A stretch of DNA of 64,000 nucleotides from Cephalotus follicularis. Its lineage: Eukaryota; Streptophyta; Magnoliopsida; Oxalidales; Cephalotaceae. The translations under genes were made by a program, and so were the position numbers. Under the pieces are notes generated by a model. It ran no database searches. It saw only the letters and a program-made list of their open reading frames with translations, and was not told the origin of the DNA. Where the stretch lies: assembly GCA_001972305.1 (NCBI GenBank), contig BDDD01005829.1:18627-82626 (forward strand). The letters are read 5' to 3'. Below, one piece after another: positions 1 to 64,000 of this stretch (the stretch's first letter is position 1; each line of letters opens with the position of its first letter).

Positions 1-2110
1 TACCCTTTCTCGGAACCTCAGTATACCATCAGTATGGATGGAGAATTCAGAATCAGTGTCTAGGTTCTCACGAATACTCCATAACTCAGTGTCACTGTAT
101 TGAGCTGTCAGAATATGCTCCAGGAGTTCCGGTTATGCTCTAAGATTTGCCACAATAACTCCTCGGGAAACCATGAATGGATTCCATCTCTGAAATTCCT
201 CCAATAGCTTCCACTGTGAAAGCATTGCTCCAGCAATCATTGCCTTGTGACTCAGTGCATCCGCCACTACATTCGCCTTTCCTGGGTGGTATTGAATGTT
301 GTAGTTATAATCATTAAAGAAATCCACCCATCGGCTCTGTCTCATGTTGAGTTCCTTCTGGGAAAATAAATATTTTCAACTTTTATGGTCAGTGAAGATC
401 TCAATTTGAGAACCATAGAGGTATGTATCCATTTCTGCAAAGCGAATACTATGGCTGCCAACTCAAGATCATGTACGGGATAATTTTCGTCGTACGGCTT
501 TAACTTTTACGATGCGTATGCAATCACCCTACCATGTTGCATAAGAACGCATCCCAATCCCTTCCCAGAAGCATCAGTATAGACAGTAAAACCCTAATTA
601 CCCTCCGGTAATGCCAAAACTGGAGTCGAAATCAACAGACTCTTCAACTCTTGGAAACTTGCCCCACAAGATTCATCCCACACAAAACTTGACTTCTTTT
701 GAGTCAACTGTGTAAATGGTGTAGCAAGCTTCGAAAACCCTTTGATGAACCTTCGGTAGTAGCCAGCCAATCCCAAGAAGCTACGCACCTCAGTAACGCT
801 CCTCGGTTGGAGCCAATCAACAATACTCTCTATCTTCAAAGGATCCACCGATAATCCTTCACTCGACACAATGTGGCCTAGGAAAGTCACAAGATCCAGC
901 CAAAACTCGCACTTGCTAAATTTGGCGAATGACTATTCCTTCCGCAATGTCTGCAACACAATCTTCAAATGCCGCATGTGCTCCTCAATACTCCCTGAAT
1001 AAATCAGGATGTCGTCTAAGAATATAACAACAAACTGGTCAAGATAGAGCTGGAACACTCTGTTCAACAAACACATAAAGGCTGCAGAGGCATTTGCCAA
1101 ACCAAATGGCAGTATCAGAAATTCGTATTGCCCATATCTGGTCTGAAATGCGGTCTTCTCCAAATCACCTTCCCAGAACCTTAACTGATGATAACCTGTT
1201 CTCAAGTCAAGTTTGGAGAATACAGTTGAGCCTTGCAATTGGTCGAACAACTCCTCAATATATGAAAGAGGATACTTGTTCTTTACAGTTACCTGATTCA
1301 GCAGCCTGTAATCGATGCATAACCGCATCGATCCATCCTTCTTCTCACAAACAGGACAGGTGATCCCCACGGTGACACACTCGGTCTGATGAAGCCCTTA
1401 TCAAGATAATCCTGTAATTGAGTCTTCAACTCCTTCAATTCAGAAGGAGCCATTCGGTACGGAGCTTTGGATATAGGATCAGTCCCATGCACTAGTTCAA
1501 TACTGAACTCCACATCTCTCTCCGATGGCAAAGAAGTAAGATCATTCAGAAACACGTTAGGAAAACCACATACAATAGGAACTTGCTCAATACTAAGCGT
1601 ACCTTTCGTATGAGCAATCACATACGCCAAATAGCCTTCTCATCCTTGCTTGAGATACTTCTGTGCTCGAGTATACGAAATGATCGGAGTAGAAACATTC
1701 TTCTCTACGATAAACTTGCACTCAGTCCCATCCCGAAGATAAAAGGTCATTATCTTGTTATAGCAATCAACATAAGCATGATGAGCATACAGCCAGTCTA
1801 TCCCCAATATCACATCAAAATCCCGGATAGGCAACACTATTACGTCAGCAGATAACTGAATCCCAGCTACAATGATCTCACAATTATTCATTATAGTATC
1901 AGACAGAAGACAAGTACCAGCTGGAATACTCACCTCTAATACATAAGGTAAACTAGAAGACACACCATGGAAGTTGCAAGCAAAATCAGATGCAATGAAT
2001 GAATGTATCGCACCAGGATCAATCTATACATGAGCTAGTATGCCAGATATAAAAATGGTACCTCCCACAACAGTAGTAGATTCTGGCACATCATCCTTAG
2101 ATAAGGTATA
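1..2110 (-). pseudogene. pol: Element A pol remnant: protease, reverse transcriptase, RNase H
   Basis: Read right to left: a retropepsin-like protease (about 2060-1640) with the active-site region changed to DPGAIHSF; the linker to reverse transcriptase (1630-1380); the palm with an intact FLDDIL catalytic motif (near 1030-1015); thumb/connection (890-720); and RNase H (about 600-250), ending in a VADALS motif. The left edge cuts the RNase H-integrase linker. The reading frame is broken several times: near 1370 and 930 the frame shifts, and stops fall near 1640 and 2030. This would have been the polymerase part of a Gag-Pol polyprotein acting in cytoplasmic particles. It is a pseudogene. Confidence 0.88.
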
Positions 2111-3285
2111 GACCCTACCTTTCAAAATCCCTTTTCTGTTATCCCTTCACGGTTGAACAGCCGCAACACTACCACTAGCACCAACACTTCCCTGTTGGCC
2201 AGGTGCTTGATGCCTCATCATTGGACAACCATTTAGCATATGTTTTTGTGAGCCACACCTCAAGCATTTCCCCATCTTTTTCCAGCACTTAGTCTCATCA
2301 TGGTTCTGGCGACCACAAAAAGTACATCCACCCGAATTCGATTGACCGCTTCGGTTAGGAGTCCTTGATCGTGAATTACTGTGTCGAGAACCTCCTTGAC
2401 TTTGGTTACCCGACTTTGACCATTTAGCAGGATTATTACTTCCCTGCCCTTGTGATTGTGTAGGCCTCGATTGATTAGCACGAGGTCATTCCACTCTCCT
2501 TTCATTAGCGTTGGCCTCCAGAATTCTCGCCCTTTCAGCAATATCTGCAAGAGAAGTTAGCTGCAACATTAACAATTTAGATCTGATGTCAAGTCGAAGG
2601 ACTTTCAGAAACCTTCTGATCTTCCTCGATTAACCCTCCATAAGATAAGGTGTATGCCTTACCAACTCCACAAATCTAGTCTGGAACCGAGCTACCGTCA
2701 TATCCCCTCGACGTAACTCCATTAGCTCGGTCTCCCTCCGGTCACGTTCCATCTATGGAACATAAGCTGTAGCGAACTCAGACTGAAATCTGTCCCAAGT
2801 CTTGTCAAGTCCACGAGATTCCCACTTTGCTTCAGTCATCTCCCACCAATAAGTAGCCTCGCCCCATAAGCGATATATAGCAAAGTTGAGTTTTTGTTCA
2901 TCAGTCACTCCAAGGCAGCAAATATTTTCTCTAGGTCTCTAATCCACTGCTCAGACACAGTAGCACTCAACTCACCATGGAATATCGGAGGATTCTGTCT
3001 CATGAATCGCTCCAAATCACTGCCAAATCCACCAGTATGACAAGCTTCAGGAGCCTGCTGATAGGCTAGGTTAGCCTCGTACATCTTCCGAATCTGCTCC
3101 ATGTTCGCCGCATTGGCTTGAATCTGCTGCTGGAAAAGGTCAGTCATGCAGTCAAAGTTACTCCTCTCATATTGCACTGGAGGAATATTTACCCCTTCAT
3201 TCACTGGAGGATCATTTCCATGCACTGGCGGAGCATTGGTTCCTTCGTCGGCTCTACGCCTTCCCCGTCTACCTCTTCGTAGATC
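2110..3285 (-). pseudogene. gag: Element A gag remnant with two zinc knuckles
   Basis: Capsid/nucleocapsid part. Translation starts with an Arg-rich stretch (MDLRRGRRGRRR, ATG at 3285), then a Gln/Asn-rich coiled segment, the retrotransposon Gag domain (about 3020-2600) and two CCHC knuckles at about 2330-2245 (CTFCGRQNHDETKC, then one beginning CLRCGSQKH). A longer upstream ATG at 3333 is possible, but MDLRRG is the start region shared with C, F and G. Frame breaks occur near 2905 and 2700-2550. Gag coats the RNA in the particle; this copy is not functional. Confidence 0.85.
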
Positions 3286-3362
3286 CATTTTGTTTCCTGT
3301 ATGGAATGACATAATCATTATGAAACAATTCACTTAATTACTGAGAAACATATCCCAGCGAT

Positions 3363-3391
3363 AGCTTATTTAAAAATAAGCTCTGATACCA
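3363..3391 (-). promoter_or_regulatory. Element A primer-binding site and adjoining hairpin
   Basis: 3391-3380 reads TGGTATCAGAGC on the minus strand, the complement of the 3' end of initiator tRNA-Met. An inverted repeat at 3382-3363 (AGCTTATTT against AAATAAGCT) begins with the last bases of the site. The LTR edge lies three bases away at 3395. Confidence 0.88.
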
Positions 3392-3394
3392 TGC

Positions 3395-5952
3395 TGTCAC
3401 ACCCCATTTTCCACAGGACAAGATATATGGAGATATCAGTTAAAATAATCTAGCATTCAACATTTAACAAAATTCATTAAACAATAGTGGAATCATTCCA
3501 TTGCCGAATCATAAAAATTATCCGCACGTAGCCCATACTACGTGCTTATACAATACCAACAATTATCCTTTTACATATTGGAAATGTAAAATAACAACAA
3601 CGAAGTATGATCGTTCATTTCAATACAAGACATAGTAAATAACAACCTTAGACAAGATAGAAGCTCTCCAATAAAGCTTCAGCAGCACTTGACCAACACC
3701 TTCGTCAATCAAAAATTGTAGGGGTTAGACTTTGTCCTCACTCGGCTAAGTCGGAATAAAGCATGAGAAAGAATATATAAATGTAAACATGTGTGACAGT
3801 CATTTTGAATAACATATGTAAATAAGTATTCCAATATTTATGAGCAATCATGCCGAGTGGCCATAGACAATACAATTCACGAATACCGCACAAGGGTAAA
3901 ATCAATTAATGCAGTGGTTTGGGTGTCACATGTCGCTAACTCCGAGCACCGACTACGCACCGCCTAACTATCACCATACACTCCGAAGATGATAGATCAG
4001 GTCAATTCTGCAGGCATTAAGCGGGCAGGTAACAATCAGGATATGCATTGCAGATAAGTGTGGTGGAAGATCTAGCCAACTGCTGGCATATAGAACCACC
4101 CCGTAGCCAGTGATGTCTCCTATCACTCGACTAACGGCAATAACATAGACAAACAATTCAATCAATTTAATAGTAATATTACATATATCTATAATATGCA
4201 ATATAGTAGTAGTTTCTTTTAGAAACATTTAACAATTCAGTGACCGTACCTCTCTTTTGGAGGAAACAGTATTCAATATAGTGGTGGTACCTCTCAATGG
4301 AGGAAAATCAGTAAATCATTTGACAGTAAGTTTTCATTTTGAAAAGAATAATAAGAAAATCCATATTTGTGCTTATAGCACTAGTTGGTTCAATCATTAA
4401 TATTAAGTGTAACAATAGTATTTATGAAGACTTAGTAGCTATACAATATCATTAAACAGAAGCGGAACAATCACAATTCAAGGGTTCAAACAAGATGTTA
4501 GTATACCCTAGTCATTCTTGCACAACTCTCACAAGGAGTGCATAAGTTGTTTACTTTCTGTAATGTAACTACATAAGGCCATGATTGACTGTTACAATCA
4601 TCCCATGTGGAGGGCAGGGTAATTGCATACATTTAAAGCCTAAACAGTACCTATATCAGCAATTCATCTATTAACATTCGGTTGTTCTCAAGAATATCTG
4701 GTTGTTTACCTTGAGCAGTGGACTATTTGTTCTTAACAGTCGGCTGGTTACATTGAGCAGTCGGCTGTTAAGCTCAACAGATGACTGTTTTTCCCAGAAA
4801 TCGCCAGGCAGCAGTTTTTAGTAAAACAGAGTATGCAGGTTCACAATCAAATTCCAACCAAATCAATGACATGCAATCATATAGAAATCATCCAGGCATG
4901 ATATATATATCATATTTTCTAAAACATGTCAATACCCATACCTCAAATGCTATCCCGAAATCAAATTGAGTTGATTTCTCTCTTTAGTGTCCAAAGCTCT
5001 TTCACTCCAACAATCCTCCAATCTCAGCAATTAATCTATATTGTTGCATGTTTACTTGCATATACATTAAAACCAGTAAGTTATTTTATTTATCTAATCA
5101 TGATAACAACTATAATCCAATAAGTAGCTTATAGTAATCTTCCTAAGCTTCAAACTCTTCTTTGCCGAATTACTTAATTCAATCCTCAACATCAGGCTTT
5201 ATCATTTCATGTTCATGTTGATAGTGGATATATATAGCTAACATCAATATGTTTACATCATTAACAACCTTAATATCAGTAATGAACTCAGATTGGTGAC
5301 TTACCAGGAGAATCAAGCTTTAACTTTCCCTTTGAACTCCCCACATCAACATGCAATCTCCAGAAAACTCCCTCTCTCTTTAGTGTTTTCTAAAAATCGA
5401 CTTACTCACACAGCCTCTGTTATAAAGGAAATTGTATTAACAATTCCATTTCAGTCATTAACTCCCTTTTCAGCCTTCTCCTCTTTCTCTCTCTCACATG
5501 CTCATCTCTCTTGTTTTCTTCTTCACTTTTTTGCAGGTGTGCAGAGATGGAGAACACATCCAAGGTAATAAGTCTGGCATTGCCAACAGCTAGTGACAAT
5601 TCCCTTTCATGGCTAACACGTACATGTACACATATTAAATCAATTTCCATGCTTCTGCCCTGTTTCACACGCCATGCACAGACACCTGTCTGAGCTAGGC
5701 CAGTCGTCTGTCGCCCTGTGACAGTCGACTGTCACTCCCTGAATCAAAACAGTCGGCTGTTACCCTATGACAGTCGGCTATTTGTGGCTTGTTTTGGTTT
5801 GTTAAGTGTATTTAACCACATTTGCATTTCAAATTAAACCCAACAATTCAATAACCCCAATTTATATAGTAATTAGACATTAAATCTCAATATAATGCAT
5901 ATTTTATTCATCATTGTGTAATATACTTTAATTGAAAACTGCGGTTATTACA
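3395..5952 (-). repeat. Element A 5' LTR
   Basis: 2558 bp with TG...CA ends. In reading direction it holds a degenerate array of CAGTCGACTG-like palindromes (about 5790-5690), a GA-rich tract, a TATA-like box (5428-5421), a strong splice-donor-like CTG/GTAAGTC at 5304, a second palindrome array (about 4790-4670), the conserved block CTTAGCCGAGTGAGGAC... (3757-3717; the acceptor AG seen in sister copies is lost here), and a perfect 7-bp hairpin (arms GCACGTA/TACGTGC, loop GTATGGGC) at 3545-3524. It contains no gene; short open frames inside it are chance. Confidence 0.9.
3524..3545 (-). ncRNA. Conserved LTR hairpin (element A copy)
   Basis: Arms GCACGTA and TACGTGC pair perfectly around the loop GTATGGGC. 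It lies 132 bases upstream of the primer site on the transcript sense. Equivalents occur in B, C, D, E, F and G. Function is inferred only. Confidence 0.55.
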
Positions 5953-7122
5953 ATCGGTCTCGGACATGTTGTGTCAAAAGAGAGAATTCAAGTCGATAAA
6001 ACTAAAATCGAAGTCATCAAACATTTGCCTCCACCTCAAAATGTGAAAGACATCCGAGCATTCCTCGGACATGCTGGTTTTTATCCAAGGTTCATCAAGG
6101 ATTTTAGCAAGGTCGCACGACCCTTGGCATTGCTTCTAGCGAAAGATCAAGAATTTCTTCTCTCTGACGAGTGCCTTGAAGCTTTTGATCACTTAAAGAA
6201 GGCACTCAACTCTACTCCTATCATTCTGGCACCCATCTGGACTGAGCCCTTTGAGATTATGTGTGATGTGTCTAATAGTGCAATAGGAGCTATTCTTGGG
6301 CAAAGTCTGAATAAATTGCCTCACCTCATTTACTACGATGCGCAATTAAATTACCCGACCACCAAGAATGAGTTTTTAGTGGTAGTCTTCGCACTCGAAA
6401 AATTCAGGTCGCACATACTGGGATCACACATCATTGTTTATACTGATCATGGTGCATTTTAGTTACTAGTGGGCAAAAAGGATGCAAAAGCACGTCTCAT
6501 CCCTTGGGTTTTGCTACTTCATGAGTTTGACGAGGAAAAATGAGACAAGAAAGGAAGCGATAATCTAGTGGCCGACCAACTATCCCGTATCCCAAACACG
6601 TAAGAGGTAAAGGGTCTGATTAATGAGAATTTCCCTGATGAGCAGCTTATGCGTGTCGAGAGTGAACCATGGTATGCATACATAGTAAATTATCTCGTTA
6701 CAGGGATCGTACCCTCAAAGTGGTCTACTCAAGATAAGCTTCGGTTTCTCTCACAAGTCAAACATTTTTTTCTAGGATGACCCTTATCTTTTTAAAACAC
6801 GTCCTGACAAAATAATGGGAAGGTGCGTTAATGATCATGAGTGTCGTTCAATTCTTTCTTTTTGTCATGACCAAGCTTGTGTTGGGCATTTTGGCCCAAC
6901 TAAGATGGCAGCCAAAGTTTTACAGTGTGGATTTTATTGGCCAACTCTTTTCAAAGATGTTGTTCAAAACTATCGGGCTTGTGCATCTTGTCAATCCCTA
7001 GGCCATGTGACAAAGAGAAATATGATGCCTTTAACTTCGATTTTGACAGTTGAGATTTTTGATGTTTGGGGAATCTATTTCATGGGTCAGTTTCCTAGCT
7101 CTTTTTGGAATTTATACATCTT
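5953..7122 (+). pseudogene. pol: Tat/Athila-type pol, first part (RT end, RNase H, integrase zinc finger)
   Basis: Starts abruptly at element A's LTR. 5953-6110 gives the end of reverse transcriptase with FLGHAGFY.RFIKDFSK, typical of the Tat/Athila branch. 6110-6620 is RNase H (FEIMCDVSNSAIGAILGQ, then YTDHGAF followed by a stop at 6460, and a VADQLSR end). 6620-6830 is a broken linker with many stops. 6830-7122 is the integrase HHCC zinc-binding domain, ending at the C-x2-C pair CASC and running to ...FWNLYI. Reading then jumps over solo LTR D and resumes at 13073 in the integrase core. This is the oldest layer in the left half of the window. Confidence 0.9.
7118..7122. repeat. Target-site duplication of solo LTR D, left copy
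   Basis: ATCTT, repeated exactly at 13068-13072 on the other side of D. Removing D and one copy rejoins the integrase coding sequence in frame. Confidence 0.9.
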
Positions 7123-7324
7123 TGTAACGCCCGAGATTTTTGCACAATGTAATATTTCAATTTTATTGAAATCTTATTATTGAATTTATGAGAATGGCAT
7201 GATTTTGACTTAGATGATGCTTTCCAAAATTTAAAAGGTTAGATTTAGGAAGAGGGAATGATTGGAATATTAAAGAAATTCTAAATGATGCAATTAGAGG
7301 CAAAACAGTGTAGTTTTCGGCTAA

Positions 7325-7475
7325 ACGTGTCGACGTCCTTGGAAGACATCGACGCCTTTGGGAACAAAGGGCGCACGTAGATGCATGTACATGCACGTCG
7401 ATACAGATGAAGGCATCGACACCCTTGTACAAAAGAGGAAAAGACATCGACGACTAAAGAAGACATGGACGTCTT
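7325..7475 (+). repeat. TCGACG palindrome array in LTR D, first cluster
   Basis: At least six variants of ACATCGACGTC/GTCGACGTC spaced roughly 15-40 bp apart, 200-350 bp inside the LTR start. Later clusters in the same LTR are at about 9525-9665 (copied at 10696-10836) and 11030-11295. Confidence 0.75.
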
Positions 7476-7622
7476 TGAAAAGAATATCTGTCACGTTATG
7501 AACTGACAGAATAACGTGCAAAGGGAGAGAATGCAAGACCTTTGCAGGAACCAAATGCAATGTGTTGTGCAAGCTGGAATGTTACCAGGCATGCACAAAA
7601 ACGTGTCCTTAACCTTGGCATG

Positions 7623-8904
7623 TGTTGACGATTAAGTCTCAATCCTTGTTTTGATGATAACATATTTGCATCTAACTAAGTAACTTGATGTGAAAGGAAT
7701 TACAAGTTGAATATCAAAGTCTAAAAACCAATCTGCAGAAAAAGAAGTCGACTCCTTTCCAAATAGCAACGACGCCTTTTGTACAGGATTAACTGCAAAG
7801 AAGACATCGTCCTCCCAGTTATGGCATCGATGTCCGTACCGAAAGACATCGACTACTTCCCAAAGACGTCGACTACATTCAAGAAGACATCGACTACTTC
7901 AGTGATAACATCGACGTGTTTAGACATTTTTTGGACCAGAAGCTACTGTATGAAATTGCACTCAAAGACATCGATCCTCAACCAAAAGACATCGACGTCC
8001 AAGTAAAAGACATCGACGCCTTAAATTAGAGATCGACGCCATTTTCATAATTTCCAGAAAAAGCATCGACACCAAGTAAAGAGATCGATGCGACATTCAA
8101 GACTTGAAGACCTGGAGTTTCCAAGAAAAGACATCGACGCCTTTCAAAAAGAAGTCAACGCCTTTTCAAGTAGACAACACCCGGGAAAGCTGGAAAGGCT
8201 AGTTTAACCACTTATAACGGCTTCCCACTTAAAGACATCGACGCCTTTCATAAAGAAGTCGACGTCTTTGTACCAGCAGAGATAAAATTCAAGAATTGTA
8301 ACTCACATTTTTTAATCAAAAGCTTCCACAAATTAAGCAACGGCTATATACCTTTTCAGGCTATAAAAGGAAGCATGAAACCTCAGACAACATACCAAGA
8401 ACAACAACAATTCAGTATTATCTACATCAATCACACAACATAAAGAGAAATCCAATTCAAGCTACCTAGTGTGCCAAAAGCTCAAAGTGCTTTACATTGT
8501 TCAACAAAGCTTCTAAGCTTCTTTCTTTGAGTGTATCTAAGTGTTTCTTTTGGTGAGCTATATTTATTCACATCAACCTATTTAAGAGGTTATTGTAAAC
8601 ACTTTTTATATTACTTGTAAAAGAGGAGAATCCTCTAAGGCTTTGAGGTCAAAGTCTTGTGATTGAGGTCAATCACGAACTTGTGAGGTGTAACGATTTG
8701 CTGCCTTAATCAAATCGAGATAGTGGAAACTCAAGGAGCTCCCTTGGGAAAAGTGGACGTAGGCAAGAGTTAGCCGAACCACTCTAAAATTCGGAGAAGT
8801 TTTTCTTTCCTTGTCTCTTTAAATTTAAAGTTTTTAAATTTCCGCATTTACTTCAATATTCAATTCACCCCCACTCTTGTATATTGCAAGAGTGTTTTAT
8901 TTCA
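7623..8904 (+). mobile_element. Solo Sirevirus-type Ty1/copia LTR nested in D
   Basis: 1282 bp from TGTTGACGATTAAGTC to TGTTTTATTTCA, flanked by perfect GCATG duplications at 7618-7622 and 8905-8909. The GATGATAACA motif near the start and a TTCACCCCC motif near the end match the Sirevirus LTR at 16015-17320, and the lengths agree (1282 and 1306 bp). It carries about 15 copies of GACATCGACGCC-like palindromes at 7745-8280. Its last 342 bp were later included in the tandem duplication. Confidence 0.88.
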
Positions 8905-9733
8905 GCATGCAAGGAAATGAATCTCCATAACCTACAACCTGCAGAAAATAAAGGGCAAAGGAACAAAAACCAAAAAGGGGAGGGAAGAACACGGGTGTGT
9001 GAGTGCATGTGAACCGGGGGAGAAGGAAAGGGTTTCTACCAGCATAAAATGACTATTCCTTCCCTCCTTTCTCGGATAAACACTGTGAGAAAGAAAAGAA
9101 AAGAGACCTGAGAGTTGAAAGGAAAAACGGAGGGAGAAAGAAAGAGGAATACCACCATTGTTGAACACTTGGAGCTTGGAACTTGGAGCTCCTGGGATTG
9201 CAACTTGGGATGAATCTTGGAGCTGTTGTGAGTAATCCTTGGAACACAAAGAGGTGGACTTACAAGGTTTCTAACTTGAAACCAAAGGTACGGAAATATA
9301 TGTACACATTTGAGTTCAAGCTATTGTCTGTCATGAATAAAATGCATGAATTGCATGCCTGTTTGGAGTTGATTTTGATGTTCGGTTGATAATATGAATA
9401 CCTAGTTGTGTGGACTATGTATGCATGTTGATTTCTGGATGAATCCCATGTTAGATTGCATGTATATTAGGGTTGAGTACCCCTGTTTTCTGGATGGAAT
9501 GAAAGAGACAGTGTTATGGGCTCTTAAACATCGATGCTCACGGGGTAAGCATCAACGTCTTTATGCGATGAGGCAATAGAAATCGACGCTTAAAATAAGA
9601 CGACGTCTTTATGCGATGAGGCAATAGACATCGACGCTTAAAATAAGACTTCGACGTCTTGCTCAGACATTTGCAGACTATAATGTTTACTTTTGAACTT
9701 TATGGATTTTTGATGGGTTGATGATCTGGCTAT
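8563..9733 (+). repeat. 1171-bp tandem duplication, copy 1
   Basis: Starts inside the nested Sirevirus-type LTR and runs into LTR D, covering the D promoter region (TATA-like CATAAAATG near 9042), a donor-like AAAG/GTACGG at 9288, and an ATCGACG cluster (9525-9665). Copy 2 follows directly. The junction shares CTAT with both outer edges. Confidence 0.95.
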
Positions 9734-10904
9734 TTTATTCACATCAACCTATTTAAGAGGTTATTGTAAACACTTTTTATATTACTTGTAAAAGAGGAGA
9801 ATCCTCTAAGGCTTTGAGGTCAAAGTCTTGTGATTGAGGTCAATCACGAACTTGTGAGGTGTAACGATTTGCTGTCCTAATCAAATCGAGATAGTGGAAA
9901 CTCAAGGAGCTCCCTTGGGAAAAGTGGACGTAGGCAAGAGTTAGCCGAACCACTCTAAAATTCGGAGAAGTTTTTCTTTCCTTGTCTCTTTAAATTTAAA
10001 GTTTTTAAATTTCCGCATTTACTTCAATATTCAATTCACCCCCACTCTTGTATATTGCAAGAGTGTTTTATTTCAGCATGCAAGGAAATGAATCTCCATA
10101 ACCTACAACCTGCAGAAAATAAAGGGCAAAGGAACAAAAACCAAAAAGGGGAGGGAAGAACACGGGTGTGTGAGTGCATGTGAACCGGGGGAGAAGGAAA
10201 GGGTTTCTACCAGCATAAAATGACTATTCCTTCCCTCCTTTCTCGGATAAACACTGTGAGAAAGAAAAGAAAAGAGACCTGAGAGTTGAAAGGAAAAACG
10301 GAGGGAGAAAGAAAGAGGAATACCACCATTGTTGAACACTTGGAGCTTGGAACTTGGAGCTCCTGGGATTGCAACTTGGGATGAATCTTGGAGCTGTTGT
10401 GAGTAATCCTTGGAACACAAAGAGGTGGACTTACAAGGTTTCTAACTTGAAACCAAAGGTACGGAAATATATGTACACATTTGAGTTCAAGCTATTGTCT
10501 GTCATGAATAAAATGCATGAATTGCATGCCTGTTTGGAGTTGATTTTGATGTTCGGTTGATAATATGAATACCTAGTTGTGTGGACTATGTATGCATGTT
10601 GATTTCTGGATGAATCCCATGTTAGATTGCATGTATATTAGGGTTGAGTACCCCTGTTTTCTGGATGGAATGAAAGAGACAGTGTTATGGGCTCTTAAAC
10701 ATCGATGCTCACGGGGTAAGCATCAACGTCTTTATGCGATGAGGCAATAGAAATCGACGCTTAAAATAAGACGACGTCTTTATGCGATGAGGCAATAGAC
10801 ATCGACGCTTAAAATAAGACTTCGACGTCTTGCTCAGACATTTGCAGACTATAATGTTTACTTTTGAACTTTATGGATTTTTGATGGGTTGATGATCTGG
10901 CTAT
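9734..10904 (+). repeat. 1171-bp tandem duplication, copy 2
   Basis: Near-identical to 8563-9733. The only differences noticed are around 9872 (TGTCCTAATC against TGCCTTAATC in copy 1). The duplication is therefore the most recent visible event in this nest, or possibly an assembly artefact. Confidence 0.95.
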
Positions 10905-11416
10905 ACATATGAATGACCTGTTGTGCGTGTTACGCCGTAAGTAATGTATCTGGAATTGCATGCGTGGATGGAGGATGAATTCTTCCTTGGAATGGAGATT
11001 GGATGAGGTGATACCTCCTGGTACCACTTAAACGTCAACGTCTATGGAAGGCATCGACGTCTTCGGTTGCCGTGTATGAGGTCTAACGCATAACGTGAGT
11101 ACGTGTTAAGGTTCCTACCTTAAGCGTCGACACGTTGTGATGAACATCGACGCCAAGGGTTTTGGCTCTTAGGCATCGACGCCTACAGAAAAACGTCGAC
11201 GCGTTTCGTACTGTTACAAGCACTGACATTGGAAATGAACCTCGACGCTTTTGGACAATAAGCATCAAAGCGTTGAGGAAAGGCGTTGACGCCTTTCCTC
11301 CTGGTTAGAATGGTTCGACTCAATTTGGACTCGTTAGCTCCGAAACGATTCTAGAAATGACTATAGGCACGTTTGAGCATATGGTTGCATTGCATACTAC
11401 TGTGAATTGAATTGTT

Positions 11417-11995
11417 GTGATACCGCATGATTTCTTAAATGACTTTGATTTAAGAAATGTGTATATGATGTTGTGTGGAAATATATATTTTTTCCAAAAA
11501 GGATTGTACAAATGATTGAGATTATGTATACGAAAATAAGTATTTTTTGAAGAATTAAATGCTATGCGAAAAGACTAGATATACATTTTGAATAAATGTA
11601 ATATTGTCAAGTACTTTATACATAATAATCTACTTGGAAATGGATTGTGATGGAAATTCCTTAGGTTACTAATCATGGTGTGTAAGGTAACTGGGGGTTT
11701 CACATTTGTGATACTGCATGATTTCTTAAATGATTTGATTTGAGAAATGTGTATATTATATTGTACGGAAATGTATATTTTCCAAAAAGGATTGCGAAAT
11801 GGTTTCACATAATTGAAATTATGCTATACGGACATGAGTATTTTTGAAAGATCGGAGTACATTTTTAATGTATTGTTTTCAAGTATTTTATGACACACTA
11901 AAACTACTTGAAAAGGATTGAAAAAGGACTCTTATATATTTGAGCAAAATATATATATGTTTCAAGAATTTATACTTATAAATCACTTGAAAAGG
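11417..11995 (+). repeat. Imperfect direct repeat of about 291 bp within LTR D
   Basis: Two diverged units starting at 11417 and 11708, each with GTGATAC.GCATGATTTC, a TTTCCAAAAAGGATTG stretch and an ACTTGGAAA/ACTTGAAAA end. E also has AT-rich sequence in the matching region of its LTR. Confidence 0.7.
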
Positions 11996-12010
11996 ATTGT
12001 GAAATTTTGA

Positions 12011-12339
12011 TAACTACTAAACTCTGTTGGGTGAGTAGCTGAAGCTGTAAGCCGTGTTAAAAAGGACTGATTGCCATTTGGGATGTTTTGGTTGCAAGTA
12101 TTCATTTTAGTTAATTACTTGTGATGGCTTGTTTGGGTTACTAAACTCTGTTGGGTAAGTAGCTAGAATTCTACTACTGAGCTCTGTTGGGAAAGTAATT
12201 GGAAGTTCCACATACGGTAGCCACTAAACTCTGTTGACTAAGTAGCTAGGGGTTTTCCAAGCAATGGTTACTGAGCTCTGTTGGGCAAGTAGCTAGGGAC
12301 TCCCTTTTGGTTACTAAGCACTGCTGTGTAGGTAACCGG
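12011..12339 (+). repeat. Degenerate minisatellite in LTR D (six units)
   Basis: Six copies of a unit close to ACTAAACTCTGTTGGGTAAG, followed by TAGCTAG, at about 12011, 12137, 12173, 12220, 12267 and 12309, with unequal spacers. A weaker relative lies at 11660-11690. Confidence 0.75.
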
Positions 12340-12470
12340 TTGTTGAGCCTGGGTGTCAGCAACCTTGATCTGGCTTGATGGGTCCTTAGTGACCTGATTG
12401 TTTTATCTGGCCCCTTTGGGGATAGGCTCGTACTTGTGTTAATGTAACCCTCGAGTGATACCTGCTTTGT

Positions 12471-12491
12471 GGATATATATATATATATATT
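12471..12491. repeat. (TA)n microsatellite
   Basis: About ten TA units within LTR D. A similar (TA)n run is at about 22510-22535 in the LTR of element G. Confidence 0.9.
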
Positions 12492-12578
12492 CAGGTATAT
12501 CCTGTGTTATTTATGTACTGTATCATGAATGCATTCATTTCATGTCATTCATTACTTGATCCCAAAATGTATTTATAC

Positions 12579-12622
12579 TTAGCCGAGTGAGGACAAAGGC
12601 TAACCCCCTACTATTTCAGATT
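12579..12622 (+). promoter_or_regulatory. Conserved LTR block with acceptor-like end (LTR D copy)
   Basis: TTAGCCGAGTGAGGACAAAG, then GCTAACCCCCTACTATTTCAG/ATT. The CTAAC followed by a short pyrimidine-rich stretch and CAG resembles a branch site plus 3' splice site. The same block is seen in B, C, E, F and G, and without its AG in A. Confidence 0.55.
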
Positions 12623-12897
12623 GACGGAGGCAATCGGACAGGTGCAGTTAAGGCTATTTTTGGAGCTGCTATTTGAAGGTTGCTTAAGCTAATTTTGTAT
12701 TATGATAATCCTACTCATGTTAGAGAGGATGATAACTCGTACTTGTTCAAATTGGATATTTTGTACTATGGGTTGAAACAACGTTTTGGGTAATTGATTT
12801 ATGTATGTGAAATTCTCTTTGGGAGATACATATGGTTTAATGAAGGTTTATTCACGCTCCGTTTTGTGAGCAATTAACAATGATGTTGTCTTGTTGT

Positions 12898-12921
12898 GAC
12901 ACGTAGTATGGGATGCGTGTC
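12898..12921 (+). ncRNA. Conserved LTR hairpin (LTR D copy)
   Basis: Arms GACACGTA and TGCGTGTC form eight pairs (one G-T) around the loop GTATGGGA. Followed by GCTTCCGC at about 12951, as in the other families. Confidence 0.55.
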
Positions 12922-13067
12922 GCGTTGTTAGTTCGGCTTATAATTGCAGGCTTCCGCAACTGATATATCTGTTTTAAAAAGGTTTAAACTTATCATAAAG
13001 TGGTTAAGCCAGATTTTTATGTTATTTGCTACCACTTAATGTCATTTTTGGGAAACGGGGTGTGACA

Positions 13068-13072
13068 ATCTT
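13068..13072. repeat. Target-site duplication of solo LTR D, right copy
   Basis: ATCTT, matching 7118-7122. Confidence 0.9.
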
Positions 13073-13918
13073 GTTGGCTGTCGACAACGTTTTGAAGTGG
13101 ATAGAGGCGATTCCTTGTCAAACTAATAACAACTCAATGGTTGTCAAGTTCCTCAAGGAACAATTCTTTCCCAGTTTGGCACCCCACTGCCATCATCAGT
13201 GATAGGGGTACCCATTTTTGCAATCATTCTTTTGAAGCCCTTATGAAAAGGTATGGGATCACCCACAAACTTGCCACACCTTACCATCCTCAAACTAGCA
13301 GGCAACTTGAGGTATCCAATCTCCAAATTAAGCAAATTCTCGAAAAAATAGTCAACCCAATAGAGAGGATTGCTCCACTCGATTCGTAGATGCTCTTTGG
13401 GCTTATCGGACAACCTTCAAGACTGACCTTGGTCAATCTCCTTACCGGCTTGTGTATGGTAAAGCGTGTTATCTTTCAGTGGAAATGGAACAACGAGCCT
13501 TTTGGGCCATTAAGCAATTTAATTTTGATCATTCCACTGCGGGTCGTCATCGTGCTCTTCAACTATCTGAGTTGGAAGAGATCCGAAATGATGTCTATGA
13601 CAATGCTAAGATCTCAAAAGGAAAGACCAAAGCCTTTCATGATGCGGGTATTTTAAGGAAAAATTTCGCAGTAGGAGATAAAGTGCTTTGTATAACTCCC
13701 GTTTACACATGTTTCCTGGAAAACTGAGATCCTGTTGGGATGGTCCTTATATTGTTAAAAATGTTTACTCACATAGTGTTTTTGAGATTTGTAAGCCAGG
13801 TACTGATGATGCTTTCAAAGTGAATGGGCAGAGGTTGAAGAAATTTCTCGAGTTTACGACTGCACCGATGGAAAAGGCCATGGACCTTCATGAGCCTCTT
13901 TATTTCGAGCCTCCATGA
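13073..13918 (+). pseudogene. pol: Tat/Athila-type integrase core and C-terminal region
   Basis: Continues the coding sequence broken at 7122. [13 protein letters not shown] carries the first catalytic Asp. A one-base frame change near 13165 precedes IISDRGTHF (second Asp), and QLEVSN supplies the Glu. 13390-13727 ([29 protein letters not shown]) and 13688-13918 ([26 protein letters not shown]) form the C-terminal DNA-binding part typical of this branch. A stop at 13387-13389 and the frame changes make it non-functional. Integrase would join the DNA copy to the host chromosome. Confidence 0.9.
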
Positions 13919-15130
13919 TCATATTCGGTACACCCTACCCCTATTGTTCTTTTATTTTGTTCCATGTTTTCATATATCTTTCTTGATCATTCATTGTTAT
14001 TTTTATAGTTGGTTTTTAGTGCATTGAGGACAATGCAAAATTTAAGTATGATGGGGGAGGGGGGCGGGGGAGGGGTGTGTGTTAGACCAAAGTTCATTTT
14101 AATTTTAAAAGTATGAGTAAATGTTTATGTACTTACAAATAATAGAAACCCCATCAGAGAAATAATAAAAAATTTGTTTTCAAGGAAAATAAAAGGAATA
14201 CATCTCACGGTAGGAGTCTGTGCAAAAATGAATGAGTAAAAAGAACCGATCTTGTGTGTTTTCAAAGCTTCATAAATCTTATTAAGGATGAGGATAAAGA
14301 ATTGATGTTCTTGCATATAAAAAAAAGAAAAAGAAGAAAAATAATATTTATTTTACCTCTTTGAATTCAGTCTTAGTCTGTAGCCTATTTAATTCGAGTA
14401 AGTAAACCCTAGGGGTGTTTTACACCTAGTTACGTAAAGTCAATTGGCTTGAGAGTAACTGGTCCAAAACTTGGTACATGGGTCTTATAGAAAGCTTAAG
14501 AGACTAAGACATTGCATGAATTTAAGTTGGTAATTTTTTTTATCTCATGCGTGAATTAAAAATCTGAAACCACTTAGTAATTTGGGTGTCTGGTGTATGC
14601 TCCACCCATTTCGTTCAAGCCAACAGTAGTGAAGGAATGAGTTATATAAAAGAAAAAGAAAAAAATGTGTGTGAGTGATAAAGTTCTTTGTCTGACTCCA
14701 AAGTAGGATTTTATGTTACTAAGAATGCATATCTTGATTGGTAAACAATGTGGATAATGATTGAAGCTCCTTAATTGAGATGTGTTTTGATTCTTGAACT
14801 TGGAGCAAGATAATAAAGTTCAAGTATATGGGTGTTTATTAATTTCTAATTAGAGATGGAATTAATTTTCAATTAGAGATACATTTAACCTATTAGGAAA
14901 GTTACGATGAACTGAATTTTCTGTGTTTATTCTTTGAAAACACTCGCGAGACAGAACTCATCCACTAGAGGCACCTAAGGGTTTAAAGGCTTGTTGCATA
15001 TGCTAAATGCAATTGTGATTCCTACGAAAATGAGTTATGGTTTTTGTTTTTGTTTTTTGTTTTTGTTTTCTTGTTTTAGCTTTCCGTTTCATTTTCTTGA
15101 GGACAAGCAACGTTTAAGTATGAGGGTATT
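13919..15130 (+). other. Tat/Athila 3' untranslated region with purine tracts
   Basis: No coding signal. A purine tract (ATGGGGGAGGGGGG) at about 14049-14080 follows GAGGACAATGC...TTTAAGTATG. A second, similar motif (GAGGACAAGC...TTTAAGTATGAGGG) at 15098-15127 lies next to the LTR and is the likelier polypurine tract. A (TTTTTG)n-like low-complexity stretch is at 15033-15078. Confidence 0.6.
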
Positions 15131-16014
15131 TGTTTAGCATAAAAATATGTTGTTTTTAAGGATTTATTCATTATGTTTTTTATGCTTGGAACAGATTACT
15201 TTGGTTGTGTTTTATTGATTTTCAGGTAAAAGGCCAAAAAGATCAAAATGCATAGTGCTAGTCAAATTGGTGCGAATTGAAGATAAGAAGATCAAAGCTT
15301 GAAGAATTGACAATTTTCTGCAGAAAAAAGGTCAAAGCGTCGACGGGTTTCACTTAAACGTCGTCGCTTAGACGTAAAGCGCTGACAGAATTTTTGTTAG
15401 CGTCGACGCTCAACTCAAACAATATAAAGCTCTGACGAGATACACTTTACCGTCGACGTTTAGATACGTATAGCAATTCCCACAACTCTCTGTACTGAAC
15501 CGTTGATGCCTTGCTCATTACCATCGATGCTTAACAACTAAAGCGCAGAACAAGTTCACCTTCACATTTTTAAAGCGTCAACGCTAAACAACAAACCGTT
15601 GATGCCCAGAAGAAAAGTGTCGACGCTTATGACGTATCAGATGACACAAAAATGGAAAGTTTTAGATTTTACATGGATTGTAATTAGGTTAACTTTATTT
15701 CCGTTTTTAAGCAGTTTTGTAAGTATATAAAGAAAGAGAGGCCATCCATAAATAGTGTGTAGTGAGTTGATTCCTATAGCCACCTCCTCTCTTTTCATCA
15801 GTTTTATTTACCATGTTTTGTAGCTAAACTCTCAAAGTTTTTATGGTTAGAACAAAGCCATTAGATGTATTGAAACAACTCCATTAATAAAATCCTTGGA
15901 TTTTTGATTTGTTCTTCAATTTTCTGACATCTCCCACACTTTTTATGTTTGATTAAAATCCACATACACTTTGTCTATGAAGAAGAAAGTTGCTGAATGA
16001 ATGGTGTTTATAAG
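15131..16014 (+). repeat. Tat/Athila 3' LTR, left part
   Basis: Begins near TGTTTAGCATAAAAATATG; the exact edge is uncertain. Holds an array of GCGTCGACGC-like palindromes at 15335-15640, a TATA-like AGTATATAAAG (about 15720-15733) and an AATAAA-type signal near 15884. It is interrupted at 16015 by the Sirevirus and appears to resume at 28228. Confidence 0.65.
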
Positions 16015-17320
16015 TGTAGGTCCACAACTAGCAACCTAGAGGGGGGTGAATAGGTTATGCGGAAAATAACCCTTCTTTTAAATAAAAAACAATAGAAACA
16101 AATAATCAAATTACTCTTAAATAATTATAAGCAATTAAATAAATTGCAATTAAATAAAATAGTAAAAGAAAGAGAGTTGTAAACAATGTATAGTGGTTCG
16201 GCCAATAATGCCTACGTCCACTCTCCCAAGCCGCACTTGAGGTTCCACTAGATTGTAATCCTACGATCATAATCACAACTTCTAGATTTTTACAAGTTGA
16301 ATCCTAACTCGGATTTTTGCGAGTTCAATCCTAACTCAGATTTTTGAGAGCTAAATCCTAACTCAGAGTGTAGGTACTAATGACCTTGTGATACAAATAT
16401 TCAAGTGGTGTTGTGTTTATAATAACCTCTAGAAAAGTTTGGATATGAAAATAATAAGGCTCAAAAGTTATGAGAAAATATAACTTGCAAAGATAACTCA
16501 AAGTACTTGTAAGAAGACTGATTTCTCTTTCTCAAGTGTTGATGCTTTTCTTGTTGTATTTCTTCACTTGATTCAGCCTTTATTTATAGCCTTTGTTGAA
16601 TATAGCCATTGCTTTCATCAAGGAAATCGTCAAAGAGCCATTTGAGTCAAGAATGGTAAGTCTTCACCATTTCAGCAACTTCAGTTCTTACAGATTTTGT
16701 GTCTGTTTGTCTTTGACGTTAACGTGTACGATAGGCGTGGACGTCTATCTCCTTATGCGTTGACACCTTTAGCTCTTTGCGTTGACTCCACAGGCTACTG
16801 TTCGATTCTTGCTTTATTTACGTTGACGCGTATTCATAGCATTGATGCGGATCTCATTTGTGAGCGTTAACATTCTGTTTATGCGTTAATGTCCAATCCT
16901 ATTTGAGATTTGAGCATGCTTTTGCGTTGACGTCTAATTATAGCGTTGACGTCTTCCTCATCGGTGTTGACACCAAAAAGTCTTCACGTTAACGTCCAAA
17001 GCTACTGTCCGATTTTTCACCTTATGGCTTTAACGTCTTCATAATGGCGTTGACGCCAATAATGCAATCCCCTGCACATTGACGAGAATAAACACCACGT
17101 TGATGAAGATCATCTTGCAAAGCCCAGAACATGTGCTCAAGCCCAGCACGTTGACGCCTAGGGTATAGTCGTTGACGCCAATATAACTGATATGCACATT
17201 TTGCTTCTTTTCACTTGCAACTTTTCCTATTTGTTACTTTCAAACATATCCTTCACATCGACAAACACATTAAGTGTTTTGTTATCATCAAAACTAAGAT
17301 TGTAACACACAATGTCAATA
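16015..17320 (-). repeat. Sirevirus 3' LTR
   Basis: 1306 bp. On the minus strand it begins near TGACATTGTGTGTTACAATC and carries GATGATAACAAAAC; toward its end it has CTATTCACCCCCC, a hallmark of Sirevirus LTRs. It includes a long array of GTTGACG/GTCAACG half-palindromes at 16720-17175. The inner edge agrees with the 5' LTR remnant at 28227. Confidence 0.8.
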
Positions 17321-17474
17321 ATCTCCCCCTTTTTGATGATGACAAAACATTCATAATAAAAATGCATAAACAAACTCAAACACAATACTAAAAGAAAAAA
17401 TATTTAAGCACTCATTACTCAGCACATTACTCCCCCTTAATAGGAACTCCCCCTTAAATGGGATCTCCCCCTTA
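17321..17474 (-). promoter_or_regulatory. Multiple polypurine tracts of the Sirevirus
   Basis: On the minus strand, AAAAAGGGGGAGAT touches the LTR (17335-17321), and three further AAGGGGGAG tracts lie upstream at about 17473-17464, 17456-17448 and 17438-17430. A fifth weaker tract is at 17588-17579. Repeated polypurine tracts are a known trait of Sireviruses and support the lineage call. Confidence 0.75.
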
Positions 17475-17646
17475 ATGGGATATGCATCCTTTAATCACTT
17501 TCTTTCTACCAATAAATATAAAACACTTATAAACATCAAACATCATACATTCTAAAACATGCATATCTAGCCTTTTAATTTTCTCCCCCGTTCTGGAAAT
17601 CATCAAAAGGAATATCATGAAACAATAAAAAAAATGCATATGACAT

Positions 17647-18528
17647 TTATTCTATTTCACATAAACCTAGTTCTCTTCTAAGATTAGAGAAAGTATTTTC
17701 ATTAAGAGGTTTTGTGAAAATATCTGATATTTGCTCTTTTGTGGGAATATATGAGAGAACTATATCTTCTTTTTCTATATGATCCCTAATGAAATGATGT
17801 CTAATGTCTATGTGTTTGGTTCTAGAGTGATGAACAGGGTTTTTTGACAAACAAATACTACTTGTGTTATCACATTTTATTGGTATTTTATTAAACTTAT
17901 AACCATAGTCCACTAGTTGTTGTTTCATCCAAATTGCTTGGGCACAACAACTCCTGGCTGTAATATATTCAGCCTCGGTAGTGGATAGAGCAACAGAATT
18001 TTGCTTTTTACTAAACCAAGATACTAACATGCTTCTTAAGAAATGACATGATCCACTTATGCTCTTCCTATCAACCTTATATCCGCCGAAATCGGCATCA
18101 GGATAGGTATGCAATTCAAAACTAGATTCCCTCGGATACCATAAGCCTAGCGTAGATGTATATGCAAGATACTTGAAAATACGTTTTGGAGCAAAAAGAT
18201 GTGACTCTTTAGGATTAGACTGAAAATGTGCACATAAACACACAACAAACAAGATATCCGATCTACTAGCAGTAAGATATAATAAAGAGCCTATCATACT
18301 TCTATATAGCTTTTGATCGATAGATTTACCTTTCTCATCCTTATCAAGCTTTGTTGTAGTGCTCATTGGTGTCTTACTATGCTTCGCATTTTCCAATCCG
18401 AATCATTTAAGAAGATCCTTCACGTACTTGGATTGGTTGATAAAGATTCCATCTTTGAGTTGTTTTATTTGAAGTCTGAGAAAGTAGCTAAGCTCTCCCA
18501 TCATACTCATCTCAAATTCATCTTTCAT
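17647..18528 (-). pseudogene. pol: Sirevirus reverse transcriptase end and RNase H
   Basis: The 17647-18396 stretch reads without a stop for 249 residues: MIGSLLYLTASRSDI, then RNase H with DADFGG, STTEAEYI, CDNTSSICLSKNP and HIDIRHHFIRD, ending at a stop 3' of KPLNENTFSNLRRELGL. 18397-18528 holds the upstream part after a frame break. In a live element this removes RNA from RNA:DNA hybrids. It is the best-preserved piece of this element. Confidence 0.88.
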
Positions 18529-18955
18529 CAAATTAGCAAAGTCCTTACACATAACTTCGTTAGTAGAACCAAAACAATATCATCAACGTAAACTTGTACG
18601 ATTAATATATCATCATGATTTCTTTTAGTAAACAAGGTAATATCAACAAATCCTCTTTTGAAATTATTTGAAATTAAAAAGCTACTTAACCTTTCGTACC
18701 AAGCACGTGGAGCTTGTTTCAAACCATACAAAGCTTTTTGCAATTTGAAAACATGGTTAGGAAAATAATGGATCAACAAAACCAGGAGGTTGTTCAACAT
18801 AAACTTCTTCTTTTATAAAACCATTAAAAAATGCACTTTTAACATCCATTTGATATAAAGTAAAATTTTTGTGTGATGAAAATGCAAGTAACACATGAAT
18901 AGATTCAAGTCTAGCTATAGGGGCATATGTTTCATCAAAATCTATTCCTTCTTCC
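18528..18955 (-). pseudogene. pol: Sirevirus reverse transcriptase palm
   Basis: FKLQKALYGLKQAPRAWYERL and the catalytic YVDD are intact (VQVYVDDIVL near 18590). Immediately after YVDD a one-base loss in a T run shifts the frame, so the following residues read wrongly. 18801-18955 is the finger region in another frame ([20 protein letters not shown]) with a stop. Confidence 0.85.
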
Positions 18956-19701
18956 TAGGAATAGCCTTTAGTAACTAGTCTAGCCTTATTTCTAACAATA
19001 GCACCATGATCATCCATTTTATTTCTAAAACCCCATTTTGTTCCAATAATCGAATGGTCATCAGGCCTAGGTACTAGTTCCCATACTTCATTGCGTTTAA
19101 ATTGATTTAGCTCTTCTTGCATAGCTATAATCCAAAACTCATCATTTTTAGCCTCAGCTATGTTCTTAGGTTCGATTGGAGATATAAAAGCTAAATAGTT
19201 ACAAGCATTATATGAAGACCTAGTAGTTATACCTCTTGTAGGGTTACCTATGATAGCATGAAGAGGGTGATCTCGTATAAGATTCCTATGACTAACTTGT
19301 GGAATGATATTTTCTAATGATTGTGAACTAGATTCTTCTACATGAAGTAAGTCATCATTTAAAGACATATCATCTACTTTTTCTAAAAGAGTATCTATAT
19401 CTTCACCACTATCTACTTGAGAAATAACAAGATTAGATTCATTGAATATAACATGTACAAATTCTTCTACAACGAATCTTTTCTTATTAAAGATTCTATA
19501 TGCTTTACTAGAGTTTGAGTATCCAAGAAAAATACCTTCATCCGCTTTAGCATCGAACTTACCCAAATTGTCCTTGCCATTGTAATGCACGAAGCAGTTG
19601 CACCCGAATGCATGAAAGTAACTAATATTAGGCTTTCTCTGCCTCCATAATTCATACGGAGTCTTTTTGGCAACAGGCCTTATTGTTATACGATTTAACA
19701 C
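18955..19701 (-). pseudogene. pol: Sirevirus integrase C-terminus to start of reverse transcriptase
   Basis: 248 residues open. LNRITIRP...TPYELW, FHAFGCNCFVH and GIFLGYSNSSKAYRIFN are the copia integrase C-terminal signatures; then an acidic linker, and EELNQFKRNEVWELVPRP and NKARLVTKGYS begin the reverse transcriptase. A homopolymer run (A9 at 19731-19739) separates it from the integrase core. Confidence 0.88.
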
Positions 19702-19728
19702 ATAACATGCAGTATTAACAGCCTCAGC

Positions 19729-20178
19729 TCAAAAAAAAATTGGTAAAGAATTTTCGAAAGGCATTGTTCTAGCCATTTCCTGCAAAGTTCTATTCTTTCT
19801 CTCTAGAACTCCATTTTGTTGAGGAGTTCTAGGAGTAGAAAAATTATGAACAAAACCATTTTCATTGCAAAAATTTTCCAAATCAATGGTTTCAAACTCT
19901 CTACCATGATCACTTCTAATAGATTTAATGGTAGAATTCTTTTCATTTTGAATCTTTTTACAAAAAATTTTAAACTCGTTGAAAGCATCATTTTTATTTG
20001 TTAAAAATAAAGTCCATGTAAATCTTGAAAAATCATCTACAATAATTAAAGCATATTGTTTTCCACCAAGACTTCTAGTCCTAGACGGTCCAAACAAGTC
20101 CATATGCAATAGTTCTAATGGCATGGATGTAGAAACTACATTTTTGCTTTTAAAAGACGATCGAGTTTGCTTTCCCAT
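19729..20178 (-). pseudogene. pol: Sirevirus integrase catalytic core
   Basis: All three DDE residues are visible: LLHMDLFGPSR, IRSDHGREFE and NGVLERKNRTLQ. The order and spacing suit a copia integrase. The frame ends in ...NSLPIFF followed by a stop caused by the poly-A (poly-T on this strand) run. Confidence 0.88.
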
Positions 20179-20600
20179 TTGACAAGCATCAAAAATTTTA
20201 TCTTTTTCAAACGAAATTTGGGAAGCCCTTTAACAAGATCATATCTCAATATTTTTGAAATGGTGTTCATGCCAGCATGACCTAGTCTCCTATGCCATAA
20301 CCAACTATCATCATTGTTTATAGAGACAAGAAATTTTACATTTTGAAAATCAAGACTTTTTAAATTTATAACATAAATATTATCTTGTCTATATCCAATG
20401 AACTTGATTGAATTGTCAAAGACATTAACTACAATGCAATGTGTCTTTTCGAAAGTGATTCTATAACCTTTGTCACACAATTGACTTATGCTAAGAAGGT
20501 TATGTTTGAGTCCCTTGACATACAAGACATTATAAATAGAGGTTGAAGAGTTTTTACCTATGGTGCAAACTCCTTCAATCTTCCCTTTTACATCGTCTCC
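20136..20600 (-). pseudogene. pol: Sirevirus GAG-pre-integrase domain
   Basis: KGLKHNLLSISQLCDKGY and WLWHRRLGHAGMNTI (H-x3-H of the zinc-binding site) are classic. The C-x2-C part is lost by a frame change near 20170. Upstream, at 20526-20600, the protease-integrase linker is visible until element G interrupts at 20618. Confidence 0.82.
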
Positions 20601-20764
20601 GAATGTTACTTGTCCTCTGTAATAACCGAAAATTCATTCTGTGTATATTGTACTCTTGATGAATAAAATATGCACTTACTTGAATTTAATGTCCAATTAT
20701 TATACGGAATTATGGTTGCTAATTTAAATTAAGCAAATGAACCTAAAATGACCAAAAACAGCCA

Positions 20765-20855
20765 TCTACAGCCGACTGCCATAGGGGAACAGTCGACTGG
20801 CTGATGCGTGATGTGACAGTCGACTGCCTGTTAAAGACAGTCGACTGGAACGGTA
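20765..20855 (+). repeat. CAGTCGACTG palindrome array, G LTR cluster 1
   Basis: Four copies or near-copies of the 10-bp palindrome (GTCGAC core), about 20-30 bp apart. The second cluster at 21870-22005 has six. Confidence 0.8.
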
Positions 20856-21100
20856 CAGAACAGGTGTCTGTACATGCATATGAGACAGGGTTGTGGCATT
20901 GCATGAAGGACAGGTGTTAGGCGAAGTCACCAGCTGCCAGAGCATGCAAAAAGGAGTGCTTGCATGACTTCTATCCCTCCTGCAACCTGCAGACAGAAGA
21001 TGGGAAAGAGAGAAAGTGAATGTAGACAATGAACATGTGAGTGAGAGGAAAGAAAGGGCTGAGTGAATGGGAGTCTGGCAAATTCTAAGGCTCCTAAGCC

Positions 21101-21230
21101 TTTATATCAGCTGTTTGGCCTGAATGTGAGTGTTAGAAACACTGAAGTAGAGGAGAGTTGCTGGAAATTAATGGAGCTTGCATGTTGATGGATTAGAGCT
21201 CGAAGAAGGAGTTGAAGCTTTGATTCCTGG
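21101..21230 (+). promoter_or_regulatory. Putative LTR promoter and leader exon 1 of element G
   Basis: TATA-like box at 21101-21108 and, 120 bp downstream, the donor-like CCTG/GTAAGA. Equivalent pairs occur at 5428/5304 (A), 42829/42688 (B) and 59470/59344 (C), all minus strand. No transcript data. Confidence 0.45.
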
Positions 21231-22649
21231 TAAGACTCCAATTTGTATTATGATTGAAGTTGTAGGCTGACAGTAGCACATATGGTTACCTGTATACTGT
21301 CCATAGTGTCACATTTAGAAATGGTAATGAAAGGGGAGTAAGAAAAATGAATATGAAGCTTAGAGAATCGTTGATAACTCCAATTCGAATTATAGTTGTT
21401 GTTAGTTGTCAAGATATATGTATACTGATTCCCTTAAAAATATATATACATCTTCTGTCAACACGTTAAGATCAAGAATCTGGAATTAAAATATATGTGA
21501 CACGAGTCCAAGAGTAGTTGTAAAAGAGTAATTAGGAAGCTTAATGAACTAGTGATAAACTACTGTTGGAATTGTAGTTATAATAAGAGGATTATGGATA
21601 CTTACTGGTATTAATGCATGTGTCCGTAAACATGCATGATATAGATTAATTCTACTGGAATTGAAGGATTGGTTGATGGAAAAGGCTTGGAAACTCAAAG
21701 AGAGAGATCAATCCCAATTGATCTTGGGATAGCGTTTAAGGTAGGGGTAATGACATATTTTGGAAGATATGAGTATGCATATCATGTATTGTTATTTTCT
21801 GCTTGATTGCATGCATTGATTGGTTTTGTATTAGGCATTGAATTATACAACCTGCTACTGCCTGCATTTTCTGGGCAAAGCAGTCGACTGTTCTTCATTA
21901 CAGTCGACTACTCAACCTATCCAGTCGACTGTTAAGAGAAAACAGTCGACTACTCAATCGAAACAGCCGACTGTTCTTAAGAGCAGTCGACTGTCCTGGG
22001 TAAAAATGCTGATATAGGTCCTATTTGGGCCTCAATTTAAATGTAATTAACTTGGCCTCCATACGGATGATTAGAACAATCAATCCTGGCCTTATACACA
22101 ATTACGTTACAGAAACTAAACATGTATGCACTCCTTATGAGAGTTGCACATGAATGACTATGGTATACTAAATACCTTACTAAATTCCTTGAATTGCTAC
22201 TGCCTTTTACTATTGTTGCTGTATATGCTACTGTTATATTAGTATATACTGTTTTTGGTGTTATCTAACACCACTACCTTTTATATTTCCATGATCGAAC
22301 CAACTAAGTGCTATATGCACCATTTATGATATCAAATATCATTTTCAAATGAAAGCTTATTGTTAAAAGAACTACTGATTTTCCTCCTATGAGAGGTACC
22401 TACTGTTTTGTTCCCCAACTGGGAACCACTACTGTACTGATATCGTTTTCCTCCTATGAGTTGTACGATCAATGAATTGTTAAATGTTTCTAAAGAAAAC
22501 AACTTTTATATTGCATATTATATATATATATATATGTAGTATTTTTATTGAACTGAATTGATTGAATTGATTGTCTATGCTATTGCCGTTAGTCGAGTGA
22601 TAGGAGACATCACTGGCTACGGAGGTGGTCCTCTGTGTCACACCCCGCT

Positions 22650-23571
22650 TGCGGTTCCTGTTCCTCGGGGATTTCGTCGGGGAACCACTGCCCTGCCACT
22701 TGGACGATGCTGGTCTAGACTGACTCTGTGTCTGCCTGCTTTGCTGTGCTCGGGCCCTCTCGGCCCTGTCCTCATTCAACACACTTTCCAACAACTTTGC
22801 TTTCTGGGTAACCTCCACAAAGGTACCAAGCTCCATCGCTCTGATCCGTGACCAAAGATCCGGTCGCAAGCCCCTCAAGAACCTCCGGACCTTCTTCTCC
22901 TCATCTGCAACCAAGTAGGCTGAATGTCTGGCGAGCTCAACAAACCTGGCCTGGTACTCGGCCACGGTCATCTCTCCCTGACGTAGCTCCGGGAACTCCG
23001 TCTCTCTCCGCTCACGCTCAATGCGTGGCACATTCGCTGCCAGAAACTCCTCCTGGAAACCCTCCCAGGTACCTACAACTCTGGTATCCTCCCACTTAGC
23101 ACTGACCATCTCCCACCAGTGAGTGGCCTCACCCCATAACCGGTACACGGCAAACCTCAATTTATGCCTGTCAGAACATTCCATCACCTCAAAAATCTTC
23201 TCAAGGTCCTGAAGCCATCTCTCAGCGGCGGTAGCATCCAACTCTCCCCTTAAACTGGGTGGGTTCTACCTCATAAACTTCTCTAGGTTTCTGCCAAACC
23301 GGCTACCATCATCATGTCCACCCTGAGCTGGAGCCATCGGCTGAGCCTGAGCATACATCCTCCGCATCTCCTCCATATTTGCGGCATTAACGGCCATCTG
23401 TTGCTGATTGGCAGCTATCTGCTGCTGGATATAGTCAGCGATGCGGTCCATGGGGTCTCTCACATTTGGCACTGCCTCTGGTGGAGCATTATGACCTCCG
23501 CCCATATTCACTTCCTCAGGAACATCCTCGTTCATAGGCCTACGCCTTCCGCGCCTTCTACGACCGTCCAT
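22650..23571 (-). pseudogene. gag: Fragment F gag
   Basis: Starts MDGRRRRGRRR (ATG at 23571), then a Gln-rich coil (QQQIAANQQQMAVN), EKFMR, an in-frame TAG at 23266-23268 (probably from CAG), and the full retrotransposon Gag domain (AERWLQDLEKIF, LWGEATHWWEM, LRQGEMTVAEYQARF, FLRGLRPDLWSR). No frameshift. It is cut before the zinc knuckles at NRNRKRG, where LTR sequence starts. Higher G+C than surrounding sequence. Confidence 0.87.
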
Positions 23572-23645
23572 AAGTTCCTATAAGAAAGATGTCATTAGTT
23601 CTCTTGAGGAAACATGTTAATTTCCAAGGATAGTATCCAAGCTAG

Positions 23646-23675
23646 GCATATAAATGGATATATGCTCTGATACCA
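23646..23675 (-). promoter_or_regulatory. Fragment F primer-binding site and adjoining hairpin
   Basis: TGGTATCAGAGC at 23675-23664, with GCATATA/TATATGC arms beginning inside it. Confidence 0.85.
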
Positions 23676-23823
23676 CTGCTGTCACACCCCGCTTGCATTA
23701 ACAACATACAACATGGCAATTTAACAGATATTCAGCTTATATCGAGAACGATAAAATTTAAAACTTTTAAACAGACTTCATCTTGCGGAAGCATTTGCAT
23801 ATATAAGCTGAAGCAAGCGAAAC

Positions 23824-23843
23824 CATGCGTCCCATACCGCATG
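23824..23843 (-). ncRNA. Conserved LTR hairpin (F copy)
   Basis: Arms CATGCG/CGCATG, extendable with one G-T pair, loop GTATGGGA. Compared with D (CACGTA/TGCGTG), three stem positions differ and pairing is kept. Confidence 0.6.
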
Positions 23844-24150
23844 ATTCCCACAACATCCTTATCATAAACAGGTTAAAAAGTCCACAAGCGGAGCATGATC
23901 CAAAAGTTGATACAACAACAATAGCAAAACATTAGTACATAAACCAAAGTACAACATGTTCGCTACACTGCTTAACAAAACTTAAAGCAGAAAAACTCCG
24001 TCACTTCACAATCCAAAACAGCCATGGTCGGCAAGGTCCAAACGCAGCATCAATCTGCAACAGTAGGGGGTTAGCCTTTGTCCTCACTCGGCCAAAGTCA
24101 TAAAAACAACACAATATCAATAAAACCAAAGTACGAAAGCAGCATCATGC

Positions 24151-24715
24151 TGCTAGGAGTTAGCGACATGTGACACCCAAACCAAAGTATGAATTGATTG
24201 TACCCTTGTTCGGTATTCTTGCATTTGTATTGTCTATGGCCACTTGGCATGATTGCTTAAATATTGGAATACTTAAATGTTATTTTAATATAAACTGTCA
24301 TACATGTTGCATTCATATATTCCTTAACATGCATTATCTTCCTACTTAGCCAAGTGAGGACAACGGCTAACCCCTACAATTTCAGATTAAGTAAGGACGT
24401 TCAGAGATTGCTGCTGAAGCTTGGAGAGATTTTATTTTTGACTTAAGGTTGTTATTTTCTGATGTTATACTGTATTTGTAATGAACAGTTCATACCCCGT
24501 GTTACTGTTGTACTTCCTTATGAAATGATAATTTGTTGGATTGTACCTGCACGTAGTATGGGCAACATGCGGATGACTTGTATTTTATATTCCGGCTTTT
24601 GAATGCTTCCGCTTATTTATGAATTTGTTGAATCGAATGCTGGAATATTATATTTATTTATGATATCACCATATATGCTTGTGTCTGTACTAGAACCGAA
24701 GGGTGGGGTGTGACA
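24151..24715 (+). repeat. Element G 5' LTR, second part
   Basis: Resumes in TGCTAGGAGTTAGCGACATG and ends GGGGTGTGACA. Contains the conserved block with acceptor-like TTTCAG/ATT (AG at 24384-24385, CTAAC at 24367) and a decayed hairpin at 24550-24571, whose loop GTATGGGC is intact but whose 3' arm has G-to-A changes. Confidence 0.88.
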
Positions 24716-24719
24716 AGCA

Positions 24720-24747
24720 TGGTATCAGAGCATATTCCATATATGCT
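24720..24747 (+). promoter_or_regulatory. Element G primer-binding site and adjoining hairpin
   Basis: TGGTATCAGAGC at 24720-24731, complementary to initiator tRNA-Met; arms AGCATAT/ATATGCT at 24729-24747 begin inside it. Confidence 0.9.
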
Positions 24748-24790
24748 AGCTGGGATAAGTTTCTCAAAAATTGAGTGAAATTGTTTCCTA

Positions 24791-26030
24791 ATGAATATGT
24801 CATTCCATATAGGAAACCGAATGGACCTACGAAGAGGTAGAAGAGGAAGGCGTAGAGCCGACGAAGGTGTCGATGCACCGCCGGTACCTGGAAATGACCT
24901 GGCAGCGAATGAAGGAGTGAATGTTCCCCCAGTACATGACGAGAGGAGTCACTTTGACCACATGGCTGACCTCTTTCAACAACAGATGCAAGCTAATGAG
25001 GCCAACATGGAACAGATTCGGCAAATGTATGAGGCTAACCGGGCCTATCATCAGGCTCTTGAAGCTTGCCATACCGGTGGATTTGGCCGAGATCTAGAGC
25101 AGTTCATGAGACAGAATCCTCCGACTTTCAATTGTGAGCTGAATGCTTCTGTAGCTGAACAATGGATTAGGGACTTGGAGAAGATATTTGCTACCCTAGA
25201 GTGTACTGATGAGCAGAGACTCAACCTTGCTGTGTACCGCTTATGAGGCGAGGCTACTTACTGGTGGGAAATGACCGAAGCAAAATGGGAATCTCGTGGA
25301 TTTGACAGGACTTGGGATAGATTTCAGTCTGAGTTCCTTGAGGCTTATGTACAACAGATAGAGCATGACCGGAGGGAGACAGAATTGATGGAGTTACGTC
25401 AAGGAGACATGACGGTAGCTCAGTACCAGACCAGATTTGTGGAGCTAGTGAGGCACACACCTTATCTTGTGGAGGGTGAATCCTGGATGATCCGAAGGTT
25501 TGTAAAAGGCCTTCGACCAGACATGAGGTCCAAAATGTTGATGTTACAACTGACCTCTTTTGTAGATGTTGCTGAGAGAGCGATGATTATGGAGGCAGAT
25601 GCGAATGAAAGGAGAGAAGAACGGTCTCGTACTAATCAACCGAGGGCCGCACAGTCACAGGGGCAGGGGAGTAATAATCCTACTAAGTCAACTAAGTCTA
25701 AAAACAGAGGTCAAGGAGGTTCTCGACGCAGAAACTCAAGATCAAGGACACCTAGCCGAAACAGTCAACAGAATACATGTGGATGTGCATTTTGCGGTCG
25801 TCCAAATAATGATGAGACCGAGTGCTGGAAAAAGATGGGGAGATGCATGAGATGTGGTTCACAGGACCACATGCTAAATAATTGCCCAATGATGAGGGAT
25901 CAAGCACGCGGCCAACAGGGAAGTGCTGGTGCTAGTGGTAGTGTTGCGGCTGCTCACCCGCGGAAGGACACAGGGAAAGGGATTGTGAAAGGTAGGGTCT
26001 ACACCTTATCTAGAGATGATGTGCCAGAAT
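24791..26030 (+). pseudogene. gag: Element G gag
   Basis: The ATG at 24791 precedes MDLRRGRRGRRR (24821). Domains: Arg-rich N-terminus, coil, Gag domain (about 25080-25560), then basic Ser/Arg-rich linker and two zinc knuckles at about 25785-25885. The first knuckle reads CAFCGRPNNDETEC, with Asn where its relatives have His; the second (CMRCGSQDHMLNNC) is intact. One in-frame TGA at 25244-25246 replaces a Trp codon of the family (LWGEAT). No frameshift. Confidence 0.9.
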
Positions 26031-26578
26031 CTACTACTATTGTGGGAGGTACTATTTATATATCTGGCATACTAGCTCATGTATTGATTGACCCTGGTGC
26101 GACGCATTCATTCATTGCATCTGAATTTGCTCGTAGTTTGCATGGTATTACTTCTAGGCTACCTTATGTATTGGAGGTGAGTACTCCTGCGGGTACTTGT
26201 CTTCTATCTGATACTGTTATGAAAGATTGTGAGATCATGGTAGCTAGAATCCAGTTATCTGCTGACTTGATAGTGTTACATATCCAGGATTTTGAAGTAA
26301 TCTTGGGGATGGACTGCCTGTATGCTCATCATGCTTGTGTTGATTGCTACAACAAGATGATGACATTTTACCTTCAAGATGGGACTGAGTGCAAGTTTAT
26401 CAGGGAGAAGAATGTTTCTGCTCCGATCATTTCATATACTCGAGCACAGAAGTATCTCAAGCAAGGATGTGAAGGTTATTTGGCATATGTGACTGATCAT
26501 ATGAAAGGTACGCCAAGTATTGAACAAGTGCCTGTTGTATGTGAATTTCCTGATGTATTTCCAGATTAACTCACTTCG
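26030..26578 (+). pseudogene. pol: Element G protease and linker
   Basis: Aspartic protease in the same frame as gag. Active-site loop VLIDPGATHSFIASEFA (26080-26130); flap and second half to VILGMDCLYAHHA (about 26330). The Ser of the usual D-S-G is Pro, as in all copies here. The linker ends VCEFPDVFPD, followed by TAA at 26567-26569. The protease would cut Gag-Pol in the particle. Confidence 0.85.
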
Positions 26579-27379
26579 TTGCCACCGGAGAGGGATATAG
26601 AGTTCAGTATTGAGCTGTTGCCTGGAACTGCTCCTATATCCAGAGCACCATACCGAATGGCTTCTACCGAATTGAAGGAGTTGAAGGTTAAACTGCAAGA
26701 TTATCTTGATAAAGGCGTTATCAGACCGAGTGTATCACCGTGGGGAGCATCGGTTCTGTTTGTGAAAAAGAAGGATGGATCGATGTGGCTATGCATTGAC
26801 TACAGACTGCTAAATCAGGTGACTGTGAAGAACAAGTATCCTCTGCCACATATTGAGGAGTTGCTCGACCAATTCCAAGGCTCAACTGTATTCTCCAAAC
26901 TTGACCTGAGAACAGGTTACCATCAGCTGAGGATCAGAGAAGGTGATGTGGAGAAGACTGCATTTCGAACCAGATATGGGCATTATGAATTTTTTATACT
27001 GCCGTTTGGTGTGACGAATGCTCCTGCAGCCTTTATGTGTTTGATGAACAGAGTGTTCCAACCCTATCTTGATCAGTTTGTTGTTATATTCTTAGAAGAC
27101 ATCCTGATTTATTCAAAGAGCATTGAGAAACACATGCAGCACTTGAGGATTGTATTGCAGACACTACGGAAAGAACAGCTATACGCCAAATTCAGCAAGT
27201 GCGAATTTTGGCTGGATCATGTGACCTTCCTAGGTCACATTGTGTTGAGCGAAGGATTGTCCGTGGATCCTTTGAAGATTGAGAGTATTGTTGATTGGCC
27301 CCAACTGAGGAACGTTACGGAGGTTCGTAGTTTCTTGGGATTGGCTGGCTACTACCGAAGGTTCATCAAAGGATTTTAG
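26579..27379 (+). pseudogene. pol: Element G reverse transcriptase
   Basis: In the same frame. [19 protein letters not shown], the palm with [13 protein letters not shown], and [12 protein letters not shown] are typical. The catalytic motif reads FLED (Glu at 27095-27097) where A and C have FLDD, so a metal-binding Asp is lost. The stop at 27377-27379 follows YYRRFIKGF. It would copy the element RNA into DNA. Confidence 0.9.
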
Positions 27380-28057
27380 AAACTTGCTGCACCTTTGACA
27401 CAGTTGACTCAGAAGAAGTCAAGTTTTGTGTGGGATGATTCCTGTGCGGAAAGTTTCCAAGAGTTGAACAGTCGGTTGATTTCGGCTCCAGTGTTGGCAT
27501 TACCTGAGGGTAATGAGGGTTTCACTGTCTACACTGATGCTTCTGGGAAGGGATTGGGATGCGTTCTTATGCAACATGGTAGAGTGATTGCATACGCATC
27601 AAGGAAGTTAAATCCGTATGAGGAAAATTATCCCGTACACGATCTTGAATTGGCAGCCATAGTTTTTGCTTTGCAAAAATGGAGGCACTACCTCTATGGT
27701 GCTCAATTTGAGATCTTTACCGACCATAAGAGTTTGAAGTATTTGTTTTCCCAAAAGGAGCTAAACATGAGACAGAGGCGATGGGTGGAATTATTTAATG
27801 ACTACAACTGCAATATTCAATACCACCCAGGGAAGGCAAATGTAGTGGCAGATGCACAGAGTCGCAAGGCAATGATTGCTGGAGCAATGGTTTCACAGTG
27901 GAAGCTATTGGAGGAATTTCAGAGATGGAATTCGTTCATGGTTTCCCGAGGAGTTATTGTGGCAAGTTTGAGAGCACAACCGGAACTGATGGAACGTATT
28001 CTGACTGCTTAGTATAGTGATTCTGAATTGTGGAGTATCCGTGAGAACCTAGACACT
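27380..28057 (+). pseudogene. pol: Element G RNase H and start of integrase linker
   Basis: Same frame again: [50 protein letters not shown] and [15 protein letters not shown] at 28010-28012 replaces a Gln codon. Sequence matching element C continues to about 28057 and then switches to Sirevirus LTR. Confidence 0.88.
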
Positions 28058-28227
28058 TTGACGCCTAGGGTAAAGTCGTTGATGCCAATATGACTGATAT
28101 GCACATTTTGCTTCTTTTCACCTGCAACTTTTCCTGTTTGTTACTTTCAAACATATCCTTCGCATCAACAAACACATTAGGTGTTTTGTTATCATCAAAA
28201 CTAAGATTGTAAAGCACAATGTCAACA
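28058..28227 (-). repeat. Sirevirus 5' LTR remnant
   Basis: 170 bp matching 17151-17320 base for base apart from scattered changes; on the minus strand it starts TGTTGACATTGTGC. It is the outer edge of the Sirevirus interrupted by G. No polypurine tract lies outside it, as expected for a 5' LTR. Confidence 0.85.
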
Positions 28228-28864
28228 ATACGAAATCAATGGATGTCTACTCATACGGTTTGTCATGCTGAACACACTCCGTATAGACATAGCATGACTA
28301 CTCATACGATTTGTCGTCATTGCCACACTCTGTAAAGACATAGCTTCACAACTGATTCAATTTGTAATCACAGTCACACTCTGTATCTTCCTAGCAGCTG
28401 TTGATTACCAAGGTTTGATCATTCAAGTAATAGAGTTTTTCAATACAATCTATGGTGAGTTTCTATACCATAAAACTGACTTTATCTTGCATATTTCATT
28501 CAGCTTTATTTCCTGCTTTGATACTTAATACTTTGCATGCTTTAATTTCTGTTGGTTTTCAATTCAGTGGTAATAATCATCGATGCCTTGCATCAAAGCG
28601 TCAACGCTTTCAGTGCTTTTGATTATACCGTTGATGCCTTCGTTCATAGCGTCGACGCTTTCGTGCCCTTTTTCCACTATCATTTTATTTTTGCATGTTT
28701 AGGAGTAGATTTTAATAATAAACCTCGATTTTGCATGCTTCGCCTATGTTGAATAGAATAAAATTAATTTAGCTTGTTTCCTAGCGTTTGAATCGTTACT
28801 ACACAATCGTGCACTTGCGGTATAAATTTAAAACATTCAAAATTCGTGAACATCTATAGTCAAC
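28228..28864 (+). repeat. Probable continuation of the Tat/Athila 3' LTR
   Basis: Follows the Sirevirus edge. It carries a triple repeat of about 50 bp at 28248-28397 (CTACTCATACG.TTTGTC units), GCGTCGACGC-like palindromes at 28575-28665 as in 15335-15640, and GTGCACTTGCGGTATAAAT near its end, which resembles Tat/Athila LTR ends. The right edge (about 28864) is a guess. Confidence 0.5.
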
Positions 28865-30207
28865 AATTGCTCTAGGCATCGACTGTTATCTCTTAAGCAA
28901 AGCGCCAACGCTCTAATGGAAGGCGTATGCAAACACCAATGGTCGATCATAACTCAAAACCCACTTTAACACTAAGATCCATACTCTTGGATCCAGAATC
29001 AACAGAGAGAAGGGATTATGCTTAAAAGTTCAAAATCTTCATTCTCTCTCAGATTTCTATCTCAGTCCGCTATTAAATGAATCCAACCTCCTAATTCATT
29101 CATCTAGCCCTGATCTATCAGCTAATAGCAATACAAACCATTCAAGGTGGATATATGCATGTATGATGAACCTACCTCGATAACGGTCAGGTTTGCAGAT
29201 CTGGAATAACTGGCGGTTGAATCCTAGATTTGATCCCTCCTTCAGGTTCTATTCTCTGCGACGAGTCCAACGACTTATTCCTTGCTCCAATCCGAGCTTT
29301 CTCTCTCTAATTCCCTCTCTCACTGTATCTCTAGAAAAGGAGCCGAAAGAATAAGAGTGAATGGGAGATGAGATTGGAAGCGTCCTTCAGAAGCTAGACT
29401 GTCTATATGCTTATAGACTTTCTTGGGCGAAGAATCCGGAACTTGCCCTTGGTCACTTAACCCACACTATCCAGATACAGCCAAAAAAGAAATTATGATA
29501 ATATCATGCACATGCCACCATACAATATTGCACATTATCATTTTATACAAACATTTTATTCAAGACCCGGGGCTTACACCTAGTGTGACCACCAGGTCTC
29601 CTAGGTGAACTAATTGAACTACTTTATTAAAACTGCAACCATGCATACATTGCCTTCACTTGGTCTTGCAATCTCCATGTCCTCATCTTCAAGATCCTTT
29701 GCACTCCATGTTTACAATACATTTCATATAGAAAGAAAATAAATACAATGGAGGGAGAAGATAATTCCATCCTAAGAATTTAATAAAGGAAAGGGAAAAT
29801 TAATTGAGCACATAGGCAACATTATTACATACCAAATAAATGCCATGAAATAAAGTAATTGAATTAATTCAACAACAAAAGAAACCAAAAGCTAAGTCTA
29901 GTCCCAAGTCTACCATCATGCACAAGAAATTCAATAAAATATATCCTATAAATTAAATTAAATATATAATGGCCCTTGCATCCTAAATAGCCCATGTACA
30001 TGTCGTTGGATCAACAAAACAATCCAATGGAATGTCAATTATACAAGTTCACCCTATTAGTTTAACTAATTGGATCTTAATACAATCCTATGGTCCTAAA
30101 TTTTAAAATCCACTTAGGATATGGAGCTAAAAATTTTGGCCATCCCTAAATTACATCAACCAAGCCGCCAAATTTTTGAATCATGGTCCAATTTGAGCCA
30201 ATTAGTA
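28865..30207. other. Unassigned noncoding stretch
   Basis: No convincing coding region. Contains TC-rich tracts (29010-29060, 29290-29330) and AT-rich sequence. It lies on the internal side of a minus-strand primer-like site at 30220-30208, so it may be the leader of the copia element whose LTR would be repeat H1. Nothing else recognised. Confidence 0.35.
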
Positions 30208-30220
30208 GGCTTTGATACCA
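30208..30220 (-). promoter_or_regulatory. Probable primer-binding site of a copia element
   Basis: TGGTATCAAAGCC on the minus strand, one base from the initiator tRNA-Met complement. The sequence to the right, starting TGCTGGAAG at 30223, could then be a 5' LTR. Confidence 0.5.
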
Positions 30221-30222
30221 CT

Positions 30223-30922
30223 TGCTGGAAGAAAATAGAAGGGTGTGATGTTATTTAGGGCATATGTGCTAGTTAGGGACAATTTTATTTTTTCCCATTT
30301 TAATGTTCCCAAGCAATGGAACAACCTAAACATCTATGTCCATAACACATCACATTATGCCTAGGATCACTAGTTAGGTATCCAATTGAACCAATCACAC
30401 AAAAATAGCCAAGGGTAGCCACGGGTACAAGCATGCATCAACAATAATTCATCTAAAATTCAAACTAGGGTTTGCCTTGCAAACCCTATCATACCCGTGA
30501 CTTCCATTGCAAGGAAGCACAAGGAATTTCGGCCATAGGTCTCTTAGACACCAAGAAATAAGAAGCTAGGGTTTGCTCATTGGAACCCTAGTTTGGAAAA
30601 AATTCAAGGAAGAAGAAAACATGAAATTAAAAGATGAAGGAAGAGAGTGATGTTACAAAAAACCAAGACTCCTTCCATCAAGTGCTCCCTTAACACTTTA
30701 GCTCATTCCTTGCACTCCAAGCTTCACCAATAGGCCTCCAAAGTCACGGGTAGATGAAGGATAGGGGATGATCTCTCTATCACTCAAAATAATAGAACCT
30801 ACATCACATACTATATAAGGTTCAACAAGGATTATGGTGAAATCCTTGGAACCTAAGTTGTATGGAGGGTTCTATGCCTAAGCTAAAGATCAAAATATGT
30901 AGAAATGTGTTGCAAAGGAATA
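30223..30922 (-). repeat. Repeat H1, first part (possible copia LTR)
   Basis: Noncoding; many AACCCTAG-like words. Interrupted by element E at 30923 and continued at 35281. The orientation is taken from the primer-like site at 30208. Confidence 0.4.
30918..30922. repeat. Target-site duplication of element E, left copy
   Basis: GAATA, repeated at 35276-35280. Confidence 0.88.
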
Positions 30923-31256
30923 TGCCACGCCCCTGTCTATTTTTTTTTTCAAGAGGACAACATTAAAGCGGTAAGGCAATCAACACACTATAATTCAGCT
31001 CATGCGATAAAACGTATAAACAAAATCTTCAGTAGCGGAAGCAATAACATGAAATAAGCTTAATTTAGATATGTATCACGCATCCCATACTACATGATAC
31101 CCAACAAGTTAATATGAACCCAACATCATAGTTGATCGCCCATAACAGAGCGTGATAAAACAGTACCGGGTGATAAAATAAACTTCGTTACAATAATCCA
31201 ATTAACATAACCAATGTTTATTAACTTAGTACAAGAAATAAGAGAAACAATTTAGT

Positions 31257-32461
31257 GTACCTCCAACGACCGAGGTTGACTCCGGAACCTCCGTCTGTGA
31301 AAGGGTAAAAACTCTACCTTTCGCAATGCCCTTACCGGTGTCCCTTCGCTGTGAAGGCCCCGTTGCGGCCCCGCTGCTACTAGCTGGTCCAGTAGGTGCT
31401 GTAGCCTGACTCTTCGGGCAATCTCTCACGGAATGGCCAGATGCCCCACACCTCAAACACAGTCCGTTCATCCTCCAGCAATCTTTCTGTAAGTGACCTT
31501 TACGACCACAGTGATAACAAGCTTCAGTTCCTGCATTACTCCCTTGGCTAGGAGTACCCTGTGTGGCAGTCTGCCCAGATTTGTTCTTCGATGATTTCGT
31601 CTGAGAACCACTGCCTTGCCATTTTGAAGAAGCAGGCCTAGTCGGGCTCTGTTTATTTTGTTATGCTCGAGCCCTCTCTGCTCGGTCTTCATTAGATATG
31701 CTCTCCAGCAATCTCGCCTTCTCAGCAACCTCCACAAAAGTTCCCAACTCCATAGCTATGATTCTTGACCAAAGATCCGGTCGCAGACCCCTCAAAAATC
31801 TTCGTATCTTCTTCACTTCATCAGCTACCAGATAAGGTGAGTGTCTGGCTAGCTCCATGAACCTTGCTTGATATTCAGTCACCGTCATTTCCCCTTGTCG
31901 CAATTCCAAGAGCTCTGTCTCCCGGCGATCTTGTTCCAACCGAGGAACATATGTCTCCAAGAATTCTTCCTGGAATCTTCCCCAAGTACTGTCAAGCCTC
32001 TGAGATTCCCATTTTGCCTTAACCATCTCCCACCAATGAGTGGCCTCACCCCATAGGCGGTATACAACAAATTTCAGTTTCTGAGTTTCAGTACAGTCCA
32101 TTCCTTCAAAGATTTTCTCCAAGTCCTGCAGCCATCTCTCAGCCACAGTAGCATCAAGTTCTCCCCGGAAACTGGGTGGATTCTGTCTCATAAACCTTTC
32201 GATGTCCCTTCCAAACTGACTACTATCCTCTCCAAGGTAGTGATGGAGAGCTCTATGTTACGGCCGAGCTTGCGCATAGTACTGGCGCATCTCCTCCGCG
32301 TTAGCCAAATTAAAGGCCATCTGTTGCAAGAAATAATCCGCAATCCGGGTCATCGGGTCCCTATCATCTTGGGGGACATTCACTCCTTGCTGCATATTCG
32401 CTTCCTCAGGGGCATTGGCTCCAACAGCTCTAGCCCTAGTACGTGTTCTCCTTCGGTCCAT
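31257..32461 (-). pseudogene. gag: Element E gag with two zinc knuckles
   Basis: One reading frame from ATG 32461 (MDRRRTRTRARA) to the deletion. Gln/Asn-rich coil, retrotransposon Gag domain (AERWLQDLEKIF, GEATHWWEM, ELRQGEMTVTEYQARF, FLRGLRPDLWSR), then CYHCGRKGHLQKDC and CLRCGASGHSVRDC, both intact CCHC knuckles. Two in-frame TAA codons (32258-32260 and 31661-31663) lie where Gln is expected. It ends in the first protease residues (ESTSVVGGT). Apart from the two stops it is the best-kept gag in the window. Confidence 0.9.
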
Positions 32462-32542
32462 TTGTTCCTATAAGAAGGATGACGGTTAGTCACGACTTTA
32501 GGAAAAACAATTTATTGATTGCCAAGGAAAGTATCCTATCTA

Positions 32543-32570
32543 AGCATATATGGAATATGCTCTGATACCA
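32543..32570 (-). promoter_or_regulatory. Element E primer-binding site and adjoining hairpin
   Basis: TGGTATCAGAGC at 32570-32559; arms AGCATAT/ATATGCT at 32561-32543. Confidence 0.9.
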
Positions 32571-32573
32571 TGT

Positions 32574-35275
32574 TGTTACGCCCCCGTTTTTTTTTTCAAG
32601 AGGACAATATTAAAGCGGTAAGGCAATCAACACACTATAATTCAGCTCATGCGATAAAACGTATAAACAAAATCTTCAGTAGCGGAAGCAATAACATGAA
32701 ATAAGCTGAATTTAAATATGCATCACGCATCCCATACTACGTGATACCCAACAAGTTAATATGAACCCAACATCATAGTTGATCGCCCATAACGAAGCGT
32801 GATAAAACAGTACAGGGTGATAAAATAAACTTCGTTACAATAATCCAATTAACATAACCAATGTTCATTAACTTAGTACAAGAAATAAGAGAAACAATTC
32901 AGTCTTCTCCTTAAGTCTCCTTGCATGCTCCATATCATATCCACTCCATCAATCTGTTACAGTAGGGGTTGGCCTTTGTCCTCACTCGGCTAAGCGAAAA
33001 GACTCATAAATGCAGTTCAAGGTATATGATAATGAGCAACATGAATGAATGCATTATGATGCAGTACAGTATATATATGTCGTAGTATATATATCGCAGT
33101 ATGTACATGTATAAGTATATGCATGTTCACAGTACAGGTGTAACCTCATAAGGCTACATCAACACAAGCAATAGGTATGTCCCAAAAAGGAACCAGACAA
33201 ACAAGTCGTCATGACCATCGCCACCTCCTGGCCCCAACATCATGCACTCTTACTCCAATCCCTGTTTGCGAACGGTTTGGAGCAAGTCCTCCATGCAGGT
33301 TGCTTAGCACGACGGCTAAACAATCAACAGGTTATTAGCACAGCGGCCAATAATCAACAAACACAAACACCGTATAGTACAAGTCAAGCATTGAATATAA
33401 TTACTTGATCAAATATATTTGTTTAAAATATATTACTCCGTTCTCAGGTTGTGATAAGTTATAAAACTTAAAACAATACATTTTGAATTGTGTAACCAAT
33501 CCTTTAAAACATTTCTCCCTCTTTGGAAAATACTTTCCCCAATCATTTCGAAAAAATATATATTCATATGTTGACAATATACATTTTCGCACAATAATGA
33601 TTATAATAATCATACAAGCTTTTCAAAATGGTTAACACTTTTTAGAAATCAACCATAATGCAATTCACAGTAATAATGCAAACATATGCTCAGGGGATAG
33701 GCATCGATGCTTATTCCCAGGGCATCGACATCTTTACCCTAAGGCGTCAACCCCTCGTACAGTTATTCCCAGGCATTTTCATACCAAAGACGTCAATGCT
33801 TTTACAAAGACGTCGATGTCTTTATGATACCAGGAGGTATCAGTTCACAAATCTTGATTCTAGAGGGTAGAATCCGGCCCTTACTCCTTCATATGATCGA
33901 ATCTCACCCTCTCAAAATGTAAGGCATGCTACTGGTTATCATAATATGTAACCAGAACATCGTTGCATGAATAAAACATGCGACTACCAGTTGCATTTCA
34001 CCATCACAGTAAACACTACTGTTCTGTAATACTCAGAAAAGGCGTCGATGTCTTCCAAAGGACATCGATGTCTTTTGCATTCACACACAAAGGCATAACA
34101 TTACTGTTCTACAATGCCCAGAAAAGGCATCGATGTTTTTACAGAACATCGACGCCTTTCACATCCACACACGAAGGCATCGACATCTTTATGTAGACGT
34201 CAATGCCTATCCAACCCAGAACGTTTTCTCCACAGTTTTAACATACCAAGCTATTATCAAATCCATCCTTTACACAAACCAGTTCACATATTCTTGTAAT
34301 CACACATGCATGGTTACTCCGTATATCACAGTAGTCATCATAGAAGTCCAGAGATTTCAATTCACCTATTAACATGCAATTCATCAATGGCATTCATTAT
34401 CTTAAAACTCAAAATGCATGTATAAGAATCATCACTTTCCCCTACCTTGTTGTTCCAATTTTGGAACTAGAACGTCCACCTCTTTTCGTTCCAAACTGGT
34501 TACAGAAGCCTCTAGGTCCTTCCCGTTGCTGCAAGCCACCAACTCCAAGTTCCAAGCTCCAACCAAGTTCAACAATGGTGGTTCTATGTTCTCCTTTTCC
34601 TTCTCTGTTCTTTCTCTCATAGTGTTTAACTGAGGAGGAGGGGAAAGAGGAGGTGTTTTATGTTGGCAGAGATCCTTCCCTTTCCTCTAGTTTCACATGC
34701 ATCCACACCCGTGTCCTCTTCTCTCTTCTCTGTTTTTGACTCTCTTCCATTTCTCTTCTGCAGGCTGCAGGTGAAGAGATGGCACAGCCGTTGCATGCAC
34801 CAGGTGAGGAACACGTTTTGGAGCATGCCTGGCAACACACCAGCATAACCAACACGTCGTATTGTGCATGGAAAGATGCAAGGATGATGCCTCAAAAGTT
34901 TCCCCATTGCATGTTATTCTGTCAGTTCGTAACGTGACTGATATTCATTTCAAAGACGTCGACGTCTTCCATAGACGTCGATGTCTTTTCCCTTTTTATA
35001 CGTGGGGGTCGATGCCTTTGCCTACCTCGACGTGCATGTACATGCATTCACGTACGCCTTTTCTCCCATAGGCGCCGACGTCTTTCCAAAGACATCGACG
35101 CGTTTATCCCAAAACTGCATCATTTTGGTTTAAACACACACATTCCTCTCTCCCAAAGCAATATTTAGGGTTTGGTAAACATTATTGAGGCAAAATCTCC
35201 AACATTTTTATTAATTCAAGCATACAATTAAATCTTAGAATGAAATATTACAAAACAAAAATACCGAGCGTTACA
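32574..35275 (-). repeat. Element E 5' LTR
   Basis: 2702 bp. In reading direction: ATCGACG palindrome arrays at 35105-34955, 34215-34040 and 33850-33700; GA-rich stretch and TATA-like CATAAAACACC (about 34665-34655); donor-like CAAG/GTAGGG near 34430; acceptor-like block ending AACAG/ATT at 32954; hairpin 32745-32722 (arms ATCACGTA/TGCGTGAT, loop GTATGGGA). A short run of diverged TTAGCAC...GGCTAA units lies at 33290-33360. Confidence 0.88.
32722..32745 (-). ncRNA. Conserved LTR hairpin (E copy)
   Basis: Eight pairs, ATCACGTA with TGCGTGAT, around GTATGGGA. The outer two pairs differ from LTR D (GA/TC) but still pair. A second copy in the 3' LTR remnant is at about 31075-31099. Confidence 0.6.
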
Positions 35276-35280
35276 GAATA
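35276..35280. repeat. Target-site duplication of element E, right copy
   Basis: GAATA, matching 30918-30922. Confidence 0.88.
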
Positions 35281-36004
35281 ACACATCTCCACCTATAATG
35301 ATTTATGGTAGGATGAAGAGGAATTAAGTGTATTTACTTTTCTTCTTTGAAGCTCTTAGCTTCCATTAATGGATACCAAGCCTAAGGAAGAAGAAGAAGA
35401 GAAGCAGAGAGAAGAGACAGCTATGGGTATTCTTAGGAAGTTTGTTAGATTATGAGTGTCCTTGCAAGCCACGAGGTGGCTGCATGCATATGTAATATAC
35501 ATATGTTACACTCCTTATTTATACATTCTTAGTTCCATTTATGTCTTAATGTGCATATTCCTGTAACAATGGCATATGCTATATGTATATCCAAAACCAT
35601 AACTATAGATCAGTTTTAATTAATTGAATACATATATAGCAGCCTATATTTTTAAAGGGTTGGATCTCGTGCCTAGGAGGTTATGAGAATGAGATCCTTA
35701 CTCCCTTTTGACAAAACTTTAGAAGTTGTAGGTTCACTTTCTTAGGGCAATTGATGGACCGTATTATGCTTGCTCCCGGGTTGAGTGGAGGATGGTTAAT
35801 CTCATTGCCATTTGGGTTTATCCCTAAAGCTGATGCGGGGTGCATGCCTGGTGCATGTTCACCGAACCTACCCCCATAGGAATCTATTTTAATAGTCATT
35901 ACCTGTGTCAATAGAATTACTATAGGTATTGGTAGTGTATAGTCAACGGTGACTAGTAGGCCATACGTGACCTGCGTTGTTTTCTTAGACCTGAGCGGTT
36001 GGCA
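35281..36004 (-). repeat. Repeat H1, second part
   Basis: Noncoding. GCCACGAGGTGGCTGCATG (near 35470) and TTAGACCTGAGCG (near 35985) recur in inverted orientation in H2 (48800-48780 and 48265-48250). A 116-residue open frame on the minus strand (36031-35681) resembles nothing known and lacks equivalents in H2, so it is not called a gene. Confidence 0.6.
36000..36004. repeat. Target-site duplication of solo LTR I, left copy
   Basis: TGGCA, repeated at 38923-38927. Removing LTR I restores the alignment of H1 with H2. Confidence 0.9.
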
Positions 36005-38922
36005 TGTAATACCCTGTTTGTTCATGTGCATATTTTTGGGCTTTTATTTTTGTTTTGTTATATTATTGGTCCATTTTAAATTTTTGGGCTTTCATGTTTT
36101 GGGTATGTGATACCATCTTTGGGAATTGGTATATTGTTTGGAATGTGATTATGGACATGTAAAATTAATTGTTTTATATTATATTAGTATTTTTAAATTA
36201 GTTTTTAATATGAGAATGGTAAAATTATTTTATTGGAAACAAAATAAGCTATTTTTGTTTAAAACTTAATTATTTTCTATACTTTCTCCTCTCCCTCTCC
36301 CGTAGGACTCTCTCCCCTCCCTCACAAAATTGTTTATTTCCTTCTTTCTCTCTGACAATCCCAAATTTTAGTGCCTCTTTCCCAATTCTATTCGATTTTG
36401 GACTATTTTCCTTATCAAAACAAATTTTGATCTCCCCTAGTAGGTTTATGTATGCCTTTGCTCTTTATTTTTGTGCCGTCACCACCTCTCTTGCATAAGA
36501 ACCGAACCTGCAAGTTTGGAAGCTGTTGTGTCCTTCATTGTTCATCATATCAGGTTTCCTTTCCTTTGTGTTATGGTTTAGTAATTAGTTTTGGTGCTAA
36601 TATCATTCGAATTCCATTGCATATAGGTTACTAGTGTGTTTTGGTTTTTATTTCTACAACTCTAAGTTCTATCATGGCTTATGAACCTATAAACATGCAT
36701 TAGGTAGATGTTACATACAAGTTTTGATAAAGGATAATGATAATTGACAGAAAATTTATCATATAGGCATGTATGCAGTGAAATTGAAATTATCTCTTTA
36801 AAAGTATGATCACCCTTTGCATGATTCTTTGTGTTTAAATGAAATTGCTAGGTCACATAAGTCTTGTTTAAGTAATTATGATCTTCTGGTGTTGTAACAT
36901 TGGAGTTTTGACAGCAAAATGCATTGAACTGCCATACTTTGTCTTTCTATCGCCCGGAACAGTCGGCTATTGCGCTTTGAGTAGTCGGCTGCCTTGTAAA
37001 ACAATCGGCTGTTTTGTCTTGCACAGTCGACTGGACCCCTGTCATAGTCGATTGGTTGTAGCTTTGTTTGAGTAGTCTGCTGGCTATGATATACAATCGA
37101 CTACAATCCCCCAAACAGTCGACTGGATTTTGTTACAATCGGGTGGTTTTGTCCAGTAAAATTTTGGTTTCAAGTTTTGTTATTCGTTTGTTCTTCTAAT
37201 GAATCAGAATGTGTTTAAATTATTGTTTAACTTCTGTTTTGATATTCGGAAGTAGTTTTTGAATCCTTATGTGTACGATATTGTATCTTTTAGATTTTTG
37301 TGCTACGATGGACAATTAGAAATTTGTTGCTCAATTCATAAGTCATTTCTGTGATTACTTAAGGTACGGGTTTTTCGTTCCTTGATACCCTCATATTGGT
37401 TTTATTATAGTAAAAAGATAGTTTTACTTTATGAAAGATGTACGAATTCTTCGTTCTTGGCTTATTCCTTCGATTTTACTGAAATGAAATCATTTTTGTT
37501 TTATGAATATGATTTCTTCGATTTTATGAACTTCGATATGCTCCGAATTTTGATATGTTTAGAAATAAAGTCGGTATGATATTTTGTGGAAATGAATATT
37601 TTCTGGCTTTATAATTTGATTCTGAAATGTTCACGAAATGTTATGAAATCGTCTCTTTATTTTGAAAATAAATAAGATGATTTTCCGATTATGAAAGTAT
37701 AATGATTTTGATAAGGAACATGACTTCTACTATCGAAGTATGTTAAACAAACATGACTTTCGCATTAGGAAGTATGTTAACTTTGAATAAGGATATATAT
37801 AGATATTTCCCACCTATGGGGTGTACCATAGGCATGTCGTAGGCCTGGAACGGGGACATGACACTTCCGTAGCGGTGTGATTAGACTACGGCGTCTCTCT
37901 ATGTGATGAATAAATCTCATGAGGTTTATTTATGGATCCCTTGTGTATGGGTCGATCCTAGGATATGTTAAGGATTCAGATTTTGGGGATTGATTGTGTA
38001 GTGCCGTACACGTCTTTCCGGCGGAGCATGTGCGCCTTGAAAACCCCTTGCACTTATGCATATGTGTATGTACTTGGAATCTCTATGATGAGATTTCGGA
38101 ATCGGATAAATCTCTGTTATATGTTTTCGATCTCTATGATGAGATTATGGAATTGGATAAGTTTTTATTTTGAAATCTTTAATTAGGATAATGTTAAAGA
38201 AATTTTGAATATTGTTTCGGATACCGTTTTGAATTTTAGATTTGGCTTTGAAACTTGGATTATGATTTGAAACTTGAATATTGCTTGAAAATCAGATTTA
38301 GCCTTCGGATATCGAATTGAAAAATTGTCAAACGTTTTAAAATGCGAATATTGGTCTTGGAATTGATAGGACTGTTTATGTGACTGGTTTCCTTAATTTT
38401 CAGAAATAATGTTAAATTACTTTATGCATGAGTTACATTCCATTTAAATGTTCCGGTATTTTCTGTTCTTTAAAGTATTGTTTTATGTTTTATGACTCTA
38501 TATCCGTACTGAGGTTTGCTCAGTCGCGTTTTGTTATCCATGCTGAAGGCATTCTGGGACAGCATCCGGGAAATGTGTGATGAGTGATGTCCACTATGTC
38601 TGAGGATTATCTAGCAGTGTGATCTTACTATGTTTCTGTTAGGATTAGTTTATGAACAATAAGTAATTTTTGGTTTATTATCTTAGTATGTGACTTAAGG
38701 ATTATGTTTAAGTTTTGACTTATATTTATGTTTTCAGTTTATGAATAAAGTTCCAGTTCATGTCTTAGATTATAAATGTTATGTTTAGACCATCACGCAT
38801 TTGAATAAAATATAAACTAAAATTTTTACAAAAGGAATAAAATCGAGCATGGTTATAAGATATGTTATGTTTAGTTTCGGATTATGAAACCGTAACGACT
38901 CCCGCTGTTCAGGAGTGTTACA
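36005..38922 (+). mobile_element. Solo LTR I (Ty3/gypsy-like)
   Basis: 2918 bp from TGTAATACCCTG to GGAGTGTTACA with perfect TGGCA duplications and no internal region. Contains a pyrimidine-rich tract (36280-36330), a palindrome array with CAGTCGACTG-like units at 36955-37150, a donor-like AAG/GTACGG at 37364, and two short tandem repeats (37718-37781, units of about 33 bp; 38077-38172, units of about 52 bp). The hairpin found in the other gypsy LTRs was not seen. Family unknown; the orientation is set by the TGTAATACCC start. Confidence 0.82.
36955..37150 (+). repeat. CAGTCGACTG-like palindrome array in LTR I
   Basis: About nine variants (CAGTCGGCTA, CAGTCGACTG, CAATCGACTA and similar) 20-30 bp apart. 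Confidence 0.75.
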
Positions 38923-40583
38923 TGGCATGGATCATGTAGTAACCGCTTGGCTCTGATTTCGGCCTTCCCAGGTCTAGCCAGAAGCTGGAAAAAGAGTTGT
39001 CTTTGGGCATTGTGGGAGCTACATTTGTGTATGGGCGAGTTGGTGCAACATGGGATCGTCACACCTGTAATTGTGGGTGATCGACTCTATACTATATGTG
39101 ACCATTGCAGACTTAAAATCTTGGCAAAGTGTAGGCTGATTGGAAACAAGGTTTTCGGGGATGTCCGCAGATAGTCGCAATGTGTTCATAGATTTATAGT
39201 CATCGCGGATTTACCTAGGGTTGACATTTATCCGAACCCTAGGCTACATCGGAGGCAACAATGACGAGGGATACACTGCATATAAACCGATGGTAGGATA
39301 GAGTACCGGTTAACCGACTGTCGACTGATAGACATGGAACTAAATTCCACGGAACTGGGGGATGATTAGGATCATGTCGGGGGTATTTTGATAGTCGGGG
39401 ACTATTAGAATGGTCATACCAGAATCATGGGATGTTTATCGTTGTACCGGATTCCAACCGGGCTTTCGGGTCCCACCTGATTTTGGAACAGGTTGACATG
39501 TTGGGAGACATGTCATTTGTTGAGAGTTTAGCATCTGGGAGATATTACTTTGAAGAGAAAATTTTATTTGCTGGACATATGTCACTTCTTTAGAAGTGAG
39601 TCCAAGCATCACCAAAATAAAGTGTTCCGATCAAAGGGTTGATTGTTGTACATGTAAACACATTGGGTGTTTATTGAGAGAGATCAAGTGGGGGGTTACA
39701 AGGGCTTGGGATGCCCTAGCCAATGTTGGGATAAACCCTAGCCATTCTAATGGCAAAGGTTTGGCCAGCCTCAATAGCCCAAATTGAAAGACCAAAGGTT
39801 GGGCTAAACCCTAGCCAGCCTAAGCATGTGTACCCATGAGTATTGGGACTTTATTGGTGGAATTGGATGCTTGGATATTAAAATGTAGAGGGAGCACATC
39901 AAGGAAAGAGTTAGAGACTTAGGTGATGGTTCCTAAAACTTCTTTTTTTCGTTGTTGGTTGATAATGGTTTCGGGTTCAAGCAGGGTTTCCAACCTTAGC
40001 CAAACCCTAGATGTTACATATGGGAACATTTACATACCATTAGGGGTTGGCCTTGGGAAGGTTTTAGGTTTGGTGGCATTAGACTAGGGTTTTGGTGTGC
40101 TAACCCTAGCTTAATCATATGTGAACCGAAATTAGGGTTTTGGTAACCTTAGTTCAACCCACCCCTTTAATGTATGCTTGGATATTAATGTAGTTCAATT
40201 GGATGTTTAATTAGTGATCCTTGGTTTGATTGGGACAATAATGGACCTAGATTTTAGGGTGACCCACTGCTTGGGGACTAAATGGACTAAAATTTTTAAA
40301 ATTGTAACCCTAAAGTCCCTATGCCCAAAATTGGACCAATCCGATTTTGAGCCTTACAAAGAGGGAGAGAATGTCGTGTAAAAATTTCCTTGCACACACA
40401 AAGGACTCTTAGTCTTACTCTCTATTTTCCGTTAATGTCGCAGGGTCAAAACAAGGGAGACATAAAGGACATGAGCCCATACTTTGTTTCATTCTCTTAT
40501 ATGCCTTGCACCATGCTTTGACAAGATTCTTGTCCCACAAGAGGACAAACTATAGGCGGCCAGGAGACATCAAAGGGTCGACC
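38923..40583 (-). repeat. Repeat H1, third part
   Basis: Noncoding. Matches H2 in inverted orientation across most of its first 700 bp, for example the ATAGTCGCAATGTG...TTTATAGTCATCG stretch (39172-39210) and GGGTCCCACCTG (39470). AACCCTAG words are frequent at 39700-40140. 40340-40580 has no similarity that I can see. It ends at the left target duplication of element B. Confidence 0.55.
40579..40583. repeat. Target-site duplication of element B, left copy
   Basis: CGACC, repeated at 47159-47163. Confidence 0.92.
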
Positions 40584-43340
40584 TGTCACACCCCGTTTTC
40601 GATCACGTTAGTAGACAAGAATATATGGTGATATCAGAAATAAGCATAATAATATTCCAGCACAATTCATAAATAAATTTGCGGAAGCATTCGATAAGCC
40701 GAAATATAGATACAAGTCATCCGCACGCAGCCCATACTACGTGCAGGCATAATCCAACAATTATCCTTACATAAGGAAAATACAACAATAACGGGGTATG
40801 AACCGTTCGATACGAAAATACAGTACATCATAACAAAATAACAACCTTAAGACGACAAATAGAAGCTCTCCAAGCTTCAATAGCAAACTTCGATCGTCTT
40901 CGCCTAATCTGAAATTGTAGGGGTTAGCCGTTGTCCTCACTTGGCTAAGTAGGAAGATAATGCATGCTAAGAAATATGTGAATGCAACATGTATGACAGT
41001 TTATATTTAAAATAACATTTAAATGTGCCAATATATAAGCAATCATGCCAAGTGGCCATAAACAATACATATGCAAGAATACCGCACAAGGGTACAATCA
41101 ATTCATCCTGGTTTGGGTGTCACATGTTGCTAACTCCTAGCACCAACTATGCACAACCTAACTATCACCCTACACTCCGAAGTTGATAGATAGGGTAACA
41201 TTTACTACCGGCGTTGGCGGGTAGTTTAACAAATAAGATATGCAATGCAGATAAGTTTGGGAGATACTCTGGCCAACTCCTGGCACCCAGGATCCCTACC
41301 GTAGTCGGTGACCTCAGCCATCACTCGTCTACCGGCAATAAGCATAGACAAACAATTCAAGCATTTCAATAATAATATTACATATATCAATAATATGCAA
41401 TATAAAAGTTGTTTTCTTTCGAAACATATAACAATTCATTTATCGTACATCTCATAGGAGGGAAACGATGTCAATACAATAATGGTTCTCGATTTCGAGA
41501 ACAAACAAGTAGTACCTCTCATAGGAGGAAAATCAATAATTTATTTAAACAATGGTTTTCACTTGAAAATGATAGTTGATGTCATAATTTGGGTACATAG
41601 CCCATAGTTGGTTTAAATCATTGAAACATAAGTGGTAGTGGTGTTGAATAGCACCAAAACAGTATATACTAATATAAGGTAGCATATACAGTAACATCAT
41701 TACAATACAGTAGCAATGCAAGGATTCACAAAGAATAGCATTTCATAGTCATTCATATGCAACTCTCACAAGGAGTGCGTACATTGTTTAGTTTTGGAAT
41801 GTAATTATATATGAGGCCAGGATTGACTGTTCTAATCATCCACATGGAGGCCAAGATCATTACATTCAAATTGAGGTCCAAACAGACCTATATTAGCAAT
41901 TTTTACCCAGGACAGTCAGCTGCCCTCAAGAGTAGTTGGCTGCTTCAGTTGAGTAGTCGACTGCTTTGGCTTAACAGACGACTGGATAGGGTTGAGCAGT
42001 CGACTGCCATGAAGAACAGTTGACTGCTTCTGCCCAGAATGTGCAGGCAGTAGCAGTTTGCAATTTTCAATCTCTAATACAAATCCAATCAAACATGCAA
42101 CAATGTAGAAAAATAAACATACATGATATGCATGCTCATATCTTCCAAAACATATCGTTACCCCTACCTTAATAGCTTATCCCAAGATCAATTGAAATGA
42201 TCTTTCTCTTTGAGTTTCCAAGCTTTTCACCAACAAGCTTCCAAATCCAGTAGAGTATAATCTAACAATGCATGCATGTTTACAGGCACATGCATTAGTA
42301 CCAGTAGGTTTCTAATTATCAGTTACAAATACTACTTCAACAAAACCATATTACCAAATCCTTAAGTCTTAACTTCCATTTTACAACTTCCTCTTTTAAC
42401 TCCTTGTCAACTATCATTTCATTTCGGATTCCTTGATGTGGACAGAAGGTTTTTATATATACTTAAGAGAATCCATGTACATTTCTTAACAACTTACAAC
42501 ATCTATAATTCGAATTAGAGTTGTTAAATCCTCTAAGCTTCATGTCCATTTTCTTACTTTCTTTCATACAATTTCAATTCCATTCAAGAACTGTTAATCC
42601 CTTACCATGTTAACAGAATATAACAAACCTTCCAAGTTACATCATTAACAGTACTACTTAAGCAGGAAGCTCGAATTTGGAAACTTACCAGGAGAAATCC
42701 AAAGCTTCCAAGTTCCCTTTTGCACTCCAAGCTTTCACATGCATCCACTTACCAACAATTCTCCAGCAATTCCCTCTTCTCTCAGTGTTTTTCCAACACA
42801 CATTCAGCTCCTGGACAGCTGATATAAAGATCTGGAGCTTAGAATTCGCCAGGATCAATTACTCAGTTTCTCTCATTTCTTCTCTCTCTCACATGCACCT
42901 CTTTTCTTACCCTTTTCTCTTCTATTTTGCAGGTTGCAGCTCTCTAATTCTTGCAGAGGGAATAGAGGACATGCATGGCACTCCACTTGCATGTTATGGC
43001 GGCTAGTGACACGCATTTTGCATGCATGCCACATTTGGGACACTTGGCATCACTGTCTCTGCGTCTGCCATGCGCCTATTCTGCACCATTCCAGTCGACT
43101 GTCTTTAACAGGCAGTCGACTGCCCACTCTCGCCTCAGACAGTCGACTGTTCCCCTGTGACAGTCGACTGTCGATGGTTGTTTTTGGTTTCTTAAGTTTG
43201 ATACTTCACCAATTGTACATCCATTCATCCCAAGCAATTACCAATAACAATTTTATAATAATTGGACATTAAATTCAAATGAGTGCACATTTTATTAATC
43301 AATATTACAATGTCCACGAATTGAATTTGCGGTTATTACA
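40584..43340 (-). repeat. Element B 3' LTR
   Basis: 2757 bp. CAGTCGACTG arrays at 43172-43085 and 42035-41905; GA-rich tract; TATA-like box 42829-42821; donor-like CCTG/GTAAGTTT with intron base 1 at 42688; acceptor-like TTTCAG/ATT at 40909; hairpin 40744-40723 (arms GCACGTA/TGCGTGC, loop GTATGGGC). Confidence 0.93.
43085..43172 (-). repeat. CAGTCGACTG palindrome array in B 3' LTR
   Basis: Four perfect CAGTCGACTG units with spacing of 19-29 bp, the cleanest example in the window; its 5' LTR partner is at 46910-46995. Confidence 0.85.
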
Positions 43341-43358
43341 TTCCCCCCTCCTTAAAGA
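43341..43358 (-). promoter_or_regulatory. Element B polypurine tract
   Basis: AAGGAGGGGGGAA directly beside the LTR on the minus strand. Element C has AAGAAGGGGGAA at 52707-52695. This primes plus-strand DNA synthesis. Confidence 0.85.
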
Positions 43359-43385
43359 AAATTCGTCCTCGAATTTAGCCTTTCA

Positions 43386-43585
43386 TTACATTCCGAACAA
43401 GTGGGGAAATGTCTCCCTCATTTCTTCCTCACGCTCCCACGTAGCTTCCTCCGCTCCGTGAAAACGCCACAGCACTTTGACCATAGGGATGGTCTTGTTC
43501 CTTAATACCCTTTCCATTTGATCCACCTCCGTAACGTTCCTCGGTTGGGGCCAATCCACAATACTCTCAATCTTCAAAGGATCCA
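43386..43585 (-). pseudogene. pol: Element B fused remnant: reverse transcriptase thumb joined to chromodomain
   Basis: A single open frame of 66 residues. The first third ([16 protein letters not shown]) is reverse transcriptase; it changes without a frame break into the chromodomain (KVLWRFHGAEEATWE, ending FPHLFGM). About 2 kb coding for RNase H and integrase are deleted exactly in frame. The chromodomain would bind histone marks to guide integration. Confidence 0.88.
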
Positions 43586-43589
43586 CTGA

Positions 43590-44255
43590 CTATCCTTCAC
43601 TCGACACAATGTGACCTAGGAAAGTCACATGATCCAGCCAAAATTTGCACTTGCTGAATTTGGCGTATAGTTGTTCCTTCTGTAGTGTCTGCAGTACAAT
43701 TCTCAAATGCTACATGTGTTCCTCAATGCTCTTTGAATAGATCAGGATGTCATCTAGAAATATAAAGAAAAACTGGTCAAAATAATGTTGGAAGGCTTTA
43801 TTCATCAAACACATGAAGGCTGCATGAGCATTTGTCAAACCAAATGGTAGTATCAGAAATTCATAGTGCCCATATCTGGTTTGAAATCCGGTTTTCTCCA
43901 CATCGCCTTCTCGGATCCTCAACTGATGATAACCTCTCCTTAGGTCAAGTTTGGAGAATACAGTTGAGCCTTGAAATTGGTCGAACAACTCCTCAATATG
44001 TGGAAGAGGATGCTTGCTCTTCACCGTTACTTGATTTAGCAGCCTGTAGTCGATGCATAGCCGCATCGATCCATCCTTCTTCTTTACAAACAGAACCGGT
44101 GCTCCCCATGGTGACATACTTGGTTTGATAAAGCCCTTGTCAAGATTATCCTGTAGTTGAACCTTCAACTCCTTCAGTTTGGTAGAAGCCATTCGGTACA
44201 GTGCTTTGGATATAGCAGCAGTTCCAGGCAACAATTCAATACTGAACTCCCACAA
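43590..44255 (-). pseudogene. pol: Element B reverse transcriptase
   Basis: 44255-43710 is open for 181 residues: [73 protein letters not shown] (catalytic Asp pair present). A stop at about 43710 precedes the CVLQTLQK...-like thumb. The family sequence resumes just downstream of the protease-RT linker. Confidence 0.88.
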
Positions 44256-44860
44256 TCGGGATCGTACTATTATCTATTATCGCATCGGTCAGCAAGTAAT
44301 CACTATTGGAGAATTCGCCTCCAATTACATATGTAAATAAACAGTAATGTAATGCCAGTCGTACAGAACATGATACAATGAATGATTATGTGGCTAAAGG
44401 GTCAATCGACATACGAGCAACTATAACTTCATATTTAGATGAGTATAACCTTACCTTGCATGATTCTTTTGCCGGTATGTCCTCGCGGTTGAGTAGCCGC
44501 GCCAATTCCACCAGCTCCATCATTACTCAGTTGAGTTTTCATAAGGGGACACTTTTTCATGAGGTGATCAGACGAACCACATCTCAGGCACTTTCCTGCC
44601 TTCTTCCAGCACTTAGTTTCCTCATGATTTGGAAGACCACAAAATTTTCACCCTCAAGAATCCGGGCGACCACCTCGGATAGGAGTCCTTGAACGAGAGG
44701 TATCTTGAGTAGCAGTCTGTCAAGGCTGTCTGGAAGCTCGCCTAGACCATCTAGAAGGTTGTCTAATCTGTTGCGCTTGAACGTACAATCGCTGCATTTC
44801 CTCCATGTGAGTGGCATTAGCAGACATCTGTTGTCGGATGAATTCGGTCATCCGTTCCAC
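44256..44860 (-). pseudogene. Element B foreign segment: second-family gag end and protease remnant
   Basis: From about 44860 the gag no longer resembles A, C or G: FIRQQMSANATHMEEM, an RQP-rich linker, two zinc knuckles (the first missing its first Cys in KFCGLPNHEETKC; CLRCGSSDHLMKKC intact), a stretch ending TGKRI, then a decayed protease with SIDPLAT and GGEFSNSDYLLTDAII (44410-44260). The tribe seems closer to another gypsy family. Template switching between co-packaged RNAs is the simplest explanation. Confidence 0.65.
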
Positions 44861-45050
44861 ATTCACCGCGTTAGCTTGAATCTGCTATTGGAAGAGGTCA
44901 GCCATGCGGTCAAAGTGACTCCTCTCATCGTGCGCTGGAGGTACATTCACTCCTTCATGAACTGGTGGATCATTTCCAGGTACCAGCGGTAAATTGACAC
45001 CTTCATCGGTTCTACGCCTTCCCCTTCTACCACTTCCTAAGTCCATTCAG
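44860..45050 (-). pseudogene. gag: Element B gag N-terminus
   Basis: Family-type start (DLRSGRRGRRR) and coil (HFDRMADLFQ, then a stop, QIQANAVN), as in A, C and G, before the switch to the foreign segment. Confidence 0.8.
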
Positions 45051-45119
45051 TTTCCTATATGGAATGACATAATCATTAGGAAACGATTCACTTAATTTCC
45101 GAGAAACTTATCCCAGCTT

Positions 45120-45147
45120 AGCATATATGGAATATGCTCTGATACCA
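45120..45147 (-). promoter_or_regulatory. Element B primer-binding site and adjoining hairpin
   Basis: TGGTATCAGAGC at 45147-45136; arms AGCATAT/ATATGCT at 45138-45120. Confidence 0.9.
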
Positions 45148-45150
45148 TGC

Positions 45151-47158
45151 TGTCACACCCCATTTTTGATCACGTTAGTAGACAAGCATATATGGTGATA
45201 TCAGAAAATAAGCATAATAATATTCCAGCACAATTCATAAATAAATTTGCGGAAGCATTCGATAAGCCGTATTATAGATACAAGTCATCCGCACGCAGCC
45301 CATACTACGTGCAGGCATAATCCAGCAATTATCCTTACATAAGGAAACTACAACAATAACGGGGTATGAACTGTTCGATACGAAAATACAGTAAATCATA
45401 ACAAAATAACAACCTTAAAACGACAAATAGAAGCACTCCAAGCTTCAGCAGCAAACTCCGATCGTCTTCGCTTAATCTGAAATTGAAGGGGTTAGCCATT
45501 GTCCTCACTTGGCTAAGTAGGAAGATAATGCATGCTAAGGAATATTTGAATGCAACATGTATGACAGTTTATATTTAAAATAATATTTAAATGTGCCAAT
45601 ATATAAGAAATCATGCCAAGTGGCCATAAACAATACATATGCAATAATACCGCACAAGGGTACAATCAATTCATCCTGGTTTGGGTGTCACATGTCGCTA
45701 ACTCCTAGCACCAACTGTGCACCACCTAACTATCACCCTATGTGCCCTCAAGAGTAGTCGGCTGCTTTGGTTGAGTAGTCGACTGCTTTGTCTTAACAGT
45801 CGACTGCCATGAAGAACAGTCGACTGCCATGAAGAACAGTCGACTGCTTCTGCCCAGAAAATGCAGGCAGTAGCAGTTTGCAATTTTCAATCTCTAATGC
45901 AAATCCAATCAAACATGCAACAATGCAGAAAAATAAACATACATTATATGCATGCTCATATCTTCCAAAACATATCGTTACCCCTACCTTAATAGCTTAT
46001 CCCAAGATCAATTGAAATGATCTTTCTCTTTGAGTTTCCAAGCTTTTCACCAACAAGCTTCCAAATCCAGTAGAGTATAATCTAACAATGCATGCATGTT
46101 TACAGGCACATGCATTAGTACGAGTAGGTTTCTAATTATCAGTTACAACTACTACTTCAACAGTATCTTATTACCAAATCCTTAAGTCTTAACTTCCATT
46201 GTACAACTTCCTCTTTTAACTCCTTGTCAACTATCATTTAATTTAGGATTCCTTGATGTGGACAGAAGGTTTTTATATATACCTAAGAGAATCCATGTAC
46301 ATTTCTTAACAACTAACAACATCTATAATTCGAATTAGAGTTGTTAAATCCTCTAAGCTTCATGTCCATTTTCTTACTTTCTTTCATACCATTTCAATTC
46401 CATTCAAGAACTGTTAATCCCTTACCATGTTAACAGAATATAACTAACCTTCCTAGTTACATCATTAACAGTACTGCTTAAGCAGGGAGCTCGAATTTGG
46501 AAACTTACCAGGAGAAGTCCAAAGCTTCCAAGTTCCCTTTTGCACTCCAAGCTTTCACATGCATCCACTTACCAACAATTCTCTAGCAATTCCCTCTTCT
46601 CTCAGTGTTTTTCCAACACACATTCAGCTCCTGGATAGCTGATATAAAGGTCTGGAGCTTAGAATTTGCCAGGTTCAATTTCTCAATTTCTCTCATTCAT
46701 TCTCTCTCTCACATGCATCTCTTTTCTTACCCATTTCTCTTCTATTTTGCAGGTTACAGCTCTGCAATTCTTGCAGAGGGAATAGAGGACATGCAAGGCA
46801 CTCCCCTTGGATGTTATAGCAGCTGGTGACACGCATTTCGCATGCATGCCACATTTGGTACACTTGGCATCACTGTCTCTGCGTCTGCCAGGCACCTATT
46901 CTGCACCATTCCAGTCAACTGTCTTTAACAGGCAGTCGACTTCCCACTCTCGCCTCAGACAGTCGACTGTTCCCCTGTGACAGTCGGTTGTCGATGGTTG
47001 TTTTTGGTTTCTTAAGTTTGATACTTCACCAATTGTACATCCATTCCCCAAGCAATTACCAATCACAATTTTATAATAATTGGACATTAAATTCAAATGA
47101 GTGCACATTTTATTAATCAATATTACAATGTACACGAATTGAATTTGCGGTTATTACA
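45151..47158 (-). repeat. Element B 5' LTR, internally deleted
   Basis: 2008 bp, otherwise very close to the 3' LTR, including the promoter region, donor, acceptor-like block and hairpin (45312-45291, loop GTATGGGC). The missing 745 bp lies within the putative intron. The second palindrome array (45745-45850) has five units next to the deletion. Confidence 0.92.
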
Positions 47159-47163
47159 CGACC
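47159..47163. repeat. Target-site duplication of element B, right copy
   Basis: CGACC, matching 40579-40583. Confidence 0.92.
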
Positions 47164-49001
47164 ATATGTACAAAACATGCATGCTTCCCTTTGGCCCAAA
47201 ATGTGTTCCAAACACATTACAAAAACGTTGGTCTTGGAATGGTATGCAAGGGCTTGGCCGAATGTGCTTCTAAAGCCCATCCAAAATTTGGCCAAGTGTG
47301 TTCTATACACACTCATGCCCAATATAGCCCAATGCTCTCTCATCACAAATCCATATGAATAGTATTTTAAATCCTCACTTGAGGACACTTACTGGGGTTG
47401 CTTCAAGAGAGGGATTGAGCCAAAGTTTTTTCTCCAACAATAACCCTAATTTGGCCATGGCATGTACATACCAATGTGCATGGCTTGCCACCCCTTTCTC
47501 TCTTATAATCATTCCACATGATTACTTGTAATACATTTAACCTTTAACTAGAGTAAATTTATTATGGTGTAGCTAGACCACAACTAATAAAATTACTCAA
47601 GCAAAGTAACATTCATGCTATCCTCCCATCAAATGACATATACCTTGCATAGGTCAATAAGTCCAATAGCCAGGTGGGACCCTAAAGTTCAGTTTTGAAT
47701 TCGGTACGAACGATAAATTTCTTGAAACCTCCCAAAGTTCTAGTACGACCACCCCACTAGTCCTTGACTATGCTTGTGGTATTCGAACGTCATCCTATAA
47801 CCTCCCGGATTTGTGGAATCAATTCCAAATTAGTTTCCACGTCTATCAATCGATAGTTGGTTAAACCAATACTTTCTACTGTCGTCAGCATGTGTGCAGT
47901 GTTTCCCTCGTCATACTTGGCTATGACTGCGGTCTAGGGTATGGATAAAGTTTCACCCTATATGGAAACCACGATGACTATAAATATGGTTTCACATTGC
48001 GACTATCAGTGGACCACCCCGGAACCTTGTCTCAGTCCACCGGCACCGGGCCAGGTTTTTAAAACTCTACAATGGACACAGATAATATAGAGTCGGTCAC
48101 CTAGTCCTTTGGGTGTGATGAACCCTTGTTGCGCGCTCTCTCACACTAGCACGTAGATCCTACAAGACCCAAATACAAGATGTTTGCCAGCTCTAGGAGC
48201 TGGGTAAGCCGAAAATCAAAGTCAGGTAGTCACTACGTAATGTCAAGCAGTCGCTCAGGTCTAAGGAACAACGTATGATAGGTATGGCCGACTAGTCACC
48301 TTGTAACTATGCACTACCGACATAGATAGGAATCCTATTCACACAGGTAGGTCTATTCTTATAGGTTTCCTATAGAGGGTCAGTTCAGTGAACATACCAC
48401 TAGTATGCACCTCGTAATTACCCCTAGGCTCTAGCGAGATGGTAATGAGATACTCCATCCTCCACTGTTGGGATGCGAGGCTAATCACGACAAGTCTATC
48501 TGGTTCTACTGTTGCCCTAAGATTTGGAACTTTTTTTCATAGGGAATAAGGGAGTCGTTCTCATAACACCTAGGCAGGACATCCAACCCTTTTATGTGAC
48601 GGGCACCACGTGTGCTTTCAGTATACTTTAAACCTATAAATTGGTAACTTAAATTGGGATTTCACACTTGACATGCCATAATTAATTGCAATTTGCACAA
48701 AGTAGCATAAAGGGAATCTAAGATTGTATATATGAGGTGAAATACATGTACATATAACCACCTTGTGGCTTGCAATGCATCTACATGCAGCCACCTCGTG
48801 GCTAGCAGGGCCACCCTATACCTAACATATTTTATGGGCTGGGAGCTATTATTTAATGCATTTGGATTTCTTCTATTGTCATCTAGTAAGGTCACAATAG
48901 GAACTGGACATCTAGATAATGGGATCTAAGTCAAAATATGGCATTAGCTAGCAAGGAACTTTTAAAAGACAAATGAGAGAATAATGATGTAAATCAATTC
49001 T
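47164..49001 (+). repeat. Repeat H2, inverted copy of H1
   Basis: Noncoding. Reverse-complement matches to H1 run in the same order over at least 47680-48830. It leads directly into copia integrase on the plus strand, which agrees with H being the 5' LTR or leader of a copia element. About 60-70% identity to H1 by eye. Confidence 0.6.
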
Positions 49002-50290
49002 ACATTATACATTGTAGATTAGGTCATTCTGGCAAGGCTAGACTGTCACAGGCTGCTAAGGATGGACTTCTAGACATCAAGGACGTAGAGTCCTTTTCAA
49101 CTTGTGAATCATGTTTACAAGGTAAGATGAGCATATCTCCCTTCTCCGCTCGAGGAGAAAGGGCAGTGGACATATTAGGAACTATCCACACCGATGTTTG
49201 TGGACTGATGTCGGTCAGTGAACGTGAAGGGTTTTCTCTACTTCATCACTTCACTAATGATTTATCCCGGCATAGGTACGTGTTTCTGGTGAAACACAAC
49301 TCTGAATCCTTTGATAGGATCAAGGATTATAGAAAGAAGTAGAAAATCAAACAGGTAAGTCTATTAAGACTCTTCGGTCGGATCGAGGTGGTGAATACCT
49401 ATTTGTTGAATTCCAAGGTTATATAAGAGATAACGAAATTCTCTCTCAATGATCACCTCCCGGAACACTACCGTGAAATTGTATATCCAAACGAAGGAAC
49501 AGGACCTTAATGAATATGGCCCGGTCCATGAGGTCTTTTATCGATCTTCCTATCTCCTTATGTGGTTATACGCTACAAGCGGCAGCGTACATCCTTAATC
49601 GGATTCCTTCAAGATCCGTCCCCTCCACCCTATTCGAGGTATGGATAGGGAGGAAACAAAGTCTTAGCCATTTTAGGATTTGAGATTGTCCAGCATATCT
49701 GAGAAAGGCTGGAGCCTTCCAAGTTGGAGGAACGATAAGACCGATATCGGTTTGTGGGGTATCCTAAAGAGACAAAAAGGATACTACTTCTACCTTCTCT
49801 ATGGAGAGAGTGGGAGCAAGGTGGAACTTCAAGAGTTACCACTGGGTGAAGAACCACAGGACGAGGAGGAATAAGAGTCTGGTACCTCTAGAGACACAGT
49901 TGGGGTAAGACCTCAACCTGAGATTAGCACTCCAGTAGGCACTCCTCCAGTGAGGAGATCAGGCAGAATTTCGAAAGCGCTTGAGAGATATGGCTATCTC
50001 ATTGAAGGCACTGACGAACCCAACGACATCGAGGATGATGAGCCTATCAGCTATCAAGTGGCAGTACAAGGCACTGAGTCAGAGGCATGGCTATGAGCTA
50101 TGCAATCTGAAATGGACTCCATCTACGCCAACCGAGTGTGAAACTTGGTCGATGCACCTGAAGGAATAGTATCTGTTGGGTGCAATTTGATCTTGAAGAG
50201 GAAGATTGGAGTTAATGAAAAAGTTTAGACTTATAAAGCCCGATTGGTCGCGAAAGGGTATAAATAAAGATGTGGAGTCGACTATATCGG
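49002..50290 (+). pseudogene. pol: Ty1/copia pol fragment (integrase to start of RT)
   Basis: HCRLGHSGKARLSQAAKDGL and CESCLQGKM form the GAG-pre-integrase zinc site; GTIHTDVCG and RSDRGGEY give two catalytic Asp; the Glu region (near 49490) is broken. YILNRIPS, TPFEVWIGRK (about 49580-49660) and a SGRISKALERYGYL linker follow; AMQSEMDSIYANRV (50098-50140) and TYKARLVAKGY (50230-50262) begin the reverse transcriptase. Frameshifts near 49340, 49450 and 49690, and several stops. Cut at 50290 by element C. A different copia lineage from the Sirevirus. Confidence 0.85.
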
Positions 50291-52694
50291 AATGTAAAAT
50301 AACAACAACACCAACAATTATCCGCACGAAGCCCATACTACATGCCCATACTACGTGCTTACACAATACCAACAATTATCCTTTTACATATTGGAAATGT
50401 AAAATAACAACAACGGAGTATGATCGTTCATTTCAATACAACATAGTAATAACAACCTTAAAAAAGATAGAAGCTCTCCAATAAAGCTTCAGCAGCACTT
50501 CCTCGAACGCCTTCACTTAATCTGAAATGGTAGGGGTTTAGCCGATGTCCTCACTTGGCTAAGTAGGAATAAAGCATGAGAAAGAATATATAAATGTAAC
50601 CATGTATGGCAGTTATTTTGAATAACATATGTAAATAAGTGTTCCAATATATATGAGCAATCATGCCAAGTGTCTATAAACAATACAATTCAGGAATACC
50701 GTACAAGGGTAGAATCAATCAATACAGTGGTTTGGGTGTCACATGACGCTAACTCCTAGCAGCAACTGCGCACCGCTGAACTATCACCCTACACTCCGAA
50801 GATGATAGATCAAGTCAATTCTGACGGCATTTAGCCAGCAAGTAACAATCAGGATTTGCATTACAGATAAGTTTTGTGGAAGCTCTGGCAAACTCCTAGC
50901 ACATAGGACCACCCCGAAGCTAGTGATGTCTCTTATCACTCAACTAACGGCAATAGCATCGACAAACAATTCAATCAATGCCGTAGCAATATTACACATA
51001 TCTATAATATGCAATATAGTAATTGTTTTCTTTTAGAACATTTTAACAGTTCAGTGACCGTCCTCTCTTTTGGAGAAACAGTATTCAATACAGTAGTTGT
51101 GCCTCTCGTTGGAGGAAAATTAGTAAATCATTTGACAATAAATTCCATTTTGAAAACAATAAGAAGAAAATCCATATTCGTCCTTATAGCACTAGTTGGT
51201 TCAATCATTAATATTAAGTGTAACAATAGTATTTTTGAACACTTAATAGCTATGCAGTATCTATAACAGCATCATTAGACAGCAGCGGAAAAATAACAAT
51301 TCAAGGGTTCAAACAAGATGTTAGGATACCCTAGTCATTCTTGCACAACTCTCACAAGGAGTGCATAAGTTGTTTACTTTCTGTAATGTGACTACATAAG
51401 GCCATGATTGACTGTTACAATCATCCCATGTTAAGACCAGGGTAATTACATATCACTTAAGCCTAAACAACAGCTAATATCATTAATTTAACACTTAACA
51501 GTCGGCTGTTTATATTGAGCAGTCGACTGTTAGGTTAAACAGTCGTCTGTTTTTGTCCAAAAATGTCATCCAGCTGTTTAATCAAAACGAAGGATGCATG
51601 TACAATGTCCAATTCAATCCCATTAATAACATGCAATCACATAGAAATTATCCATACATGATATACATATTATATATTCTAAAACATGTCAATATCCCTA
51701 CCTCAATCGCTATCCCAGAATCAAATTGGATTGATTCTTTTCTTTAAGTTCCAACTTCACTCAACACCAACAATCCAGAAGTTTAATGCTATAGGTGCAT
51801 GTTAACAGGTATATGCAACGAAAATCAATAACCTAATATGTTTGACTAACTACCATATCAACACCGAATAAAACCAGTAACTTACCAGGAATTCCTAAGC
51901 CTCAAACTTCCTTTTGAGTTCCAACCTTATATCCACTCAACTCCAATTCCAGCAATTAACTATATGTGTGAGTTAACAGAAGATATATATAGTACACAAC
52001 CAGTACATATATACCTATTGAATAATTATAACACATTTGAAATCATGTAGCAGCTTACCTATTAAATTCAAGCTTCTAACTCCACTTGGAACCCCAACTA
52101 ACATGCACAATCAATACGGCGGTTGAACTCTTCTCTCCAGACGATTACTAACCTCTTTGAACACTCAAACAACACTGATATATAGAACTTGTGGTTCCAG
52201 TGACCAGTTCTAGTCATAACTCAAGGCTCCCACTCTTCTCTTCTCTCTCTCACATGCACTTCTTCTCACTCTTTTCTCTTTTGTTTTGCAGGTTGTAGGT
52301 CTGCAGATGGAATAGAGCACATGAAAGACACCACTCTTGCATGTTGCACACTTGGTGGCGCGCATCTATCAAGCAAGACACATTTAGGTTGCCACTGCTC
52401 TGTTTTACACGCCATGCACAGACACCTATCTGTGCCAGACCAGTGGACTGTTGCCCTATGACAGTCGACTGTCACTCATGGAATCAAAACAGTCAGTCGT
52501 TACCCTGTGGCAGTCGGCTGTTTGAGGCTGGTTTTGGTTTGTTAAGTGTATTTCACCACATTTGCATTTCAGATCAAACCCAACAATTCAACAACCCCAA
52601 TTTATATAGTAATTGGACATTAAATCTCAATATAATGCATATTTTATTCATCATTGTGTACAATATACATTAATTTAAATTTGCAGTTATTACA
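50291..52694 (-). repeat. Element C 3' LTR, truncated
   Basis: About 2.4 kb; the last about 150 bp are missing or scrambled. Palindrome arrays at 52525-52430 and 51555-51490. TATA-like box near 52185-52176. Acceptor-like TTTCAG/ATT near 50523. Confidence 0.88.
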
Positions 52695-52735
52695 TTCCCC
52701 CTTCTTTAAAGAAAATTCGTCCCCGAATTTAGCCT

Positions 52736-53331
52736 TTACATTCCGAACAAGTGAGGGAACATTTCCATCATATCAGCTTCACGTTCCCAGGTCACCTCTT
52801 CGACCCCGTGAAATCGCCACAATACCTTTACTATAGGAATAGTCTTATTCCTCAGTACTTTCTCCATCCGATCCACAATCCTCATCGGCCTCTCTTCATA
52901 AGATAAGTTATCACCGATGAATGCAGGGTCGTATCTCAATATGTGAGATGGGTCGGGTACATATTTCCACAACATGGAAACATGAAATACGTTATGAACA
53001 TTCGACATTCTGGGCGGTAGTGCAATTTGATATGTCACTTCCCCCACTCTCTCCAGTATCTCATAAGGTCTAATGTACTTGGAGCCAACTTCCCCTTGAG
53101 GCAAAAACGTTGTATTCCTTTCAAAGGCGAGAACTTCAGGAAAACATGATCCCCCATCTCGAATTCTAGATTTCTCCTCTTTATATCGACGTAACTCTTC
53201 TGTCGGCTCTGCGCAGCTAGCAGTCCCTTCTTGATCACTTCAACTTTATCAGTAGTCTCTTATACCAAGTCTGGTCCCAGCACTTGTCTCTCACCCACCT
53301 AGTCCCAGCAAATAGGGGATCTGCACTTTCT
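52736..53331 (-). pseudogene. pol: Element C integrase C-terminus and chromodomain
   Basis: 53331-53105 is the linker and the LLAAQSRQKSYVD and LEFEMGDHVFLK region; after a frame change 53104-52736 is open (122 residues): KYIRPYEILERVGEVTYQIAL, VFHVSMLWKYVPDPSHIL, then a chromodomain with IVDRMEKVLRNKTIPIVKV and WRFHGVEEVTWE, ending FPHLFGM. The chromodomain after the GPY/F-like region identifies the Tekay chromovirus lineage. Confidence 0.92.
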
Positions 53332-53518
53332 GTCACACCCCGTCTTTCCACAACATAAAAGTGGTAAAGCAATCAACAAATAAATCCGGCTTATGCAAAT
53401 TTACCATAAATTTAAAACTTTCCATATCCATGAACAACTTGCGGAAGCATCAAATATAAGCCGAATTAAAACACATCACGCATCCCATACTACGTGATGC
53501 CCACAAAAACAAACATAA
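53332..53518 (-). repeat. Foreign LTR fragment inside element C integrase
   Basis: 187 bp starting, on the plus strand, TGTCACACCCCGTC, with GCGGAAGC and the hairpin CATCACGTA/TGCGTGATG around GTATGGGA (53499-53474). This is the 3' end of an LTR of the D/E/F type. It replaces about 200 bp of integrase, including the catalytic Glu region. Confidence 0.8.
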
Positions 53519-54416
53519 CTTGGAACGCAGTACTGAAGTTCAATGCTGTTCCCATCGCCGCTTGGAACTTCTTCCAGAACCTTGAAGTGAATCTAGCATC
53601 ACGGTCACAAACAATACTGACCAGCACTCCATGCAATCTCACTATCTCCCGGATGTACAATCGAGCCAACTTCTTGATAGAATACGTCATGTTCATTGGA
53701 AGAAAGTGAGCGGACTTAGGTAGTCTGTCCACTACAACCCACACTGCTTCATGCTGATTCCATGACCTCGGCAATCCCGACACGAAGTCCATGGTCACAT
53801 GCTCCCATTTCCACTCAACCACTGGTAACGATTGTAGCAGTCCCGCAGGTTTCTGATGTTCAACCTTCACTCTCTGAAAGGTCAAACATCTTGCTACATA
53901 TTCGGCAATCTCACTTTTCATGCCACTCCACCAGTAGTTCTTTTTCAGGTCATGCCACATCTTGGAAATTCCAGGGTGAACTCTGTATTTTGACTTGTGG
54001 GCTTGCTGCAGTAGCTCATCCCTGATGCTCACGTCATCCAGAATGCATACCCTTCCTCGGAACCTCAGTATGCCATCAGTATGAATGGAGAATTCAGAAT
54101 CAGTGTCTAGGTTCTCAAGAATACTCCATAACTCAGTGTCACTGTATTGAGTAGTCAGAATACGCTCTAGAAGTTCCGATTGTGCTCTAAGATTTGCCAC
54201 AATAACTCCTCGAGAAACCATGAACGGATTCCATCTCTGAAATTCCTCCAATAACTTCCACTGTGAAACCATTGCTCCAATAATCATTGCCTTGCGACTC
54301 AGCGCATCCGCCACTACAGTGGCCTTTCCTGGGTGGTACTGAATGTTGCAGTTATAATCATTGAAGAACTCCACCCATCGTCTCTGTCTCATGTTGAGCT
54401 CCTTCTGGGAAAACAA
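53519..54416 (-). pseudogene. pol: Element C RNase H end and integrase core
   Basis: Open for almost 300 residues. [13 protein letters not shown] and VVADALSRKA end RNase H; the zinc domain reads H..VHPG...CLTF, with the second Cys of C-x2-C replaced by Phe; HVTMDFVSGLP and IVCDRDARFTSRFW supply two catalytic Asp. It then breaks off after NFSTAF at the foreign LTR fragment, so the Glu is absent. Confidence 0.9.
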
Positions 54417-55240
54417 ATACTTTAAACTTTTGTGGTCAGTGAAGATCTAAAATTGATCACCATAGAGATAGTGTCTCCATTTCTGCAAAGCGAATACAAT
54501 GGCTGCCAACTCAAGATCGTATACGGGATAATTTTCTAAGTACGGCTTCAACTTCCTCAATGCGTATGCTATCACCCTACAATGTTGCATAAGAACGCAT
54601 CCCAATCCCTTCCAAGAAGCATCAGTATAGACAGTAAAACCCTCATTACCCTCCGGTAATGCCAACACTGGAGCCGAAATCAACCGACTCTTCAACTCTT
54701 GGAAACTTGCCTTACATGAATCATCCCACACAAAACTTGACTTCTTCTGAGTTAATCGTGTCAATGGTGTATCAAGATTTGAAAACCCTTTGATGAACCT
54801 TCGGTAGTAGCCAGCCAATCCCAAGAAGCTACGAACCTCAGTAACACTCCTTGGTTGGGGCCAATCAACAATACTCTCTATCTTCGAAGGATCCACCGAC
54901 AATCCTTCACTCAACACAATGTGACCTAGGAAAGTCACATGATCCAGCCAAAACTCGCACTTGTTGAATTTGGCAAATAGTTGTTCCTTCCGCAATGTCT
55001 GCAATACAATCCTCAAATGATGCATGTGTTCCTCAATGCTCCTTGAATAAATCAGGATGTCGTCTAAGAATATAATGACAAACTAGACAAGATAGGGCTG
55101 GAACACTCTATTCATCAAACACATAAAGGCTGCAAGAGCATTTGTCAAACCAAATGGCAGTATCAGAAATTCGTAATGCCCATATCTGGTTTGAAATGCG
55201 GACTTCTCCACATCACCTTCTCGGATCCTCAGCTAATGAT
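54417..55240 (-). pseudogene. pol: Element C reverse transcriptase palm end, thumb, RNase H
   Basis: About 55075-55060 holds an intact FLDDILIYS motif, just after an in-frame TAG where relatives have Gln (55085). 55025-54447 is open: [72 protein letters not shown]. Stops at about 55235 and 54446 break it. Confidence 0.88.
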
Positions 55241-56117
55241 AACCCGTTCTCAGGTCAAGTTTGGAGAATACAGTAGAGCCTTGCAATTGGTCGAACAACT
55301 TCTCGATATGTGGTAGAGGATACTTGTTCTTCACAGTTACCTGATTCAACAGCCTGTGATCGATGCATAGCCGCATCGATCCATCCCTATTTTTCACAAA
55401 CAGAACCGGCGCTCCCCATGGTGATACACTTGGTCTGATGATGCCCTTATCAAGATAATCCTGCAATTGAGTCTTCAACTCCTTCAGTTCAGCAGGAGCC
55501 ATTCGGTACAAAGCTTTTGATATCAGAGCAGTCCCATGCATTAGTTCAATGCTGAACTCTACATCTCTCTTCGGTGGCAAAGAAGTAAGATCATCCGGAA
55601 ACACATCAGGAAAATCACATACAATAGGAACTTGCTCAATACTAGGCGTACCTTTTGTATGATCAATCACATACGCCAAATAGCCTTCACATCCTTGCTT
55701 GAGATACTTTTGTGCTCGAGTATACGAAATGATCAGAGCAGAAACATTCTTCTCTCCGATGAACTTGCACTCAGTCCCATCCCGAAGATAAAATGTCATC
55801 ATCTTGTTATAGAAATCAACACAAGCATGATGAGCATACAGCCAGTCCATCCCCAAGATTACATCAAAATCCTAGATAGGTAATACTATCAAGTCAGCAG
55901 ATAACTGAATCCCAGCTACCGTGATTTCACAAATTTCCATTATAGTATCAGACAGAAGACAAGTATCAGCTGGAGTACTCACTTCCAAAACATAAGGTAA
56001 ACTAGAAGTCACACCATGCAAGTTGCAAGAAAATTCAGATGCAATGAATGAATGTGTAGCACCAGGATCAATCAATAAATGAGCTAGTATGCCAGATATA
56101 AAAATGGTACCTCCCAC
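55233..56117 (-). pseudogene. pol: Element C protease and first part of reverse transcriptase
   Basis: 56117-55872 is the protease with LLIDPGATHSFIASEF, ending in a stop at 55872. 55856-55233 is open for 207 residues: [63 protein letters not shown]. Confidence 0.88.
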
Positions 56118-57316
56118 AACAGTAGTAGATTATGGCACATCATCTCTAGATAAGGTGTAGACCCTACCTTTCACAATCCCTTTTCCAGTATCCTTCCGCG
56201 GTTGAGCAGCTGAAACACTACCACTCGAACCAGCACTTCCCTGTTGACCCCGTGCTTGATCCCTCATCATTCGAAAACCATTCAACATATGTTCTTGTGA
56301 TCCACACCTCAAGCATTTCCCCATCTTTTTCCAGCACTCAGTCTCATCATGGTTCTGGAGACCACAAAAAGTACATCCACCCGAATTTTTTTGAGTGCTT
56401 TGGTTAGGAGTCCTTGATCGTGAATTACTGCATCGAGAACCTCCTTGACCCCTGTTACCAGACTTTGATGATTTAGCAGGATTATTACTCCCTTGCCCTT
56501 GTGATTGTGCAGGCCTTGATTGATTAGCATGAGACCGATCCACTCTCCTTTCATTAGTGTCGACCTCCAAAATTCTTTCCCTTTCAGCGATATCTACAAA
56601 AGAAGCTAGCTGCTAATGTCAGGTCGAAGGCCCTTCAGGAATCTTCTGATCTTCCTTGATTCACCCTCCACAAGATAGGGTGTATGCCTTTCCAACTCCA
56701 CTAATCTAGTATGGTACTGAGCTACCGTCATATATCGTTGATGTAACTCCATTAACTCGGTCTCCCTTCAGTCATGCTCCATCTGAGGAACATAAGCTAC
56801 CAAGAACTGAGACTGAAATCTGTCCCAAGTCTGGTCCAGTCCACGAGATTCCCACTTTGCTTTAGTCATCTCCTACCAATAGGTAGCCTCGCCCCATAAG
56901 CGGTATATAGAAAAGTTGAGTTACTGTTCATCAGTACACTCCAAGGCAGCAAATATTTTCTCCAGGTCTCTAATCCACTGCTCGACCACAGTAGCATTCA
57001 GCTCACCATTGAATATCGGAGGATTCTGTCTCATGAACCTCTCCAAATCTCTGCCAAATCCACCAGAATGACAAGCTTCAGGAGCATGCTGATAGGCCCG
57101 GTTAGCCTCGTACATCTGCCGTATTTGCTCCATGTTCATCACTTTTGCTTGTATCTGCTGCTGGAAAAGGACAGCCATGCGGTCAAAATTACTCCTCTCT
57201 TCTTGCAGTGGAGGAATATTCACTCCTTCGTTCGCTGCCGGATTATTTTCATGCACTGGCGATGCATTGACTCCTTTGTCAACTCTACTCCTTCCCCTTC
57301 TACCTCTTCGTAGGTC
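56118..57316 (-). pseudogene. gag: Element C gag
   Basis: MDLRRGRRGRSRVDKG (ATG 57316) to EQWIRDLEKIFAALECTDEQ, then a frame change near 56925; the rest of the Gag domain (56920-56580) has several stops. 56570-56130 is open: basic linker, first knuckle CTFCGLQNHDETEC intact, second CLRCGSQEHMLNGF with Phe for the last Cys, ending TGKGIVKGRVYTLSRDDVP at the gag-protease boundary. Confidence 0.88.
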
Positions 57317-57393
57317 CATTTGGTTTCCTATATGGAATGACATAATCATTAGGAAACAATTCACTTAATTACCGAGAAACTTATCCCAACGAT

Positions 57394-57421
57394 AGCTTAT
57401 TTAAAATAAGCTCTGATACAA
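57394..57421 (-). promoter_or_regulatory. Element C primer-binding site (mutated) and adjoining hairpin
   Basis: TTGTATCAGAGC at 57421-57410, one mismatch from the site in other copies; arms AGCTTATTT/AAATAAGCT at 57412-57394, as in A. Confidence 0.85.
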
Positions 57422-57424
57422 TGC

Positions 57425-59980
57425 TGTCACACCCCGTTTTCTGTAAAGACAACATATATGGTGATATCAGTTATAAAATAATAATCCAGCATTCAACATT
57501 AATCAACATCATTAACATAAGCGGAAGCTTTCCATTGCCGGATTATAAAAAAAAATTATCCGCACGCGGCACATACTACGTGGCTACACAATACCAACAA
57601 TTATCCTTTTACATGTTGGATATGTAAAATAACAACAACAGACTATGATCATTCATTTCAATACAACATAGTAATAACAACCTTAATTAAGATAGAAGCT
57701 ATCCAATAAAGCTTCAGCAGCACTTCCCCAAACACCTTCACTTAATCTGAAATTGTAGGGGGTTAGCCGATGTCCTCACTTGGCTAAGTAGGAATAAAGC
57801 ATGAGAAAGAATATATAAATGTAACCATGTATGGCAGTTATTTTGAATAACATATGTAAATAAGTGTTCCAATATATATGAGCAATCATGCCAAGTGTCC
57901 ATAGACAATACAATTCAGGAATACCGCACAAGGGAAAAATCAATCAATACAGTGGTTTGGGTGTCACATGTCGCTAACTCCTAGCACCAACTGCGCACCA
58001 CCGAACTATCACCCTACACTCCGAAGATGATAGATCAGGTCAATTATGCCGGCATTTAGCAGGAAGGTAACAATGAGGATCTGCATTGCAGATAAGTTTG
58101 GTGGAAGATCAAGCCAACTCCTAGCACATAGGACCACCCCGTAGCCAGTGATGTCTCCTATCACTCGACTAACGGCAATAGCATAGACAAACAATTCAAT
58201 CAATGCAGTAGCAATATTACACATATCTATAATATGCAATATAGTAATTGTTTTCTTTTAGAACATTTTAACGGTTCAGTGATCGTCCTCTCTTTCGGAG
58301 GAACACTATTCAATACAGTAGTTGTGCCTCTCGTGGGAGGAAAATCAGTAAATCATTTGACAATAGGTTTCATTTTGAAAACAATAAGAAGAAAATCCAT
58401 ATTCGTGCTTATAGCACTAGTTGGTTCAATCATTACTATTAAGTGTAACAATAGTATTTATGAACACTTAATAGCTACACAGTATCTATACCAGCATCAT
58501 TAGACAGTAGCGGAACAATCACAATTCAAAGGTTCAAACAAGATGTTAGTATACCCTAGTCATTATTGCACAACTCTCACAAGGAGTGAATAAGTTGTTT
58601 ACTTTCTGTAATATGACTACATAAGGCCAGGATTGACTGTTACAATCATCCCATGTGGAGGCCAGGGTAATTACATATCACTTAAGCCTAAATAGCAACT
58701 AATATCATTAATTTGTCACTTAACAGTCGGTTGTTCATAAAAATAGCCAGCTGTTTTCATTAAGCAGTCGACTGTTTGTCCTCAACATTCGGTTGTTTAC
58801 ATTGTGCAGTCTACTTTAGGTTAAACAGTTGACTATTTTTGTCCAGAAATGTAAGGCAACAGTTTAATCAAAGCAGAGGATGCATGTACAATGTCCAATT
58901 CAATCTCATTAATAACATGCAATCACAGACAAATTATCCAGACATGCTATACATATTATATCTTCTAAAACATGTCAATACCCCTACCTCAATCGCTATC
59001 CCAGAATCAAATTGGCTTGATTCTTCTCTTTGAGTTCCAACTTCACTCAACACCAACAATCCAGAAGTTTAATGCTATAGGTGCATGTTAACAGGTATAT
59101 GCAATGAAAATCAGTAACCGAATATGATTGACTAACTACCATATCAACACTGAATTAAACCAGTAACTTACCAGGAATTCCTAAGCCTCAAACTTCCTTT
59201 TGAGTTCTAACCTTATATCCACTCAACTCCAATTCCAGCAATTAACTATATGTGTGAGTTAACAGAAGATATATGTAGTACACAATCAGTACATATATAC
59301 CTATTGAATGATTATAACACATTTGAAATCATGCAAAAGCTTACCTCTTAAATTCAAGCTTCTAACTCCACTTGGAACCCCAACTAACATTCACAATCAA
59401 TAAAGTGGTTGAACTCTTCTCTCCAGACGATTACTAACCACTTTGAACACTCATGCAACACAGATATATAGAACTCGCTATTCAAGTGACCAGTTCTAGT
59501 CATAACTCAAGGCTCCCACTCTTCTCTTCTCTCTCACACATGCACTTCTTCTCACTCTTTTCTATTCTATTTTGTAGGTTGCTGGTCTGCAGATGGAATA
59601 GAGCACATGCAAGACACCACTCTTGCATGTTGCACACCTGGTGGCACGCATCTATCAAGCAAGACACATTTAGGCTACCACTGCTCTGTTTTACATGCCA
59701 TGCACAGACACCTGTCTGTGCCAGACCAGTCGACTGTTGCCCTGTGACAGTCGAATGTCACTCCTTGAATCAAAACAGTCGGCTGTTACCCTGTGACAGT
59801 CGGCTGTTTGAGGCTAGTTTTGGTTTGTTAAGTGTATTTCACCACATTTGCATTTCAGATCAAACCTAACAATTCAACAACCCTAATTTATATAATAATT
59901 GGACATTAAATCTCAATATAATGCATATTTTATTCATCATTGTGTACAATAAAAATTAATTGAAATTTGTGGTTATTACA
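57425..59980 (-). repeat. Element C 5' LTR
   Basis: 2556 bp. Palindrome arrays at 59805-59725 and 58840-58720; TATA-like box 59470-59463; donor-like AGAG/GTAAGC with intron base 1 at 59344, and a second CCTG/GTAAG at 59171; acceptor-like TTTCAG/ATT at 57747; hairpin near 57562-57582 with decayed loop GTATGTGC. Confidence 0.9.
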
Positions 59981-60139
59981 AAAACCTTGCCAGTTGTCGA
60001 TGGACTGGGACAAGGTTCGGGGGAGGTCCATCGATAGTCGCAATGTGAAATCAGATTTATAGTCATCAAGGTTGTCATATAAGGTGATACTTTATCCATA
60101 CCCTAGAACGCAGTCGGAGCAAAGTATGACTAGGGAAAC
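59981..60139 (-). repeat. Repeat H3, short third copy
   Basis: 159 bp in the orientation of H1, covering only the ATAGTCGCAATGTG, TTTATAGTCATC and TATCCATACCCTAGA stretch also found in H1 and H2. It abuts element C directly. Confidence 0.65.
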
Positions 60140-60164
60140 TGTAACACACCCCGAACGGCGGGAG
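60140..60164 (-). repeat. 25-bp LTR end vestige
   Basis: TGTAACAC.CC.GAAC.GCGG pattern equals the reverse complement of the last 25 bases of solo LTR I (38922-38898). Confidence 0.5.
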
Positions 60165-61480
60165 TGTAAGGCCCCAAATTTTATAAATAATTATTTTAAT
60201 ATTGGTACAGTGTATGACCGTATTGAGCTGATGGAGCCCGTATTAATAAAAAAACATCGCGTGTTGGAGCCGTAAATCATAAGGCCCAAAATGATTAATA
60301 AAGCCTATTTTTAATGCGCGATAATAAGTCCCTATGTTCGCATTTTTATTGCGATTATTTTGGTACCCATTCGGATAATTAATATTACCGTTTGCGGATT
60401 AAACGGGACCCGTGCCTTAGTGTTTTGGCCAGTAAATATCAAGAAAGGAAGCAAAATTGAAGAGGAGACAAAGAATAACACACGGGCGCATAAGGCGCCC
60501 GTGCAAAGGAAAGTGACCAGGCGTTAAAACGCCTGGTCTGTGAATGAAAGAGGGAGAGAGTGAGACAGTGGGAGAGAGGCATCGGGAGAGAGAACCAGAA
60601 CGGGAGAGAGATGGCACCGGAGAAGAAATGGCGCCGGGCGAAGCTTGACGGCCGGAAGCGTGCTCCACCCACGGTAACCTCCCATTTCTCTTCTTCCTTT
60701 TCTCTTTCTTTCTTCTGCCCGACGTCGCCCTGTCATGCCGCTGCCATGCGTTCCACCGCCGGTTAGCGTCGCGGATGGCTTGGGTTACGGTGTAGGAGGC
60801 CGGATAAACCTATTTCAATGATCGGTTTGGCGTCAATCGGCCGGAAACGGCCGGAATCAAGCTGGCGAGTTGACTCAGTGGAGCCAACTCACTGCCGCCT
60901 TGGACCGCGCTCTTGGCGCCGAGTCCCAGCGAGTTAATGGCATAGGTGTGTTTAAATGGTGGTTGTGATGCATTTTATGGCGTTGGCCGGAGCTGAGGAT
61001 GACCGGCGAGTCAACTCAGTGAGTTGAACTCACTGGCCGGCCGTGACAGGGCGTTTCGGCGCCGATTCCCGGCGAGTTACGGCCACCAATGGACTGGGTG
61101 AAGGATTTTAAGGTCGGTTGAGGTGATTTTGGGTTGTGACGGAATCCGACGAGTTGACTCGGTGAGTTGACTCAGTGAGTTAACTCGTTGTCGGCTACGA
61201 CAGCGCGTTTCGCGACGAGTCACGATGAGCCTCCGATGGATTTGAACATATCGCCCAATGTGGAACCTGTTTTTGGGTTTCGCCGGAGCTAATGGATACG
61301 GATATGACATGTTTACGGATCATAATGATCCGGATTGTGATGGTATAGTCGGAGGACAGTCCATGTGTTTAGTTAACCCTCCTATGGATATATGATGGAT
61401 TGGTTAGCAGCTCATTGTACCCATGTGAATGGTTACGTGAAGGTTAAGACCTTCAATATATCAAGATAGTCTCAATTCCA
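60165..61480 (+). repeat. Element J LTR, probably truncated
   Basis: Starts TGTAAGGCCCC, a usual chromovirus LTR start. G+C-rich section 60440-61300 with repeated GAGTTGACTC/GAGTTAACTC words (for example 60868, 61012, 61152), the longest G+C-rich stretch in the window. Short open frames here (for example 60560-60766) are not supported as genes. No primer site was found; the LTR seems fused directly to pol. Confidence 0.55.
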
Positions 61481-64000
61481 GTTTATTGGGACTTTGGATT
61501 ATCAGCCAGTTCAGATGATATCAGCCCTTCATGTTGATAGACTTATGGGACAAGGTTACAGTGGATATCTGGCATATGTGACCGATAACAGGAGACTGGT
61601 ACCGAGGTTTGAGGATGTTCTAGTTGTTTGTGAATACCTGGACGTGTTTTCGGGTGAGTTAACATCCTTACCTCTAAAGAAGGGTTCATAGTATCTGATT
61701 GATTGTTTCTAGGGGTTTGGCAGGAATTCTCCCTTGTTTGTCAACCTCTCTGTTGATCAGCACGTCGACGCATTGGTTCATAGCGTTGACACCCTAGAGG
61801 TGAGCAGCTGACGCGATGACCATTCTTTCGCGTTTCTGTGCATTAACCAGTGTTACAAGTTGACGCCTACAGTGATGACGTCGACGCCTAGAGGATGGTG
61901 TTGATGCTCAAATGTCCTGTTTTATATGAAGTTTCTGGTTTTGCTTGGGTTCTATCCTTAAAAGATTCCCTAGTCAGGCTTCCGAGTAGACCGAGTTCGA
62001 AAAGGCAACCCCTCCGAAACCCCATGAGATATACCAATGGTGTGACAGTGAGGGCCATGACATGTGAAGCAAACAAGTCACTGACTGAGATGACCGTGTG
62101 GATCTGTGTGGCACTGAGAGGAAGGGTCGACGAGCCCTGACTACAAGACGTATATGTACAGTTTATGGTATATGGTTATGGCATGGCAAAGATACGGCTA
62201 TGGATCCGGATTCGCTCAGTTCATGTACTGCCTTGTGACTCATATGTCATGCTAATGTGAAACCAGAACCCTTATGGAATGTTATGTAAGTTAACACCCC
62301 AATTGGAGAATCTATTCATCCTGAAGGTGTGTGAGTCGTGCGCTATAAAGATAGCCGACCCTATATGACGGCAAACCTCCTAGTGTTGCCGATGGATGAT
62401 TTAGAAAGTTGTTACAGAGATGGATCCATTTGGATATGTGTTATCATCGACAATCTCCAAGTCACGATATGGACCTTGTGGATGGATTGTAGTGTCGTTA
62501 AAGGGGATGATCAATTCCCTACTACATTCATGAATTTTATGGAAGGGATGTGTAATCCATATCTTGACCATATCATCGTAGTCTCCTTCGATGATGTGTT
62601 AGTGCATTCCAAGCTTACGGGATGCCATGGAAAACGGATGCGCTGAACACGGCAGGTCTTGCGAGATCGCCAATGGTATGCTAAATTCAGCGAGTATGGA
62701 GTTTTGTTATTGGAGGTAGTTTCCTTGTTCACGTTGACCTGTGCTGGTTCGTCTGTGGACCTAACAATGATAGAAGTGACAAGGGATTGGAAATGGCCGA
62801 TAAACGTGATAATAGTCCGTGGTTTCTTAGCCTTAGCGGGTTACTATCGCCGCTTTGTCGAGGAATTTTTACGGATTACCACACATTTGACTCGATTGAC
62901 GCAGAAAGACGGGACGTAAAAGATGACAGTGGTAAAGGGAGCTTCCAGGAGTTAAAACATCGTCTGATATGTGCGTCGATCATAGTTTTACTTGAGAGCA
63001 ATGATGGTTTCATGGTATATAGTGATGCCTCAGGGAACAGTACGAATTGTGTTTTTGAGATTGTTTGGGGAATGAGCCCCCATGTCTTAAGGAAAGTTGG
63101 AGCCTCAGGAGTAAGTTTTTCCACTCACGACCTAGAATTTACAGCGTTAGCCGTGCGCTACGCCAATGGAGACCCTGTCTACGCGGTACAAAGTAGCGGT
63201 TTTCACAGATCACAAGGGTCTGAAACATCCTTTCTCCTAGAATGATCTAAACATGAAACAAAGAAGGTGGATGGAGCTGTTCAATGATTACATCTGTGAG
63301 ATCCAATGTCAACCAGGCGATGCTAATATGTTTGCAGACGCCTTAGGTTGCTGATTAGCTTGCTTGACAATCTCCTAAGTTCAAGCACGACCATGATTGA
63401 TGGATAGAATTGAGAGGCTCAAGGGATGGATGATGAATTGCTTAACGCTGCATTACATGATCAAGACGGATTCAAACCCGAATCCTCGATTCGTGGTGAT
63501 AAGTTGATAAAATCCCAAGGCAGAGTTGTACCCTTTACAACGAAGAGCTGACAGAGGAGCTGTGGTCACAGCTTATCGCTCCAGTTTCTCAGTACATCCG
63601 ACGATTAGCAAGATGTATCGAGATCTATAATTCAATTTGGTGGAAAGACGTGACAAAAGATTGGGCACAATATCCTATAGGCTTTCTTTACCACTCAGCC
63701 TACGGGATTGGAACCTACCATATAAGGTAGAGTGTATGCCTGGATCAGAGTGGCATCACAGAAGCTTGATGGATGGAGATAACAGTTCGAATGGACTTCT
63801 GCCGTTAGCAGAACTCACATGGGAAGATCATGTGTTTCATAAGGCCTTCGTACCTCAATACTCAGAATGTATTATCTAGATCCTTCTCACGTGCTACCAT
63901 ATGAGCCGTTAGAGTTAAGGACGGATACGAGTTTGAGGAGAACTCATATATATGTATATGAATATATGTTCAGAGATGGTTTTGGAATGATATGGACGCC
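61481..64000 (+). pseudogene. pol: Element J: heavily decayed chromovirus pol
   Basis: Ordered but shredded: protease-RT linker (61494-61690, GQGYSGYLAYVTD, VCEYLDVFSGELTSLPL); 61700-62330 without clear coding and with TCGACGC-like palindromes (61755-61915); RT (62338-62640, FPTTFMNFMEGMCNPYLDH and SFDDVLVHSK, i.e. one variant of F-x-D-D; 62659-62919, [15 protein letters not shown]); RNase H (62930-63290, FMVYSDASGN, KQRRWMELFND); integrase scraps (63560-63900); LDPSHVLPYEPLELR-like C-terminus near 63885. Runs off the window. The most diverged gypsy copy here. Confidence 0.75.

Follow-up and report, generated by a model that had tools for sequence, protein, structure and literature searches.

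The way in which LTR elements choose and open their primer tRNAs is known in detail mainly for the yeast Ty elements and for retroviruses. Ty1 is primed by tRNAiMet and carries short boxes complementary to the D arm of this tRNA away from the PBS, on its 3′ side and inside GAG; the excerpts on Ty1 consulted here describe boxes for the T and D arms and do not mention a contact with the anticodon loop. Ty3, a Ty3/gypsy element that also uses tRNAiMet, contacts it with more than one segment according to the excerpts available to us (PMC4974528, PMC11381356). These excerpts describe a bipartite PBS, with 8 nt in its 5′ part and 24 nt in the second part, which is located at the RNA 3′ end. In HIV-1, a conserved A-rich loop located 5′ of the PBS is complementary to the anticodon loop of the primer, tRNALys3, and, as far as the excerpts go, this contact supports infectivity and RNA integrity, while the PAS, of 8 nt, pairs with another arm of the tRNA, the T arm (PMC7793103, PMC3675109). 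For most chromoviruses, the consulted parts of two papers report the full tRNA-Met at a standard PBS and do not mention tRNA boxes inside the LTR (PMC6317226, PMC3605345); as described in those parts, the survey in PMC6317226 sought tRNA PBSs in the 50 bp that follow the 5′ LTR and, inside the LTR, only self-primers. Judged by titles and the beginnings of abstracts, the open-access literature yielded no report of such boxes inside plant LTRs.

The window considered here, a stretch of 64,000 nucleotides from Cephalotus follicularis, contains several elements (A to G) that are Ty3/gypsy LTR retrotransposons primed by initiator tRNA-Met (iMet). The domains Retrotrans_gag, Ty3_capsid, RVP_2, RVT_1, RT_RNaseH_2 and Integrase_H2C2 were found in separate ORF pieces, with matches in seven of eight pieces, and direct LTR pairs are present in B (40638-40937/45206-45505, 95%) and E (30940-31239/32587-32886, 97%), in each of which the PBS adjoins one LTR. 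The LTR 3′ terminus GGGGTGTGACA is present, and our scan located no 5′ LTR termini for these elements. They may belong to the Tekay/Del clade of chromoviruses; they do have the iMet PBS that is a trait of Tekay/Del, but it is not specific to that clade because it is common to most chromoviruses and copia elements.

An earlier note on this DNA had reported, in the LTRs of these elements, a hairpin with a nearly invariant GTATGGG loop, and had proposed that it may anneal to the anticodon loop of the primer. On re-reading the window, we found hairpins (hairpin I hereafter) at all the places given for A, both LTRs of B, D, E, F, an LTR fragment within C, and G. The stems pair as had been written, that of A exactly, and the other intact ones are 1 to 5 bp longer when G-T pairs are included, so we give the previous limits in brackets. 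In A (3524..3545, minus strand), the stem GCACGTA/TACGTGC closes the loop GTATGGGC, the complement of the iMet anticodon loop CCCATA. The same loop is carried on a 9-bp stem by the PBS-side LTR of B (45289..45314, minus; 45291-45312), and hairpin I of the other LTR of B lies at 40721..40746 (minus; 40723-40744). Stems of 11 bp with the loop GTATGGGA occur in D (12895..12924, plus; 12898-12921) and F (23819..23848, minus; 23824-23843), and stems of 10 bp in the PBS-side LTR of E (32720..32747, minus; 32722-32745) and in the fragment within C (53473..53500, minus; 53474-53499). Two places are new: the second LTR of E has a hairpin (31073..31100, minus), and an LTR piece truncated 3′ of the hairpin carries a doubled loop (50332-50350). 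The hairpin of G (24550-24571) had been called decayed, which holds for its stem but not for its loop, GTATGGGC, intact at 24556..24563 (plus). In the own LTR of C the loop is indeed decayed, reading GTATGTG (GTATGTGC, 57569..57576, minus). Single-sequence folds give the loop a pairing of 0.32 for both A and B, and of 0.98 for G.

About 40 nt beyond the hairpin lies a second conserved box, GCTTCCGC, which had been overlooked and which is the exact complement of GCGGAAGC in the D loop and stem of tRNA-iMet. A search of both strands of the window found nine exact copies, all nine in LTR tails just 3′ of a hairpin; TATGGG lies upstream of eight, and the intact copy of C (57521..57528, minus) has the decayed loop instead. 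The others are in the PBS-side and other LTRs of B (45249..45256 and 40681..40688, minus), in D (12950..12957, plus), in the PBS-side and other LTRs of E (32682..32689 and 31035..31042, minus), in F (23785..23792, minus), in G (24605..24612, plus) and in the fragment within C (53441..53448, minus). In A, we identified by eye a decayed version, GATTCCAC, with two changes (3487..3494, minus), and the LTR piece at 50332-50350 has no D box because it is truncated before the position of the box. The box sits in a loop closed by another helix (helix II), whose arms in the minimum free energy fold of F are TTCAGCTTATAT (5′, 23801..23812, minus) and ATATAAGCTGAA (3′, 23731..23742, minus; both with hand-counted coordinates). 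Over 59 rows, the energy of helix II is -15.4, versus -11.0 for shuffled sequences and -13.0 when partners are swapped between LTRs, and single-sequence folds of the nine window copies leave the box partly paired (mean pairing 0.36-0.84). The PBS follows in A (TGGTATCAGAGC, the complement of the tRNA-iMet 3′ end, 3380..3391, minus), B (45136..45147, minus), E (32559..32570, minus), F (23664..23675, minus), G (24720..24731, plus) and C (57410..57421, minus, one mismatch).

The anticodon loop CCCAUAA, as given in the earlier note, is that of the iMet genes of this genome. Among 39 distinct tRNA sequences of 21 types from the same genome, only iMet matches both boxes exactly; GCGGAAGC is also found in one other tRNA, an Asp tRNA (L148). 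Calculated for bare tRNA segments, ignoring tRNA folding, the duplex energies are -15.7 to -18.3 kcal/mol for the D box and -7.5 to -10.7 kcal/mol for the anticodon box. The anticodon contact would have just 6-7 bp and includes AUG, a match to the initiator anticodon in any case; position 37, part of this contact, is modified in tRNAs of this kind. Two strongly conserved bases lie at the edges of the pairings, namely the first G of GTATGGG, though it faces A38, and the T preceding GCTTCCGC, for which only a wobble with the tRNA is possible.

Since the hairpin and the second loop match two more parts of the primer tRNA, it is probable that three separate sites of the element hold the primer. 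We thus propose, with a probability of roughly 0.7, that the U5 end of the LTR carries a module for docking the primer tRNA through three contacts with iMet. Hairpin I would offer UAUGGG(C) to the anticodon loop CCCAUA (gene nt 31-36, standard 32-37), the loop closed by helix II would offer (AU)GCUUCCGC, the partner of GCGGAAGC(GU) in the D loop and stem (nt 15-22, or to 24 with AU), and the PBS, UGGUAUCAGAGC, would pair with the acceptor 3′ end. As judged from the sequences, the D-loop contact is well supported, and the 6-bp anticodon-loop contact, confined to this group of elements, is plausible. The folded tRNA would likely be recognised loop-to-loop inside the particle; the D-loop contact may compete with the tertiary contacts between D loop and T loop that keep the tRNA closed, so that its 3′ end would be easier to free for the PBS, and GGG facing the unusual C33 may favour the initiator over the elongator tRNA-Met. 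A TATA-like cluster found some 260-300 nt ahead of the hairpin suggests that the boxes are part of the RNA leader; we infer, too, that the pairings form and that their role is in annealing, selection or packaging.

For a wider view, LTRs were sampled across the genome by the LTR end and the tRNA-iMet PBS only, which gave 18,093 places; the first 100 listed were all read, and 80 belong to the group of the window (group 1) and 20 to other families (group 2). TATGGG lies within the last 250 nt of 69/80 group 1 LTRs versus 0/20 in group 2; the exact GCTTCCGC is present in 51/80 versus 0/20, and the ordered pair of boxes in 60/80 versus 0/20. The Markov expectation per LTR is 0.16 for TATGGG by itself and 0.001 for the two boxes in order. 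Both boxes are situated 80-164 nt ahead of the LTR end, and from loop to LTR end we measured 127-164 nt, in agreement with the distance of about 130-165 nt to the PBS noted before. Setting aside the terminus and the PBS, the most conserved 8-column windows of the LTR tail are those with the two boxes, which reach 1.52 and 1.46 bits, against 1.24 for the best window elsewhere and a mean of 0.76 for the remaining columns. At 80% identity, 20 of 28 clusters have a member with both TATGGG and the D box (at most one mismatch). The loop is stable, as had been claimed: among 12 LTRs without TATGGG in a narrower stretch, 8 are one change away from GTAGTATGGG. The stems differ and still pair, also as claimed, with pairing in 350 of 368 cells, against 295±5 for shuffles (none of 2000 above 315), a covariation count from one genome that is not an R-scape score; compensated changes include CATGCG/CGCATG and GCGTGCA/TGCACGT, among others.

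These patterns bear on several other explanations. It is highly improbable, in our opinion, that the boxes are regulatory sites at the DNA level with the ACGT-rich stem as a transcription-factor site; LTRs carry promoters and CACGTA/TACGTG is found in the stem of many families, but the stem sequence varies with compensation, the TATA-like cluster precedes the boxes, and nothing at the DNA level would call for antisense complementarity to the D arm with zero sense matches. A use of the loop ATG as an upstream start codon, for leader translation or ribosome shunting, would agree with its good context (A/G at -3 in 75/76 and G at +4 in 72/76 aligned loops). However, the frame from this ATG spans 2-59 codons with a highly variable length (64/67 closed), the 240 nt ahead of it already contain around seven other ATGs, the whole GTATGGG is conserved rather than ATGG alone, and the D box and helix II are left unexplained. 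Given the short and variable frames, the earlier ATGs and the wider conservation, we rejected this as the main reading and hold it to be very improbable.

Another explanation is that the loops pair within the RNA of the element, as a pseudoknot or switch, TATGG with CCATA after the PBS and TCCGC with GCGGA after the hairpin. CCAT does follow the PBS (within the first 30 nt at most) in 47/68 LTRs with TATGGG, CCATA or CCCAT able to pair with the loop in 33/60, and a 5-mer complement of the D box is found between hairpin and box in 19/60. Against this, 21/68 show no visible CCAT, most of these having less than 30 nt of sequence there, CCAT is missing from 5/20 where at least 30 nt after the PBS are present, and the full complements CCCATA or GCGGAAGC occur in 0/60 leaders. 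Such partners are thus unsupported as a general feature, and we regard this explanation as improbable.

The D-loop box also recurs in other iMet-primed families. In 23 such LTR families, a D-arm complement of at least 8 nt is found in 8 (0.2 in shuffles, 0 on the sense strand) and one of at least 10 nt in 4 (0.01 in shuffles, 0 on the sense strand). At 322 places, CTTCCGCT stands 5-35 nt ahead of the AACA that ends iMet-primed LTRs, versus 0 for the reversed sequence, and two further complementary bases follow it in 75/99 places outside group 1 among the matches listed; CCAGGTT, complementary to the T arm, is present in 17/99 listed AACA-ended LTR places. When these LTRs were fetched, AACAGTGG-type places were left out because many are group 1. 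In one group 2 family, 2/11 LTRs have an 8-nt D-arm match within the last 150 nt. Since group 2 has the same PBS but no TATGGG, and since D-arm matches are few in that family, iMet priming as such does not depend on the contacts. One LTR of the other-family set (L178) has a box of the group 1 type at 266 nt, outside the 150 nt counted, which may stem from a nested element. As regards other primers, no family was seen with the loop (TATGGG in 0/20 LTRs with the PBS TGGCGCCGTTGCCGG), and D-arm complements were likewise found in 0/20 LTRs with a different PBS. Of the 11,612 junctions at which TGGNNNC accompanies the D box and the LTR end, 10,922 read TGGTATC. A search for the three-part pattern gave 0 matches in genome_contigs and four in viral_contigs, which by eye resemble DNA coding for phage terminase, judging by a protein motif; three further candidate loci, when inspected, were without such a module.

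The same comparison brings out the most serious alternative, namely that only the D-loop box contacts the primer and that the TATGGG hairpin has a separate role (e.g., Gag binding or packaging), its anticodon match being a coincidence. The D-loop complement recurs in other iMet families and the anticodon complement does not, as anticodon-arm 8-mers are found in 1/23 of these families, equal to the sense control (1/23), and TATGGG in 0/20 of their LTRs; a six-base match also arises easily by chance, and conserved loop bases exist beyond the pairing. One LTR, L199, has a D box together with 9 nt complementary to the anticodon arm, which we do not count as a second anticodon case because, by a rough estimate, a 9-nt tRNA match is expected about once in the set. 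Nevertheless, TATGGG is the commonest 6-mer in the 330 nt leading up to the LTR end (49/57 group 1 LTRs) and is kept in 24/28 clusters, it sits in a loop on a covarying stem and forms a spaced pair with the D box at 40,394 places in the genome (71 for the reversed pattern), and it fits the anticodon loop of the very tRNA matched by the other two sites. We consider this alternative possible, if doubtful. It is hardly conceivable that the boxes are instead targets of iMet tRNA fragments in host silencing; 5′ tRNA fragments are known to act against plant transposons, but the D-arm complementarity, of 8-13 nt, stops short of the tRNA 5′ end, and a harmful target should decay, yet the boxes are among the best-kept parts of the tail.

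Our preferred reading remains the three-contact docking module. The covarying stem, the constant loop and the fact that no other-primer family was seen with this loop support the primer-annealing role suggested for the hairpin, and this idea is strengthened most by the second box, because it complements the iMet D loop and recurs in other iMet families. The best reading by analogy is an extended docking site that would act as the boxes of Ty1 or the A-rich loop of HIV-1 do. The plant module shares with Ty1 the primer, short D-arm boxes away from the PBS and, in some AACA-ended families, a T-arm complement as well, but its boxes are within the LTR, on the 5′ side of the PBS, one on a hairpin and the other in a closed loop; in the 300 nt beyond 24 group 1 LTRs, boxes showed no excess (0/24 with at least 8 nt, null 0.20). 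Unlike those of Ty3, as the excerpts describe them, the plant contacts are all in the LTR tail near the PBS. HIV-1 is alike in the position and target of its loop and differs in its primer and in its second contact, which in the plant elements involves the D arm; we claim no relatedness.

We lean towards the view that iMet-primed plant LTR retrotransposons have repeatedly evolved U5 boxes for the D loop, and that the dominant Ty3/gypsy group added an anticodon hairpin, giving a three-point, initiator-specific capture device. Taken alone, the sequence suggests that a repeat group ranking among the most abundant of a plant genome carries a tRNA-reading module. If this is true, LTRs would contain tens of thousands of copies of a device for capturing the initiator tRNA; natural variants of it are many, other families and other primers serve as controls, and there is a second, apparently independent recurrence. 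The exact bases are defined for probing, and the module would explain conserved LTR blocks that lie outside the reach of a main survey of primer sites and may provide a new marker for U5 and primer choice.

The window, part of a genome of 1.58 Gb, is composed largely of nested LTR retrotransposons. Of eight ORF pieces taken separately, 7 matched Ty3/gypsy domains (Retrotrans_gag, RVP_2, RVT_1, RT_RNaseH_2, and Integrase_H2C2). The LTRs of these Ty3/gypsy elements end in GGGGTGTGACA or a near variant, followed by the primer binding site (PBS) TGGTATCAGAGC; a scan for LTR termini placed these 3′ ends but no 5′ ends. As an earlier note had proposed, this PBS complements the 3′ end of initiator tRNA-Met (iMet), and the hairpins that it described (hairpin I, with loop GTATGGG(A/C), whose TATGGG is complementary to CCCATA of the anticodon loop) were all found, with the same stems and loop. 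The loop together with its right arm, in one exact form (GTATGGGMTACGTGC), is found 1,037 times genome-wide, compared with 2 for a reversed control. On the minus strand at 50332-50350, GTAGTATGGGC appears twice, nearly in tandem, within one hairpin region; this LTR piece ends a few dozen bases further 3′, before the place of the second box described next.

That second box, GCTTCCGC (the D box), lies about 40 nt 3′ of the hairpin in LTR copies B to G of the window; copy A carries the decayed form GATTCCAC there. All 9 exact copies in the window, counting both strands, fall within these LTR tails. Plant iMet has the exact reverse complement of this box, GCGGAAGC, across its D loop and D stem. 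iMet genes of the same genome confirm the complementarity, with the stretch AGCGGAAGCGTGGTGGGCCCATAACCCACAGGTC at six places; among these, L161 and L162 look intact over their full length. Separately, a 22-nt 5′ part of iMet is found exactly at 90 places genome-wide, and 7 of 8 fetched were not tRNA genes according to ARAGORN. Six such loci (L079, L080, L081, L082, L084, and L085) share common flanks around an iMet-like middle at about position 1500 of each; these flanks may resemble a 5S-rRNA-like Cassandra element, but Rfam called no 5S in the five of the six that were scanned.

Because copies must not be picked by motif, LTRs were sampled by their end and PBS alone (GTGACA-N1-5-TGGTATCAGAGC; 18,093 places, reversed control 18), and all of the first 100 places were read (contigs C1 to C14; N within the last 400 nt in 2). 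Of these, 80 are of the same group as the window's elements (group 1), and 20, with a TTT spacer ahead of the PBS, come from other families (group 2). Within the last 250 nt, TATGGG is present in 69/80 group 1 LTRs versus 0/20 in group 2, GCTTCCGC in 51/80 versus 0/20 exactly and 70/80 versus 0/20 with at most one mismatch, and the ordered pair of TATGGG and D box (at most one mismatch) in 60/80 versus 0/20; both boxes are absent from L068 and L073. TATGGG with one mismatch is uninformative (80/80 and 15/20). Four control words (reverse complements and reversed words) each occur in 0-2 of the 80 group 1 LTRs, and among the 20 group 2 LTRs two have GGGTAT and one has CGCCTTCG with one mismatch. 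Per LTR, a first-order Markov null predicts 0.16 for TATGGG, 0.00075 for GCTTCCGC, and 0.001 for the pair.

In a blind ranking of k-mers from 57 group 1 LTRs, TATGGG tops all 6-mers (49/57). An LTR survey states that plant Metaviridae LTRs could not be modelled because their lengths vary (PMC3601003). When all 80 group 1 LTRs were aligned (median pairwise identity 0.62), TATGGG and GCTTCCGC each averaged 1.52 bits versus 0.76±0.40 over 199 other columns; as 8-column windows, the D box reached 1.52 bits and the loop 1.46, and the best of the remaining windows, those 5′ of the LTR terminus and not in hairpin I, 1.24. The 28 clusters at 80% identity include 24 with TATGGG, 20 with exact GCTTCCGC, and 20 with TATGGG and the D box (at most one mismatch) in one member, while for the 10 clusters at 70% identity these numbers are 7, 8 (exact), and 7 with both in one member.

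Group 2 shares the PBS and mostly lacks the boxes, and that it copes mostly without them counts against a tRNA contact. The same iMet PBS also follows AACA-ended LTRs at 8,880 places, some group 1 copies included. The first 40 of these in list order without AACAGTGG, together with the 20 group 2 LTRs, form 23 families by BLAST linkage. In the last 150 nt, an exact complement of the iMet D arm (nt 10-26) of at least 8 nt is present in 8/23 families, of at least 10 nt in 4/23, and of 12 nt in 2/23; shuffling gives 0.2 families (maximum 3) at 8 nt and 0.01 at 10 nt. Sense-strand 8-nt matches to the D arm occur in 0/23 families over the same 150 nt, 25 other tRNAs, compared by their D regions, match 0 or 1 family each (Asp, 3), and the remaining parts of iMet have no similar excess in the 23 families (1-2 at 8 nt), with a single 10-nt T-arm match. 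The D-arm match is not universal within families (4/7 in that of L174, 1/2 in that of L180, and 2/11 in one group 2 family) and also occurs in five single LTRs. Furthermore, CTTCCGCT lies 5-35 nt ahead of AACA plus PBS at 322 places (reversed, 0); 99 of the first 100 are outside group 1, and in these the fit to the tRNA continues by one base in 89, two in 75, and three in 40. Common descent might be offered as a simple explanation for these boxes, but the families have no similarity to one another by BLAST and carry the box at differing distances, which argues against that explanation and for a function with the primer. Judged by these matches, several LTR families primed by iMet in this genome carry a D-loop box. 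CCAGGTT, complementary to the T arm, stands beside the LTR end of AACA-ended families in L165, L171, and L173 and at 17 of the 99 places, a possible further contact. Several families having CTTCCGCT also carry a small GC-rich inverted repeat, CGCTCGGGCCGAGCG, between D box and LTR end (for instance, G000:C425:364643-364689), perhaps a second helix.

Our tRNA set came from 40 loci out of 62 listed matches, 39 of them called by ARAGORN, and with the iMet gene L086 comprises 39 distinct sequences of 21 types, elongator tRNA-Met not included. Within this set, only iMet has exact complements of both boxes; CCCATA is found in iMet only, and GCGGAAGC also in one tRNA-Asp (L148). The elongator anticodon loop is, we presume, CUCAUAA, in which case the GGG would distinguish initiator from elongator. 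A D box lies 80-110 nt ahead of GTGACA at 10,922 places, compared with a total of 18,093 GTGACA-PBS junctions, and where D box and LTR end are followed by TGGNNNC, this is TGGTATC in 10,922/11,612 (94%). The earlier note named the same loop in families with a different primer as a refuting case, and this was not seen: in the last 154 nt of 20 LTRs preceding another PBS, TGGCGCCGTTGCCGG (mostly two kinds, judged by their ends), TATGGG was found in 0/20, GCTTCCGC in 0/20 exactly and 1/20 with one mismatch, and any 8-nt iMet D-arm complement in 0/20. Viral and prokaryote scans returned either no matches or matches that, where examined, were phage-like or unrelated.

The stem covariation that the note called for is also seen. 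In 67 GTATGGG rows with 46 different arm pairs, standard pairs fill 350/368 cells of the first eight pairs of hairpin I, versus 295±5 (maximum 315) in 2,000 shuffles that ignore the relatedness of rows, and pairing clearly drops once one arm is slid. Two-sided changes affect pairs 1, 2, 4, 5, 7, and 8, as well as pair 9 beyond those counted, and the stem is unbroken for at least 7 pairs in 56/67 rows. The D box sits near the 5′ side of a loop closed by helix II, in which a stretch 5′ of the box pairs with one mostly 15-50 nt 3′ of it, in family-specific sequences such as TTCAGCTTAT/ATAAGCTGAA, ATATTCCGGC/GCTGGAATAT, ATAATCCAGTATT/AATACTGGATTA, and TACAGCTTATG/CATGAGCTGTA. Over 59 rows, mean duplex energy is -15.4 for true partners versus -11.0 shuffled and -13.0 swapped, the true partner being better than the shuffle mean in 53/59 and the swap mean in 47/59. 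When sequences are folded singly, D, E, F, and the LTR fragment within C keep the hairpin loop open; pairing of the loop is partial (0.32) in A and B and reaches 0.98 in G; the D box is partly paired (0.36-0.84), which counts against free accessibility.

Across 67 LTRs, TATA-like words are concentrated 260-300 nt 5′ of the hairpin (the 280 bin holds 47 TATATA hits), and a second, smaller concentration is at 340-380 nt. If these are promoters, the hairpin would begin some 230-250 nt into the transcript, with the PBS about 150 nt further on. A conserved block, AGTGAGGACAA...CTAACCCC...TTTCAGATT, follows directly on the TATA-like cluster; it lies about 180-240 nt 5′ of the group 1 hairpin (about 3720-3760 in the window) and resembles a start-site or splice-like signal.

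We read the module, from complementarity and predicted folds, as an extended primer site, in which the folded tRNA would dock its anticodon loop on hairpin I and its D loop on the helix II loop, and the PBS would take the acceptor end. D-loop/T-loop contacts lock the tRNA elbow; the D-loop pairing would disrupt them, which fits a tRNA-opening step. With bare tRNA segments, duplex energies are -15.7 to -18.3 kcal/mol for the D contact and -7.5 to -10.7 for the anticodon contact, favouring the former. Against a contact, the anticodon box is short, includes AUG, and is restricted to group 1, and two conserved bases, the G 5′ of UAUGGG and the U 5′ of GCUUCCGC, fall outside the best pairing. The loop might also pair internally with CCAT, which is common 3′ of the PBS; the loop is kept without CCAT in the available sequence of 21/68 LTRs, and in 5/20 where at least 30 nt are present.

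All of this evidence is drawn from one plant genome. An extended primer site of this kind could serve in annealing, in choosing the initiator tRNA for the particle, or in RNA protection, the last having been proposed for the HIV-1 A-rich loop (PMC7793103). The iMet primer site is also that of most plant chromoviruses (PMC6317226). Ty1, Ty3, and HIV-1 are known to make extended primer contacts, and none is described for plant LTR retrotransposons in the literature searched.
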